DNA of 64,000 bases from Gammaproteobacteria bacterium. Lineage in GTDB: Bacteria; Pseudomonadota; Gammaproteobacteria; Enterobacterales; Aeromonadaceae. The position numbers and the translations under genes are program-made. The notes beneath the pieces are model-generated. The model made no database searches. It saw only the letters and a list, made by a program, of their open reading frames with translations, and was not told the DNA's origin. Shown here piece by piece: positions 1 through 64,000 of the stretch (position 1 is the stretch's first letter; every line of letters starts with the position of its first letter). The DNA lies in NCBI GenBank assembly GCA_018222825.1, contig JAAEZO010000003.1, positions 1 through 64,000 of the forward strand, read 5' to 3'.

Positions 1-864
1 GATGTCTATCAGTCTTTTGCCGACAAGATAGAAGCCGACTCCAACGGCCGCATGAAAATCAACATGCTTTATGCCGGTGAAGGCGTCGACACCAACGGCA
101 TTATCGGCGCCACCAAGTCCGGCCTGCTAGACATGGCGGCTCCCTTCCAGCCCATGCATGCGGGTGAAATCCCCTTCGGTGTGGTCGAGGTCGGTCTGCC
201 CGGCACCAACAGCAGCCTGGAAGAGCTGAATGCCCAGTTCTATGAAAAAGGCTGGTCCGAGGTACTGACCGAGGCCTATGACCGCCATGGTCTGGTATGG
301 CTGGCCCCCTACTTTCAGCCCGGTGTCTACGTCATCACCAAGACCAAAATCGAGTCTATCGAAGACTTCAAGGGCCTGAAGATCCGCGCTCCCGGTGCCT
401 ACGGTCGCTTCTTCCGCGAGCTGGGCGCCTCTCCGGTCAACCTGGCCTGGGGCGAAGTCTATACCAGCCTGGCCACCGGGGTGATTGACGGCACCATCGG
501 CTCCAACCTGATCGACCACCGCGACGGCAACTTTGCCGAAGTCGCCAAGTTCATGTATCCGCTGCCGGTGTCCAGCGCCCAGGCCCTGCCCGTTCTGGTG
601 AACAAGCATTCCTGGAACAAGCTTCCGGACGACCTGAAACAGGTCGTGCGTGATGCCAGCAAATGGCACGCCGCCCAGCAGGCAGAAAAATCTGTTCTGT
701 GGGAAAAAGAAGCCGTCGCCGACATGCAGAAAATGGGCATGATCTGGAGCCCGGAGGCGTCCGACGCCGACCAGGCCCAGTGGCAGCAGGCGGCCGAAGC
801 CGTTTGGGCACACTATGGCAAGACCGACCAATACAGCTCCCGCCTCGTAAAGCTGATGAAGTAA
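1..864 (+). CDS. TRAP transporter substrate-binding protein (DctP family), 5' end outside the window
   Basis: Frame is open from base 1 (DVYQSFADKIEADSNGRM...) through the 52..864 ORF. DctP-like motifs (FKGLKIRAPG, GVIDGTIGSNLIDH) and followed by DctQ/DctM genes. Confidence 0.9.
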   Translation, partial: DVYQSFADKIEADSNGRMKINMLYAGEGVDTNGIIGATKSGLLDMAAPFQPMHAGEIPFGVVEVGLPGTNSSLEELNAQFYEKGWSEVLTEAYDRHGLVWLAPYFQPGVYVITKTKIESIEDFKGLKIRAPGAYGRFFRELGASPVNLAWGEVYTSLATGVIDGTIGSNLIDHRDGNFAEVAKFMYPLPVSSAQALPVLVNKHSWNKLPDDLKQVVRDASKWHAAQQAEKSVLWEKEAVADMQKMGMIWSPEASDADQAQWQQAAEAVWAHYGKTDQYSSRLVKLMK

Positions 865-925
865 CCCCTTCCGATGAGATAGCCCCGCTGCGGCGGGGCT
901 GCTGTTTTCATTCCATGGATGCATA

Positions 926-1456
926 ATGAAAAAACTACTTTGTTTATGGTGCAAAGGGACCGGACTGTTGGTGTCGACCGTCGGTCAGACCATCGCCCTG
1001 GCCCTTCCTCTGCTGGCGGCGACCCTTGCCTTTGAAGTGTTTTCCCGTTACGTACTCAACAGCCCGACCATGTGGGCCTACGACGTATCGTTGTTTCTGT
1101 TCGGTTATATCGGCGCCCTGTGCGGTGCCAGTGGCCAGCTGAAAAAGGCGCATATCAACGTCGACATCCTCTACCTGTCGGTGTCGCAACGAACCAAGAA
1201 TATCTTCGATCTGGTTTCCAATACCCTGGGCGGATTTTTTCTAATCATCGTGGCCACCAAGAGCTGGGAAAAGGCGCTGGAGGCCATCGACTTCGGCTAT
1301 ACCCGGCAGTCCGAATGGGGTCCTTCCATCGGTCATTTCTGGGTGATGGTCACCGCCGCCGCCACCCTGTTTCTACTGCAATTGTCCAGCGACATGCTGA
1401 AAGACGCCTGGCAATTGATCACCGGTGAACCCCTGCTGTCTGAGGACGAAGAATAA
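926..1456 (+). CDS. TRAP transporter small permease (DctQ)
   Basis: 176 aa membrane protein (VFSRYVLNSPTMWAYDVSLFLFGYIGALCGA) between DctP and DctM; stop overlaps the DctM start. Confidence 0.9.
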   Translation: MKKLLCLWCKGTGLLVSTVGQTIALALPLLAATLAFEVFSRYVLNSPTMWAYDVSLFLFGYIGALCGASGQLKKAHINVDILYLSVSQRTKNIFDLVSNTLGGFFLIIVATKSWEKALEAIDFGYTRQSEWGPSIGHFWVMVTAAATLFLLQLSSDMLKDAWQLITGEPLLSEDEE

Positions 1457-2772
1457 TGAGTATCGAGTTATTGACCGGCCTGCTGTTGCTGGGCGTACTG
1501 ATTTCCTTTGCGCTGGGTGCCCAGGTGGGCCTGGCGCTGGGTGGCGTGGCCATGCTGATTGGCTATGCCACCTGGGGCGAGGGTATTTTCAACATAGTGC
1601 CGACGACCATAGAGAGCACCCTGTTCAGCTTCGTGCTGCTGGCCATTCCGCTTTATATCTACATGGGCCAGTTACTGACCCGCTCCGGCATCGGCGATGC
1701 CATGTTCAAGGCCAGCCAGCTGGTTATCGGTCGTATTCGCGGTTCGCTGGCGATCAGCGTCATCGGCGTCTGCTCCATGATCGGTGCCATGGTCGGTATC
1801 ATCGGTGCCGGCATCATGACTTCCGGCAGCATAGCCCTGCGCCCCATGCTGGAGCGCGGCTACGACAAGAAGCTGGCTCTGGGTGTGATCATGGCCGGCG
1901 GTGGTCTGGGCATACTGATCCCGCCCAGCATTCCGATGATACTGTTCAGTTCCACCACCCAGACCTCGGTCGGCAAGATGTTCGTCGCCGCCCTGGTGCC
2001 GGCGCTGATCTCCATCACCGTCATGGTGCTTTATGTAGTGATCTCCTGCAAACTGAACCCCAGCCGCGCGCCTATGGGCCACGCCCTGGACGTGCCAAAG
2101 AACGCCCGTGAACGCTTCATTACCCTGCGCGACGGCTTTATGGCGCTGGGCCTGATCGTGCTGGTGCTGGGCAGCATCATCAGCGGCATTGCCACCCCCA
2201 CCGAATCCGGTGCCATCGGTGTGGTCGGTGCCCTGCTGCTGGCCATCATGTACAAGCGTTTCAAGCTCAAGATGATGAAGCGTTCCGGTATCGAAACCGC
2301 CCTGCTGGTGAGCGTGGCCATCTGGATCGTGCTGGGCGCCTCTGTGTTCAGCAACTTTCACCTGCTGATGGGCGTACAGGGCATGGTGGCCGACTTCGCT
2401 GCCGGTCTGGATCTGCCCCCCATCATGATCATCCTGATGATGCAGCTAATCATGCTGCTGCTCGGTTTCATCATCGACGAGATGATCATAGTGCTGATCT
2501 GTGCGCCGCTGTTTACCCCCATCGCCATCGGCCTGGGTTACGATCCTATCTGGTTCGGTATTCTGATGATTCTGAACATAGAGATAGCGGTGCAAACCCC
2601 GCCTTACGGCTTCGCCCTGTTCTACCTCAAGGGAATAGCGCCTCCCGGGGTGACCATGATGGACATCTACAAGTCGGTATTGCCCTTCGTCATGCTCAAG
2701 CTGGGCGTACTGGTGCTCTGCATGCTGGTGCCGGAACTCGTCACCTGGCTGCCTAACAAACTGATGGGATAA
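1456..2772 (+). CDS. TRAP transporter large permease (DctM)
   Basis: 438 aa, DctM motifs (GGGLGILIPPSIPMILFSSTTQTSVGKMF; GFIIDEMIIVLICAPLFTPI). Confidence 0.95.
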   Translation: MSIELLTGLLLLGVLISFALGAQVGLALGGVAMLIGYATWGEGIFNIVPTTIESTLFSFVLLAIPLYIYMGQLLTRSGIGDAMFKASQLVIGRIRGSLAISVIGVCSMIGAMVGIIGAGIMTSGSIALRPMLERGYDKKLALGVIMAGGGLGILIPPSIPMILFSSTTQTSVGKMFVAALVPALISITVMVLYVVISCKLNPSRAPMGHALDVPKNARERFITLRDGFMALGLIVLVLGSIISGIATPTESGAIGVVGALLLAIMYKRFKLKMMKRSGIETALLVSVAIWIVLGASVFSNFHLLMGVQGMVADFAAGLDLPPIMIILMMQLIMLLLGFIIDEMIIVLICAPLFTPIAIGLGYDPIWFGILMILNIEIAVQTPPYGFALFYLKGIAPPGVTMMDIYKSVLPFVMLKLGVLVLCMLVPELVTWLPNKLMG

Positions 2773-2779
2773 GCGACTT

Positions 2780-3202
2780 ATGTTCAAACAAATACTGTTA
2801 CCGCTGGATTTCGAACATCAGGAACTCTACCCGCAGGTAGTGGCCGCCGCCCTGAGGCTGTGCCACCCGCAAGGGCAGATTCACCTGCTGTACGTCAATT
2901 CGGCCCGTATTCACCATGCCGCCGCGCCGCTGTACTCCAACGAGCTGATCGACAACCTGAACAAGGTGGTCGAACAGCAGCTCGGCGACTTCATGCAGGC
3001 CAATATTCCGGCAGAGCATCAGGGCAAAATCCGCATCAAGCACGGGGTGGTGTACGACACCATCCTCGCCCAGGCCAGAAAGCACGACATCGAGCTTATC
3101 GTGATGCCGGCCTCCCGCCCGGGCGCCAAAACCTACCTGCTCGGCTCCAACGCCTCAAAGGTGGTGCGTCACGCCGACTGCACCGTGCTGGTGATCCGTT
3201 AA
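2780..3202 (+). CDS. Universal stress protein (UspA family), TRAP-associated
   Basis: 140 aa, UspA fold signature at C-terminus (LLGSNASKVVRHADCTVLVIR); 8 nt after dctM. Confidence 0.9.
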   Translation: MFKQILLPLDFEHQELYPQVVAAALRLCHPQGQIHLLYVNSARIHHAAAPLYSNELIDNLNKVVEQQLGDFMQANIPAEHQGKIRIKHGVVYDTILAQARKHDIELIVMPASRPGAKTYLLGSNASKVVRHADCTVLVIR

Positions 3203-4482
3203 CGCTGAGTCGGCCACAGCTTTTCCATGCTCAGTGCCAGCAGGGTGCCGGTCAGCAGGCCGTTACCCAGCAGGTACTGGGCCAGGCCCGGCAGGTGACG
3301 ATACAGCTCCGGCGGCAGGAACATGCAGCCCACGCCCAGCAACAGCGACACCCCGATGATGGTGCTGGTGCGGTTGTCTAGCGGCTGTTTGGTCAGCATC
3401 TGGAAGGCCAGCGCCACCAGCTTGATAAAGGTGGCCAGCAGGGCGGCATTGGCCACCGGTGCCGGCAGCAGTGACAAAAAGCCCACCGCCTGCGGAAACA
3501 GGGCCACCAGCGCCAGCAGCACACAGGCCAGCATGAAGGGGCCGCGTCGGCTGTCGCCGGTCAGCTGCACGAAACCGGCGGTCACCGGCAGCGGCACCAC
3601 GGCGATGGTCGAGAGGCTGCCGGCCATAAAATGGCTCAATCCCGACGCCCGGCTGCTGCGGTTGATCACCTGGTCCAGATCCGATTGTCGCTCGCTCACC
3701 ACGGCGCTGATGGCAGACACCGCCGCCACCTGGTTGGAAAACAACAGCAGTGAAAACAGCACCGCCACGATCAGCATGCCGCTGTCCAGTCGGGGCGGGC
3801 CAAAGGCAAACAGCTCGGGCCACTGCAGTCCCGATGCCGATGGCGGCAGGGTCATGTTACCGAGATCGAACAGCGCGAACGCTATCCAGCCCGCCACTAT
3901 GCCGACCATCACCGCATAGGTGCGCAACAGCGAATGACGACTGAAAGAGCAGAGCAAGACGCCCAGAAACACCAGCAATCCCACCAGCGCCACCGGCAGG
4001 CTGATCACGCCGCTGCGCGGATCGGTCACCATGCCCCGCACAAAGACGCCGGCCAGCTGGATCACCAGCAGCAGCATGAAGCAGCCGGTCACCAGCGGAG
4101 TAAACAGAAACAACAAGCGGTGCACCTGGCGGGCCAGCCCCAGCACCAGCATGATGGCCCCCGCCACCAGCACGCCGCCGGCCAGCAGCTGCAGGGTCTC
4201 GGCGCTGTCGTGTCCCTGCTCTTTGCCGATATAGGCCATCACCACGAACACGATGGCCCAGGAGCCGGCCGGGCCGTCGGCGATGGTATAACGATGGCCC
4301 AGAGTGGCCTGCAGCAGCGAGCTCAGACCCACCAGCATCAGGGTGCGCTGCATCAAACCGGCAATCTCGCCGCTGTCCAGGCCAAAGGCCTGACCCAGAA
4401 TAATGGGCAGCGCCAGGGCATTGGCCATTAAAAAGATAAACCACTGGCTGACACTCAGTCCCCAGCCAAAACGAGCATGCAT
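3199..4482 (-). CDS. Uracil/xanthine permease family (NCS2-like) transporter
   Basis: About 427 aa polytopic protein; NCS2-like segments (TIADGPAGSWAIVFVVMAYIG; STIAVVPLPVTAGFVQLTGDSRRGPFMLACVLLALVALFPQ). MHARFGW start preferred over the upstream in-frame start. Confidence 0.75.
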   Translation of the reverse strand: MHARFGWGLSVSQWFIFLMANALALPIILGQAFGLDSGEIAGLMQRTLMLVGLSSLLQATLGHRYTIADGPAGSWAIVFVVMAYIGKEQGHDSAETLQLLAGGVLVAGAIMLVLGLARQVHRLLFLFTPLVTGCFMLLLVIQLAGVFVRGMVTDPRSGVISLPVALVGLLVFLGVLLCSFSRHSLLRTYAVMVGIVAGWIAFALFDLGNMTLPPSASGLQWPELFAFGPPRLDSGMLIVAVLFSLLLFSNQVAAVSAISAVVSERQSDLDQVINRSSRASGLSHFMAGSLSTIAVVPLPVTAGFVQLTGDSRRGPFMLACVLLALVALFPQAVGFLSLLPAPVANAALLATFIKLVALAFQMLTKQPLDNRTSTIIGVSLLLGVGCMFLPPELYRHLPGLAQYLLGNGLLTGTLLALSMEKLWPTQR

Positions 4483-4599
4483 AAACAACTCCTGTGATCG
4501 GTGCCGAAGGCGGCGCAAAACAGAAAAGGACAGGAAGACTCCTGCCTTGTAACGACGAGCAAAGAAAAACGGCAGCGAATACCGCCGTGTCAGGGAACC

Positions 4600-5028
4600 T
4601 TAACGGGCGTTATTTTCGGCGGTCAGTTGCTTGCCGTCCAGTGCTTCCAGAATGGAGCAGTGCTCGGCGCTTTCCAGCCCGCCACAGCAGGCGTCGGACA
4701 ACTGCTGCAGCGAATCACGAAACGTTTCCAGCTCCCTGATCCGCTCTTCTACATCGGTAATCTTGGCGTCGGCCACCGCCTTGACCTCGCGGCAGGTCAC
4801 CTTGCAACTGCTGACCCGCAGCGACAGCAGCTCTTGCACCTCTTTGAGGGTAAAGCCGACCCGCTTGCAGCGCAGAATGAAATGCAGCCGCCGCTTGTCT
4901 TCCTCGCTGTACAGCCGGTAGCCCGCTGGGGTACGCAGGCTGGGTGACAACAAGCCTTCCTTCTCGTAAAAACGCAGGGTGTCGGCCTTCACCCCAAAGT
5001 GTTTGGCCAGCTCACCAATCCGAAACAT
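4600..5028 (-). CDS. zntR: MerR-family Zn(II)-responsive regulator ZntR
   Basis: MFRIGELAKHFGVKADTLRFYEKEGLLSPSLRTPAGYRLYSEED; Cys-rich C-terminus (SCKVTC, ACCGG). Confidence 0.85.
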   Translation of the reverse strand: MFRIGELAKHFGVKADTLRFYEKEGLLSPSLRTPAGYRLYSEEDKRRLHFILRCKRVGFTLKEVQELLSLRVSSCKVTCREVKAVADAKITDVEERIRELETFRDSLQQLSDACCGGLESAEHCSILEALDGKQLTAENNAR

Positions 5029-5169
5029 TCGCTACTACTCCCTTTCCTGCCTGGCAGGTACTGAAAACCGCGTTTCGTTACACGTGAAATCTCTTGACAC
5101 CAAAGCAAATAGTCACACAAGCCATGGCAAAATACAGTAGAATATGCCGCCCGTTCTGGCGTACCAGGC

Positions 5170-5217
5170 GGTTTGGTAAAGTCCGCATTATGCCCCGGTT
5201 GTCGATTTTACCAAACC
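5170..5217 (+). promoter_or_regulatory. Long inverted repeat / hairpin in the purH leader
   Basis: GGTTTGGTAAA(GTC)...(GAT)TTTACCAAACC: 11-bp perfect stem, about 14 bp with one G-U, ending 31 nt before the purH ATG. Confidence 0.6.
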
Positions 5218-5248
5218 CCCCGATTGATCGTTAAAGGAACGAGAACCC

Positions 5249-6832
5249 ATGGAAACTGCTCGACCCATTCGCCGTGCTCTGCTGAGTGTGTCCGACAAAC
5301 ACGGCATCGTCGCCTTCGCTCAGGGCCTGCACGCCCGCGGCGTAGAACTGCTGTCTACCGGTGGCACCGCCCGCCTGCTGGCCGAACAGGGCCTGCCGGT
5401 GACCGAAGTGTCCGACTACACCGGCTTCCCGGAAATGATGGACGGCCGGGTCAAGACCCTGCACCCCAAGGTGCACGGCGGCATTCTCGGCCGTCGCGGT
5501 CAGGACGATGCCATCATGGCCGAGCATGCCATCCAGCCCATCGACATGGTGGTGGTTAACCTCTATCCCTTCGCCAATACCGTGGCCAAAGCCGGTTGCA
5601 CCCTCGAAGATGCCATCGAAAACATCGATATCGGTGGCCCGACCATGGTTCGTGCCGCCGCCAAGAACCATAACGATGTCGCCATAGTGGTGAACGCCGG
5701 CGATTACGACCGCCTGCTGAGCGAAATGGATGCCGGCAACAACAGCCTGACCCAGGCCACCCGTTTCCACCTGGCTATCGCGGCCTTCGAGCACACCGCC
5801 CAGTACGACGGCATGATTGCCAACTACTTCGGCACCATGGTGCCGGCCTACCACGAAGCCAGCGAAGATTCTGCCTTCCCACGCACCATCAACTACCAGT
5901 TCACCAAGAAGCAGGATCTGCGCTACGGCGAAAACAGCCACCAGAGCGCCGCCTTCTACGTGGAAAACGACATCGACGAAGCCTCTGTTGCCACCGCCAC
6001 CCAGCTGCAGGGCAAGGAACTGTCGTTCAACAACATCGCCGATACCGATGCGGCGCTGGAATGCGTGAAGGAATTCGACGCCCCGGCCTGTGTGATCGTC
6101 AAGCACGCCAACCCCTGTGGTGTAGCCCTGGGCGACAACCTGCTGCAAGCCTACGAGCGCGCCTACCAGACCGACCCGACTTCCGCCTTCGGTGGCATCA
6201 TCGCCTTTAACCGCGAGCTGGACGAAGCAACGGCCAAGGCCATTGTCGAGCGCCAGTTTGTGGAAGTGATCATCGCGCCCAGCATCTCTGCCGAAGCCAA
6301 GGCCGTGGTAGCCGACAAGAAAAACGTGCGTCTGCTGGAATGTGGCCAGTGGGCCGAAAAAACCCAGAGCCGTGACATCAAGCGCGTCAACGGCGGCATC
6401 CTGGTACAGGATCGCGATCAGGGCATGATCGGCCTCGACGATCTCAAGGTCGTCAGCAAGCGCCAGCCCACCGAGGAAGAGCTACAGGATCTGCTGTTCT
6501 GCTGGAAAGTCGCCAAATACGTCAAGTCCAACGCCATCGTCTACGCTAAGGGCGCCCAGACCATCGGCGTGGGCGCCGGCCAGATGAGCCGCGTCTACTC
6601 GGCCAAAATCGCCGGCATCAAGGCCGCCGATGAAGGCCTGAAGGTAGAAGGTTCGGTGATGGCGTCCGACGCCTTCTTCCCGTTCCGTGACGGTATCGAC
6701 GCCGCCGCCGCCGCCGGCATCAGCTGTGTGATCCAGCCGGGTGGTTCCATGCGTGACGACGAAGTGATCCAGGCTGCCGACGAGCACGGCATGACCATGG
6801 TATTCACCGGCATGCGCCACTTCCGCCACTAA
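5249..6832 (+). CDS. purH: Bifunctional AICAR formyltransferase / IMP cyclohydrolase
   Basis: 527 aa; [51 protein letters not shown]; ends TGMRHFRH. Confidence 0.98.
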
Positions 6833-6902
6833 CAGACAGGAGACCGCGCTCAACGCCAGACCGGCGGCTCGAGCGCAACGGGGGGCGGAAGAGTTAGCCT
6901 AA

Positions 6903-6967
6903 GCCGACCGTGACATGCCAGGGATGGCATGTCCGAGCCTACAGGGATGTATCTACGGCGTGTCGGC
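6903..6967. repeat. REP-like intergenic nested hairpin between purH and purD
   Basis: Inner perfect stem GACATGCCA-GGGA-TGGCATGTC (6912-6933) inside outer GCCGAC...GTCGGC (6903-6908/6962-6967). Confidence 0.4.
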
Positions 6968-7033
6968 GTGGCGAACACTTGCGTCCCCTGGCTCCCCTCC
7001 TTCGTTTGCTTTGATAATTTTAAGGAACAGACC

Positions 7034-8320
7034 ATGAAGGTATTGGTAATCGGCGGTGGCGGTCGTGAACACGCCCTGGCCTGGAAAGCCGCCCAGTCTC
7101 CCAACGTCAGCCAGGTATTCGTGGCACCCGGCAATGCCGGCACCGAGCTCGAGCCCAGCCTGACCAACGTGGCCATCTCCGCCACCGACATTCAGGACCT
7201 GCTGGCTTTCGCCAAAAAAGAACAGGTCGGCCTCACCATCGTCGGCCCCGAAGCCCCGCTGGTGGCTGGCGTGGTCGATGCCTTTGAAGCCGAAGGCATG
7301 ACCATTTTCGGCCCCAGTGCCGCCGCCGCCCAGCTGGAAGGCTCCAAGGCCTTCACCAAGGACTTTCTGGCTCGCCAGCAGATCCCCAGCGCCGACTATC
7401 AGAACTTCACCCAGGTGGAGCCGGCTCTGGCGTACCTGCGCGAGAAAGGTGCTCCCATCGTGGTCAAGGCCGATGGTCTGGCCGCCGGTAAAGGCGTGAT
7501 CGTGGCCATGACGCTGGAAGAAGCCGAAGCCGCGGTACACGACATGCTGGCCGGCAATGCCTTCGGCGACGCCGGCAGCCGGGTGGTGATCGAGGAGTTC
7601 CTCGACGGTGAAGAAGCCTCTTTCATCGTGATGGTGGACGGCGAGCACGTGCTGCCGATGGCCACCAGCCAGGATCACAAGCGCGTCGGCGACGGCGACA
7701 CCGGCCCCAATACCGGCGGCATGGGCGCCTACAGCCCAGCCCCGGTGGTAACGCAGGAAATCCATGATCGCATCATGGAGCAGGTGATCATGCCGACCGT
7801 GCGTGGCATGGCGGAAGAAGGCCATGTTTACAAGGGCTTCCTCTATGCCGGTCTGATGATCGACAAGGCCGGTCAGCCCAAGGTGATCGAGTTCAACTGC
7901 CGCTTCGGCGATCCGGAAACCCAGCCAATCATGCTGCGCCTGCAGTCCGATCTGGTGGAACTGTGTCTTGCCGGTTGCAAGGGTGAGCTGAACACGGTGA
8001 CCGCCGACTTCGACCCCCGCGCCTCCGTGGGCGTGGTGCTGGCCGCCGGTGGCTATCCCGGCCACTACCGTCAGAATGATGTCATCACCGGCATTCCGGC
8101 CGAAACCGATGTGGCCAAGGTGTTCCACGCCGGTACCAAGTTCAAGGACGGCGAGCTGGTTACCTCCGGCGGCCGGGTGCTGTGCGCCACCGCCCTGGGT
8201 AACACCGTGACCGAGGCTCAGGCCAACGCCTACGCCGCCGCCCGCCAGATTGAGTGGCAAGGGGTGTTCTGCCGCAGCGACATCGCCTATCGCGCCATCG
8301 CCCGCGAGCAGCAGCAATAA
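7034..8320 (+). CDS. purD: Phosphoribosylamine-glycine ligase
   Basis: Starts MKVLVIGGGGREHALAWK; ATP-grasp motifs (VKADGLAAGKGVIVA; QDHKRVGDGDTGPNTGGMGAYSP). Confidence 0.98.
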   Translation: MKVLVIGGGGREHALAWKAAQSPNVSQVFVAPGNAGTELEPSLTNVAISATDIQDLLAFAKKEQVGLTIVGPEAPLVAGVVDAFEAEGMTIFGPSAAAAQLEGSKAFTKDFLARQQIPSADYQNFTQVEPALAYLREKGAPIVVKADGLAAGKGVIVAMTLEEAEAAVHDMLAGNAFGDAGSRVVIEEFLDGEEASFIVMVDGEHVLPMATSQDHKRVGDGDTGPNTGGMGAYSPAPVVTQEIHDRIMEQVIMPTVRGMAEEGHVYKGFLYAGLMIDKAGQPKVIEFNCRFGDPETQPIMLRLQSDLVELCLAGCKGELNTVTADFDPRASVGVVLAAGGYPGHYRQNDVITGIPAETDVAKVFHAGTKFKDGELVTSGGRVLCATALGNTVTEAQANAYAAARQIEWQGVFCRSDIAYRAIAREQQQ

Positions 8321-8348
8321 CCGTCAGCCGCTGAACGACAGATACCCA

Positions 8349-8374
8349 AAAGAGGCCATCAGGCCTCTTTTTTT
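8349..8374 (+). terminator. Intrinsic terminator downstream of purD
   Basis: AGAGGCC-atca-GGCCTCT followed by a T run. Confidence 0.85.
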
Positions 8375-8505
8375 ATGGGGCGACCAGGCTCAGGCGACAA
8401 AGGCAGCCGACACCTTCTGCATCAAAACCGCCTACTCTCTAATCAGGTGCCAGTTGCGATTCTGTAACGCATCTATTCAGCAATCAGCCTTCAAGGAGAG
8501 AACCG

Positions 8506-8874
8506 ATGTTAAAGCAAGCGCTAGTCAGTTTATCCCTGATCATCAGCCTGCAGGCGCTGGCGGCGCCGGTACAGCTGGCCGATAGCACGGAGGGAGAAAT
8601 ACTGACCAACGAGGCCGGCATGAGCCTGTATGTATTTGATAAAGACCGGCCCGGAATGAGCAACTGCAACGACAGCTGTGCGGATAACTGGCCACCGCTG
8701 GCCGCCACCGCCGATGACCAGGCCGACGGCGACTACGGCATCGTCACCCGGGCCGACGGCAGCCTGCAATGGAGTTACAAGGGACAGCCGCTGTACCTGT
8801 GGAAGCAGGACCGGCAAGCGGGTGATATGTCGGGAGACGGCAAGTTCGGTGTCTGGCACCTGGCAAGGCCCTGA
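8506..8874 (+). CDS. COG4315-like secreted repeat protein (predicted lipoprotein/exported)
   Basis: N-terminal signal; LADSTEGEILTNEAGMSLYVFDKDRPGMSNCNDSCADNWPPL and WSYKGQPLYLWKQDRQAGDMSGDG. Confidence 0.8.
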   Translation: MLKQALVSLSLIISLQALAAPVQLADSTEGEILTNEAGMSLYVFDKDRPGMSNCNDSCADNWPPLAATADDQADGDYGIVTRADGSLQWSYKGQPLYLWKQDRQAGDMSGDGKFGVWHLARP

Positions 8875-8887
8875 TGGAGCCGCGACA

Positions 8888-8917
8888 TAAAAAAAGAGCC
8901 CTGGCGGGCTCTTTTTT
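8888..8917. terminator. Bidirectional intrinsic terminator between convergent genes
   Basis: AAAAAAGAGCCC-tggc-GGGCTCTTTTTT. Confidence 0.85.
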
Positions 8918-9272
8918 ATAACTGATGTCCCAGCCAGTCGGCAAACCCCGGCAGGGCGCCGAGATGGGGCAACAGAGTCAGATTGACGTCGGGATACTGC
9001 TCCCGCTTCTGTACCACTACCGAGGGCAGGTCATTGACCACATGCCGGCCTTCGGCCAGAAAGTACGGGAACAGCGTGATGTCTTTGGCACCGGCGGCCA
9101 CCTGCTGGTCAATCGCCTGATCCAGAGCTGGCTCGGCCAACTCCCAGAAAGCATGATTCATCAGCTCGAAGCGCCCGGCCATGGCGGCAGTCAGGCGCTG
9201 TGCAAACGCCGCAATTTCTTCGTTGGCCGCGGCCCGGCGACTGCCGTGGGCAACCAGAATAAATCCCTTCAT
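8916..9272 (-). CDS. CbiX/SirB-type sirohydrochlorin chelatase-like protein
   Basis: MKGFILVAHGSRRAAANEEIAAFAQRL; ITLFPYFLAEGRHVVNDLP. Confidence 0.85.
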   Translation of the reverse strand: MKGFILVAHGSRRAAANEEIAAFAQRLTAAMAGRFELMNHAFWELAEPALDQAIDQQVAAGAKDITLFPYFLAEGRHVVNDLPSVVVQKREQYPDVNLTLLPHLGALPGFADWLGHQL

Positions 9273-9700
9273 GTTACTCCTGCTTTTCGCTGTACCCGCG
9301 GCGCCTGGGCCGCCAGTACGTCCACACAATAATCCCAGCTCGCAATGCGATAATGCTGAATATCCTCATCCAGATGCGTGCCCTGACTCTGCTGGTGAAA
9401 CCAGGTCAGAAAACGAGAGGGGGTAATCAACTGGATCTGACTGTCGATGTCAGTCTCGTCATCGTCCATAAAATCCAGCACATCGGCGCCTTCGAGCACT
9501 CGGTAACCAAACAGATGATCAAATGTCAGCTGGTAGATAACCTGAGGCGGGGTGTCGATATCGGTGGGCATGCCCATCGACAGCACCAGTTGGCCATTCC
9601 ACACATTCTGATGCAGTTCGGTCAGCATCAGACCCTTGGTCAAGCCCCGGGCACCGGCCCATGGCGTTGCCACCTGTCGAATCGCGTTCACTTCCATCAT
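9269..9700 (-). CDS. Hypothetical protein, coupled upstream of the CbiX-like gene
   Basis: 143 aa; stop overlaps the start of the chelatase-like gene. Confidence 0.65.
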   Translation of the reverse strand: MMEVNAIRQVATPWAGARGLTKGLMLTELHQNVWNGQLVLSMGMPTDIDTPPQVIYQLTFDHLFGYRVLEGADVLDFMDDDETDIDSQIQLITPSRFLTWFHQQSQGTHLDEDIQHYRIASWDYCVDVLAAQAPRVQRKAGVT

Positions 9701-9774
9701 AGCCTCCCTTGAGCGGGAACAGACTCGGTTCAGTTATAACAATCGAAGGACAAGAGGAGCAAGCGGAGAATAAA

Positions 9775-9797
9775 AAAACCCGGCGAAAGCCGGGTTT
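9775..9797 (-). terminator. Intrinsic terminator of the hup gene
   Basis: AAACCCGGC-gaaa-GCCGGGTTT with a T run on the minus strand. Confidence 0.85.
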
Positions 9798-9805
9798 GGA
9801 AGCAG

Positions 9806-10078
9806 TTACTTGATGGCGTCTTTCAGCGCCTTGCCGGCTACAAAAGCGGGCACATTGGCCGCGGCAATCTGGATTTCGTTACCGGTCTGGGGGTTACGAC
9901 CGGTACGAGCTGCGCGATGGTTTACCTTGAAAGTACCAAAACCAACCAATTGCACCGGATCGCCTTCTTTCAGACTTTGGGTGATACCGTTGAGTACTTC
10001 TTCCAGTGCTGCCTTGGCCTGAGCCTTGCTCAAATCTGCCTTGGCGGCAATTGCATCGACAAGCTGAGTCTTGTTCAT
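9806..10078 (-). CDS. hupA: HU family DNA-binding protein
   Basis: [66 protein letters not shown]. Confidence 0.95.
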
Positions 10079-10364
10079 AGGGGATCCTTTCTCACTTGGC
10101 ATTAAGCGGTTGCCCACTCTATTCAAATTTCAGGCTCAAGCAAAGCCTTTGTCTTGAGGCCAAATATCAAGTGCCGTTGTTTTGTTCAGAAACTGCGGAA
10201 AACATCACATTACCGCAAGGGAAAGTGCCTGTGGCCTGCGGCTACAAACGACAACAGCATAGCCGACCCCTTTCGTGACTACCAGAGTTCTCACCCGTAT
10301 TCGGCACAAAATAAGGAGGATGCTGCTGCAAAATACCGCGACAGCTTCCACCCATATTCCAAAT

Positions 10365-11228
10365 TCAGGATTCAAGATCCTTGATCACCACGGTGGAATC
10401 GCAGCGACCATGACCGTCGGCCAGCAGTTTTTCATAGACCTTGTGCACATGTTCGGTCAGCGGCAGCGTCAATCCCTGCTGCTCGGCCTCATCCAGGCAG
10501 ATACCCAAATCCTTGTGCATCCACTGGGCGGCAAAACCGAAGTCGAACTTGCCCTCGGCCATGGTCTGGGCCCGGTTCTGCAACTGCCAGCTCTGGGCGG
10601 CACCACCGGCCAGGACGTCAATCAGGGTGGGAATATCCAGCCCGGCCTTCTTGGCGATCATCAAGCCTTCGGCAATGCCCTGCACAGCGCCAATCACGCA
10701 AATCTGATTCACCATCTTGCAGCGCTGACCGGCCCCCACCGGGCCCAGTCGGGTCACTTTTTTGCCATACGCTGCCAACACCGGCGAGGCTTCGGCCACA
10801 TCCGCCTCCGCGCCGCCCACCATCACCGTCAGGGCACCGTTTTCGGCTCCCAGCTGGCCACCGGACACCGGCGCATCGATGAAGCGCGCACCGGCTTCAT
10901 TGGCCGCCACTGCCAGTTCTTCTGCCAATATGGCCGAAGTGGTGGTGTGATCCACCATCAAGGCACCCGGCTTGATGCCGGCCAGCACGCCGTCGTCACC
11001 ATAAACCACGGCTCGCACGTCGTCATCGTTGCCGACACACAGCATCACCATGTCGGCGTCTTTGGCGGCCAGCGCCGGGGTCGCGGCGCTGGTGCCGCCA
11101 TGGCGGGACACCCAGTCGGCCGCCTTGTCCTGGTTGCGGTTATAGACGCACACCTGGTGTCCGGCCTGCTGCAAATGACCGGCCATGGGAAAGCCCATTA
11201 CGCCCAGCCCGATAAATGCCAGTTTCAT
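10365..11228 (-). CDS. NAD(P)-dependent beta-hydroxyacid dehydrogenase (3-hydroxyisobutyrate / tartronate semialdehyde reductase family)
   Basis: MKLAFIGLGVMGFPMAGHLQQAGHQVCVYNR; FIDAPVSGGQLGAENGALTVMVGG. Confidence 0.9.
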   Translation of the reverse strand: MKLAFIGLGVMGFPMAGHLQQAGHQVCVYNRNQDKAADWVSRHGGTSAATPALAAKDADMVMLCVGNDDDVRAVVYGDDGVLAGIKPGALMVDHTTTSAILAEELAVAANEAGARFIDAPVSGGQLGAENGALTVMVGGAEADVAEASPVLAAYGKKVTRLGPVGAGQRCKMVNQICVIGAVQGIAEGLMIAKKAGLDIPTLIDVLAGGAAQSWQLQNRAQTMAEGKFDFGFAAQWMHKDLGICLDEAEQQGLTLPLTEHVHKVYEKLLADGHGRCDSTVVIKDLES

Positions 11229-11608
11229 TACCTTTACTCCCTGCCTTGTTAACCAATATCAACATACGTCATCAATAACAGCCGAGAGCATACCGCAGCC
11301 CTTTCAATAAAGTCACACCCGGGCTAAAGCACTTTCCTTCCATAACGTTTGCGAGGCGGCCCAGCATCCGACCGACGATAAAGTTGATTATTTATTCACA
11401 AACAGACGATAAAACCAGCTCAGAATGGTAATAAATTCAAATTCAATAACTAAATATAAACAACGCGCAACATAAAACACCATTTTATTACTAAAAAAAA
11501 AGACAAAAATACATTACTTTGCAATAATCCCGCTCGTTACATGGATTTAACCTGGTTCGCCGACCAAATATTATGCTGCGACACCAATACTTTTCAGTAA
11601 GAGGGACT

Positions 11609-13075
11609 ATGAACAACAACACACCGAAAATACCCTTTGCCATGGCGATGCTGCCCATTATTCTGATGATTGGTGCCATGCTGGTTACCATTGTCATCTT
11701 TGAAGGCAGCCCCCATATACCGCTTGCCTTTGGCACCACGGTCGCCGCTCTGGTGGCCTGGAAACATGGCTACAAATGGCAACAAATAGAAGACAGCATC
11801 TACAGCGGTATCAAACTGGCGCTGCCGGCCGTGGTCATTATCATGCTGGTGGGTGTTGCCATCGGCGCCTGGATTGGTGGTGGCATTGTCGCCAGCATGA
11901 TTTATTACGGGCTGCAGATACTTTCACCTTCTTTGTTCCTGGTCTCCATCACTCTGATCTGTGCCGTCGTTTCCATCGCCATCGGTAGCTCTTGGTCAAC
12001 CATGGGTACCATCGGCATCGCCGGCATGGGTATTGGCATCAGCATGGGGATTCCCGCTCCCATGGTGGCCGGCGCCGTGATTTCCGGCTCCTATTTCGGT
12101 GACAAGCTATCCCCCCTGTCCGACACCACCAACCTGGCCGCCGGCCTGACTGGTACCGATCTGTTCGAACATATCAAGCATATGCTCTACACCACCATTC
12201 CCGGCTTGCTGATCGCCCTGGCCGTGTACTGGTATCTGGGTCTGAGCTTCGGCGCGAACGACAGCGAATTCGAGAACATCGCCACCACCATGGCCATACT
12301 GCAGGATAATTTTGTCATCTCTCCCTGGCTGCTGCTGATCCCGGTGTTCGTGATTGTCCTGGTTACCCGTAAGGTACCGGCGCTTCCGGCCCTGATCGTG
12401 GGTATTTCACTGGGTTTCCTCAGCCAGGTGTTCATCCAGGGCGGCTCTGTCGCAGACGCGGTAAAGGCCCTACAAGCCGGCTTCAGCATCGAAACCGGTA
12501 ACGAGATGGTGGACGGCCTGTTCAATCGGGGTGGCCTGGAGTCCATGATGTATACGGTATCCATGACCATCGTCGCCATGACCCTGGGCGGCGTGCTGGA
12601 AAACACCGGTATGCTGAAGGCCATTGTCGCCAAGATCCTCAGCAAGTCCCGCTCGGCCAAGAGCCTGATACCGACCACCATCGCTTCCTGCTTCATGACC
12701 AATGCGACGTGCTCGGAGCAATATATTTCCGTGGTGGTACCCTCCAGGATGTTTGCCGGCGCCTATAAAGAGAGAGGGCTGCACTCCAAGAATCTGTCCC
12801 GGGCTCTGGAAGACGGCGGCACCCTGACCTCGGTGTTCATTCCCTGGAATACCTGCGGTGTCTTTATCCTGGCCACTCTGGGTGTTCATGCCCTGGAATA
12901 TGCTCCCTATGCGGTGCTCAACTTCGCCGTTCCCCTGTTGTCTATCCTCTTTGCGCTGACCGGTTTCTCCATCGTGAAACTGAACAGCTCGGACCAAATG
13001 GCGGCCGGTGCCGATGACGTCACAACCACCAGCACGGAAGAAGAGCTGGGCATGATGCAAAAAGCCGGTAACTAA
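11609..13075 (+). CDS. NhaC-type Na+/H+ antiporter family protein
   Basis: SGSYFGDKLSPLSDTTNLAAGLTGTDLFEHIKHM; MTNATCSEQYISVVVPSRMF. Confidence 0.9.
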   Translation: MNNNTPKIPFAMAMLPIILMIGAMLVTIVIFEGSPHIPLAFGTTVAALVAWKHGYKWQQIEDSIYSGIKLALPAVVIIMLVGVAIGAWIGGGIVASMIYYGLQILSPSLFLVSITLICAVVSIAIGSSWSTMGTIGIAGMGIGISMGIPAPMVAGAVISGSYFGDKLSPLSDTTNLAAGLTGTDLFEHIKHMLYTTIPGLLIALAVYWYLGLSFGANDSEFENIATTMAILQDNFVISPWLLLIPVFVIVLVTRKVPALPALIVGISLGFLSQVFIQGGSVADAVKALQAGFSIETGNEMVDGLFNRGGLESMMYTVSMTIVAMTLGGVLENTGMLKAIVAKILSKSRSAKSLIPTTIASCFMTNATCSEQYISVVVPSRMFAGAYKERGLHSKNLSRALEDGGTLTSVFIPWNTCGVFILATLGVHALEYAPYAVLNFAVPLLSILFALTGFSIVKLNSSDQMAAGADDVTTTSTEEELGMMQKAGN

Positions 13076-13205
13076 GGCTCACCTCGCCGACTCCGCTTAC
13101 TCACGGAGCCGGCAATTCAGGTATTGATTGACGTGAGCAGGCCCCGGCCTGCTCTTTTCCATTTCAAGCCCGGCGAACGCCGCTATCTAGCAGGAACAGG
13201 GTAAA

Positions 13206-14306
13206 ATGAAAAAATTCCCCCGAGTGGTATGGGATCCATCCCGACTTCTCGCCAATGCCGCCTTTCTCGATCGGCTCTGTCATCAGCAAAAAGACTCCGT
13301 TGGCTGGATTCCGGTGACCAAGGTCACCTGCGCCGATCCCGACATTGTCGGCACGCTAGTCCGGCAGGGATACCAGTCCTTCGCCGATTCGAGAATAGAA
13401 AATCTTCGGCGTATCAAGCAGATATCATCCGACTGCCAGACCACGCTGCTGCGTCTGCCCGGGTTGCATGAAATCGCCGAGGTGGTGAGCTACGCCGATA
13501 TCAGCCTGGTATCGGAGCAGGACACCATAGCCGCGCTGCAACGCGAGGCGCAAAAAAGCGACCGCCGTCATAAAATCATCCTGATGATTGAGCTCGGGGA
13601 TCTGCGTGAAGGCGTGTGTACTCATCAGGTTCTCGAGATGGGGCGCTTCATTCTGGAACAAAACCATATCGAGTGGATCGGCATCGGCACCAATCTCACC
13701 TGTTACGGCGGTGTGATCCCGACAGCAGACATCATGCTGGAACTGACCGGCCTGAAAGCCCGAATAGAAAGCGAGCTGAATCATCCCCTGACCATTGTCT
13801 CCGGCGGTAACTCCAGCCTGTTACCCCTGCTGCTCGAGCATCGACTGCCTCCCGGCATCAACCAGCTCAGACTGGGAGAGGCCTTGTTTTTCGGGCGGGA
13901 AACCGCCTATGGCCAGCCTATAGCGGGCATGCATGAAGACATATTTATCCTCGAAGCCGAGGTAATAGAGGTCAAGGACAAACCCTCCCTGCCCAGAGGG
14001 CCTCTGGGAAAGAATGCCTTTGGCGAAACGCCCGTGTTCAGGGACAGGGGAATACATACCAGAGCCATCGTCGCACTGGGAGAGCAGGACGTACCTGTTG
14101 CCGATCTGAGTCCGTTGAATACGGATATTTCCATCCTCGGCGGCAGCAGCGATCACCTTATTCTTGATGTCACGGGGGGCGATATAAAGGTAGGGGATGT
14201 GCTGTCGTTCCGGCTGAATTACCGGGCACTGCTCTATGCCATGACATCCGGCTATGTCGGCAAGCACAAGCTGACAGAAGAAGAAATCGGCTCCTGCGTA
14301 TCCTGA
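13206..14306 (+). CDS. Alanine/ornithine racemase-like PLP-dependent (type III fold) enzyme
   Basis: 366 aa; GWIPVTKVTCADPDIVGTLVRQGYQSFADSRIENLRRIK; LRLGEALFFGRE. Confidence 0.8.
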   Translation: MKKFPRVVWDPSRLLANAAFLDRLCHQQKDSVGWIPVTKVTCADPDIVGTLVRQGYQSFADSRIENLRRIKQISSDCQTTLLRLPGLHEIAEVVSYADISLVSEQDTIAALQREAQKSDRRHKIILMIELGDLREGVCTHQVLEMGRFILEQNHIEWIGIGTNLTCYGGVIPTADIMLELTGLKARIESELNHPLTIVSGGNSSLLPLLLEHRLPPGINQLRLGEALFFGRETAYGQPIAGMHEDIFILEAEVIEVKDKPSLPRGPLGKNAFGETPVFRDRGIHTRAIVALGEQDVPVADLSPLNTDISILGGSSDHLILDVTGGDIKVGDVLSFRLNYRALLYAMTSGYVGKHKLTEEEIGSCVS

Positions 14307-14321
14307 TACCCATCTTTGGTA

Positions 14322-14852
14322 TTACCGGATCGCCGGTTTTTTTTGCAGCATCCGCTGCAGGGTACGCCGGTGCATGTTCAGCGCCCTGGCGGCGGCTGAA
14401 ATATTGCCATCGTGCTGTTGCAGAACAAACTGCACATACTCCCACGACTGCTTGCGCACCGAGGGCCGAAAGGCCACCAGTGCGTCAGGGGCAACCTCGG
14501 CAGGCGCCTCCGGCTGCTGAAAGGCCGCCACTATGGTGTCGACATCGGCAGGCTTGGGCAAATACTGGGTCGCGCCCAGCTTGATGGCAGTGACGGCAGT
14601 ACTGATACTGGCATAACCGGTCAACACCAGAATAGCGGCGCGAGGAAAGCGCCGATGCAGCTCAGGCAGCAGTTGCAGGCCACTTTCGGTCCCCAGATTC
14701 AAATCCAGGATGATACCGTCCGGTTCGGCTACCAACGCCAATGCATCGGCCCCGTTTTCGGCCCACACCAGCGTCAGCCCGCGCCGGGCAAAGCCGCGCT
14801 CGAGCAGATTGGCAAAGGTCGGATCGTCATCCACCAGCAGAAAATGCTGCAT
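14322..14852 (-). CDS. Response regulator, RegA/PrrA/ActR family
   Basis: Receiver (VDDDPTFANLLERGFARRG... DLNLG... LTGY... KLGATQYLPKP) and Fis-like HTH (GNISAAARALNMHRRTLQRMLQKK). Confidence 0.9.
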   Translation of the reverse strand: MQHFLLVDDDPTFANLLERGFARRGLTLVWAENGADALALVAEPDGIILDLNLGTESGLQLLPELHRRFPRAAILVLTGYASISTAVTAIKLGATQYLPKPADVDTIVAAFQQPEAPAEVAPDALVAFRPSVRKQSWEYVQFVLQQHDGNISAAARALNMHRRTLQRMLQKKPAIR

Positions 14853-14880
14853 TCACTCACCTACGGCTGTGTCATAAGGT

Positions 14881-16189
14881 TTACTCTGTCGGCTCGTCGG
14901 CCAGCAGCAGCGGAATCCGAATACGGGCATAAACTCCCCGATTGGAATGATTACGCAGCGTCAGGCTGCCATTGAGGTGAGAAAAGGTGGCATGCGCCAG
15001 CCAGACGCCCATGCCCAGCCCCGCCGCTTTCTCCGACTCCTGCTGATTGAGCCCGGCCTGGGCCAACTGCTCTTCGCTTAAGTGACCCTGACGGTTATAG
15101 ATGCCGATATCGAGCAGGCGGTCGTCCAACACCGAGGTATAAAGTTCAACCCGGTTTTCGCCCGCATCGGCGGCATTATCCAGAATGTTGAGCAACGCCG
15201 ACCAGAACAATTCGTCCAGCCACACTCGATAGTCCCTCCCCGGGGGGGGCATTGTGCCATTGATATCGTACATCGGGTCTCAGATTGATCCAGCGGTCCA
15301 GATAGCCTTGCAGCTGACTGAACAGTAATACGGGTTCGGGCGCAGATTCTTCCTTACGCTTAAGCTGCCACAACACCTCCCGGCACAGTAACAGCTGCCG
15401 ATGCAGAGTATCCAGATGCTGGCGGCCGTCATCGGACAGCGCCGGCTCGGCCGCCAGCTCTTCGGACAGTAAAAACAGATTGTTGAGCGGCGTCGACAAC
15501 TGATGAGCCACCGAGGCCGACTCGATACCCAGCAGCAAAAACTGCTGCTGCTCCTGTTGCTTTTGATAAGCCTGCTGCAGTTGCCGATCCTTGTCGGCCA
15601 ACAATCGCATCAGCCAGGACACCGAGGCCGTGATCAACACCGCAGACAGGCTGAAGGTCAGCCACATGCCAAGCAGATGCAGGTTGAACAGCGGTGCCGC
15701 CGCGCCATGATCGCCATACTCCGCCGCCGACACCAATGGCCGGTACCAGTAGAACAGCAACAGATAACCCACCATGGCCACGGCAACGCTTAGCCAGGCA
15801 AACCTGGCCGAGCAGGTCAGCGCCGCAATCAGCAACGGAAACAGATACAGCGACGCCACCGGATTCATGGCCCCACCGCTGAAATAGGCCACCAGGGTCA
15901 GTACCACAATATCGACCAGCAAGCCGGTCTCTTTCACGCCACCCAGTCGGGGCCGCTGCCATGCCAGCACGGTAGCCAGCACATTGAACAGCAACAAGGT
16001 CAACAGCAACCAGACCAACTCGACACCCAGCACCGGCAACAGCAGCCAGTCGGTCAATAACAGGGCCCCGGACAGGGCAATAAAAAACAGCCAGCGTACC
16101 GCCGGCACAAATGACAAGGCACTGAACGATCGCCAGGGGACGGCCACCGGTTCGGTGCCGGATTCACGTTTCATCGGCCTCTGTTCCAC
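14881..16189 (-). pseudogene. RegB/PrrB-like membrane sensor histidine kinase, split by a frameshift
   Basis: ORF 15176..16189 holds the TM region and H-box (VAHQLSTPLNNLFLLSEEL). ORF 14881..15273 holds the HATPase (LLNILDNAADAG...GLGMGVWLA). The frames join if one C is removed from the C8 run near 15242-15249. Confidence 0.8.
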
Positions 16190-16377
16190 CTTCTGTATGG
16201 TTCCGTCAACGCCATGATAGCGCGCCGCTCATGGCCAACTGCGACAATATGTCGCATTGAAGCCGAGGCCTCATACTCATAAAGTCTGCTGCCGTTACTC
16301 GAAACACGCACCTTTTATGCAAACACTTTTTCTAAACGATAAACAAATCAACAAACAGAAGGCTAACGGCAACGCCC

Positions 16378-18345
16378 ATGAAACACCATGCTCTTTTTAC
16401 TCTGACGCTCCCCCTGTTCGCCATGAGCCATGCTCATGGACAATCGGATGAACCGCTTTCAAGCTCTACCGCCACCAGTATCGTCATCACCGCATCGCCG
16501 TTGAGTCGCCCTACTCTCGTCAGTCTGGATCCAAAAGCACCGGTACAGCCGATACCGGCAGCCGATGGTGCCGGCCTGCTGAAAACCGTGCCCAACATGA
16601 GCATCACCCGCAAGGGCGGCATGGCCGGAGACCCCTTGTTTCGCGGGCTTGGCGGCTCGCGTCTGGCCATCACCAGCGACAACAGTTATGTACTGGGTGG
16701 CTGCGCCGCGCGCATGGATCCACCTACCGCCTATCTGTTTCCCCGCTCGTTTGACGAAGTGGTGATCACCAAGGGCCCACAAACCGTAACCCAGGGGCCC
16801 GGACTGGTAGCTGGCTCCATTCAGTTTTTGCGCCATCCCCGCTATTACGACGAGACGGCGTTTAACCTGAGTGGCGGCCTCACCACCGGCAGTGCCGACC
16901 GGTTTGATGCCTTTACCGCGCTGGATGCCGGCAACCGCCTGGGTTACCTGCGTCTCAACGCCAATCACAACGAGGCGGGTGATTATAAAGACGGCGCTGG
17001 CAACCGGGTACATTCGTCTTATGACAAGAACAGCCAGAGTGTGCAACTGGGGCTGACGCCCGACGAGCTGAGCCTGCTGGAGCTGTCTTACGACCGTAGC
17101 CGGGGCCAGGCCGCCTACGCAGACCGAAGCATGGACGGCAGCCAGTTCGACCGGGATGCCTGGGGCATCAAGCTGGAACGTCAGGCCATCACGCCCTGGC
17201 TCGGCAAACTGCAACTGCAATACGGCCACAGTCTGGTGGATCATGTGATGGACAACTATAGCCTGCGCCCCAACAGCGGCATGTTTATGGCGATGAATCC
17301 GGAGCGCAGCACGGATACCGCCAGACTGATGGCCGAGCTGAATCTGGGCACACACCAGACCCAGATCGGGATTGACTGGATGGAAGATAATCATCGCTCG
17401 CGAATGGGCAAAGGCATGACCGAAGCCGCCGCCGAACGCTATACTCAGGCGCCCTATACCGATACCCAGTCTTTTGAAAACCTGGGGGTCTTTGCAGAAG
17501 ACCACTGGCAACTCAACGAACACCAGCGGCTGATAAGCGGCCTGCGGCTCGACCATACCCAGGCGCGCTTTGAGCAACTGCCGGCAACCAACCCGCTCAA
17601 GAAGCAGGACTACCAACTGCAGGCCGGCTTTGTGCGCCTCGAGCATCAGCAGCAGGCCTGGACCTGGTATGCGGGTTACGGCCAGGCCGAGCGTGCGCCC
17701 GATTACTGGGAGCGTAACCGCAATGGCGCGCTGAACAGTGAAACCAACCATCAACTCGATACCGGCGTTATGTATCGGGGGGGCCCACTGAGCGGATCGC
17801 TCTCACTGTTTGCCGGTTATATCGACGACTTCATTCTGGTAGACAACCTGGCCGCCCCGCAGGCCCGCAACGTGGACGCGCGTCGTGTTGGCGGCGAGGT
17901 CGAATTCAGCTGGCAGTTCACACCAGAGTGGTCACTCGGCAGTAACCTGGCTTATACCCATGGTCAGAATCACAGCGACGGCCTGCCTCTGGGCCAGACT
18001 CCGCCCCTCGAACTCAACACCAGCCTGATGTTCGACAACGGCGATTATGAGCTGGCATTGCTGATGCGCAATGTGGCCGGCCAGAGCCGCTTTGTCGAGG
18101 GCCAGGGCAATATCATCGGCCAGGATATCGGTGCTTCTTCCGGCTTCAGTGTGTTCTCGCTCAATGGCGGCTGGCAGCTCAACCCGCAACTGAAGCTGGC
18201 GGCCGGCGTCGATAATCTGCTCGACAAGGAATACAGCGAGTTTATCAATAAGCAGGAACGGTATGTCGCAGGGGCCAACCCACAAACCACGCGCATCAAT
18301 GAACCCGGCCGTCAATGGTGGGCCGAGCTGCAGTTGACCTTCTGA
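16378..18345 (+). CDS. TonB-dependent copper receptor (OprC/NosA-like)
   Basis: Signal peptide; GCAARMDPPTAYLFPRSFDEVVITKGPQTVTQGPG plug motif; ends LDKEYSEFINKQERYVAG...WWAELQLTF. Confidence 0.9.
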   Translation: MKHHALFTLTLPLFAMSHAHGQSDEPLSSSTATSIVITASPLSRPTLVSLDPKAPVQPIPAADGAGLLKTVPNMSITRKGGMAGDPLFRGLGGSRLAITSDNSYVLGGCAARMDPPTAYLFPRSFDEVVITKGPQTVTQGPGLVAGSIQFLRHPRYYDETAFNLSGGLTTGSADRFDAFTALDAGNRLGYLRLNANHNEAGDYKDGAGNRVHSSYDKNSQSVQLGLTPDELSLLELSYDRSRGQAAYADRSMDGSQFDRDAWGIKLERQAITPWLGKLQLQYGHSLVDHVMDNYSLRPNSGMFMAMNPERSTDTARLMAELNLGTHQTQIGIDWMEDNHRSRMGKGMTEAAAERYTQAPYTDTQSFENLGVFAEDHWQLNEHQRLISGLRLDHTQARFEQLPATNPLKKQDYQLQAGFVRLEHQQQAWTWYAGYGQAERAPDYWERNRNGALNSETNHQLDTGVMYRGGPLSGSLSLFAGYIDDFILVDNLAAPQARNVDARRVGGEVEFSWQFTPEWSLGSNLAYTHGQNHSDGLPLGQTPPLELNTSLMFDNGDYELALLMRNVAGQSRFVEGQGNIIGQDIGASSGFSVFSLNGGWQLNPQLKLAAGVDNLLDKEYSEFINKQERYVAGANPQTTRINEPGRQWWAELQLTF

Positions 18346-18375
18346 ACAAAAGCGTAAACAAGGACATAAAGACAA

Positions 18376-18403
18376 AAAGGGGAACGCCATGGCGTTCCCC
18401 TTT
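18376..18403. terminator. Bidirectional terminator between convergent genes
   Basis: AAAGGGGAACGCC-AT-GGCGTTCCCCTTT. Confidence 0.8.
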
Positions 18404-18426
18404 GGTTTGTTCAGGCCCGATAGAAA

Positions 18427-19917
<1,491 letters not shown>

Positions 19918-20934
19918 TTACATCTCCACGAGCCGGACAGTATCGCCGTCTTCGACCTTGAGCAAGCGGGCAACCTCTTCGGTCATCACCGCCTGGGCTT
20001 TTTCTTCATTCACTGCCACATCGCCGATCAGGGCGCGGAAGTCATCGAATCGGGTATTGCTGATCAGACGCTTGCCGCCATCCGCAACGTCACCAATGCG
20101 CACCTTCATATGTTGGCCGTTACGCACGGTGCGGATTTGCCTGAGATCGCATTCCACGCTGGGACCGGCATCGAAGATGTCGACATAGCCACGCCAGGAA
20201 AACCCTTCCTCTTCCAGCAGGCGCAGTGCCGGCCGGGTTTTGTCGTGGGTCTTGCCGATCACGGCTCTCGCGTCTTTAGACAGCAGATTGACGTAGATCG
20301 GGTATTTCGGCATCAGATCGGCGATAAAACCTTTCTGACCGATACCGGTCAGGTAATCCACCGTCGGGAAGTCCATGGAGAAAAAGTGCTCTTGCAGCCA
20401 GCTCCAGAAGGGACTGCTGCCATGCTCGTCGGACACGCCGCGCATTTCTGCCATCACCCGGTTGTCGAACAGCTCGGAAAACTCGGCCAGAAACATGAAA
20501 CGGCACTTGGACAACAGGCGACCGTTCAGGCCCTTGCGCGCCTGCTCCCGCAGAAACAGGGTGCACAGCTCGGTGGAACCGGTGTAGTCGTTGGTCAGGG
20601 TCAGGGTCTCGACCACGTTGTAGATACCCAGTTTGGGCGAGCAGTGCACCTGCTTGCCCAGCAGATAGGTATAGAAAGGTGAAGACAGACCCAGATCCGC
20701 TTCCAGGGCGGTGGTACCCACCACTTCGCCGGTTTCGCTGTCTTCCGCCACAAAGAAGTACAGGCACTCACCCTTGCCCGCCGCTCGACCGGCGAAGGAG
20801 GCAATAGAGTGATCTATCTTGTTTTGCAACATTTCATCGTTGACCGGCAGCGAGGTAAAACCGTGACCGGACTCAATGGCGATCTGCTTGAGGGTGGGGA
20901 AATCTCTCTGCTCGATGGGTCGAATCACCAACAT
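19918..20934 (-). CDS. astA: Arginine N-succinyltransferase
   Basis: MLVIRPIEQRDFPTLKQIAIESGHGFTSLPVNDE; 4 nt before astD. Confidence 0.95.
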   Translation of the reverse strand: MLVIRPIEQRDFPTLKQIAIESGHGFTSLPVNDEMLQNKIDHSIASFAGRAAGKGECLYFFVAEDSETGEVVGTTALEADLGLSSPFYTYLLGKQVHCSPKLGIYNVVETLTLTNDYTGSTELCTLFLREQARKGLNGRLLSKCRFMFLAEFSELFDNRVMAEMRGVSDEHGSSPFWSWLQEHFFSMDFPTVDYLTGIGQKGFIADLMPKYPIYVNLLSKDARAVIGKTHDKTRPALRLLEEEGFSWRGYVDIFDAGPSVECDLRQIRTVRNGQHMKVRIGDVADGGKRLISNTRFDDFRALIGDVAVNEEKAQAVMTEEVARLLKVEDGDTVRLVEM

Positions 20935-21012
20935 GCAGAACTCCTTATCACAAAATTGACGACCAGAGCGAGGCGACGCTGCCCCGCTCTGAATTCCTGT
21001 CGTCGGAATAGT

Positions 21013-22293
<1,281 letters not shown>

Positions 22294-22608
22294 TTATTGC
22301 AAACCAATGGTGACTTGTCTCTACATGACGCGAACATTTTAGTCATTTGTTCGGTACATTTAAAAAATATAGTCATTGATATTGCATAAGCTCGCACTCA
22401 ACACACCGGTTTCGGCCCTGACGCTGGACTCGAATGCATAAAAGGGCATTCAAAAAAATTTCAGCGTGGTCCGGAATACGAAAGATCATTATTCACAGGA
22501 TGCGGGCCGCTGGCGAACGAAAAACACTGATGGCCCGGATAAGTAAAACTAATCTTGGGGGCCAGCAGCAGAATTTCTAATATACCGACAAGGCGATAAA
22601 AGGAAGAG

Positions 22609-23190
22609 TTAAGTCAGCGTGAGAAAATTTTGCAGCAGTTGATGACCGCCTTCGGTCAAAATGCTTTCCGGGTGAAACTGTACGCTGTGCAGTGGCAGGG
22701 TGCGGTGGCGCATGCCCATGATCTCGTCCCGCTCGCCGGTTTCACGCTCGGTCCAGGCGGTGACGTCGAAACAGTCCGGCAGGCTGGCAGACTCGACCAC
22801 CAGCGAATGATAACGGGTTACCGTGAGCGGATCCGGCAAGCCGGCAAACAGGCCCTGCGCCGTATGGCGAATGGCCGAGGTCTTGCCGTGCATCACCTGG
22901 CGCGCCCGCACCACCTGGCCGCCAAACGCCTGGGCAATGGCCTGATGCCCGAGGCAGACGCCGAGGATGGGCAAACGACCGGCAAAGTGTTCGATGGCCA
23001 TCAGTGAAATGCCCGCCTCGTTTGGCGTACAGGGGCCGGGCGAAATCACCAGTCCGTCCGGTTGCAACGCGCCAATCTCGTCCAGAGTTATCTCATCGTT
23101 ACGGCGAACCAGCACCTCCTGCCCCAGCTCACCGAAATACTGCACCAGGTTGTAGGTAAAAGAGTCGTAGTTATCGATCATCAGCAGCAT
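22609..23190 (-). CDS. pabA: Aminodeoxychorismate/anthranilate synthase component II
   Basis: [48 protein letters not shown]; class I GATase. Confidence 0.93.
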
Positions 23191-23214
23191 ATTGCACTTA
23201 TCTCTTTGATTTTA
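23171..23214. repeat. att site (left): 44-bp perfect direct repeat overlapping the pabA 5' end
   Basis: TTATCGATCATCAGCAGCATATTGCACTTATCTCTTTGATTTTA; identical copy at 52452-52495. Confidence 0.93.
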
Positions 23215-23512
23215 TTGAAACAGTAAAGTCTTACATTGCTTTGATACCCGCTCTGATACCCGCAATTTCATTTGATACCCAGGACCGAGACCTCAACAGC
23301 ACACATGAGGAAGCGGTATTTTCGCATCTATCCCGTTGGCGTCAAACTTCAAGCTGTGGACGGTCAGCATAACCAAGTTTCCAGAGCCAACGACAGAGAA
23401 CTACCAGCCCAAGTAATGGGCTACCGAAACAAAGGCGTAATCACTCTGCCACTTCAGTTCTACCAGAGATCCCACCCCATTCAACCTTACGACAATGCAA
23501 TGAGCTATAACA

Positions 23513-24508
23513 TCATATCCCTTTCCCCTTCAGCCTTTCGTATTCTTTCTTTATAAGCATTTCTATTGTTCTATGTATCGTCAGATCATAGTGCCCCACC
23601 AACTCATCGAGTTTTTTTCCAACATCTACATCTATATATGTGTTAATACTTCTCTTGGATGCTTTTTTCTTTCTAAACTTTTTTTGCCCCCACGCATTTT
23701 TAATTTTATAGACAAACAGTTCTTTACTTGAATCAGGAACAAGCCAGTTGTAAAAAAAAGCATAAGAATATAAGTATTTTTCATGTGGAACTATCGGGGG
23801 TGTTATATAAGTATCATCTATAAATTCCCACTTATACTTCACAAGAATATTAGAGTAAATGTAATCCCACACCCATTCACATTGCTCCTCATTTTCCCTA
23901 TCCAACCATCTTAACTGATCGATTCTACTGTAGATATTCGTCCATTCTATGTGGGCTGAAGAAAGCAGTTTACTTTTATATTCAAAATAATCTGAGAACC
24001 TATTAAGGTACTCTATCACCAACCGTAACCTAGCTTCATGCGATGAGGGCTCAGGTATTATATCAAAACCAAGATTTTTATATCCAAGGGGTTCCCAAAT
24101 AATTTTTTCAACACTACCATATTTGGTGTGCATTGTTGAGCCTGGCATATAATTATCATTTACATGGTGCCTTCTGAAGTAATCATGAAAGCAACCAACT
24201 CTAATCTTAACCCATAACCAGCAGCATGCTTCAGGACTCTCTCTAAGCCAGTTAACACTATCACTGGAAAAGCATTGTGATTTAGCATTGGAGATAACCT
24301 GCCTAATAAACTCATTACGCATTTCTGTGTTTTTAATATACCTATGCACAGACCTGTTGATATCGCTCACGTAACCTTCAACATTAGGCCAGCACGTCTC
24401 CGAACCATTAAGCATCCCTACTCTCACCAAATAGTCTCTGCAGACTTTAAGCAGGGTTATATCTTTAATCTTCAACAGCGGGTCACCGCCTGTGGTATGA
24501 ACTGCCAT
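23513..24508 (-). CDS. Hypothetical protein (331 aa), AT-rich, possible C-terminal ribbon-helix-helix-like segment
   Basis: Long ORF in low-GC DNA; C-terminus SINTYIDVDVGKKLDELVGHYDLTIHRTIEMLIKKEYERL. Confidence 0.6.
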   Translation of the reverse strand: MAVHTTGGDPLLKIKDITLLKVCRDYLVRVGMLNGSETCWPNVEGYVSDINRSVHRYIKNTEMRNEFIRQVISNAKSQCFSSDSVNWLRESPEACCWLWVKIRVGCFHDYFRRHHVNDNYMPGSTMHTKYGSVEKIIWEPLGYKNLGFDIIPEPSSHEARLRLVIEYLNRFSDYFEYKSKLLSSAHIEWTNIYSRIDQLRWLDRENEEQCEWVWDYIYSNILVKYKWEFIDDTYITPPIVPHEKYLYSYAFFYNWLVPDSSKELFVYKIKNAWGQKKFRKKKASKRSINTYIDVDVGKKLDELVGHYDLTIHRTIEMLIKKEYERLKGKGI

Positions 24509-24854
24509 AAAAAAAACCTCAACTATAAAAACATTAAGAGGCTCTTACCTCGCTGAGCACCCCTAACACAAAAAATAATAATTAAAAAAATCCACAAGCG
24601 CCCGACCTACGACATCAAGCAGTAGAAGAGAAAATACCAGAGTGGACACCTAGCCATCTGGAGCCTCAAACCATAAAAATTACTACGTAAATTTTTACCA
24701 TTTTTACAAGATTTTTCAAACTAAATTTTGTAAAATTATCTAATTTTTACAGGCTTATTTACTATCGTTAAAAATGACAACAAACACTTAAAATCAGTGA
24801 CTTACAGGTAAACCTCAGCTAAGTTAAGCTTATGCTTCTTACTTTATTGAGCTC

Positions 24855-24984
24855 ATGGTGGTTAACTCCAGAGCGCCCTTCCTTCAGCATTGCTCGTTGA
24901 GGCTTATGATTTTCCATGCGTCCCCTTTTGTTAGCTGAGCCCCAGGCTTCAGTGACGTGTCGGTTTGTCTAATATAACCACCAT
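24855..24984. other. Structured non-coding region closed by a 10-bp perfect inverted repeat
   Basis: ATGGTGGTTA (24855-24864) and TAACCACCAT (24975-24984), upstream of the Gp2-like gene, no ORF. Confidence 0.4.
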
Positions 24985-25085
24985 CACTCTATAGCCTTAG
25001 AGATGCATACCAATCACTCCCACCCATAGGGGTGGGATAACGAATCCAAATATCATCAGAAATATATTATTACATCGAGGCCTAC

Positions 25086-25108
25086 TCCTATGGACTACGA
25101 CCATAGGA
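25086..25108 (+). promoter_or_regulatory. Hairpin at the ribosome-binding region of the Gp2-like gene
   Basis: TCCTATGG-actacga-CCATAGGA perfect 8-bp stem, about 10 nt before the ATG at 25119. Confidence 0.5.
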
Positions 25109-25118
25109 AGAAAGAGGA

Positions 25119-25787
25119 ATGAACAGCAAACTAAGCCAAGCAGCAAACGCATCCTCAACAGTAATCAGTCATCGGGGAGAGCTGAACCAGAGCCACCTTT
25201 CTCGGATCAAGGAAACCCTAGAAAAAGCACTGACCGAACACCCGAGAACACTTGCCATAAGGGTGGATTTGAGGATGCCTTCAGTTTCAGCTTGTCACCT
25301 GGAGAGAGACAGCCCTGTATTTTTTACCAATAGCAAAGAGGAGCTCATCTCCAGGTTTTTCGCCTCACTAAAAGCTCAGCTGAATCATGACCAGAGCAAG
25401 AGAATTAAAGCCGGCGTCAGGGTGCATAAGTGCACCTTGCGGTACATATGGGCAAGAGAAAGGAGTGAAAATCATAAGGAGCACTATCATGTCATGCTAT
25501 TTCTAAACAAGGACACCTATCGCTTCATTGGGAGTTATAAAAACGAAAGCAACGTACTGGTCAATATGGTCCGTAAAGCATGGAATAGTGCATTAGGTCT
25601 AGATACAGATGATAGAAACCACTTGGTTCACATCCCTAAAAACCCCTTCTACCAGATGAACAGAAACGATCTTATCAACCACCTCCAGGAATATCAGGAG
25701 GTTTACTATCGAGCCAGTTATCTAGCAAAGATTGAGAGTAAAGACCGCAGTGATGGACGGCGATGCTTTGGCTGCTCACAAAAGTAG
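25119..25787 (+). CDS. Inovirus Gp2-type / YagK-YfjJ family replication-associated protein
   Basis: 222 aa; RYIWARERSENHKEHYHVMLFLNKDTYRFIG (HxH-like motif) typical of the inovirus Gp2 family. Confidence 0.8.
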   Translation: MNSKLSQAANASSTVISHRGELNQSHLSRIKETLEKALTEHPRTLAIRVDLRMPSVSACHLERDSPVFFTNSKEELISRFFASLKAQLNHDQSKRIKAGVRVHKCTLRYIWARERSENHKEHYHVMLFLNKDTYRFIGSYKNESNVLVNMVRKAWNSALGLDTDDRNHLVHIPKNPFYQMNRNDLINHLQEYQEVYYRASYLAKIESKDRSDGRRCFGCSQK

Positions 25788-25881
25788 AGCGGTACCACCC
25801 TTAGCCACTCCGCTACCAGATACCTAACGTAAATTTGTACACAGCTGGCATATGTCATGACCAAAACAACCGGAGTTCGTC

Positions 25882-26085
25882 ATGAGATTAATCAAACTTA
25901 AAGAAGTCATGGATTGCACTGGGCTGGCTCGCTCTACTATCTACAAGTTCATATCCGAGGATAGCTTCCCTAAACCTGTCCCCCTGGGTGAGCGTGCTGT
26001 GGCCTGGATAGAAGGTGAAATCCAGGAATGGATTCTCGAACGTATCGCTCTGCGAGACGGCAACACCACCAAGCCAAACCAGTAG
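25882..26085 (+). CDS. AlpA family phage/island transcriptional regulator
   Basis: 67 aa; MRLIKLKEVMDCTGLARSTIYKFISEDSFPKPVPLGERAVAWIEGEIQEWI. Confidence 0.9.
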   Translation: MRLIKLKEVMDCTGLARSTIYKFISEDSFPKPVPLGERAVAWIEGEIQEWILERIALRDGNTTKPNQ

Positions 26086-26213
26086 CAAGTCTATAGCCCT
26101 GCAAGTAGCCCATTCAAGTTTATTTCAAAAACATATCACCCTACTGATATTTGCAGGGCCTCACAGCCCAATCCCCTCGTCTGGACCTCCCAGGCATCAC
26201 TGGAGTATTCGTT

Positions 26214-27167
26214 ATGTCTCACCTCATCGAATCCATGGCCTACGTGGGCCAAACGCCCTGGCATGGACTGGGCAATCAGCTCAGTCGCCAGCAGCCGCTG
26301 TCGGTCTGGCTAAAGGAGGCCGGTATGGTCTGGTCCATCAAGCAAAGCGATGTCATGTTCAACGCCGCCGATGACGGCCTGTTCCTGCGCACTCACGATG
26401 GCGCTCAGGTGCTGTATCGCTCCGATACCCTGGCCCCGCTGTCGGTAGTGTCCAATCGCTACAAGGTGGTGCAGCCCAAGGAGGTGCTGCATTTCTATAA
26501 AGACCTGGTGCATGCCGGTGGCTTTGAGCTGGAAACCGCCGGTGTGCTCAAGGGCGGGCGCAAACTGTGGGCGCTGGCCAAAACCGGCCAGGCAGACAAG
26601 CTCAAGGGGAACGATCACATCAAAGGCTATCTGCTGCTGGCCACCAGTTGCGACGGCACTCTGTGCACCACGGCACAGTTCACCTCTGTGCGAGTGGCGT
26701 GCAACAACACTCTGCAGGTGGCTGTTAACCAGAAAGCCGGAGCCATCAAGGTGCCCCACTCCACCGTGTTTGACCCCAAGCAGGTAAAAGAGGCTCTGGG
26801 GCTGGGCCTGTCGAGCTGGGATACCTTCATGCGCGACCTGAAGGCCATGAGCCAACGCCCGGTCTCGCCAGTAGAAGCTCACCGCTTTTTTGCGGAAGTA
26901 CTGGACGACCCTTGCGCCACCGATAGCGATCTGTTGCCCTCCAAACCCATGCAGCAACTGCTGAGCCTGTACGACGGTGCTGGTATGGGCGCAGACCTGG
27001 CTTCCAGCAAGAACACCGCCTGGGGCCTGGTGAACGCCATGACCGAATTTGTGGACCATCACCGCCGTGCCCGCAGCCAGGATAACCGGCTCGACTCCGC
27101 CTGGTTTGGGCTTGGCGCTCAACTGAAACAAAAAGCCTACGGCCAGGCCATGGCCCTGCTTTCCTGA
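26214..27167 (+). CDS. DUF932 domain-containing (phage/plasmid-like) protein
   Basis: MSHLIESMAYVGQTPWHGLGNQL; LSVVSNRYKVVQPKEVLHFYKDLV. Confidence 0.88.
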   Translation: MSHLIESMAYVGQTPWHGLGNQLSRQQPLSVWLKEAGMVWSIKQSDVMFNAADDGLFLRTHDGAQVLYRSDTLAPLSVVSNRYKVVQPKEVLHFYKDLVHAGGFELETAGVLKGGRKLWALAKTGQADKLKGNDHIKGYLLLATSCDGTLCTTAQFTSVRVACNNTLQVAVNQKAGAIKVPHSTVFDPKQVKEALGLGLSSWDTFMRDLKAMSQRPVSPVEAHRFFAEVLDDPCATDSDLLPSKPMQQLLSLYDGAGMGADLASSKNTAWGLVNAMTEFVDHHRRARSQDNRLDSAWFGLGAQLKQKAYGQAMALLS

Positions 27168-27191
27168 ATTGATTACCCACACAGCTCACAT

Positions 27192-27223
27192 AGGCCCTGC
27201 TGGCGCTTGCCAGCAGGGCCTTT
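27192..27223 (+). terminator. Terminator-like hairpin immediately upstream of the YqaJ gene
   Basis: AGGCCCTGCTGG-cgcttg-CCAGCAGGGCCT-TT; 12-bp perfect stem. Confidence 0.65.
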
Positions 27224-27244
27224 ATGCGTTTAAGGAGACTCACC

Positions 27245-28228
27245 ATGAAAACTCGTTACTCTCAAGCCCTGCGTCTGGCCGACACCAAGGCACTCACTCA
27301 CCAACAATGGCTGGAGGTTCGCCAATCCGGTATCGGCTCATCCGATGCCGCCGTGGCCATTGGTCTCTCTCCCTATAAGAGCCCCTTGTCACTCTGGCTG
27401 GAGAAAACCGGCCGTCGTCCGGCAGCGGACTTAAGCAACAACGAAGCGGTATTCTGGGGCACCACCCTGGAGCCGGTGCTGGCTTACGTTTATGCCCAAC
27501 GCACCAGGCTCAAGGTGCGCCGGGTGAATGCGGTGCTGCAACACCCGGACCATCCCTTTATGCTTGCCAATCTGGATCGGGAAGTGCTGGGCCATCCCGA
27601 TGGCGTGGGCACGCTGGAGATCAAGACCGCCGGCTATCACTCCGCGCCCCAGTGGGAGCAGGGCATTCCCCTCGCCTACCAGTGCCAGGTGCTGCATCAA
27701 CTGGCCGTCACCGGCCATGCCTGGGCCGATGTGGCAGTACTGATTGCCGGACAGGATTTTCGTATTTACCGCATCAATCGGGACGACGACAAAATCGCCG
27801 ATCTCATTCGGCGGGAAAGTGCCTTCTGGCAGCATGTACTCGACGACACCCAGCCAGAGCCGGACGGTTCGGAAGACGCCGGCCAGGCCCTGCAGGCGCT
27901 CTACCCCCAAGACAAGACACCGGTGCTAGATCTCACCGAGTCGGCGGAAATGAACACCCTGTTCAGCCACTTTCTCAGTGCCAAGGAGAAGAAGGAAGAA
28001 GCCGAAGCCCGGGAGTCCAGGCTCAAGCAGCAACTGCAGGCCGCCCTGGGCGATGCCGGCGGCGCAGTATTTCAGGAAGGAAAGATCAGCTGGAAACGCA
28101 GCCGTGATCGCATGGTACCCGATATAGAAAAGCTCAGTAACTCCCATCCGGAATGGCTGCAGCATTGCAGTAAAACCGTGCCCGGCTCACGCCGCTTTAC
28201 CGTGCAACTGCAAAGGAGCAAGTCATGA
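27245..28228 (+). CDS. YqaJ viral recombinase / lambda-exonuclease family nuclease
   Basis: QQWLEVRQSGIGSSDAAVAIGLSPYKSPLSLWLEKTG; LEIKTAGYHSAPQWEQGIPLAYQCQVLHQLAV. Confidence 0.9.
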   Translation: MKTRYSQALRLADTKALTHQQWLEVRQSGIGSSDAAVAIGLSPYKSPLSLWLEKTGRRPAADLSNNEAVFWGTTLEPVLAYVYAQRTRLKVRRVNAVLQHPDHPFMLANLDREVLGHPDGVGTLEIKTAGYHSAPQWEQGIPLAYQCQVLHQLAVTGHAWADVAVLIAGQDFRIYRINRDDDKIADLIRRESAFWQHVLDDTQPEPDGSEDAGQALQALYPQDKTPVLDLTESAEMNTLFSHFLSAKEKKEEAEARESRLKQQLQAALGDAGGAVFQEGKISWKRSRDRMVPDIEKLSNSHPEWLQHCSKTVPGSRRFTVQLQRSKS

Positions 28229-29133
28229 TAAAAGGACTGGCCATCACGCCGCCCATTATCGGACGGATCAGCATTGGCAAGCTGGTAAACAAAAACGACA
28301 AATGGCTGCCGGAAAAAGACGACAGCTTTACCCTCACCACTCAGGTTCAAAACCGCAACGGCTGGATGCTGCATCCACTGCACCAGCAATACGCTGAAAC
28401 GGCAGCCAACGGCAAGATCCGCGCTATCCCGGTGCGGGTATTGTTCAACGACAGTGAGCTGAACCTGCGGGCCGAGTACAGCGTCTTTGATCGCAGCACC
28501 GGACGGCCGCTGTGCGTGGGCAATGGTGAGACTGCCAAGCGCGTTAATGAAAGGGGAATAGAAGAAGTGACCTGCCCGGGGCCGGAGTATTGCCGCTTTG
28601 CTCATGAGCATGGCTGCAAACTCTATGGCCGTCTTAACCTGCAGGTGGAGGGGCAGAACGACGAACTGGGCAGCTTTATCTTTCGCACCACGGGTTACAA
28701 CTCGGTGCGTACTCTGGCGGCCCGGCTACGCTACTTTGAGGCAGTGACCGGTGGCCATACTCGACATTTGGCGCTGCAACTCAAACTCAGGGCCAAGAGC
28801 ACCACCCAGTCTTACCGCACTCCGGTGTATTACGTGGATTTAACCCTGCGCGACGAGGACACCCTGGCAGACGCGGTGCGCGCCGCACTACAGGAGGCAG
28901 AGCACTACCGGCAGGCCGGGGTGAACATGGCCAGCCTGGAACACACCGCCAGGCAACTGCTGCACAACGGCCAGTTTGAAGACGGTGAAGATGAAGTCCC
29001 GCTGTTGCTGGACGAGTTCTACCCGGAACAAACCGAGCAGCCAGAGCCTGCCCAAGACGCAAAACCTGCCACACTGGTCAAGGCCACTCGCCTGACCAAC
29101 AAACTTGGCACTGTCGCTCCATCAACCAAATAG
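28225..29133 (+). CDS. Island protein annotated elsewhere as hydrolase/metal-binding, Gp3-like recombination-associated protein
   Basis: 302 aa; ATGA overlap with the YqaJ gene; ...TCPGPEYCRFAHEHGCKLYGRLNLQVEGQNDELGSFIFRTTGYNSVRTLAARL. Confidence 0.6.
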   Translation: MIKGLAITPPIIGRISIGKLVNKNDKWLPEKDDSFTLTTQVQNRNGWMLHPLHQQYAETAANGKIRAIPVRVLFNDSELNLRAEYSVFDRSTGRPLCVGNGETAKRVNERGIEEVTCPGPEYCRFAHEHGCKLYGRLNLQVEGQNDELGSFIFRTTGYNSVRTLAARLRYFEAVTGGHTRHLALQLKLRAKSTTQSYRTPVYYVDLTLRDEDTLADAVRAALQEAEHYRQAGVNMASLEHTARQLLHNGQFEDGEDEVPLLLDEFYPEQTEQPEPAQDAKPATLVKATRLTNKLGTVAPSTK

Positions 29134-29146
29134 AAACGAGAAAAAA

Positions 29147-29236
29147 ATGAACAAACCCTGGATTGAATGGCTTGCCTGGGGGCTGTTAATCATCATTGCT
29201 GGCGTTTCAGTTTATCTGGAAGTGAAACGCTTTTAG
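29147..29236 (+). CDS. Putative 29-aa single-TM peptide
   Basis: ATG..TAG encodes [29 protein letters not shown], preceded by AAACGAGAAAAAA. Confidence 0.45.
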
Positions 29237-29268
29237 CCCTCTCGCCCTGGTTACACATATCCCTTTAC

Positions 29269-29294
29269 GCGCCGCCCCTGAGCGGCGCTTTTTT
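29269..29294 (+). terminator. Intrinsic terminator immediately upstream of radC
   Basis: GCGCCGC-ccctga-GCGGCGC-TTTTTT. Confidence 0.75.
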
Positions 29295-29310
29295 ATGCCT
29301 GGAGGATCCC

Positions 29311-29808
29311 ATGAGCAATAACACCTTTGTGGCCGGCGAACAGTCCGGCACCTACCTGGCCCCCGGTCCGGTGACCGAGGCCGATATTCTGCACATGGCT
29401 CACAAGCTGGCCCGACGGCGGCTGGCCAAGGGCCGGGTACTCGACGCCCCGAGCAAAACCTTTGAGGCGCTGCAAACCCTGCTGCAGGAATGCGAGCACG
29501 AAATCTTTGCGGTGGTCCTGCTCGACAATCAGCACCGCATTCTGCGCTTTGAACACCTGTTTCGCGGCACCATCGACGCCGCCAGCGTCTACCCCAGGGA
29601 AGTGGTCAAGCTGGCTTTGACCTGTAACGCAGCCGCCGCCATCTTTGTACATAACCACCCGTCCGGCGATCCCGAGCCCAGCAAGGCAGACGTGGCCATT
29701 ACCCAGCGCCTGCGGGATGCACTTAGCCTGGTGGATATCCGCACCCTGGATCATGTGGTTGTTGGCCTGGAAGGCTGTGTGTCATTGGCTGAACGTGGCC
29801 AGATTTAA
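29311..29808 (+). CDS. RadC family JAB/MPN domain protein
   Basis: 166 aa; [62 protein letters not shown]. Confidence 0.93.
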
Positions 29809-29822
29809 CCCAAGGAGCCCCC

Positions 29823-30167
29823 ATGGAGTTCAACCCGAATGAGCTGGAGCCCCAGTTCAACGAGCAACGGTTTTGGCGCAAACTCAGAGCCAACCTGCGC
29901 CGGGCAGGTAAAGAAGTGATCCGCCACTGCCTGTGCCTGCACTACGCGGCCCAAAAGCCGGAGACCCCGCTCTGGGCCAAAACGGTGGTGTATGGTGCCT
30001 TGGCCTACTTCCTCATCCCATTGGATGCCATACCGGATGCCGTGTTCGTGATTGGCTACAGCGATGACCTGGCGGTGCTGAGCGCCGCCCTGGTCACCAT
30101 CTCGCTGTACGTGGATGCGGAGGTAGAGAGCCAAGCCGACCGCAAGTTGCGGGAGTGGTTTGGGTAG
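29823..30167 (+). CDS. YkvA/DUF1232 family membrane protein
   Basis: KTVVYGALAYFLIPLDAIPDAVFVIGYSDDLAVLSAAL. Confidence 0.88.
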   Translation: MEFNPNELEPQFNEQRFWRKLRANLRRAGKEVIRHCLCLHYAAQKPETPLWAKTVVYGALAYFLIPLDAIPDAVFVIGYSDDLAVLSAALVTISLYVDAEVESQADRKLREWFG

Positions 30168-30176
30168 ATAAATAGA

Positions 30177-30204
30177 AAAAGCGACTAACCGTCGCTTTTT
30201 TTTT
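30177..30204 (+). terminator. Intrinsic terminator whose T-run is the IS insertion site
   Basis: AGCGAC-taacc-GTCGCT followed by a T run up to 30204. Confidence 0.75.
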
Positions 30205-30263
30205 GGGGTATACGGATTTAATGGTTGATGGGGCACCTTCACCCCATCAATCTGATACCACCC

Positions 30264-31553
30264 TCAGATGGTTGATAGATCGACTCCGTAGTTGAGTTCC
30301 TCTGCGAAGTCCGGCAGTCCGTAACCGATGGTTTTCTTGTAGAAAGGAGAGACCTTCGCAGTCGGTGCCTTCTTCTTGTGCTTCGTGGTGTAGAGCATTC
30401 GTGCCCGCATCACCTCGAAGGAGTAACCGCGCCCTTCACGGTTCTTGTCCTTGGCCAGTCGGTTGATGGACTCCGTGTAAGCGTTGGTGACGGGCATGTC
30501 CGTCTCGAAGTAGGTCATGGTCTCTTCGCGCCAGTTTCCCACTGCCCTGACCAGATCGCTCCAGACTTCCTTTTGGCCCTTCGGGATGGTGGCTATCCAC
30601 TCGTCCAGGGCGGCTTCTGCCTGGAGCCGTGTGGTGGCGTCCCAGATGCCGTAGAAGCGCTCCTTGTGCTCGTAGGCGGCCAGCAGTTGCGGGAACGCGC
30701 CTGTCCAGGTCTCCATGATGAGGCGCTCCCGGTCTGAGACTTCGTGAGCGCGTTTCAGCAGGATTTTCCGGTCTCCCTTGAGAGTCCGGCTCTGGGACGG
30801 TTTCAGCTCCTTTCTGAGGCCCTTGCGCACTCTCTCTAGGGCATCGTTGGCCATGCGCACCACATGGAACTTATCGACCACGATACGGGCCTGGGGCAGC
30901 ACAGCCTTGACCGCTGCCCGGTAGGGGTTCCACATGTCCATGCTGACGATCTCGACCTTTTGCCGGTCTTTCAGCTTCATCAGGTAGTTGGTCACCACGT
31001 CCTGGCGGCGGGTGGCCAGCAGGTCGAGCAGGGTTCGCTCCTCAATGTTGGTCAGAATGCAGCGGTAGCGCTTGTTCAGGTATAGCTCGTCAATGCCCAG
31101 GATGCGGGGCGTCTCGAAGCGGTGCCAGCGCCCCAGGAACTCGGCGCGGGCGTTGAAGATGTCGCGCACCGTCTTCTCGTCCAGGCCGGTCTGTGCCGCC
31201 ACAAAGGTGTAGGGGTGGTTGAAGGATTCCTTCTCCACGTACTCATGCAGCCGCAGTGTCATACGGAATCCGTCCACCATCTCCGGTAGCTGGGGCCTGA
31301 ATGTTGTCTTGCAGGCCCGGCAGGTGTATCGGCGGCGGACCACCCAGAGAGTGACCCGCTTGCCGTGGATGGGCAGATCACGATAGGGAACGTCACGCTT
31401 GCCGAACCGTACGAACTCACCCTGCACGCCGCATTCCTCGCAGGCGATGGGATCGGGCACGTCCACCTGGAAGTGCATTTCGTCGTCGATTGATTTGCAG
31501 CCCAGTACTTGGTATTGCGGCAGGTGAAGGATGTTGTCGGGAAGTTCGGTCAT
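30264..31553 (-). CDS. tnpA: ISL3 family transposase
   Basis: 429 aa; N-terminal zinc-finger (CEECGVQGE.../CRACKTTF), ILGIDELYLNKRYRCILTNIE, FHVVRMANDALERVRKGLRK, TNAYTESINRLAKDKNREGRGYSFE. Confidence 0.96.
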   Translation of the reverse strand: MTELPDNILHLPQYQVLGCKSIDDEMHFQVDVPDPIACEECGVQGEFVRFGKRDVPYRDLPIHGKRVTLWVVRRRYTCRACKTTFRPQLPEMVDGFRMTLRLHEYVEKESFNHPYTFVAAQTGLDEKTVRDIFNARAEFLGRWHRFETPRILGIDELYLNKRYRCILTNIEERTLLDLLATRRQDVVTNYLMKLKDRQKVEIVSMDMWNPYRAAVKAVLPQARIVVDKFHVVRMANDALERVRKGLRKELKPSQSRTLKGDRKILLKRAHEVSDRERLIMETWTGAFPQLLAAYEHKERFYGIWDATTRLQAEAALDEWIATIPKGQKEVWSDLVRAVGNWREETMTYFETDMPVTNAYTESINRLAKDKNREGRGYSFEVMRARMLYTTKHKKKAPTAKVSPFYKKTIGYGLPDFAEELNYGVDLSTI

Positions 31554-31574
31554 GGTGTTGTATAGGCGTAGGTG

Positions 31575-32087
31575 TCAGTCAGATCCATCCGGCTCGGCAT
31601 TGGTGTTTGCTTTTTTACCCAACAAGCTGCTGGAAACGAAAAGTAAGGCACCGAGGACAATTGCAATATCAGCCAGGTTGAAGGCCGGCCAATGCCAGTC
31701 TCGCCAATAGAAATCAAAGGAATCCACAACATAGCCGCGAAAGACCCGGTCAATCAGGTTGCCCATGGCGCCACCGAGGATAAGACTGTAAGCGATGGCT
31801 TCTCCTTTATGACGATTTTCAAGGATCAGCTTGATCAGAAAAATCGAGACCACTACCGCGATTCCGATAAAAAAGTAGCGCTGCCAGCCTCCACCATTCG
31901 CAAAAAGACTGAATGCGGCACCGGTGTTCCATAGGTGCACCCAGTTAAAGAACGGGGTCACCGAAACATACTCGCCATAGGCCATTGATTGCTGCACCAG
32001 CCACTTTACAGCCTGATCAGACGCTGCCAGCAGGCCCGATATGGACAATAGGGCATACGGCGAGAGCTTTTTGCCAATAATGAGCAT
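31575..32087 (-). CDS. lspA: Lipoprotein signal peptidase carried by the IS
   Basis: FFNWVHLWNTGAAFSLFANGGGWQRYFFIG; GGAMGNLIDRVFRGYVVDSFDFYW...FNLADIAIVLGALL. Confidence 0.95.
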   Translation of the reverse strand: MLIIGKKLSPYALLSISGLLAASDQAVKWLVQQSMAYGEYVSVTPFFNWVHLWNTGAAFSLFANGGGWQRYFFIGIAVVVSIFLIKLILENRHKGEAIAYSLILGGAMGNLIDRVFRGYVVDSFDFYWRDWHWPAFNLADIAIVLGALLFVSSSLLGKKANTNAEPDGSD

Positions 32088-32090
32088 TAT

Positions 32091-32987
32091 TTAACCCTTC
32101 AACGCCAAAATGCGTCTGGCACCGTTAAGTACAATGCCCCCCGTGATGGTGCCGATAATCAGATCCGGATAATTGGAACCGGTCCACGCGACCAGGGCGC
32201 CGGCGGTGATGACCCCCAGGTTGATCACCACGTCGTTGGCCGAGAATATCCAGCTTGCCTTCATGTGCGCCCCGCCTTCCCGATGTTTGGATATGAGCAG
32301 CAGACAACTGGTATTGGCAATCAATGCGACGAATGCGATAGCCATCATCACCAGCGATTCAGGCTCACTACCGAATACAAAGCGTCTCACCACCTCTACG
32401 AGCACGCCCACAGCCAAGATCAGTTGCAGTACACCAGCAAGATGCGCGGCACGTACCTGCATTTTCACGCTATGTCCAACCGCATAAAGGGCAAGCCCGT
32501 ACACCGCCGCATCGGCAAAATTGTCCAGGGATTCTCCAATCAGGCCGGTGGACTGGGCGATCAGACCGGCAGTCATTTCCACCACGAACAGAAGTGCATT
32601 GATGCCGAGCAACCAGCGCAGGGTCCTGGATTCTTGCTTAGCAGAAGCTGCCGAAAACTCGGCGGCCTTGATGGTCTCCGGATTTGCAGCGACGGTTTCC
32701 TGAAGCGAGGCGCCTAGCCCCAAGGTCTTCAGTTTCGAGGTGACGGGCTCGACCTCGCCGTCATGCACGACCTTCAGCCGGCGGTTCGACAAGTCGAAGG
32801 ACAGCGCCCGAATCTCCTCAAAGCCGTTCAGGGCTAGGCGAATCATTCGTTCTTCTGATGGACAGTCCATCTTCGGCACGGCATAAACACTGACCCATCT
32901 CCCTGGCGCCTCGGAGGAGGCCTGTATATCGGTATCCGCTGCGGACGTTGCATCACCGCCACAGGCGCCACCACAGGATTTGCTCAT
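32091..32987 (-). CDS. CDF cation efflux transporter with N-terminal HMA-like domain
   Basis: MSKSCGGACGG...YAVPKMDCPSEERMIRLALNG; STGLIGESLDNFADAAVYGLALYAVG; SWIFSANDVVINLGVITAGALV. Confidence 0.92.
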   Translation of the reverse strand: MSKSCGGACGGDATSAADTDIQASSEAPGRWVSVYAVPKMDCPSEERMIRLALNGFEEIRALSFDLSNRRLKVVHDGEVEPVTSKLKTLGLGASLQETVAANPETIKAAEFSAASAKQESRTLRWLLGINALLFVVEMTAGLIAQSTGLIGESLDNFADAAVYGLALYAVGHSVKMQVRAAHLAGVLQLILAVGVLVEVVRRFVFGSEPESLVMMAIAFVALIANTSCLLLISKHREGGAHMKASWIFSANDVVINLGVITAGALVAWTGSNYPDLIIGTITGGIVLNGARRILALKG

Positions 32988-33082
32988 GATACGACTCCAC
33001 TTGAACAATGTTGTGTTACCATTTAAAACTATAAAGCTACTATAAGGTCAATAGAGTAAAGAATCCGTTGGGGAGGAGGCTG

Positions 33083-33490
33083 ATGCGCATTGGTCAGTTG
33101 GCGCAGTTGGTAGGGGTCGAAACACAGACGATCCGCTTCTATGAACAGCAGGGCTTGTTGCCGCCGCCTGATCGGCAGGACAACGGTTACCGTGTCTATA
33201 CCGAGAAGCATGGTGAGGGGCTGGCCTTCATCCGTCGCTGCAGAATCCTGGGCCTGTCACTGGCTGAGATTCACGAACTACAGAGCTATCAGGACGACCC
33301 TCATCAGCCTTGTACCGCCGTCAACGCCTTGCTCGATGATCACATCTCTCATGTGCGGTCGCAGATAACCGCTCTGCAAGCGCTTGAGAAACAACTCGTT
33401 TCACTGAGAGCGAGTTGCAACGATGACCGGGAAGTTGAGGCGTGTGGGGTTCTTGCTGGAATTAGCGAAGGAAACATGCACCAGCAGTAG
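33083..33490 (+). CDS. MerR family metal-responsive regulator carried by the IS
   Basis: MRIGQLAQLVGVETQTIRFYEQQGLLPPPDRQDNGYRVYTEKH; Cys-containing C-terminus. Confidence 0.92.
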   Translation: MRIGQLAQLVGVETQTIRFYEQQGLLPPPDRQDNGYRVYTEKHGEGLAFIRRCRILGLSLAEIHELQSYQDDPHQPCTAVNALLDDHISHVRSQITALQALEKQLVSLRASCNDDREVEACGVLAGISEGNMHQQ

Positions 33491-33841
33491 GTGAAGCATC
33501 AACCAGATAATCCGATGAGATGCCGGTCTGTCTCACTCTCATGCAAAGGTAAGATCAACCATTTAATCCGCTTACCCTTTTTTTGTTTATGTGATGAGCG
33601 ACTGAATGACTCCCCTATTACTGACGCCACTCCCCACATTCTTGTTAAATAGTTCATGTACAGTTTGATAGAAAAAAAGCAACTTTTACAAACAAACTTG
33701 GACACAAAATTTTTTTAGTCGTGTTTCTACCCAAGATTATCATGAGCATAAAAGATTCATTCAAGACCATGGTAAAAGCATGGTCTTTCCTGTAAAAAAA
33801 TAAGAACATTCTAAAATCACTTAAAACAAAAGGAAGAGAGC

Positions 33842-34303
33842 ATGAAGCACTACATCAAACCCCTTATTTTTTCTGCCGCTCTGCTGGCGACAACCTCGGC
33901 TCAGGCCATTCCCAACATCTGGAACTCCGAGTTTGGGCAGGGCATATCGGCCAACAGCATACAAAACGAACAGGGTGATATTTTTACCATCAACTGCGAT
34001 ATCGGCTACAGCGAAAACGGCGAGTTAACCGGCGTTGATTTTACCTTGGCCAACGGCCAGGATCTGTCTCCCAGTGACAGTAACACGCTTGAGCTGCTGA
34101 TCAACGGCAACGCCTACTGGGTTCCCGACTCACTGGGCTGGCGCAATGGTGATAATGCCTGGTACTCATTCCGTGAAGCCATTCAAAGTGCAGCGCAGTT
34201 CGATGTTTATGTTAATCAGAAAAAAGCAGCAAGCTTCGCCCCCACACCGCAAAGCACCAAAGAGGTACTGGGTGATTTAAGCGACTGCGAATACACTTAT
34301 TGA
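33842..34303 (+). CDS. Hypothetical secreted protein
   Basis: 153 aa, signal peptide MKHYIKPLIFSAALLATTSAQA; RBS GGAAGAG. Confidence 0.7.
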   Translation: MKHYIKPLIFSAALLATTSAQAIPNIWNSEFGQGISANSIQNEQGDIFTINCDIGYSENGELTGVDFTLANGQDLSPSDSNTLELLINGNAYWVPDSLGWRNGDNAWYSFREAIQSAAQFDVYVNQKKAASFAPTPQSTKEVLGDLSDCEYTY

Positions 34304-34378
34304 AACAAAACTTCACGATAAAAATCATGAACATGCCCACATAGTCACTAGTAGCCATCATCAAAATGAGGATCTACC

Positions 34379-34555
34379 ATGGCACAATGCCAAGTATGTC
34401 GCAGAAGCGGAGCGAACATGAAACGTTGCAAGAACTGCAACAACTCTTGGTGTGCAAGCTGCGCCAGGGAAGGCAAAGGTCACTATCTTAAAACGACCTC
34501 ATCCAACAAATGCTCTTACTGCGGAAAACTGGATAGAATTGAAGAGTTGAAATAG
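34379..34555 (+). CDS. 58-aa Cys-rich zinc-ribbon protein, below the size cutoff of the ORF track
   Basis: MAQCQVCRRSGANMKRCKNCNNSWCASCAREGKGHYLKTTSSNKCSYCGKLDRIEELK; four CxxC pairs; RBS TGAGGAT. Confidence 0.65.
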   Translation: MAQCQVCRRSGANMKRCKNCNNSWCASCAREGKGHYLKTTSSNKCSYCGKLDRIEELK

Positions 34556-34570
34556 CAAAGATGCTCCCCT

Positions 34571-34608
34571 AGCCTTGCAGAGTAATTACAATCTTAAGCT
34601 GCAAGGCT
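34571..34608. promoter_or_regulatory. Inverted repeat upstream of the defence operon
   Basis: AGCCTTGCAG-18 nt-CTGCAAGGCT, perfect 10-bp arms. Confidence 0.5.
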
Positions 34609-34747
34609 CCCTCCACTCCATAAGCACGTTACAAACATTTATTCAGAAAAACCTATAAAGATACAGCGTTGGCCTTGATGCTAGAGTTGGTTACGATAAC
34701 CAGTTAATACCAATAAAAATAACCAGTGCGGGCAGGGCAGCCAGACC

Positions 34748-37700
34748 ATGAAAATCATAGACAACATCAATCACCTGCTGGGTGATGAGCTGAAAGGCAC
34801 GCTCACACCTGACTCCAGGCTGAAAATTGCGGCGTCCTGCTTCTCTATCTACGCCTATGAAGCGCTCAAAAAAGAGCTGTCGGCCATCGACTCGCTGCAG
34901 TTCGTTTTCACCTCCCCCACCTTCGTGGCCGATAGCGTCACCGACAAGCTGAAAAAAGAACAACGGGAGTTTTTCATTCCCAAGGCCGGGCGGGAAAAAA
35001 ACCTCTATGGCACCGACTTTGAAATTCACCTTAAAAACAAGCTGACCCAAAAGGCCATCGCCCGAGAATGCGCCAGCTGGATGCGGCGCAAAGCCACCTT
35101 TAAATCGAACAGCACCCATGCCCCCATGCAGCCCTTCGCCGTGGTTTCCGAAGGTGCCGAGAGCACCCTTTTTGCCCCCATCAACGGCTTTACCGCCGTG
35201 GACCTGGGTTACCAGCAGGGCGATGCGGTTTCCAACTTTGTCCACAAAATGGAGCAACCCGAATTCACCGCCCAGTACCTGACGCTGTTCGAGCAAATCT
35301 GGAACGACCCGGAAAAACTGCAGGATGTGACCGACACCATCTGCCAGCACATCGAATCGGTATACAAGGAAAACTCGCCCGAGAAAATCTACTTCATCAT
35401 GCTGTACAACATCTTCAAAGAGTTTCTGGACGACCTCAATGAAGACGTGCTGCCCAACGACAGAACCGGCTATCAGGACACCCTGATCTGGAACAAGCTG
35501 TTCAACTACCAGAAAGACGCCGCCACCGGCATCATCAACAAGCTGGAAAGCTATAACGGCTGCATACTGGCCGACAGCGTGGGCCTGGGTAAAACCTTCA
35601 CCGCCCTAGCGGTAATGAAATACTACGAATTGCGCAACAAGTCTGTGCTGCTGCTGTGCCCCAAAAAGCTCGCCGACAACTGGCTGAACTACAACCGCAA
35701 CCTCACAACCAACATCTTCGCCAAAGACAGATTCAGCTACCATGTGCTCTGCCATACCGATCTCAGCCGCACCAGCGGCGAGTCTTTCGGCACTCCGCTC
35801 AATCGTATCAACTGGGGCAACTACGATCTGGTGGTGATCGACGAGTCCCACAACTTCCGCAACAACGACGCGGTAAAGGACCGGGAAACCCGCTACCAGA
35901 AACTGATGAACAAGGTCATTCGGGAAGGGGTTAAAACCAAGGTACTGATGCTCTCCGCCACCCCGGTCAACAACCGCTTCACCGATCTGCGCAATCAGCT
36001 GGCGCTGGCCTACGAAGGCGACTCCAGCCAGCTGACCAAACACCTGAATACTACCAAGAGCGTTGAGCAAATCTTCAACCAGGCCCAGGCCGTGTTTAAC
36101 AACTGGTCAAAACTGGAGCCGGAGCAAAGAACCGCCAGGGCCATACTGGACGCACTGGACTTCGACTTTTTTGAACTGCTCGACAGCGTCACCATCGCCC
36201 GTTCCCGCAAGCACATTCAGAACTTTTACGACACCACCGACATAGGCCATTTTCCCGAGCGGCTTAAACCACTGTCTTACCATTGCCCGCTCACCACTCG
36301 CGTCGATGTGCTTGGCTTCAACCAGATATTCGAACAGCTCAGGCAGCTTAAGCTGTCCATCTATGCCCCAGTCAGCTTCATACTGCCCAGCCGGCTGAAA
36401 AAATACGAAGAGCTGTACGACACCGAGGTAGCGGGCGGCGGTGCCAAGCTGAAACAGGCCGACCGGGAAAAAAGCCTGGTAGCGCTGATGACCACCAACC
36501 TGCTCAAGCGACTGGAAAGCTCGGTAGAAGCCTTTCGAAGCACCCTGCAATCGCTGCAAGACAACCACCAACGACTGCTGGGGATTATCGACGAGTTCTA
36601 CCGGCGGGATGGCGTAACCGAAGTCAGCAGCCTGGCGGATGCCCTGGATGCCATAGAAGCAGACGAAGACGAGCTGCCGTCCTATCACGACATGGAAATT
36701 GGCAACAAAATCAAAATCAAGCTCGCCGACATGGATCTCACCTCCTGGCAGCAGGACATGCAGGGTGATCTGGAGCTTATTGCCGACCTGCTTGCTGTGA
36801 TGCAAAAGGTCACCCCTGCCGAAGATGCCAAGCTGCAGCACCTCAAGGCACACCTGGCACAGAAAATGGCCAGCCCGATCAACCCGGGCAACCGCAAGGT
36901 CATTATCTTTACCGCCTTTGCGGATACCGCCCGCTACCTGTATGAGCAGCTGGCACCGGAGCTGAATGGCAGCCTCGGCATTCATTCCGCCATGGTTACC
37001 GGCGGCACCGGACTGCCCAAAACCACCCTGAAAACGCGGCGCAAGGGCTACGACATTCAGGAAGTGCTGACCCTGTTTTCGCCCCTGTCCAAGGCCAAGG
37101 CCAGCGTGCTGCCCGACGAGCCGGCCGAAATAGATCTGCTGATTGCCACCGACTGTATTTCCGAAGGACAAAATCTGCAGGACTGCGACTACCTAATCAA
37201 CTACGACATCCACTGGAACCCGGTGCGCATTGTGCAGCGTTTTGGCCGGGTGGATCGTATCGGCTCTCCCAACCAATGCATTCAGCTGGTGAACTACTGG
37301 CCCGATATTTCCCTGGATGAGTACATCAACCTCAAGGAGCGGGTTGAAAGCCGCATGACCATAGTGGACGTGACCGCCACCGGGGACGACAACGTGCTCA
37401 GCAGCCAGGCCAACGACATGGCCTATCGCCGCGAACAGCTCAAGCGCCTGCAGGAAGAAGTCATTGAATTGGAAGATCTGAAAACCGGTGTGTCCATTAC
37501 CGATCTGGGCCTGAACGAATTTCGTATGGACTTGCTCGCATTGGTCAAACACTACGGCGAGCCCCTTAACCAACCCAGCGGCATGCACGCCCTGGTGCCC
37601 GCCAACCCGGCACTGGGGCTGGAGCCCGGCGTGATCTTTGCGCTGCGCAACCTTAACAACAGCGTGACCACCGACCAGCAAAACCGGCTGCATCCCTATT

Positions 37701-38041
37701 ACCTGGTGTACGTTGACGAGCAGGGCCATACCCTGGCCAGCCATATCGACGTAAAACGGCTGCTCGATATGCTGCGCACCTGCTGCAAGGGCCGGCAAGA
37801 GCCCATCGATGCTCTGTGCCGACGCTTTAACGAAACAACCCAAGACGGCCAAAACATGGCGCACTATTCCGAACTGCTCAGTCAGGCCATTGGTAGCATG
37901 ATGGCCGTGAAGGAAGAAAAAGACATCGACAGCCTGTTTGGCGGCGGCAGCACCTCAGCGCTGGTTAACCGCATTCAGGGCCTGGACGACTTTGAGCTGC
38001 TGGCCTTTATTGTGGTGCAGGCACAGGAGGGCAATTTATGA
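34748..38041 (+). CDS. SNF2/RapA-like helicase with N-terminal (degenerate) PLD-like domain
   Basis: Walker A ADSVGLGKTFTALAVM; DESHNFRN; SATPVNNRFTDL; C-terminal helicase ATDCISEGQNLQDCDYLINYDIHWNPVRIVQRFGRVDRIGS; N-terminus resembles PLD-helicases. Confidence 0.88.
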   Translation: MKIIDNINHLLGDELKGTLTPDSRLKIAASCFSIYAYEALKKELSAIDSLQFVFTSPTFVADSVTDKLKKEQREFFIPKAGREKNLYGTDFEIHLKNKLTQKAIARECASWMRRKATFKSNSTHAPMQPFAVVSEGAESTLFAPINGFTAVDLGYQQGDAVSNFVHKMEQPEFTAQYLTLFEQIWNDPEKLQDVTDTICQHIESVYKENSPEKIYFIMLYNIFKEFLDDLNEDVLPNDRTGYQDTLIWNKLFNYQKDAATGIINKLESYNGCILADSVGLGKTFTALAVMKYYELRNKSVLLLCPKKLADNWLNYNRNLTTNIFAKDRFSYHVLCHTDLSRTSGESFGTPLNRINWGNYDLVVIDESHNFRNNDAVKDRETRYQKLMNKVIREGVKTKVLMLSATPVNNRFTDLRNQLALAYEGDSSQLTKHLNTTKSVEQIFNQAQAVFNNWSKLEPEQRTARAILDALDFDFFELLDSVTIARSRKHIQNFYDTTDIGHFPERLKPLSYHCPLTTRVDVLGFNQIFEQLRQLKLSIYAPVSFILPSRLKKYEELYDTEVAGGGAKLKQADREKSLVALMTTNLLKRLESSVEAFRSTLQSLQDNHQRLLGIIDEFYRRDGVTEVSSLADALDAIEADEDELPSYHDMEIGNKIKIKLADMDLTSWQQDMQGDLELIADLLAVMQKVTPAEDAKLQHLKAHLAQKMASPINPGNRKVIIFTAFADTARYLYEQLAPELNGSLGIHSAMVTGGTGLPKTTLKTRRKGYDIQEVLTLFSPLSKAKASVLPDEPAEIDLLIATDCISEGQNLQDCDYLINYDIHWNPVRIVQRFGRVDRIGSPNQCIQLVNYWPDISLDEYINLKERVESRMTIVDVTATGDDNVLSSQANDMAYRREQLKRLQEEVIELEDLKTGVSITDLGLNEFRMDLLALVKHYGEPLNQPSGMHALVPANPALGLEPGVIFALRNLNNSVTTDQQNRLHPYYLVYVDEQGHTLASHIDVKRLLDMLRTCCKGRQEPIDALCRRFNETTQDGQNMAHYSELLSQAIGSMMAVKEEKDIDSLFGGGSTSALVNRIQGLDDFELLAFIVVQAQEGNL

Positions 38042-38796
38042 CCCAGTCCTCTCAGAATGAACTCTCGCAACCACAGAGCTGGAAGTTTCCGCCACCAACG
38101 CGCTTTGACAAGGTGATCCCCAAAACCAGGTTCTATCAACAGGCCACCATAAACAGCGCCCTGCAGGCCCGCTTTGTGGAAGAGCTGGAGCAGATCATCT
38201 GGGCCTGCAAACTGGCGCCTAACACGGTAAACTTGCCCGCGACCGAAGCGGTAACCGAAATCCAGGTGTTTACCCTCAAACTGAAAGGTGAATCCTTGTC
38301 TGAAGAGGTGGTGGCCGCCATTGACAGGGCCATTCCCTTTCCCATTATTTTTGAGCTGCAGCGCACTCTGGGGGAAGACCGGCAGCAGCTGCGCTATATC
38401 GCGGCCTACAAGCGTAAAAGCGCCGCCGATGCCGCCAGCTGGGTGCGTTCGGAATACCTGGATTCATGCTGGATGCCGGCCAGCGCGCCCCGCAGCGCTC
38501 TGCCCGCCGCCATTAACATGGAGCGGCTTTACCAGGCCCTGCTGGCCAGCCTGCTGCCCATTCCGGCACGAGCTGATGAGAGCATAGACGAGGCTATTGC
38601 CAGGCTGGGCCGCCTGCGCAAGCTGAACAAGCAGATAGCCGTGCTGCGTAAAAAAATCGGCACCGAAAAACAATTCAAGCGCAAGGTCGAGCTGCACCGC
38701 GAGCTCAAGGCCCTGCAACACGAACAGAGCACCCTGAGCCAAACCGAGGGCGCCTCCGCCCCTGAGGGCCGGAGTGATTCCAACAGTTACTGTTGA
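38038..38796 (+). CDS. DUF4391 family protein
   Basis: 252 aa; ATGA overlap with helicase; KVIPKTRFYQ...PFPIIFELQR...YIAAYKRK; coiled-coil C-terminus. Confidence 0.75.
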   Translation: MTQSSQNELSQPQSWKFPPPTRFDKVIPKTRFYQQATINSALQARFVEELEQIIWACKLAPNTVNLPATEAVTEIQVFTLKLKGESLSEEVVAAIDRAIPFPIIFELQRTLGEDRQQLRYIAAYKRKSAADAASWVRSEYLDSCWMPASAPRSALPAAINMERLYQALLASLLPIPARADESIDEAIARLGRLRKLNKQIAVLRKKIGTEKQFKRKVELHRELKALQHEQSTLSQTEGASAPEGRSDSNSYC

Positions 38797-38821
38797 TAAA
38801 AGATAAAAAAGTGGATAAAAA

Positions 38822-40792
38822 ATGGACCAACTGAAGATGCACAGCCCCGACATGACTCAGCAGAACATCGAAAAAATTCGGGCGTTGTTTCCCAACTGCG
38901 TCACCGAGTCCCACACCCCAGACGGCAGCCTGCGTCTGGCGGTGGACTTTGATCTGCTCAGACAAGAGCTGTCCGGATCCATAGTAGAAGGCCCTCAGGA
39001 TCGCTATCACCTCAACTGGCCAGGCAAGCGCCAGGCGCTACTGACCGCCAATGCTCCCATTGCCAAAACCCTGCGCCCCTGTCGGGAAGACAGCGTCAAC
39101 TTCGACACCACTCAGAACCTCTTTATTGAAGGGGATAACCTGGATGCATTAAAACTGCTGCAGGAAACTTATCTGGGCCAAGTCAAAATGATCTATATTG
39201 ATCCGCCCTATAACACAGGCAAAGACTTCATTTATAAGGACAATTTCACTTCAGACCAAGCGGCGCATGAGCTGGCAGCTAGTGAAAGAACCGAAGAAGG
39301 CACACGACTGGTTGCAAATCCAGAAGGTAACGGTCGTTTCCATAGCAACTGGCTAACAATGATCACCCCCAGACTTAGACTCGCAAGAAATTTTTTAATG
39401 CGAGACGGCGCTATTTTCGTGTCTTGTGACGAAGGTGAACAACCTCGACTTCGTCTGATTATGGATGAGATCTTTGGTCAATCTAATTTCATTGCAGATA
39501 TGGTTTGGGCTGCCGGTAGAAAAAATGACTCTCGGTTGGTTTCAGTCTCTCATGAATATATAGTCTGCTATGCACGTGACTCTGAATACTTAAGGGAAAA
39601 TAAAACCACTTGGCGTCAACGCAAAAAAGGCCTGGATGAAATATATTCTCAACATGACCGGCTTAATCGACAACATGGCAACGACTATCATGCAATGACC
39701 AAGGGCATGAAGGAGTGGTATCGTTCATTACCAGACAGCCACCCCTCCAAAGCTCATAAGCACTACGCTCATGTTGATGACAGAGGCCTGTATTTCCCAG
39801 ACAATATTTCTTGGCCTGGAGGTGGTGGTCCTAAATATGAAGTTCTTCATCCAGAAACCCAAAAACCCGTAAAAGTTCCTTCGCGTGGTTGGATGACAAG
39901 TGATCCTAAGCGCATGCAGCAATGGATTGATGAAAATAGGGTTCACTTTGGGGATGATGAAAACTCAGTTCCTTGTATAAAGAGTTACTTAAAAGATAAA
40001 GAGCTACAAACCCCATATAGTGTTTTTTATCAAGACGGTCGCGCTGCATCAAAGCGCCTGCGCACACTGATGGATGGTGACTTATTTGACTTTCCTAAGG
40101 ACGAGTTAGTTCTTCAAGAGCTTGTGGAGATGCTGACTGGCGGTGAGGACATTATTCTTGACTTTTTTGCAGGTTCGTCAACAACTGCACACTCTATAAT
40201 GCTTCAGAATGCAATTGATGGAGCCAATAGAAAATTCGTTATGGTGCAGCTTAATGAAAAAATAACTGATGGCTCCGCAGCATTAAAAGCTGGTTTTAAA
40301 GAAATATCTGAGGTCAGCCGTGAGCGTATCCGCCGAGCCGGTAAAAAAGTCCTGGAAGGCGAATGCCATAAAGACTGGAACCAGGATGTTGGCTTCAGGG
40401 TCTTAAAAGTCGATACCAGCAATATGGCCGATATCTACTACTCCCCCGATGCTATCGGCCAGGGCAACCTAGATCTGCTGGTGGACAATATCAAGCCGGA
40501 TCGCACCGAAGAGGACTTGCTGTTCCAGGTACTGCTGGACTGGGGCATCGACTTGACCCTGCCCATTCGCAAAGACACCCTGTGCGGCAAAACCGTCTAC
40601 AACGTGGACGATGGCGCTCTTGTCGCCTGCTTTGACCGCAACATCACCGAAGATCTGCTCAAGGCCCTGGCCGAGCAGGCCCCGCTGCGGGTTGTGTTCC
40701 GGGATGACGGCTTTGCCACCGACAGCTTTAAAATCAACGCCGAGCAAATGTTCAAGCAACTGGCTCCCGGCACCGACGTTCGGGCTATTTAA
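38822..40792 (+). CDS. Type III restriction-modification DNA methyltransferase (Mod)
   Basis: Beta-class order: DPPYNTGKDFIYKDNF (motif IV) then ILDFFAGSSTTAHSIM (motif I); FIEGDNLDALKLLQETY. Confidence 0.93.
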   Translation: MDQLKMHSPDMTQQNIEKIRALFPNCVTESHTPDGSLRLAVDFDLLRQELSGSIVEGPQDRYHLNWPGKRQALLTANAPIAKTLRPCREDSVNFDTTQNLFIEGDNLDALKLLQETYLGQVKMIYIDPPYNTGKDFIYKDNFTSDQAAHELAASERTEEGTRLVANPEGNGRFHSNWLTMITPRLRLARNFLMRDGAIFVSCDEGEQPRLRLIMDEIFGQSNFIADMVWAAGRKNDSRLVSVSHEYIVCYARDSEYLRENKTTWRQRKKGLDEIYSQHDRLNRQHGNDYHAMTKGMKEWYRSLPDSHPSKAHKHYAHVDDRGLYFPDNISWPGGGGPKYEVLHPETQKPVKVPSRGWMTSDPKRMQQWIDENRVHFGDDENSVPCIKSYLKDKELQTPYSVFYQDGRAASKRLRTLMDGDLFDFPKDELVLQELVEMLTGGEDIILDFFAGSSTTAHSIMLQNAIDGANRKFVMVQLNEKITDGSAALKAGFKEISEVSRERIRRAGKKVLEGECHKDWNQDVGFRVLKVDTSNMADIYYSPDAIGQGNLDLLVDNIKPDRTEEDLLFQVLLDWGIDLTLPIRKDTLCGKTVYNVDDGALVACFDRNITEDLLKALAEQAPLRVVFRDDGFATDSFKINAEQMFKQLAPGTDVRAI

Positions 40793-40801
40793 GGAGTGGT
40801 G

Positions 40802-41908
40802 ATGAAAAGTGCCTTAGACAAGCTGAGCATCGGGGGCTTCAAGTCGATTCGCGAGCTAAACGACTTTGAACTGCGCCCGCTCAACGTGATTGTGGGTGCC
40901 AACGGTGCCGGCAAAAGCAACCTGCTGTCGTTTTTCAAAATGCTGCGCGCCCTGATGGACGGCACCCTTAACCGTTATGTGCGCGACAACGGCGGTGCCA
41001 CCGACCTGCTATTTAACGGTAACAAGGTCACGCAGAAGATGACCTTTGAAGCCCGCTTTGGCGACCGCGGGTTTCGCTTTAACCTGGTGCCCACCCCTAG
41101 TAATGATTGCGCCATCGAAGACGAAGCCCGCTACTACAGCCACAGCCAAAGCGGCTGGTGGCTGCTGGGCGACAGCAACGACGGCAAGTCCAGAATGGTG
41201 GCAGAAGTGGAGCAGAATGCCGCCAATGCCAAATACTCTCGCCCGGTCTTTGAGGCCATTGCCTCCTGGCAGATTTATCACTTTCACGATACCAGCAGCA
41301 CCGCCGCCATGCGCAAGTATGAAATCGTGGAGTATGACCGGGTGCTGGATACCGATGCCGCCAATATCGGGCCTTTTTTACTTAATTTGAAGACTCACCA
41401 CGCCAGCGCCTATCAAAGCATTGTGGATGCCGTGCGCCTGGTTACGCCTTTTTTCGACGACTTTATTCTGCAGCCCAGAATCAGGGGTGCCAAGGAAGAG
41501 GTCAACATCAGCTGGCGGCAAAAAGGCTCCGGCTACCCCATGCAGCCCTATCACCTTTCCGATGGTTCTATTCGCTTTATTTGCCTGGCCACCGCCCTGC
41601 TGCAACCGGATCCCCCCGCCACCATTATTATCGACGAGCCCGAGCTCGGCCTGCACCCGGCGGCCATTGTGATCCTGGCCGAACTAATTCAGCAGGCGGC
41701 TACCCGCACTCAGGTGATAGTGGCCACCCAATCGCCGGCCCTGCTCGACCAGTTTGCGGTAGAAGACATTGTTGTAGTCAAGCGTAAGGACGGTGCCTCC
41801 ACCTTTGAGCGTCTGAACGAACAAGATTATGCCAGCTGGCTGGAAAGCTACTCACTGGGAGAACTCTGGATCAAGAACGTGATCGCCGGAGGGCCTGTGT
41901 ATGAATGA
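40802..41908 (+). CDS. AAA15/AAA21-type (OLD/SMC-like) ATPase
   Basis: GFKSIRELNDFELRPLNVIVGANGAGKSNLLSFFKML; YHLSDGSIRFICLATALL; TIIIDEPELGLHP; VIVATQSPALLDQF. GTG at 40796 is an alternative start. Confidence 0.9.
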   Translation: MKSALDKLSIGGFKSIRELNDFELRPLNVIVGANGAGKSNLLSFFKMLRALMDGTLNRYVRDNGGATDLLFNGNKVTQKMTFEARFGDRGFRFNLVPTPSNDCAIEDEARYYSHSQSGWWLLGDSNDGKSRMVAEVEQNAANAKYSRPVFEAIASWQIYHFHDTSSTAAMRKYEIVEYDRVLDTDAANIGPFLLNLKTHHASAYQSIVDAVRLVTPFFDDFILQPRIRGAKEEVNISWRQKGSGYPMQPYHLSDGSIRFICLATALLQPDPPATIIIDEPELGLHPAAIVILAELIQQAATRTQVIVATQSPALLDQFAVEDIVVVKRKDGASTFERLNEQDYASWLESYSLGELWIKNVIAGGPVYE

Positions 41909-42587
41909 TTACATCGAGGTGGTGGCCATTGTTGAGGGCAAGACCGAGCAGATCTTTATTGAATCGGTGCTGGCGCCCTATCTCGCCAATAAGATGATTT
42001 TCATGCACGCTACCCAGGTTTCCAAGCCCGGTCAAAAAGGCGGTGATGTGCGCTTTGAGCGGGTGCGGCGCGATCTGGAAGCTCACCTCAAACAACGCCC
42101 CAACACTTATGTAACCACCTTTGTGGATTACTACGGTCTGCGGGAATGGCCGGGGCTGGATGAAATCACACCCCAGGCCAGCCCGGCGGACATAGCCGAA
42201 TGCCTTAATAACGCCACCCTCAAGCTGGTTTCACAGCTGTTTTCCGCCCAGCAGGCCGAGCGCCGCTTTGTACCTTTTGTGGCCCTGCACGAGTTTGAAG
42301 CCTTGCTGTTCAGCGAGCCGGCCATTTTGGCCCGGGCACTGGGAGTAGCAGAGCAGGAAGTGGCCAAGGTGGTGCGTGCGTGTGGCGAGCCTGAGGCCAT
42401 TAACAACAGCCCGCAAACCGCCCCGTCCAAGCGTCTGAATAACTGGTCTGCCACCGGCAAGTTTGCCAAAACCACCCAGGGCATCACCATTGCCCAACAG
42501 ATTGGCATTGCCCGTATACGAGAGCAGTGCCCGCTGTTCCATCGCTGGCTACACCATTTTGAAACCCTGGTAGGAGATCAGGCATGA
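41901..42587 (+). CDS. DUF4276 family protein, Toprim-like
   Basis: [55 protein letters not shown]; 8-nt overlap with the ATPase. Confidence 0.82.
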
Positions 42588-45500
42588 AACTGAAATTCAA
42601 GGTTCAACCCTATCAGACCCAGGCGGTAGATTCGGTGGTGGACTGCTTTGTCGGCCAGCCACTGAGCTCGAACATAAACTACCGTATCGATCCCGGTGTA
42701 TCCACCAACAAGCACGGCCAGGCCGGCTGGAATCTGTCGGATCAGGATGGCTTCAAGAACGCCGATCTGGTGCTGACCGAACAGCAAATTCTGGAAAACA
42801 TTCACCAGGTACAAAGCGGCCAGAACCTGCCCCTTTCCCCCGGGCTCAAGGTCTATCACGATGCCAACGGCAAGGAAAAGCCCGCCAGTTATCACCCCGG
42901 ATCCGATATCAATCTGGATATCGAGATGGAAACCGGTACCGGCAAGACCTATTGCTATATCAAGACCATTTTCGAGCTGAATCAGAAATATGGTTGGAGC
43001 AAGTTCATCATGGTGGTGCCCAGCATCGCCATTCGTGAAGGGGTGCACAAGTCATTGCAGATCACCTCCGAGCACTTTGCCGAGAGCTACAACAAAAAAG
43101 CACGCTTTTTTATCTACAACTCCCGGCAGTTGCACCAGTTGGAAAGCTTTTCGTCCGACAGCGGCATTAATGTCATGGTGATCAACATTCAGGCCTTTAA
43201 CGCTGCCGGCAAAGACAACCGACGCATTTACGAAGCACTGGATGATTTTCAGTCCCGTCGCCCTATTGATGTGATCAGCGCCAACCGCCCTATCCTGATC
43301 CTGGATGAACCCCAGAAAATGGAAGGCCAAAAAACCCTCGACGCCTTGGCCAAATTCAAACCGTTGATGGTGCTGCGTTATTCCGCCACTCACAAAACAA
43401 CGCATCACAAGGTGCATCGACTGGATGCACTTGACGCCTACAACCAGAAACTGGTCAAGAAAATTGCCGTGCGCGGGATTTCGGTCAGGGGCCTGGCCGG
43501 CACTACCGCCTATCTATATTTGGAGTCCATCGAGATTTCCAAGAAGGCACCGGTGGCAAGGGTGGAAATGGAAGTTCGTCAGGGTACTGGCATCAAGCGC
43601 GTGATCAAACGGCTGAAGCTCGGTGACAACCTGTTTGACGAAAGCAACGAGTTGGAGCAATACCGTGGCTTTGTGGTAAGCCAGATAGACGCCAACAGCG
43701 ATACCGTAGAATTTCTTAACGGCCATCTGCTGCAGGCGGGTGAAGCCACCGGCGACGTGACCGAAGACACCATTCGACGCATTCAGATCCGCGAAACCAT
43801 TCGGGCCCACTTCGAGAAAGAACAGGTACTCCATGCCCAGGGTATCAAGGTGCTGTCGCTGTTTTTTATCGACGAAGTGGCCAAGTACCGGGACTACGAA
43901 GCGGAAGACGATAAAGGCGAATATGCCCGTATTTTCGAGCAAGAATACCAGAAAATAAAAGATGAATACCTGTCTCAGCTGCCGCTGGAAAACCATGCTT
44001 ATCGGGACTATCTGGAAAAAATCACCCCGGATCGCACCCACAACGGCTATTTCTCTATCGACAAGAAAACCAGGCGTCTGAAGGATCCCAGCGTCAGGGC
44101 TCGAGGCGAAGATGCCGGGCTGTCCGATGATGTGGATGCCTATGATCTGATTCTGAAGGACAAGGAAAAGCTGCTGTCGTTCGAGGAAGATACTCGCTTT
44201 ATTTTCTCTCACTCGGCGCTACGCGAAGGCTGGGACAATCCCAACGTCTTTGTGATGTGTATGCTCAAGCACAGTGACAACACCATATCGCGCCGCCAGG
44301 AAGTGGGCCGGGGCCTGCGCCTGTGTGTAAACCAGCACGGCGACCGCCAGGATCATCCCGCCACCGTTCACAACATCAACGTGCTGTCGGTGATTGCCAG
44401 CGAAAGCTACAAGGACTTTGTCGGCAACTTGCAGCGTGAAATCAGCGAGTCACTGTCGGCCCGTCCGCGCAAGGCAGACGTGGATTACTTCACCGGCAAG
44501 ATGATGACCACCGACCAGGGCCAGGTTGAAGTCACCGCCGACCTGGCCCGGCAGATTTACCGGTACCTGGTGAAAAACGATTATACCGACGATAACGACG
44601 CCATCGCCCCGGCCTATCATTCTGCCAAGGCAGAAGGCAGCCTGGCAGCGCTGCCGGCAGAGCTTGAGCCTTATCGGGATCAGATCCTTACTCTTATCGA
44701 TGGCGTGTTCAGTGCTGCTGCCTTGCCGGATATGGGCGACGACCGCAAGCCCAAAACCAACCCGCTCAACGACAACTTCCACAAAAAGGAATTCCAGTCG
44801 CTGTGGGCACGGATCAACAAAAAGGCCGTTTATAAGGTGGACTTCGACTCCAGCGAGCTGATTGCCAACTGCATTCGCGTGCTCGACAAGGAGCTGAAGG
44901 TCACTCCCCTGCAATACATCATTCAGGCCGGCGTGCAGCGGGACAATCTGACCGACGAACAACTCAAGTCGGGCCAGGGGTTTGAGCTTTCTAACACTCA
45001 GGGTGAGTATCACAGTGCCAGCGCTTATTCTGGTGTTAAATACGATCTGGTGGGCAAGCTGGCCACCGACACCAACCTGACCCGCAGAACCATTGCCGCC
45101 ATTCTGAGCAAAATTCAGCCTGCGGTATTTGGCCAGTTCAAGCAGAACCCGGAGCATTTTCTGGCGGAAGCCACCCGTCTAATCAAGGAGCAAAAGGCCT
45201 CAGTGATTATCGAAAAGCTCTCTTACGATGAAACCGACGACCGTTACGATACGGATATCTTCACCGCAGCCCAAAGCCGGCAAGACTTTTCTCTGGCCGG
45301 CAACCGGCTGAAGAACCATATCTACGATTACGTGATCACCGACTCCAATATAGAACGCAAATTTGTGGCCGAGCTGGACACCAACTCGGATGTAGTCGTG
45401 TACGCCAAGCTACCCCGTGGTTTTCTTATCCCCACCCCGGTGGGCGACTACAACCCGGATTGGGCCATCGCCTTCAGGGAAGGCAGCGTCAAGCATGTGT

Positions 45501-45694
45501 ATTTCATCGCCGAGACCAAGGGCAGCCTGTCTACCCTGGAGCTACGCGGCATAGAAGAGCGCAAGATCGACTGCGCCCGTCGTTTCTTCGACAAAATCAG
45601 TGGCCAAAGCCCGGGCGAAAACGTGAAGTACGACGTAGTCACCAGCTACAGCGAACTGATGGATGTGGTGGGTGGTAAGGTTGTAACCAACTGA
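42584..45694 (+). CDS. Type III restriction enzyme Res subunit (DEAD/DEAH helicase with PD-(D/E)xK nuclease)
   Basis: [73 protein letters not shown]-terminal [11 protein letters not shown]...[12 protein letters not shown] overlap with upstream gene. Confidence 0.93.
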
Positions 45695-45702
45695 TAATTA
45701 AA

Positions 45703-45736
45703 ATGTAAAGGCCCACCAGAAGGTGGGCCTTTACAT
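45703..45736. terminator. Terminator hairpin after the defence operon
   Basis: ATGTAAAGGCCCACC-agaa-GGTGGGCCTTTACAT, 15-bp perfect stem. Confidence 0.75.
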
Positions 45737-45804
45737 TAGATGTAGATGAACATTCATTTGAGAGTGTTAAAGATATACTCGTTCAACTGTGTGAAAGTAC
45801 ATGT

Positions 45805-46887
45805 TTAACCCATCAGTGCCATATAACCGTGAGTACCCATATACAGCCCCACTGCACTGATCAACAGGCCCGACAAGTAGGGAGCCTTGCGCGCGAGTTC
45901 GTTCAGGCCACTCCATTTACTGCTGGCCTTTTGCACACCGACCGCCGCAACGACGCCCACCGCCACCAGGATCAGCGCCAACCCGATGCTGAATGACACC
46001 ACCAGGGTCGCCCCCAGGGTCAGGGCTTTCAGCTGAATACAGATCAGCAACACAGTCACGGCGGCCGGACAGGGAATGAGGCCGCCGGTCAGTCCAAACA
46101 GCAGGATTTGTCGGTTGCTGACCTCCTGGTTGGCGAAACGCTGCTGAATATCCAGGGCATGAGCCCGCTCATGGGCATCCTGATATTCCTGACTATCTTC
46201 GCTACCATGAGCATGTGGGTGAAAGTGTACATCGAAGTCATGGGTATGATCGTGGTGCCCTATGCTCAGGGTCAGCGCCAGGTGCTCAGCCTTCTCTACA
46301 CACGAGGCCGACTCCAGGTAACCCTCTTTCTCCATGAAGTGATACACCTCGGGGGATGCGGCATCAGCGGGAGCCAGTCGCAGATGAACATGATCTGCAA
46401 TCAAGGGTTTTCCGCTAAGGGTTTTTAGCTGAAAGCGCTGATGTCCTTCTCCGTCTGCAATCGACAGAGCGACATGCCCATGCCCCGTATCCACCACTTG
46501 CGTCTTCCAGTCCTGAGCATGGTTCTGGGCCCGCTGCCATCTTTGCTCATTGCGCCGGGTTCGCAAGAACATCCAGACACCTGTCGACAGTATGATCACC
46601 CCCGACACCAGTTGCATCCAGGGCTCAGCGGCTTCTGCGGTGAACTTCTGACTGATATACATGCCGCCCACGGCGATAAGCCAGACGATGGCGGTGTGAG
46701 ACAAGGTGGCTGCCAGCCCCAGCATGACCGCCTGTCTGACAGTGCCTTTTACCGCCACGATGAACGCCGCCATCATGGTCTTGGAGTGGCCGGGCTCCAG
46801 CCCGTGCAAAGCCCCCAGCAATATCGCACTGGGAATAAAGAACCAGCCATTGCCCTGTTGCAGTAACGCCGCAAAGTCCATTCTCAA
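45805..46887 (-). CDS. rcnA: Nickel/cobalt efflux transporter RcnA family
   Basis: GALHGLEPGHSKTMMAAFIVAVKGTVRQA; His-rich loop (HHDHTHDFDVHFHPHAHG); GLTGGLIPCPAAVTVLLICIQLK. Confidence 0.9.
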   Translation of the reverse strand: MRMDFAALLQQGNGWFFIPSAILLGALHGLEPGHSKTMMAAFIVAVKGTVRQAVMLGLAATLSHTAIVWLIAVGGMYISQKFTAEAAEPWMQLVSGVIILSTGVWMFLRTRRNEQRWQRAQNHAQDWKTQVVDTGHGHVALSIADGEGHQRFQLKTLSGKPLIADHVHLRLAPADAASPEVYHFMEKEGYLESASCVEKAEHLALTLSIGHHDHTHDFDVHFHPHAHGSEDSQEYQDAHERAHALDIQQRFANQEVSNRQILLFGLTGGLIPCPAAVTVLLICIQLKALTLGATLVVSFSIGLALILVAVGVVAAVGVQKASSKWSGLNELARKAPYLSGLLISAVGLYMGTHGYMALMG

Positions 46888-46920
46888 CCTCTTGAATACC
46901 GTTTGAATCGAGCCGAACTA

Positions 46921-46955
46921 TACTCCCCCCTAGTATATCATGCTACCCCCCAGTA
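46921..46955. promoter_or_regulatory. Two RcnR-type operators between divergent rcnA and rcnR
   Basis: TACTCCCCCCTAGTA (46921-46935) and TACCCCCCAGTA (46944-46955), matching the TACT/G-tract/AGTA RcnR site layout. Confidence 0.8.
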
Positions 46956-47015
46956 TCAGCCGAATGGTACATTCTCAGTCAGATACGGTGGTTTTTATGA
47001 CGGAAGAGGTATGCC

Positions 47016-47288
47016 ATGTCTCATACCATGCGAGAACAAAAGAAGCTCAATGCACGGGTCAGCAAAATCCAGGGCCAGGTGAATGGCCTGCAGAAAATGC
47101 TGCAGGAAGACCATGAATGTCAGCAGGTATTACAGCAAATTGCCGCTATTCGTGGAGCGGTAAACGGACTGATGCGGGAAGTCATTAAGGGCCATCTCGC
47201 CGAGCATCTGGTGCTTGAAGAAGATATCAGCAAGCGCGAGGCGGATATGGATGTGGTTCTGAAGGTACTTGATTCTTATATGAAATAG
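47016..47288 (+). CDS. rcnR: RcnR/FrmR family metal-sensing repressor
   Basis: 90 aa; [53 protein letters not shown]. Confidence 0.9.
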
Positions 47289-47374
47289 TTATTCCGTCGG
47301 CCCGGGAGGAACAGACGAAAAAGGGGCGGAAGGAAAAGTGCTTTACAGCATTCCTCCCGCCCCAGAGGTTCACA

Positions 47375-48052
47375 TTACAATACGCGCTTCATCTGGCCGT
47401 ACTCACCATCGGTGCGCAGCACCACGGTTACATCTGCACTATTTCGGTTGCGAAAAAACCAGCCATGGTTACCTTTGAAGGCGGCAGTCAGCTCACCCGC
47501 ATCGCTGTCGACACCACGACCCTTTTCGTAACTGATGGAGCGGCCACCGCCATCTCCATGGGTATCGTAGTTAACGGGTCCACCGTTCGACTCCCACGAG
47601 AATGAGGCCGTAGCACCCTCAGACATGGTCAGCTTCACTTCGGCACCTTCACCGGGCGACAGCGTGATACTGATTTCATCCTTCCAGAGCGGAGTGACAG
47701 GCGCCGCCTCTTCGACCACGACGGGAGTTGGCTCCTCGACGATGGCCGTTTGCTGTGGTTCCGCAAGGGGAGCGACATTCTCGCTGGGAGCAACCAGCGC
47801 GATGGTTTCAGCGCTCGCATTGGCACTGGCTGCAGCATCTTGTTCCGCTTCCATGGCCAGCTGTTCCTTGATTTCCCCCATTTCCGTCAGCCCGAGAACA
47901 CGACCGATGCCGGTGGGATCGATGGCATATTCGGCGGGCAAGACCACGGTGATCAACAGCGCGGTGGCGGTAGCGGCGGCGATCAGGGTGGATCGCAGCA
48001 GTTTCTTGGCGCTGGGTAATTCCGCTTGTGCGGGAGCATTATGGTTATACAT
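47375..48052 (-). CDS. Transmembrane anchor protein of unknown function
   Basis: 225 aa from MYNHNAPAQAEL; one TM (LIAAATATALLITVVLPAEYAI), periplasmic C-terminus; downstream of HupE/UreJ. Confidence 0.7.
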   Translation of the reverse strand: MYNHNAPAQAELPSAKKLLRSTLIAAATATALLITVVLPAEYAIDPTGIGRVLGLTEMGEIKEQLAMEAEQDAAASANASAETIALVAPSENVAPLAEPQQTAIVEEPTPVVVEEAAPVTPLWKDEISITLSPGEGAEVKLTMSEGATASFSWESNGGPVNYDTHGDGGGRSISYEKGRGVDSDAGELTAAFKGNHGWFFRNRNSADVTVVLRTDGEYGQMKRVL

Positions 48053-48069
48053 CGAATAATCCTTGAGAA

Positions 48070-48786
48070 TCAGGCAACAAAATAACCGGTCAGCTGCAAA
48101 CCGATCAGCATGAATCCGGCGCACATCATGGCGACGTTGGTGGTGTAGGCATGGCGCATAAAGCTCGGGCTTCGCCGCCAGTAACCCATCACAATCAGAA
48201 TGGCGCTCAGCGCAAGCAACTGGCCAATCTCGACACCCAGGTTAAAGGCCAGCAGGTTGGGCACCAGACCATCGGGAGACAGATCGTACTCGATGATTTT
48301 GGTAGATAGGCCAAAGCCGTGGCAGAAGCCAAACAGCAGGGTGGCGGCCCTGGTGTCGGGCTGGACGCCAAACCAGCGCTGAAAGGCACCCAGATTATCC
48401 AGGGCCTTGTACACCACCGAGAGGCCGATAATGGCATCAATCAGGTAGCTGTTGATGCCAATGTTGAAATACACCCCCAGCAACATGGTGGTGGAGTGAC
48501 CCAGCGCGAACAGGCTGACGTACAAGGCGATGTGCTGCATTTTGTACAGAAAGAAGATCACGCCAAACAGAAACAGAATATGGTCATATCCCGTCATCAT
48601 GTGCTTGGCACCCAAATAGATGAACGACACCAGGTTAACCCCGGTTATCTCCTGAATATATCCCTTGTCACCCTGCGCAACGGCATGGGCAAGGGCATCA
48701 CCGCTGACGCCAATCAGGGCCAGCATCAGTATGCATAAAACGAGGCCGGAGCGACCTGAGGCCCCGCCTGAAATAATGGAAAACAT
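48070..48786 (-). CDS. HupE/UreJ family membrane protein
   Basis: YLGAKHMMTGYDHILFLFGVIFFL; FALGHSTTMLLGVYFNI; FGFCHGFGLSTKI. Confidence 0.85.
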   Translation of the reverse strand: MFSIISGGASGRSGLVLCILMLALIGVSGDALAHAVAQGDKGYIQEITGVNLVSFIYLGAKHMMTGYDHILFLFGVIFFLYKMQHIALYVSLFALGHSTTMLLGVYFNIGINSYLIDAIIGLSVVYKALDNLGAFQRWFGVQPDTRAATLLFGFCHGFGLSTKIIEYDLSPDGLVPNLLAFNLGVEIGQLLALSAILIVMGYWRRSPSFMRHAYTTNVAMMCAGFMLIGLQLTGYFVA

Positions 48787-48836
48787 GAAAGCTCCAAATA
48801 TCGATTAAAAGATGGCCGCTATGGACGACCACGACA

Positions 48837-49190
48837 TCAGGAAAACTTGGGTTTTGGAGGGCGCTCTAGGGGGAAAGAGGTCCACAAGGGTGGCGGTGAG
48901 GGTTCACCGGCCACCGAAAAGGAAATGAAAAGAGGGCGCAGCGTCAGCGCCAGGGGCCGGTAATCGGCGGTATCGTGGCTGTGATTCCCAGCGTCGTGAT
49001 GCAGCTGGATACCCGAGAACTCGACATGGCCATGGGAGCCATCCGCTTCATGAACATGGGCATGGCTTTCCGCCGCCATGGAGGCCAGACCGTGGGAACG
49101 CGCTTCGCCCACAGACGAGATCACCAGTCCGGGTACCGTCAGGCACACCAGAATGAGGCTCATCATGTAGCTGCAAAATACGCGGCGCAT
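48837..49190 (-). CDS. Small exported His-rich protein
   Basis: 117 aa; N-terminal signal; HAHVHEADGSHGHVEFSGIQLHHDAGNHSHD. Confidence 0.65.
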   Translation of the reverse strand: MRRVFCSYMMSLILVCLTVPGLVISSVGEARSHGLASMAAESHAHVHEADGSHGHVEFSGIQLHHDAGNHSHDTADYRPLALTLRPLFISFSVAGEPSPPPLWTSFPLERPPKPKFS

Positions 49191-49266
49191 CGGGTTATTC
49201 AGTGTTCCATCGCATCAGGACCGGATCAACAAACGGATTGCCGTTTGCTTCTTTGAGGCGCTAAGC

Positions 49267-49290
49267 CTACCATCCCCCGGGGGGGGATAG
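49267..49290. promoter_or_regulatory. Candidate CsoR/RcnR-type operator
   Basis: CCTACCATCCCCCGGGGGGGGATAGG, near-palindromic G/C tract between divergent genes 49190(-) and 49300(+). Confidence 0.65.
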
Positions 49291-49299
49291 GAAGAGACC

Positions 49300-49581
49300 A
49301 TGACACAAGATTCACACCACCATCAGTCACATCCTGACATCATCAAGCGGCTCAAACGGGCGCAAGGACATCTGCTGAGCGTGATCCGCATGATCGAGGC
49401 CGAACAGCCTTGCCTGGATATCGCCCAGCAACTGCATGCCGTAGAAAAGGCGATACATCAGGCAAAAAAAGTATTGGTACAGGATCATATCGATCACTGC
49501 TTTGAAAGCGCCGTGGATGGCCTGCCCGACGCCCAACGGGCCCTGTTGGATGAGTTCAAGGCCATCACCAAATACCTTTAG
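49300..49581 (+). CDS. CsoR/RcnR/FrmR family metal-sensing repressor (second copy)
   Basis: 93 aa; MTQDSHHHQSHPDIIKRLKRAQGHLLSVIRMIEAEQPCLDIAQQLHAVEKAIHQAKKVLVQDHIDHCFE. Confidence 0.9.
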   Translation: MTQDSHHHQSHPDIIKRLKRAQGHLLSVIRMIEAEQPCLDIAQQLHAVEKAIHQAKKVLVQDHIDHCFESAVDGLPDAQRALLDEFKAITKYL

Positions 49582-49596
49582 CGGCAGGAAAGCCCC

Positions 49597-50898
49597 ATGC
49601 TCAGCGTTCTGGCCCATCCCACTTACCGGAAACTGTTTTCTGCCCAGGTGATTGCCCTGCTGGGCACCGGGCTGGCTACTGTGGCCCTGAGCCTGCTGGC
49701 GTTTCAGCTGGCGGGAGAGCGGGCTGGCACAGTACTGGGCACCGTTCTCGCCATCAAGATGCTGGCTTACGTCTTTATTTCTCCGGTCGCCGCCGCCCTG
49801 ACGGCGCATCTGCCCCGCCGCCCCCTGCTTATCACACTTGATGTGCTCAGGGCGGCCACGGCACTGGGGCTGCCCTTTGTCACTCAGGTATGGCAGGTAT
49901 ATGTGTTGATCTTCCTGTTACAGTCGGCGTCGGCCTGTTTCACCCCGCTGTTTCAGGCCACGATTCCCGAGGTGCTGAAAGACGAAGAGCAATACACCCA
50001 GGCCTTATCCCTGTCGCGTCTGGCTTACGATCTGGAAAACCTGCTCAGCCCTGCGCTGGCGGTGGCCTTGTTGTCGTTAATGAGCTGGCATGGTCTGTTT
50101 GCAGGCACTGTGGCCGGCTTTGCGGCCTCGGCGCTGCTGTTGCTGACGACCACTCTGCCGGCACAGCAAGCCGCAGAGCAGGCCGGGTTTTACCAGAAAG
50201 TGACGCGCGGCCTGCGTGTGTATCTGGCTACCCCCCGGCTCAGGGGATTGCTGGCATTTAACCTGGCGGTGGCCAGTGCCGGCGCCATGGTGATCGTCAA
50301 TACAGTGGTAATAGTGCAGGCAAGGTTGGGATTGTCGGAGCAGGATACGGCATTGGCCCTGGCCTGTTTTGGGGCCGGCTCCATGGTGGCGGCGCTGACG
50401 CTGCCACTGCTGCTGAAGCAATGGCGGGAAAGGACGCTGATGCTGGCCGGCGGACTATGCCTGGTGGTGGGGCTGTTGGTGGCTACCGGCATACAAGGTC
50501 TGACATGGGTGCTGCCGCTGTGGTTGCTGCTGGGCCTTGGCTACGCCCTGGTGCAGACCCCGTCCGGACGGTTACTGGCCCGCTCGGCGCATTCCGAAGA
50601 CCGCCCGGCGGTGTTTGCCGCCCAGTTTTCCCTGTCCCATGCCTGCTGGCTGTTCGCCTATCCCCTGGCGGGCTGGCTTGGCAGTGCGCTGGGAATCGCC
50701 CCTACCCTGGTGCTGTTTGCCGGTGTCGCCCTGGCGGCGGTACTGGCGGCCGCCCGCTTGTGGCCGAAGGAAGATCCCGTCGAGCTTGCTCATTGCCATG
50801 ATGAACTGCCACCCGATCATCCCCATCTGGCCGGCGGCCCGAAACACCATACGCACCCCTATGTGATTGATGATCTGCACACCCGCTGGCCGGGGTAA
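49597..50898 (+). CDS. MFS efflux transporter with His-rich C-terminus (NreB-like)
   Basis: 12-TM MFS; C-terminal HCHDELPPDHPHLAGGPKHHTHPY; directly after the CsoR-family gene. Confidence 0.85.
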   Translation: MLSVLAHPTYRKLFSAQVIALLGTGLATVALSLLAFQLAGERAGTVLGTVLAIKMLAYVFISPVAAALTAHLPRRPLLITLDVLRAATALGLPFVTQVWQVYVLIFLLQSASACFTPLFQATIPEVLKDEEQYTQALSLSRLAYDLENLLSPALAVALLSLMSWHGLFAGTVAGFAASALLLLTTTLPAQQAAEQAGFYQKVTRGLRVYLATPRLRGLLAFNLAVASAGAMVIVNTVVIVQARLGLSEQDTALALACFGAGSMVAALTLPLLLKQWRERTLMLAGGLCLVVGLLVATGIQGLTWVLPLWLLLGLGYALVQTPSGRLLARSAHSEDRPAVFAAQFSLSHACWLFAYPLAGWLGSALGIAPTLVLFAGVALAAVLAAARLWPKEDPVELAHCHDELPPDHPHLAGGPKHHTHPYVIDDLHTRWPG

Positions 50899-51084
50899 TG
50901 CGGCCAGCATACTCAGCACTCACGATTGCCGATGCACTGCAAACCTGCTTTCAGGTGAACTTGAATAAGCAACCTGACTTCTACAACTCCCAGCCAAACG
51001 GTAAAGTTCCCCACTATTCAAGCAATAATGTAAACGAGGTTTTCCTCCTAACGATCAGCCTCATCTTGCCGGAATTTAACGATT

Positions 51085-52293
51085 TCAGACATTTTCCCCT
51101 GAGCCTTTATTCATCATCTCATCCATCAAATCCGCCCATTCCTGCATCATGACTTTCCGTTCCTCCAAATACTGGGCCTGGTTGTAGCTGGCTCTTACCT
51201 TGTTTCGCTCAGCGTGCGCCAGCTGGCGCTCTATTAAATCGGAGCGGTAGCCCATTTCGTTCAGCAAGGTTGAGGCAGTGGCTCGAAAACCATGGGCAGA
51301 AAAACCAATGCTCCCCTTGCCGCTAAACCCCATACGTTCCAGGGCCCGGTTCAGGGTTGTTGCAGTCATGTAAGTATCTGAGTTGCGCAGATTGGGAAAC
51401 AGCAACGGACGGCCACCGGTGAGGGTATGCAGCTCTCGTAGCAGCTCAACCGCCTGGCGGGAAAGCGGCACTATGTGAGGCTGGCGCATCTTCATTTTTT
51501 CTGCCGGGATCCGCCACTCGGCCCGCTCCAAGTCAAACTCGTGCCATTCGGCTTTGCGCAGCTCTACCGTGCGCACAAAGGTCAACAGCATCAGCCGAAG
51601 AGCAATCACAGTGGTTCTGTAGCCACCATATTCGTCCAGTGCCTTGATGAACTGAACAATCTGCTCTCGGGTAAGGGGTTTACGATGCTCCACCTTGGGA
51701 CGATGAATCGCGCCTTTCAGATCGGCAGCAGGATCGTGATCGGCACGCAGGGTGGCAACCGCATAACGGAAGATGGCAGACGACCACTGCCGAATAAGCA
51801 GAGCCACGGTCTCCGCTCCTCGCTCTTCCACACGCCGAATAATTTCCAGCAAGTGGGCTGCCGACACATTGCGAATGGGAAGCTTTCCGATATAAGGAAA
51901 TACATCCGCCGCCAAAAAGCACTCCACCTGACGCAGATAGTAAGGAGTCCAGCCGGGAGCTTTCTTGTCTATCCACTCTCGCGCCAGCGACTCAAAGGTG
52001 CTGGCATTTGCTGTTCTGTTTACCAGGCGCTCGGCTTGCCGCTGATGTGACGGGTGGAGCCCTTGCTTGACCAGGGCTCTCGCCTTGTCATGCTCGGTAC
52101 GTGCGCCAGCCAGGCTTAAGGTTGGGTACTCGCCAATGGCAAAGACATTCTCTTTGCCAGCAATACGGTAACGATACCGCCACAGCTTGGCTCCTGAAGG
52201 TCGAACCTCCAGGTAGAGGCCCTGACCATCGGCCAGCTTCTGCGGCTTGTTGGCAGGCTTGGTGTTACGAATTTTGGCATCTGTCAGCGGCAT
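51085..52293 (-). CDS. P4-type tyrosine recombinase/integrase with DUF4102-like N-terminus
   Basis: MPLTDAKIRNTKPANKPQKLADGQGLYLEVRPSGAKLWRYRYR; FSAHGFRATASTLLNEMGYRSDLIERQLAH. Confidence 0.96.
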   Translation of the reverse strand: MPLTDAKIRNTKPANKPQKLADGQGLYLEVRPSGAKLWRYRYRIAGKENVFAIGEYPTLSLAGARTEHDKARALVKQGLHPSHQRQAERLVNRTANASTFESLAREWIDKKAPGWTPYYLRQVECFLAADVFPYIGKLPIRNVSAAHLLEIIRRVEERGAETVALLIRQWSSAIFRYAVATLRADHDPAADLKGAIHRPKVEHRKPLTREQIVQFIKALDEYGGYRTTVIALRLMLLTFVRTVELRKAEWHEFDLERAEWRIPAEKMKMRQPHIVPLSRQAVELLRELHTLTGGRPLLFPNLRNSDTYMTATTLNRALERMGFSGKGSIGFSAHGFRATASTLLNEMGYRSDLIERQLAHAERNKVRASYNQAQYLEERKVMMQEWADLMDEMMNKGSGENV

Positions 52294-52296
52294 AAT

Positions 52297-52334
52297 GCGG
52301 GTATCCTGATTTCGATACCCGCAACGATACCCGC
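52297..52334. promoter_or_regulatory. Integrase-proximal arm-type / operator repeats
   Basis: GCGGGTATC-8 nt-GATACCCGC palindrome followed by a third GATACCCGC, just 5' of the integrase ATG; same motif recurs at the island left end. Confidence 0.6.
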
Positions 52335-52451
52335 AATTTTCATGGATGACAATAGACGAAAAAAGCCTAAAATATATCTAAAGTACTGATATATAATACT
52401 TAACAGCTTTATCAATAGACCACAATAGACGCCACCAGACTTGAATGTCGA

Positions 52452-52495
52452 TTATCGATCATCAGCAGCATATTGCACTTATCTCTTTGATTTTA
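52452..52495. repeat. att site (right): 44-bp perfect direct repeat
   Basis: Identical to 23171-23214; includes the first 20 nt of the pabA coding sequence. Confidence 0.93.
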
Positions 52496-52520
52496 AAAAA
52501 CTAACCAGCCAAACACTGCC

Positions 52521-52630
52521 TTGATACCCGTACTGAGACTTATATTTCATTTGATACCCTGATCCGGAACCTCAACAGCACACACGAGGAGGCCGTATTC
52601 TCGCATCTATCCGGTTGGCGTCAAACTTCC
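52521..52630. repeat. Diverged copy of the island left-end sequence, outside the right att
   Basis: Aligns with 23241-23350 (TTGATACCCG...CTCAACAGCACACA(T/C)GAGGA...TCGCATCTATCC(C/G)GTTGGCGTCAAACTTC). Confidence 0.8.
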
Positions 52631-52870
52631 GCGATCCGGACAGCACAATCCGTCGGTACGGCTTGAAGAGAGTAAGGTATGAGGCCGGTATCAGAACGCC
52701 GATTCGACTTACTTTGAAGACAGCGCCATCATTTTTTCATGAAAAAGACGCATTTCTTGATCCTCATCAATGCACGTGACTGCCTTTGCCTTCGGACAAA
52801 GTTGCACCAAGTTGGTATAGTGTCTCAATCGGATACAAAAAAGACTATATATAACAATAACGGGTTAATA

Positions 52871-54850
52871 ATGCTTAAGCGCTTTTTATGGTGGTTGCTG
52901 CTCGCATGGACAGTGCTGGCCGCCGTTCTCTGGATGAGTAAAAAAATGTATGACAAAGGGCTGCAGCAGCAGGCCCTGAGCCGGCACCAGCACCTGATGA
53001 ATGCCGCCAAAACCACGTTCCATGAACACCTGATGGTCGCCGTGCAAGACACTCGGCTATTGTCCATCATGGCATTTGATCTGGGTTACCCTGATGCTCC
53101 CACCGGCGAGAACCGGCAACGGCTGACGCAAGCGTTTATTAACAGCGCCAGCATCTTCGGTCGCTACGATCAGATCCGTATTATTGACTTGCAGGGGCAA
53201 GAGCGTATTCGCATCAACAATACCCATGCAGGGCCTGTTGCGGTACCCGAATCCGGACTGCAGAACAAACGGCATCGTTACTATATCCAGCAAGGACTGA
53301 AACTGGCGCCCGGCCAGGTTTATCTGTCACCGCTTGATCTCAACACCGAGCAGGGTGAACTGGAAAAACCATTCAAGCCAACGATACGCCTGGTGGGCAT
53401 GATGCAAAACACTCGGGGCGAACCCGCCGGGCTACTGGTACTAAACTTACGCGCCGCAGCCATGCTCAATCAGTTTATCGAGCTGTTTCCACAGGGCGAC
53501 AGGGCCATGCTGCTGAACGCCGATGGCTACTGGATGGTCAATCACGATCCGGTCAATGAATGGGGCTGGATGCGCGAACGCCCTGACCTGATAGCAGCGA
53601 CCTGGCAGCCAAAACTGTGGCTAGAAATGCAAACCAACCGGCATGGTACGGCCAATATACAAAACAACCTGTTTAGTTATCTGTGGCTGGATATGGCCAA
53701 TATTTACGAAAAAACGGTCGGTGGCCGCTATGTCAGCAACCTTGGTCTGATCAGCGATCTCTGGGCCTCTCAGTGGCTCATGATGGTACAGTCAGCCCCT
53801 CGGCAATGGCAGTCTGGGGCAATTTATCTTCACCCCTGGTTCAAAGCGGCACTCGCGGGGCTTTTTATGATGGTGCTGATAAAAGTGTACCTGTTGGTAC
53901 GCAATAAGCACCATGCTCGGGAAAAAGCTCGGCTTGAACAGATGCAACTGGAGTACTTCAGGGATCTTTACGAAAACGCACCTATCGGCTATGTCACCCT
54001 GGCAGAGGACGGCCACATTTCCAATATCAACAAGCAGGCACTGAAATATCTGGGTTACCGGCGAGAAGAGCTGATCAATCGCTTAAAACTGATTGAGCTG
54101 GTCGATAACGAGGTTCAAAAAGATGCGCCGGTCTTACTGGAAAACATGTTTAAAGATGAAAAACATCATTTTCGCGTGACCATGAAAACCAAGCATGGGG
54201 CCCCTCAGGTGATGTCTTGCAGTGTTTCATCCCGTCTTAATGATGAGCGTACCCTTGAGCTTAGCCGCTTCAGCATGCAGAACGTGACCGAACAGGCCCG
54301 ACTGGAGCAACAGCTTCAACAACTGGCCTACAAGGATCCGCTCACCGGCACCGCCAACCGCCGCTGGTTTTATGAACAGGCCGAACGAGAAATGATTCGC
54401 GCCAACCGAAGCGGTTCACCGCTAACGGTGTTAACACTCGATATCGATCACTTCAAGAAGGTGAATGACACTTACGGTCACGATGCCGGCGATGAAGTAC
54501 TGATCGCGCTGGCTGAACATTGCCGGCTTGCCATCAGGCGCACCGATATTCTGGCCCGTTTCGGCGGTGAAGAGTTCGTGATCCTGCTGCCCGACACGCC
54601 ACTGCAGCAGGGAGCGCACAAGGCAGAGCTGATTCGCAAGACCCTGGCAGAACTGCCGGTCACTGTATCCAGCGGAGCCGAGATCAGGTTTGCCGTGTCG
54701 CTGGGCGTCGCCACCTTATCAAGCCGACATCAAGGTATTAAAGATCTGCTGCAATCCGCTGACGAGGCCCTTTACCAGGCCAAAAACAGTGGCCGTAACC
54801 GAGTATGTATGGCCGGCACAACAGAAGAGCCTGACTTGCTCGTAATCTGA
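52871..54850 (+). CDS. Membrane sensor diguanylate cyclase (periplasmic sensor, PAS, GGDEF)
   Basis: PAS (DLYENAPIGYVTLAEDGHISNINKQALKYLGYRREEL), GGDEF (LARFGGEEFVILLPDT; LDIDHFKKVNDTYGHDAGDEVL). Confidence 0.93.
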   Translation: MLKRFLWWLLLAWTVLAAVLWMSKKMYDKGLQQQALSRHQHLMNAAKTTFHEHLMVAVQDTRLLSIMAFDLGYPDAPTGENRQRLTQAFINSASIFGRYDQIRIIDLQGQERIRINNTHAGPVAVPESGLQNKRHRYYIQQGLKLAPGQVYLSPLDLNTEQGELEKPFKPTIRLVGMMQNTRGEPAGLLVLNLRAAAMLNQFIELFPQGDRAMLLNADGYWMVNHDPVNEWGWMRERPDLIAATWQPKLWLEMQTNRHGTANIQNNLFSYLWLDMANIYEKTVGGRYVSNLGLISDLWASQWLMMVQSAPRQWQSGAIYLHPWFKAALAGLFMMVLIKVYLLVRNKHHAREKARLEQMQLEYFRDLYENAPIGYVTLAEDGHISNINKQALKYLGYRREELINRLKLIELVDNEVQKDAPVLLENMFKDEKHHFRVTMKTKHGAPQVMSCSVSSRLNDERTLELSRFSMQNVTEQARLEQQLQQLAYKDPLTGTANRRWFYEQAEREMIRANRSGSPLTVLTLDIDHFKKVNDTYGHDAGDEVLIALAEHCRLAIRRTDILARFGGEEFVILLPDTPLQQGAHKAELIRKTLAELPVTVSSGAEIRFAVSLGVATLSSRHQGIKDLLQSADEALYQAKNSGRNRVCMAGTTEEPDLLVI

Positions 54851-54889
54851 TCCCTTTAATAACAGGCCGATGCAGCACTGTTTTGCCGA

Positions 54890-57800
54890 TTATGCGGACT
54901 TGATCCGGAAAATCACCACATACAGCAGTGGCACCACCACCAGGGTAATCACGGTGGCAAAGGCCAGACCGAACATGATGGTAACCGCCATGCTTTTAAA
55001 GAAGGGATCCATCAACAGCGGTGCCACCCCCAGTATGGTGGTCAATGCGCCCAGAAACACCGGCCGGGCCCGGCTGACGGCGGCGTCCACCACGGCGGCA
55101 AAACCCGCCTTGCCGTCACCGATTTCCGCATCCGCCTGATCCACCAGCACGATGGCGTTTTTCACCAACATGCCAATCAGGCTCAGCAGACCCAGAATAG
55201 CCATAAACTCGAACGGCACCTGAAACACCAGCAGGCCGACGGTGACGCCGATAATGGCCAGGGGCGCGGTCAGCCATATCACCAGGGGCTGGCGCAGGGC
55301 GTTAAACATCACCACCACCGCCAGTATCATGGCACTGAAGCCATAGGGCGCCGACAACAGCAGGCCTTCATTGGCTTCTTTCGAAGCCTTGTCTTCTCCA
55401 TGCCATTCCAGCCGGTAACCGGGCGGCAGGGCCATGGCCTCAATATTCGGTCGCAGCCGCTCCAGCAGTGGTCCCGACAGCTCGCCCGGCAGCGGATCGG
55501 CCTGGGCCTTGATAGTAGGGAACCGGTCCACCCGCCGTATCATGGCGTCCACCCATTCCAGCTTCACCGCCGTGACCAGCTGACCGACCGGCACATACCG
55601 TTTGGCCGTGGGGCTGTAAACCTGCACGTTTTCCACCATGTCGGCACTGGCACGCTCGGCGGCCGGTGCCCGGGAGATGATGGGGATCAGCTGGTCTCCT
55701 TCGCGATACACCCCAATACGCTCGCCGCTGAAGGCGCGGTTAATGGCCTGACTGATGTCGGTAAGGGTCAGCCCGGCCCGGCGGGCAGCCACTTCATCCA
55801 CCACCGGGCGCAGCACCGGCACCTTTTCGCGCCAGTTATCCTGAATGGCAATGGCGCCCTCGTCCTGGGCCATGATGGCTTTGGCCTCTTCGGCCAGTTG
55901 GCGCAGCACCACCGGATCCGGTCCCATGAAGGCGGCTTCTATTTTCTTGCCACCGCCCCGGCCCAGCATGAACTTCCACACCTTGATGTCGGCCAGCGGA
56001 TGACGCGCAGACAACTGCTGCTGCAGCCCGGCCACCATATCGGCAATCCGGGTGGGATCCTCTACATCCACCAGCAACTGGCCGTAGCTGGTGTTGGGAT
56101 CTTCCGGTCCGTAGGTGAGCATAAAGCGCAGCCCGCCCTGACCGATAAAGCCGGTGACGTGAGTCACGCCATCCTGCTCTTGCACAAAGTCGCTCATGCG
56201 CGCCAGTTCCGCCTCGGTTTCCCGAATATCGGTCCCCTGTGGCAGGTACATGTCTACCACAAACTGAGGCCGGGCCGACTCCGGCATAAAGCCCGGCTGC
56301 ACCCATTTAAAGCCGAACACGGCACCGGCCAGCAGCGCCAGCAGCAGGCCGCCGGTCAGGGCGCGATGACGCAGGGCCGCCCGCAGCAAGACGCGATAGC
56401 GCGCCAGCACGCTCGACTCGGGAGCATCATTTGCCGACGGCGACACTTTCAGCAGCGCCACACAGAACAACGGCGTCAACGTAACCGCAAACAGCCAACT
56501 CAGCAGCATGGAATAGAGGATCACCCAGAACAGGGAACCGGCGTATTCGCCCATGTCGGTGGGCGACAGGCCAATGGCGCTGAACGCCAGAATGCCCACG
56601 GCGGTGCCCCCCAGCAACGGCCATTGGGTGGCCTGCACCACGGCAACGGCGGCCCGGCCGGCCCGCTCGCCCTTTTGCATCCGCACCAGAATGCCGTCGG
56701 TCACCACGATGGCATTGTCCACCAGCATGCCCAGGGCGATGATCAACGCCCCCAGCGATACCCGTTGCATGGCAATGCCGTCGAGCTTCATGGCGATCAG
56801 GGTACCGGCCACCGTCAGCAGCAGCACGGCGCCCACGATAATGCCGCTGCGCAGCCCCATAAACACCACCAGCACCAGCACTACTATGGCCACCGCCGCC
56901 GCCAGGTTGGCTACAAAGCCGTTCACCGACTCCCGCACCGAGTCGGACTGGTAGGAGACTTCATTCAGCTCCATACCCAGTGGCCGTTCGCCTTCAAGCT
57001 CCATCAACCGGGCTCGTACCGCATCGCCCATATCCACCACGTTGCCGCCGGTCACCTGAGAGATACCCAGGCCAATGGCCGGCCGGCCGTCGTATTTCAT
57101 CAGTGCATGGGGCGGCTCGCTTTCGGCCCGGGTAATACTGGCCAGATCTTTCAGAAATACCACCCGATCGCCATCCTGGGAGGTCAACGCCAGGTTGCCC
57201 AGCGCCGCCACCGAGTCGGCCTGTCCGGTGGGGCTGAAATACACCCGCTGGGGGCCAATTTGCAGATCCCCCGCGTCGGTGATGACATTTTGCCGGCGCA
57301 GGGTCTGATAAATGCTGTCCAGGGATACATCCAGGCGGGCGGCCCGAGCGGCGGAGATTTCCAGATAAATAGCCTCCTGGAGTGCCCCCAGGGTGGCCAC
57401 CCGAGCCACGCCCGGTACCTGCAGCAGCTCCCGCTCAAGCCCCTGCAGGTAGTCCTTGATGTGCTGCAGGGTAAAGCCCTCGCCGGTGACCGCAAAAAAC
57501 AGGGCGTACACATCACCGAAGTCGTCGTTCACCACCGAAGGGCCCGCCCCCGGTGGCAGCTTGCGCTGGGCGTCGCTCACCTTGCGCCTGAGCTTGTCCC
57601 ACACCTGCTCCAGCTCCCGGGTACTGTGGGCAAAGCGCATGTCTATGTCCACCTTGACCAGGGAGTCGCCCATGCGCGACACCGAGGTCACTTCTTTCAG
57701 CTCCTGCAGTTGCTGCACCGCGTCTTCAATCACTTCGGTGACCTCTTCCGCCACCTGCGTCGGCAGCGCGCCGGGATACGGGGTGGAGATCACCGCCTGG

Positions 57801-57928
57801 CGAATGACAAATTCCGGATCTTCATAACGCGCCAGGCTCTGATAACTGATGTAACCGCCCACCAGCAACAACAGGCAGGCCATCCAGGCAATGGTGCGCC
57901 TGGCCAGGGTATGTTCGGCAATATTCAC
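54890..57928 (-). CDS. Efflux RND transporter permease (AcrB/HAE1-like)
   Basis: 1012 aa; RPAIGLGISQVTGGNVVDMGDAV; ALGMLVDNAIVVTDGI; LSLIGMLVKNAIVLVDQADAE. Confidence 0.95.
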   Translation of the reverse strand: MNIAEHTLARRTIAWMACLLLLVGGYISYQSLARYEDPEFVIRQAVISTPYPGALPTQVAEEVTEVIEDAVQQLQELKEVTSVSRMGDSLVKVDIDMRFAHSTRELEQVWDKLRRKVSDAQRKLPPGAGPSVVNDDFGDVYALFFAVTGEGFTLQHIKDYLQGLERELLQVPGVARVATLGALQEAIYLEISAARAARLDVSLDSIYQTLRRQNVITDAGDLQIGPQRVYFSPTGQADSVAALGNLALTSQDGDRVVFLKDLASITRAESEPPHALMKYDGRPAIGLGISQVTGGNVVDMGDAVRARLMELEGERPLGMELNEVSYQSDSVRESVNGFVANLAAAVAIVVLVLVVFMGLRSGIIVGAVLLLTVAGTLIAMKLDGIAMQRVSLGALIIALGMLVDNAIVVTDGILVRMQKGERAGRAAVAVVQATQWPLLGGTAVGILAFSAIGLSPTDMGEYAGSLFWVILYSMLLSWLFAVTLTPLFCVALLKVSPSANDAPESSVLARYRVLLRAALRHRALTGGLLLALLAGAVFGFKWVQPGFMPESARPQFVVDMYLPQGTDIRETEAELARMSDFVQEQDGVTHVTGFIGQGGLRFMLTYGPEDPNTSYGQLLVDVEDPTRIADMVAGLQQQLSARHPLADIKVWKFMLGRGGGKKIEAAFMGPDPVVLRQLAEEAKAIMAQDEGAIAIQDNWREKVPVLRPVVDEVAARRAGLTLTDISQAINRAFSGERIGVYREGDQLIPIISRAPAAERASADMVENVQVYSPTAKRYVPVGQLVTAVKLEWVDAMIRRVDRFPTIKAQADPLPGELSGPLLERLRPNIEAMALPPGYRLEWHGEDKASKEANEGLLLSAPYGFSAMILAVVVMFNALRQPLVIWLTAPLAIIGVTVGLLVFQVPFEFMAILGLLSLIGMLVKNAIVLVDQADAEIGDGKAGFAAVVDAAVSRARPVFLGALTTILGVAPLLMDPFFKSMAVTIMFGLAFATVITLVVVPLLYVVIFRIKSA

Positions 57929-57942
57929 GCGGAGATCCTTGT

Positions 57943-59013
57943 TCAGTGAGTGGGTTGCAGCGGACGCACCCTGGTGCCTTCCCGCAACTGGCTGACACCG
58001 GCAGTGACAATGCGCTCGCCGTGATTGAGGCCGACTTGTACCACCACGCTGTTACCCTGCACCCGGCCAAGGGTAACCGGCTGACGCTCAACCCGTTCAC
58101 TCTCGGGGTTGACCTTCCACACACTGGTGTCGCCATCGGGGCCGGCCACCACCGCCCGCAGCGGGATCATGACCGGACCGGCTTCTGTTTGTTTCATCGC
58201 TGTTGGCAGCACTTCCACCGACATACCCGGCAGCAGGATAAAGCCGGCCTCGGCGTCCAGCGCCAGTACCGCCTCGTAGCTCTGGGTCTGGGGATCGGCC
58301 TCGGCGGAGAACGACTTCAGCCGCACAGGCAGCGGCTGCCCGGGCTTGTCGGCAAACACGGCAACTCCTTCTACCTGCCGGGGGGCGGTACGCACCACCC
58401 GCTCGGGCACGCTAATCACGATTTCGAGGTTTTGGGTGTCCTGCAGACTCAGCACCGACTGCTTGGCCTGCACATTGCTGAAGTTTTCCACCTGGCGGCG
58501 GGTGATCACACCGGCGAAGGGCGCCAGCAGCCGCGTGTCATCCATGTCCTTTTTGGCCGCCAGGTAGCCCGCCCGGGCCACCTCCATGGCGGTGCGTTTT
58601 TGATCCACCTCGGCCCGGGCCACCGCCTGGCTTTGCTGCCAGATGCGGTTAACCCGGTTAAAATCGGTACGGGCCTTGCCGAATTCGGCCTCGGCCGAGT
58701 TCAGGCGAATTTGGTAATTTTCTCCGTCGAGTCTGGCCACCAGCGCGCCCCGCTCCACCCGTTGCCCTTCTCGTACCGGCAGTTCCACAATACGCCCGGG
58801 CACATTAAAGGCCAGTTCCGCCCGCTGCACCGCGCGCACTCGGCCCGGAAAACGCAGGCTCGCCTCGCCGGCACCGGCACCTACCTGCATGATCTGCGCC
58901 GGCCGTACCACTTCTTCTGTGGCTACTGGCGGCACGTCCCGATCACAACCGGCCAGGCCGGACAACAGCCCGGCTGCACTCAGCAGACCGAGCACTGCGT
59001 TTTTCCATCCCAT
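57943..59013 (-). CDS. Efflux RND periplasmic adaptor subunit
   Basis: Lipoprotein-like N-terminus (LSGLAGCDRD); VRAVQRAELAFNVPGRIVELPVREGQRVERGALVARLD; LLAPFAGVITRRQVENFSNV. Confidence 0.93.
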   Translation of the reverse strand: MGWKNAVLGLLSAAGLLSGLAGCDRDVPPVATEEVVRPAQIMQVGAGAGEASLRFPGRVRAVQRAELAFNVPGRIVELPVREGQRVERGALVARLDGENYQIRLNSAEAEFGKARTDFNRVNRIWQQSQAVARAEVDQKRTAMEVARAGYLAAKKDMDDTRLLAPFAGVITRRQVENFSNVQAKQSVLSLQDTQNLEIVISVPERVVRTAPRQVEGVAVFADKPGQPLPVRLKSFSAEADPQTQSYEAVLALDAEAGFILLPGMSVEVLPTAMKQTEAGPVMIPLRAVVAGPDGDTSVWKVNPESERVERQPVTLGRVQGNSVVVQVGLNHGERIVTAGVSQLREGTRVRPLQPTH

Positions 59014-59172
59014 GTTTCTGCCACTCTTGTTTGTTTGAGTCTGTTGTGGCCCCAACCGGCCCCAGGCGCTTTATTCAAGGTATAGTGTCGGCCAAAGTCC
59101 GCTTGCCAACAACGTCGGGGACACCCAAAATGGGTAATCATTTTTTCTTTTTTTAAAAAGATATAAAACGGC

Positions 59173-59625
59173 ATGGCAATCGACGACGATCATCTCACCA
59201 CCCATTTTGGACGAATATGGCCGGCGCATGTGGAGGCGCTGACCGAGTTGCTGATCCAGCTACGACAGCAGTTTGACGGCGATCTCGACCTGATGCTGAT
59301 TCTTGGCATTATCGGCACCCGTACTCAGCCGGCACGCCTGGCCAGCGCCATGACCTATGCCCAGTTCACGGCACACGACCGGCCCACGCCCGTGAGCCGG
59401 CCCATCAATATTCAGTCTGTGGCAGAATGCAGCGGCATCGCCCGGGAGACGGTACGCAGAAAAGTCGGTCGGCTGGAAAACATGGGGCTGGTCACCCGTG
59501 AAGCAAGCGGCAACCTGCTGGTCACACCTCAAGCCACGGGGGAGCTAACCCCTTCAACCGAGGCCAGCCTGCGTTATATGGCGGTAATGCGAAAGCATTA
59601 CGGCAATGAGGGCCAACACTCGTAA
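59173..59625 (+). CDS. Winged-HTH transcriptional regulator (Crp-like DNA-binding segment)
   Basis: PINIQSVAECSGIARETVRRKVGRLENMGLVTREASGNLLVTPQA. Confidence 0.65.
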   Translation: MAIDDDHLTTHFGRIWPAHVEALTELLIQLRQQFDGDLDLMLILGIIGTRTQPARLASAMTYAQFTAHDRPTPVSRPINIQSVAECSGIARETVRRKVGRLENMGLVTREASGNLLVTPQATGELTPSTEASLRYMAVMRKHYGNEGQHS

Positions 59626-59697
59626 TCAGCCGCATCAACACGCTTAGTGACACTCCGGCCTGCTGAATACGGTTCAGGCCGTGATTGCGCTCGGTTA

Positions 59698-60672
59698 TCA
59701 GGCGCGGGTAACCGGAAAGGCGATCACCTGATCCAGCCGTTCGGCACCGAGCGCCAGCATGACCAGCCGATCGACGCCCAGCGCCACCCCGGCACAGTCC
59801 GGCAGCCCGGCTTCCAGTGCAGCCAGCAGATAGTCATCCACCGGTCGGCTCGGCAAGCCACGCGCGATGCGATCCCGGTTATCCTGCTCGAACCGGCGGC
59901 GCTGCTCGCTGGCATCGCTGAGCTCATGAAAGCCGTTGGCCAGCTCTATGCCCTTGAAGTAGACCTCGAACCGTTCCGCCACCCGCGCATCGGTCGGGCT
60001 GATGCGGGCCAGGGCCGCCTGACTGGCCGGAAAGTGATAGACGAAACAAGGCTCGCTCTGGCCGATGCGTGGCTCGACTCCCAGCGCAAACAACAGCTGC
60101 AACAGGGTGTCTTTGTGCTCTTCACGGGCCACCAGATCGTCGGCTCCCAGGCCAAGACCTGCCGCACGTAACTGATCCATTGAGCCGGTCAGCGGACAGA
60201 CCCCAAGAGTATCGATAAATGCCTGCTGGTAGCTGAGGCGCGTGGGCGCACCGCCGCCCAGCACGGCCTGCAGCAAGTCGGCCATTTCATCCATCAAGTG
60301 GTGGTGATCGAAGCCCGGGCGATACCACTCCAGCATGGTAAATTCCGGATTATGCAAGCGCCCCGACTCTTCGTTACGGTAGGCCTTGCAGATCTGGTAG
60401 ATGGCGCCACTGCCCGCCGCCAGCAGCCGCTTCATGTGAAATTCCGGCGAGGTTTGCAGATAGAGCGCCAATCCTCGCGCCATACCGGGGCCGACAAAGC
60501 GGGTCTCGAAATTGTCCAGGTGCACGTCGGTCACCCCGGCGCTGGCCAGGGTTGGGGTATCGACTTCCAGCACGTCACGTTCGGCAAAAAAGCGGCGAAT
60601 CCGCGCCAGCAGGCGAGCGCGTTGTTGTAGAAAAGGGAGGGTAGCCGTGGGTGGCCAGGCAATGGAAGTCAT
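59698..60672 (-). CDS. epmA: EF-P lysine (R)-beta-lysyltransferase EpmA (GenX/PoxA)
   Basis: Class II LysRS-like; [87 protein letters not shown]. Confidence 0.97.
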
Positions 60673-60726
60673 CAGATAAGCGCCCAAAATAAGCGGATTT
60701 TACTCTTAAAATGGGCGCTTGCCAGC

Positions 60727-61125
60727 TTAGTGAGAACCTTTAAGTTCTATCTGATTTCCTTCCGGATCGAACAGGTAAACGGAGAGCCCTTCTCCCCCGG
60801 CGCCGTAACGCATCACCGGCGCTTCGAAAATCACCCCGTTCAATGACAGATAGGTACAGATCTCATCGGCATCGAAAGGATCGATGTTAAGGCAAAAGTG
60901 ATCCATATTGGCCTTGCACCGCGCGGGGGCCTCGCCATCTCCCCCCAGCGGCCCGCGAATATCGACCAAATCTATCAGCTGCGCTCCGGCCCGCAGCTGA
61001 TAGAGGCCGATGTCACTCTTTTGCCGCTCCAGGGTACACCCGAGAATACGACAGTAAAAATCCAGCATCCGCGTCGGCTGCCTCACCCTCAGCACCAGAT
61101 GATCCAGCCCCAAAATCTTGAACAT
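60727..61125 (-). CDS. VOC (glyoxalase/bleomycin resistance) superfamily protein
   Basis: LDHLVLRVRQPTRMLDFYCRILGCTLERQ...GLSVYLFDPEGNQIELK. Confidence 0.92.
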   Translation of the reverse strand: MFKILGLDHLVLRVRQPTRMLDFYCRILGCTLERQKSDIGLYQLRAGAQLIDLVDIRGPLGGDGEAPARCKANMDHFCLNIDPFDADEICTYLSLNGVIFEAPVMRYGAGGEGLSVYLFDPEGNQIELKGSH

Positions 61126-61279
61126 AACGCCCCCTTCCCCGCCAGAATGCTAACAGCATGGCGTAAAACCGTACAAAATAACAGCACCTTTACTCTCGAA
61201 TTGTCGCCAGATTTCTCCTTTCAAAACCAGCCCCGACGTCACTCGGCAGAATAATTTCTTGAATAATGAGTCAGGATAG

Positions 61280-61345
61280 TTGCAAAAAGTTTTCGCAAAC
61301 CTACAATGCTGAAAACCGGGGGCCTAAGAAACCCCCGGTTTTTTT
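61280..61345 (+). promoter_or_regulatory. guaC promoter with palindromic operator and a start-proximal terminator-like hairpin
   Basis: TTGCAAAAAGTTTTCGCAA palindrome (61280-61298), -10 TACAAT (61302-61307), hairpin ACCGGGGG-cctaagaaa-CCCCCGGT-T6 to 61345, guaC ATG at 61373. Confidence 0.6.
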
Positions 61346-61372
61346 GTGCCTGTCACTTACTGAGGTAATACC

Positions 61373-62416
61373 ATGCGTATCGAACAAGACTTGAAACTGG
61401 GCTTTAGCGATGTGCTGTTTCGCCCCAAGCGCTCTACTCTCAACAGCCGTTCTCAGGTAGAGCTTGGCCGCGAATTCGTCTTTAAACATTCGGGTCGTCG
61501 CTGGTCCGGTGTACCGGTTATTGCCGCCAACATGGATACCGTGGCTACCTTTACCATGGCCCGCTCTCTGGCCCGGCATCAGATTCTGACCGCAGTACAC
61601 AAGCATTACTCGGTGGCCGAGTGGCAGGCATTTGTACAGGCCGAAACCTCTGCCGTGCTGCAACATGTCATCGTCTCCAGCGGCACCTCCGACAAAGACT
61701 TTGAAAAACTGCAGCAGATACTGGCGTTGTCTGATGAACTCGGCTTCATCTGTATCGATGTGGCCAACGGTTACAGCGAGCATTTCACCGCGTTTGTCAG
61801 CAAGGCACGCAAGCAGTTTCCAAAACACACCATCATTGCCGGTAACGTGGTCACCGGTGAAATGGTGGAAGAGCTGATCCTGTCCGGCGCCGATGTGGTC
61901 AAGGTCGGTATCGGTCCCGGCTCTGTCTGTACGACCCGGGTCAAGACCGGCGTCGGCTACCCACAGCTGTCGGCCATTATCGAATGTGCCGATGCGGCCC
62001 ACGGCCTGGGTGGTCAGATCATCGGTGACGGCGGCTGTACCTGCCCCGGCGATGTGGCCAAGGCCTTTGGTGGCGGTGCCGACTTCGTGATGCTGGGTGG
62101 CATGCTGGCTGCCCATGAAGAATGCGGCGGCGAACTGGTCGAGCGCGATGGCAAGACCTTCATGAAGTTCTATGGCATGAGCTCTTCCAGCGCCATGGGC
62201 AAGCACGCCGGTGGCGTAGCCAAGTACCGAGCGGCAGAAGGCAAGACGGTCGAGCTGGCGTTTCGCGGTCCGGTAGAAGACACCATTCAGGATATTCTGG
62301 GTGGCGTACGTTCAACCTGTACCTATGTGGGAGCTCAGTATCTGAAAGAGCTGACCAAGCGCACCACCTTTATTCGAGTGCGTGAGCAGGAAAACAACGT
62401 CTACGGCAAAGAGTAA
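61373..62416 (+). CDS. guaC: GMP reductase
   Basis: 347 aa; [67 protein letters not shown]. Confidence 0.97.
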
Positions 62417-62470
62417 GCCGTCGAGTGTGAAGCGTGCCTTTCAGCGCACGCTTCACAGCTTGCAGACAAC

Positions 62471-62498
62471 AAAAACGGCGCCCTAGGGCGCCGTTTTT
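62471..62498. terminator. Bidirectional terminator between guaC and efp
   Basis: AAAAACGGCGCCC-TA-GGGCGCCGTTTTT. Confidence 0.88.
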
Positions 62499-62513
62499 CA
62501 ATACCGAGCAGGC

Positions 62514-63080
62514 TTACTTCACGCGGGAAACGTATTCACCGGAGCGAGTATCTACTCTCAGTACTTCACCAATCTGAATGAACAGCGGCACTCGTACTAC
62601 GGCGCCGGTAACCAGGGTGGCAGGCTTGCCGCCGGTACCGGCGGTGTCACCTTTCAGGCCCGGATCGGTTTCCACTACTTCCAGCTCAACGAAGTTGGGC
62701 GGGGTCACGGAAATTGCGGCACCATTCCACAGGGTCAGGGTGCATACGTCCTGTTCTTTCAACCAGCGCTTGGCATCGGCAACGGCTTTCTCGTCGGCGG
62801 CCAGCTGTTCGAAGGTTTCGTTGTTCATGAAGTGATAGAACTCGCCATCGTTGTACAGATAGGCCAGTTCCATATCCACCACATCGGCGGCTTCCACCGT
62901 TTCACCGGACTTGAAGGTCTTTTCCAGCATCTTGCCATTGAGCAGACGGCGGATCTTCACGCGGCTGAACGCCTGGCCTTTACCGGGCTTGACGAATTCG
63001 TTTTCGACGATGGCACACGGCTCGCCATCCAGCATAATCTTTAGGCCGGCGCGGAAATCATTGGTACTATAAGAGGCCAT
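62514..63080 (-). CDS. efp: Elongation factor P
   Basis: 188 aa; [50 protein letters not shown] with the Lys34-type PGKGQ loop. Confidence 0.98.
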
Positions 63081-63113
63081 TTTACCCTCGTGAGTTTGAC
63101 AGAGTTGCAGAAA

Positions 63114-64000
63114 ATGCCGGCAATGATACCCGTAAACGGGGGCGATTTACATATTAACTGGCAAAAAGAACTTGGCCAGGCCTTCACCTCTCCCGAGCAG
63201 CTGCTGCATTACCTGCAGATCGATCCCGCACCATGGCAGCAAGGCTTTCAGGCCCGGCGTCTGTTTCCGATGCGGGTGCCCCGCCCCTTTGCCGACAAGA
63301 TGCGACCGGGTGACGCTCAGGATCCGCTGCTGCGCCAGGTGCTTCCCCTCGGTGAAGAATTCGAGCAGGTGCCCGGTTTTGTGACCGATCCACTCGATGA
63401 ACACGACAGCGCCCTGCCCGGCCTGCTGCACAAGTATGCGTCACGGGTGCTACTGGTGGTGCGCGGTGGCTGCGCGGTGAACTGCCGCTACTGCTTTCGG
63501 CGCCACTTTCCCTATGCGGATAACAGCCCCGGCCGCGACGGCTGGCGCGAGGCCTTGGACTACATTGCCGCCCACCCCGAAATCAACGAGGTAATCCTCT
63601 CCGGCGGTGACCCCCTGATGGCCAAGGACGAGCATCTCGCCACCCTGATCACCGGCCTGGAAGCCATCCCTCACCTGAAGCGGCTGCGTATTCATACTCG
63701 GCTGCCGGTGGTGATTCCGGCGCGATTGACCGACGCGCTGCAACAGCGACTGAGCGACAGTCGCCTGCAGGCGGTGATGGTGCTGCACATCAACCATGCC
63801 AATGAAATTGACGACGAGCTGACAGCCCGGCTTGCTCCCTGGCGCCAGGGCGGCATTACCCTGCTCAACCAGAGTGTGCTGCTGGCCGGAGTCAATGATG
63901 ATGCCGACGCCCTGTGTCAGCTGTCGGAGCGGCTGTTTGAAGCCGGGGTGCTGCCCTATTATCTGCATCAGCTGGACCGGGTGGCGGGCGCCGCCCACTT
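63114..64000 (+). CDS. epmB: EF-P lysine 2,3-aminomutase EpmB (KamA family radical SAM), 3' end outside the window
   Basis: [36 protein letters not shown]...; [20 protein letters not shown] (CxxxCxxC); [17 protein letters not shown]. No stop before the window end, so absent from the ORF track. Confidence 0.95.

Follow-up and report, generated by a model that had tools for sequence, protein, structure and literature searches.

Why should a type III DNA methyltransferase gene, mod, whose two ends resemble the GC-rich operon around it, be AT-rich in its middle? Swapping the middle of such a gene is a known bacterial way to change the DNA sequence that is attacked, and the original prediction held that the target recognition domain (TRD) region had been exchanged horizontally while the ends and neighbours were conserved. 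We address this question in a stretch of 64,000 nucleotides (the window), which is contig C324 of a draft genome of 330 contigs and 84.8% completeness. The rpoB region of the window is 96.3% identical to that of Oceanisphaera litoralis, 88.2% to Oceanimonas smirnovii and 88.5% to Zobellella taiwanensis, and the host is therefore close to Oceanisphaera.

The operon and the composition of mod

The mod gene sits in an operon of six genes:

34748..38041, + strand: SNF2/DEAD-type helicase gene, head of the operon (Pfam SNF2-rel_dom, Helicase_C, ResIII)
38038..38796, + strand: DUF4391 gene (PF14335, E=4.8e-53)
38822..40792, + strand: mod, type III beta-class DNA methyltransferase of 656 aa, mosaic (PADLOC MTase_III, E=1.3e-220; PF01555)
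40796..41908, + strand: AAA_21 ATPase gene (HEC-01A-like), between mod and res (PADLOC HEC-01A, E=1.6e-138)
41901..42587, + strand: DUF4276 protein gene (HEC-01B-like; PADLOC HEC-01B, E=2.5e-71; PF14103)
42584..45694, + strand: res, the type III restriction endonuclease subunit, without mosaic structure (PADLOC REase_III, reported E of 0)

Both subunits have the features of a type III system. Mod is a beta-class enzyme with a DPPY motif and a TRD placed between motifs IV-VIII and X/I (EcoP15I alignment, MTase_III), and its product matches EcoP15I Mod (4zcf_A; E=2.1e-84, phmmer alignment). The adjacent Res combines a helicase core with an endonuclease domain (REase_III; ResIII and RE_endonuc domains).

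The six-gene operon is itself horizontally mobile. Of 23 genomes sampled from the GTDB genus, only 4 carry it, and its identity between the window and Oceanimonas or Zobellella (about 90-91%) is above that of rpoB (88%), whereas its identity to Oceanisphaera litoralis (92-93%) is below that of rpoB (96%). On a contig from a viral collection (L159), a related whole operon adjoins a serine recombinase, and the Mod encoded there is a 63% relative. A tRNA gene marking an integration site was not found in the 64-kb window.

The interval between mod and res varies among loci. In the window, it is occupied by the AAA_21 and DUF4276 pair (HEC-01A/B, 40796-42587); in a Shewanella-family genome (G499), mod and res are a mere 300 bp or so apart; and further loci carry a gene for a DUF262 or RNA-binding-domain protein near mod or between mod and res. 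The interval thus looks like a cargo slot for further defence genes. Within the AAA gene, identity dips to 74-77% at window positions 41181-41430 in the comparison with Oceanisphaera litoralis only, possibly a second small recombination patch in that strain.

Across mod, the GC content falls from about 0.55 to 0.43 over roughly 39,100-40,350 and then returns to 0.57. When a low-GC segment was sought within 3 kb either side of the gene, the best-supported one was 39,122-40,311 (GC 0.428 versus 0.558), with a log-likelihood gain of 34.7, whereas none of 100 block shuffles exceeded 13.9. The predicted AT-rich patch at roughly 39140-40350 is thereby confirmed. Among 32 long open reading frames of the window, the set used for this comparison in place of genome-wide codon statistics, mod also has by far the largest step in GC3 (log-likelihood ratio 41.0; next 10.2, median 4.6): GC3 is 0.37 in residues 101-518 and 0.74 outside. 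The accompanying claim of altered codon use (TTA, AGA, ATA) holds, most clearly for two of the three codons: TTA (7/370 in the patch, 5/3269 elsewhere in the operon; p=5e-5) and AGA (7/370 versus 7/3269; p=2e-4) are strongly enriched and ATA only weakly (6/370 versus 22/3269; p=0.06). By contrast, res has no GC3 step. Elsewhere in the window, the most AT-rich stretch lies at 22752-26259, with a 1.2-kb GC minimum of 0.356 at 23604.

Ends and centre of mod differ in ancestry

From helicase to res, the operon is about 85-98% identical in nucleotide sequence to those of Oceanimonas, Oceanisphaera and Zobellella nearly throughout, including the helicase gene (90-92%) and res (mostly 83-99% along its length). 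At 39,181-40,431, identity to the same three relatives is only 40-63%. The collapse of identity in this interval only, which had been proposed as a check among close orthologues, was hence observed against all three. The pattern is reversed in comparisons with the mod genes of a Neotabrizicola shimadae plasmid (L105) and of the Shewanella-family genome G499 (L125): here, the ends are 56-70% identical at the nucleotide level in most blocks, while the centre reaches 63-96% amino acid identity per block and the cassette overall about 70% nucleotide and 80% amino acid identity.

Informative sites locate the change. Family-type sites outnumber donor-type sites by 41 to 1 at 38822-39240 and by 66 to 2 at 40376-40792, whereas donor-type sites prevail by 128 to 15 at 39241-40375. 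Phylogenies of the two parts conflict in the same manner, as the tree of the ends groups the window with Oceanisphaera, Oceanimonas and Zobellella and the tree of the centre groups it with L105 and L125, each with support of 100/100. The opposite placements are rejected by AU tests, with p=1.6e-66 in the ends tree and 2.8e-4 and 8e-5 in the centre tree, although these p-values are descriptive because the clades were chosen after the identities were known. The gene is therefore a mosaic allele on both counts: its close orthologues have conserved ends and a divergent centre with a step at defined boundaries, and its centre is nearer to a distant-lineage mod than to its own lineage. Its open reading frame is intact, and its parts are the following:

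38822..39221, + strand: native N-terminal chassis, with the N-terminal domain and the start of the MTase domain (85-97% nucleotide identity within the family, 56-81% to the cassette donors)
39200-39211, + strand: motif IV DPPY, inside the native N-terminal chassis
39222..39256, + strand: left breakpoint zone, directly following DPPYNTGKDF (the last family-type site that is clean lies at 39220, and sites are mixed up to 39287)
39257..40366, + strand: imported cassette B, with the MTase motifs after motif IV, the TRD and motifs X and I-III (informative sites, identities)
39614..40000, + strand: TRD equivalent, residues about 265-393 (EcoP15I TRD 263-384, PMC4490356, mapped via the phmmer alignment)
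40160..40186, + strand: AdoMet-binding motif I (DFFAGSSTT), within the cassette (aligned to EcoP15I DFFAGSGTT)
40368..40413, + strand: right breakpoint zone, end of the MTase domain before the C-terminal domain (last donor-type site 40367; family-type run from 40414)
40414..40792, + strand: native C-terminal chassis, linker and Res-contacting C-terminal domain (90-97% within the family, 56-68% to donors)

Alignments to the relatives stop at the left edge at 39253 (Oceanimonas, Oceanisphaera) or 39235 (Zobellella) and resume at the right edge from 40376-40382. The predicted coordinates of the patch were nearly right, with the homology breakpoints lying instead at about 39,222-39,256 and 40,368-40,413; the first 100 bp or so of the AT-rich stretch belong by homology to the native chassis, and the relatives show similar GC there.

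In EcoP15I Mod, residues 14-60 make up an N-terminal domain that contributes to the dimer interface, the MTase domain comprises residues 62-262 plus 390-516, the TRD spans 263-384 and a C-terminal domain (539-644) contacts Res (PMC4490356). Placed on this structure by alignment, the imported block of about 1.1 kb runs from residues ~135-145 to ~516-531 and contains the MTase core after DPPY together with the TRD. It is about three times the size of the TRD and ends where the MTase domain ends. Given that it reaches from just after DPPYNTGKDF as far as the MTase-domain end, the parts that remained native are the dimerisation and Res-docking ends. The predicted swap of the TRD region was thus correct in that the TRD lies within the block, and too narrow in that the block extends from after motif IV to the MTase-domain end; an exchange of the TRD only was rejected, since most of the catalytic core is included.

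Explanations for the patch

We consider it very probable that the patch is an imported specificity cassette, i.e., that recombination made a mosaic in which cassette B replaced cassette A while the chassis stayed native, which would change specificity and preserve the pairing with Res. Horizontal exchange with conserved ends and neighbours, as originally proposed, is supported by the crossed identities and by trees that conflict at full support. The starting point would be an Oceanisphaera-type host whose type III restriction-modification operon, six genes long, is mobile. Conserved stretches directly behind DPPY on the left and at the end of the MTase domain on the right would then have served for a homologous recombination that exchanged Mod residues ~135-145 to ~516-531 for the equivalent block from a distantly related mod allele, and the composition step would reflect a cassette B that was more AT-rich than the host. 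Because Oceanimonas and Oceanisphaera both carry A, replacement of A by B is the simplest direction. The native C-terminal domain would still dock Res and the native N-terminal domain would still form part of the dimer interface; since this chassis was retained, we infer that the resident Res can operate with the imported cassette. Given that type III specificity lies in the TRD of Mod, a single event should retarget methylation and cleavage together, and a changed DNA specificity of the window Mod is what these alignments predict.

The GC step requires caution. If type III mod genes have an AT-rich centre for intrinsic reasons, such as amino acid make-up, weak codon selection or AT-biased mutation in a fast-evolving domain, no exchange need have occurred here, and we indeed found a centre of lower GC3 than the gene's own ends in 77 of 80 full-length Mod homologues and in 40 of 43 from AT-rich hosts. 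The centres of the Oceanimonas, Oceanisphaera and Zobellella genes are lowered as well. After removal of redundancy, 63 of 67 genes still have the lower centre, and the shift persists at fourfold-degenerate sites, where it averages -0.20, so that amino acid make-up does not account for it. In genes with GC-rich ends the mean shift is -0.31, and the centre follows the ends with a slope of 0.43-0.50; the shift measured in the same way is about zero for res (-0.005), helicase (+0.02) and DUF4391 (0.00) in the same loci. Nine further genes, mostly from GC-rich hosts (eight on plasmids, one from a viral collection), gave 7 negative values with a mean of -0.10 (p=0.02); left out of the composition test were a Sphingobium plasmid match broken by insertion sequences (L169) and a Variovorax match (L168). 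The shift of the window mod, -0.33, is among the largest in the family. The GC step that was put forward as evidence of exchange is thus present but insufficient on its own: since the synonymous shift of the centre is common to nearly all Mod homologues, we rejected it as sufficient proof of a swap, and such a step within a mod gene neither dates nor by itself demonstrates a recent import. Intrinsic composition is nonetheless a very improbable account of the window mod, where identity falls from about 87% to about 55% within some 20 residues at both edges rather than gradually, where identity rises towards distant taxa and where the trees conflict.

The same trees, with their incompatible placements of centre and ends, bear on the idea that fast diversifying selection on the TRD of a single, vertically inherited gene might mimic a foreign centre. 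Although the TRD is the most variable part in all relatives, the conserved catalytic segments that lie between the breaks and the TRD (residues 145-260 and 400-515) also fall to about 40-65% nucleotide identity to the family, yet match the distant L105 and L125 at up to 96% amino acid identity per block, and synonymous composition shifts too; we give this explanation the least credence. A draft of this fragmentation and completeness could also have merged reads from two different mod alleles where their sequences are conserved. We regard such a chimera as highly unlikely, given that the reading frame is kept over both junctions and that like swaps occur in other assemblies, including named isolates and a complete plasmid. 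Moreover, many sites near both junctions distinguish the family from the donors (10-14 of 15 positions match per block), which leaves little exact overlap for a mis-join.

Where cassette B came from is constrained by the searches. Its best relatives, L105 and L125, have GC3 of 0.48-0.53, compared to 0.36 in the window cassette, and a near-identical donor was not found in the genomes, plasmids, phage records or viral contigs searched. Phage records held no Mod above 60% identity, E. coli genomes no place covering 80% of the query and viral contigs a single relative at 63% (L159). Among 130 genomes of the genus of G499, the cassette occurs at 79% in G499 only (next best 47%), and the best match in 399 genomes of the phylum was 46%. 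A silent donor copy was not found in the same genome, which contains one match at E<=1e-30 and one other N6_N4_Mtase gene. With the best relatives at about 80% amino acid identity, the import was either not very recent or came from an unsampled donor.

Cassettes in other mod genes and in known systems

Cassettes recur across lineages. The tree of the centre (support 100/100) unites cassette A of Oceanimonas and Oceanisphaera with that of Rhodobacter ruber, Marivita, Mesorhizobium, Billgrantia, a Synergistota MAG and two members of the Thermodesulfobacteriota, one of them a MAG; A hence occurs in three phyla. Cassette C is common to Zobellella and a genome of the same family (G432). Rhodobacter ruber (A) and Neotabrizicola (B) share 93% nucleotide identity in the ends and 48% in the centre, with breaks at residues ~141 and ~520 that coincide with the boundaries of the window mod. 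This matching exchange places A and B on two unrelated chassis, in Aeromonadaceae and Rhodobacterales. In 25 pairs of genes with conserved ends and different centres, which are not independent, most left breaks lie close to residues 134-145 or ~221-224 and most right breaks close to ~443-448 (motif I) or ~518-530. Such clustering fits published accounts of type III mod recombination at sequences encoding conserved motifs, as outlined in PMC3983042, and of en bloc exchange of recognition domains (PMC3311624).

Two further loci contain more than one mod copy. At L152 (G646:C45), three complete tandem mod genes (4376-6247, 6821-8692 and 9269-11221) lie beside a single res; their N-terminal chassis are 80-99% identical, their C-terminal parts mostly similar and their recognition regions different, and one Res may serve several Mods, judging from this arrangement. 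At L153 (G475), a second and apparently disrupted mod copy (7181-9251) with two overlapping reading frames of 372 and 339 aa lies beside an intact one.

The GC3 of cassette A is 0.43-0.58 irrespective of whether the ends are at 0.46 or 0.85. We tentatively suggest, while regarding it as somewhat doubtful, that the specificity cassettes of type III systems belong to an AT-rich pool that phyla share and that does not adjust to its hosts, with slow chassis, fast cassettes and few fixed boundaries; AT-biased mutation under weak selection is one alternative explanation for the family-wide shift. A published report of this shift was not found in the literature searched, in which the lower-GC centre of modA12 is described (PMC3311624). 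If the shift is upheld, specificity cassettes circulate faster than they adapt to hosts. The window mod provides an unusually clean natural experiment of a restriction system changing its target in one step, with three cassettes on one chassis within a bacterial family and the same cassettes on distant chassis. Cassette sharing predicts which strains share methylation motifs and where a functional chimeric Mod can be cut.

The exchange of type III TRDs is already published. In the modA alleles of the Neisseria and Haemophilus influenzae phasevarions (Gawthorne et al. 2012), a swapped central region lies between conserved 5' and 3' ends, transfer between species occurs en bloc with identity reaching past the boundaries of the recognition domain, and the centre of modA12 has 28% GC compared to 40% on either side (PMC3311624). 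The window mod shares the conserved ends, the swapped centre of lower GC, the en bloc transfer between species and the identity beyond the recognition domain. However, DPPY and FxGxG are described in the conserved regions of modA (PMC3311624), whereas the block of the window mod includes motif I and most of the catalytic core, and its cassette pool spans phyla. Mobile TRDs are likewise known from the type III mod genes of Helicobacter pylori (Furuta and Kobayashi, summarised in PMC3983042); compared to that summary, the present case has the same two cassettes on two unrelated chassis with matching boundaries, and its breakpoints sort into two modes, one long and one short. In domain order, the window Mod equals EcoP15I, to which it aligns over residues 46-620 (4zcf; PMC4490356). 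EcoP15I is one characterised enzyme, however, and the recognition domain of EcoP15I is too diverged to reveal the target of the window Mod. Type III systems with an extra helicase or ATPase gene 5' of mod are also known (PMC8259958), and the window operon resembles them in its helicase-like gene upstream of mod and res. It differs in the added DUF4391 gene and in the AAA/DUF4276 pair, and its Mod has DPPY (expected m6A), unlike the characterised m4C enzymes of those systems. Next to these systems, the window mod is a new and unusually well-resolved case.
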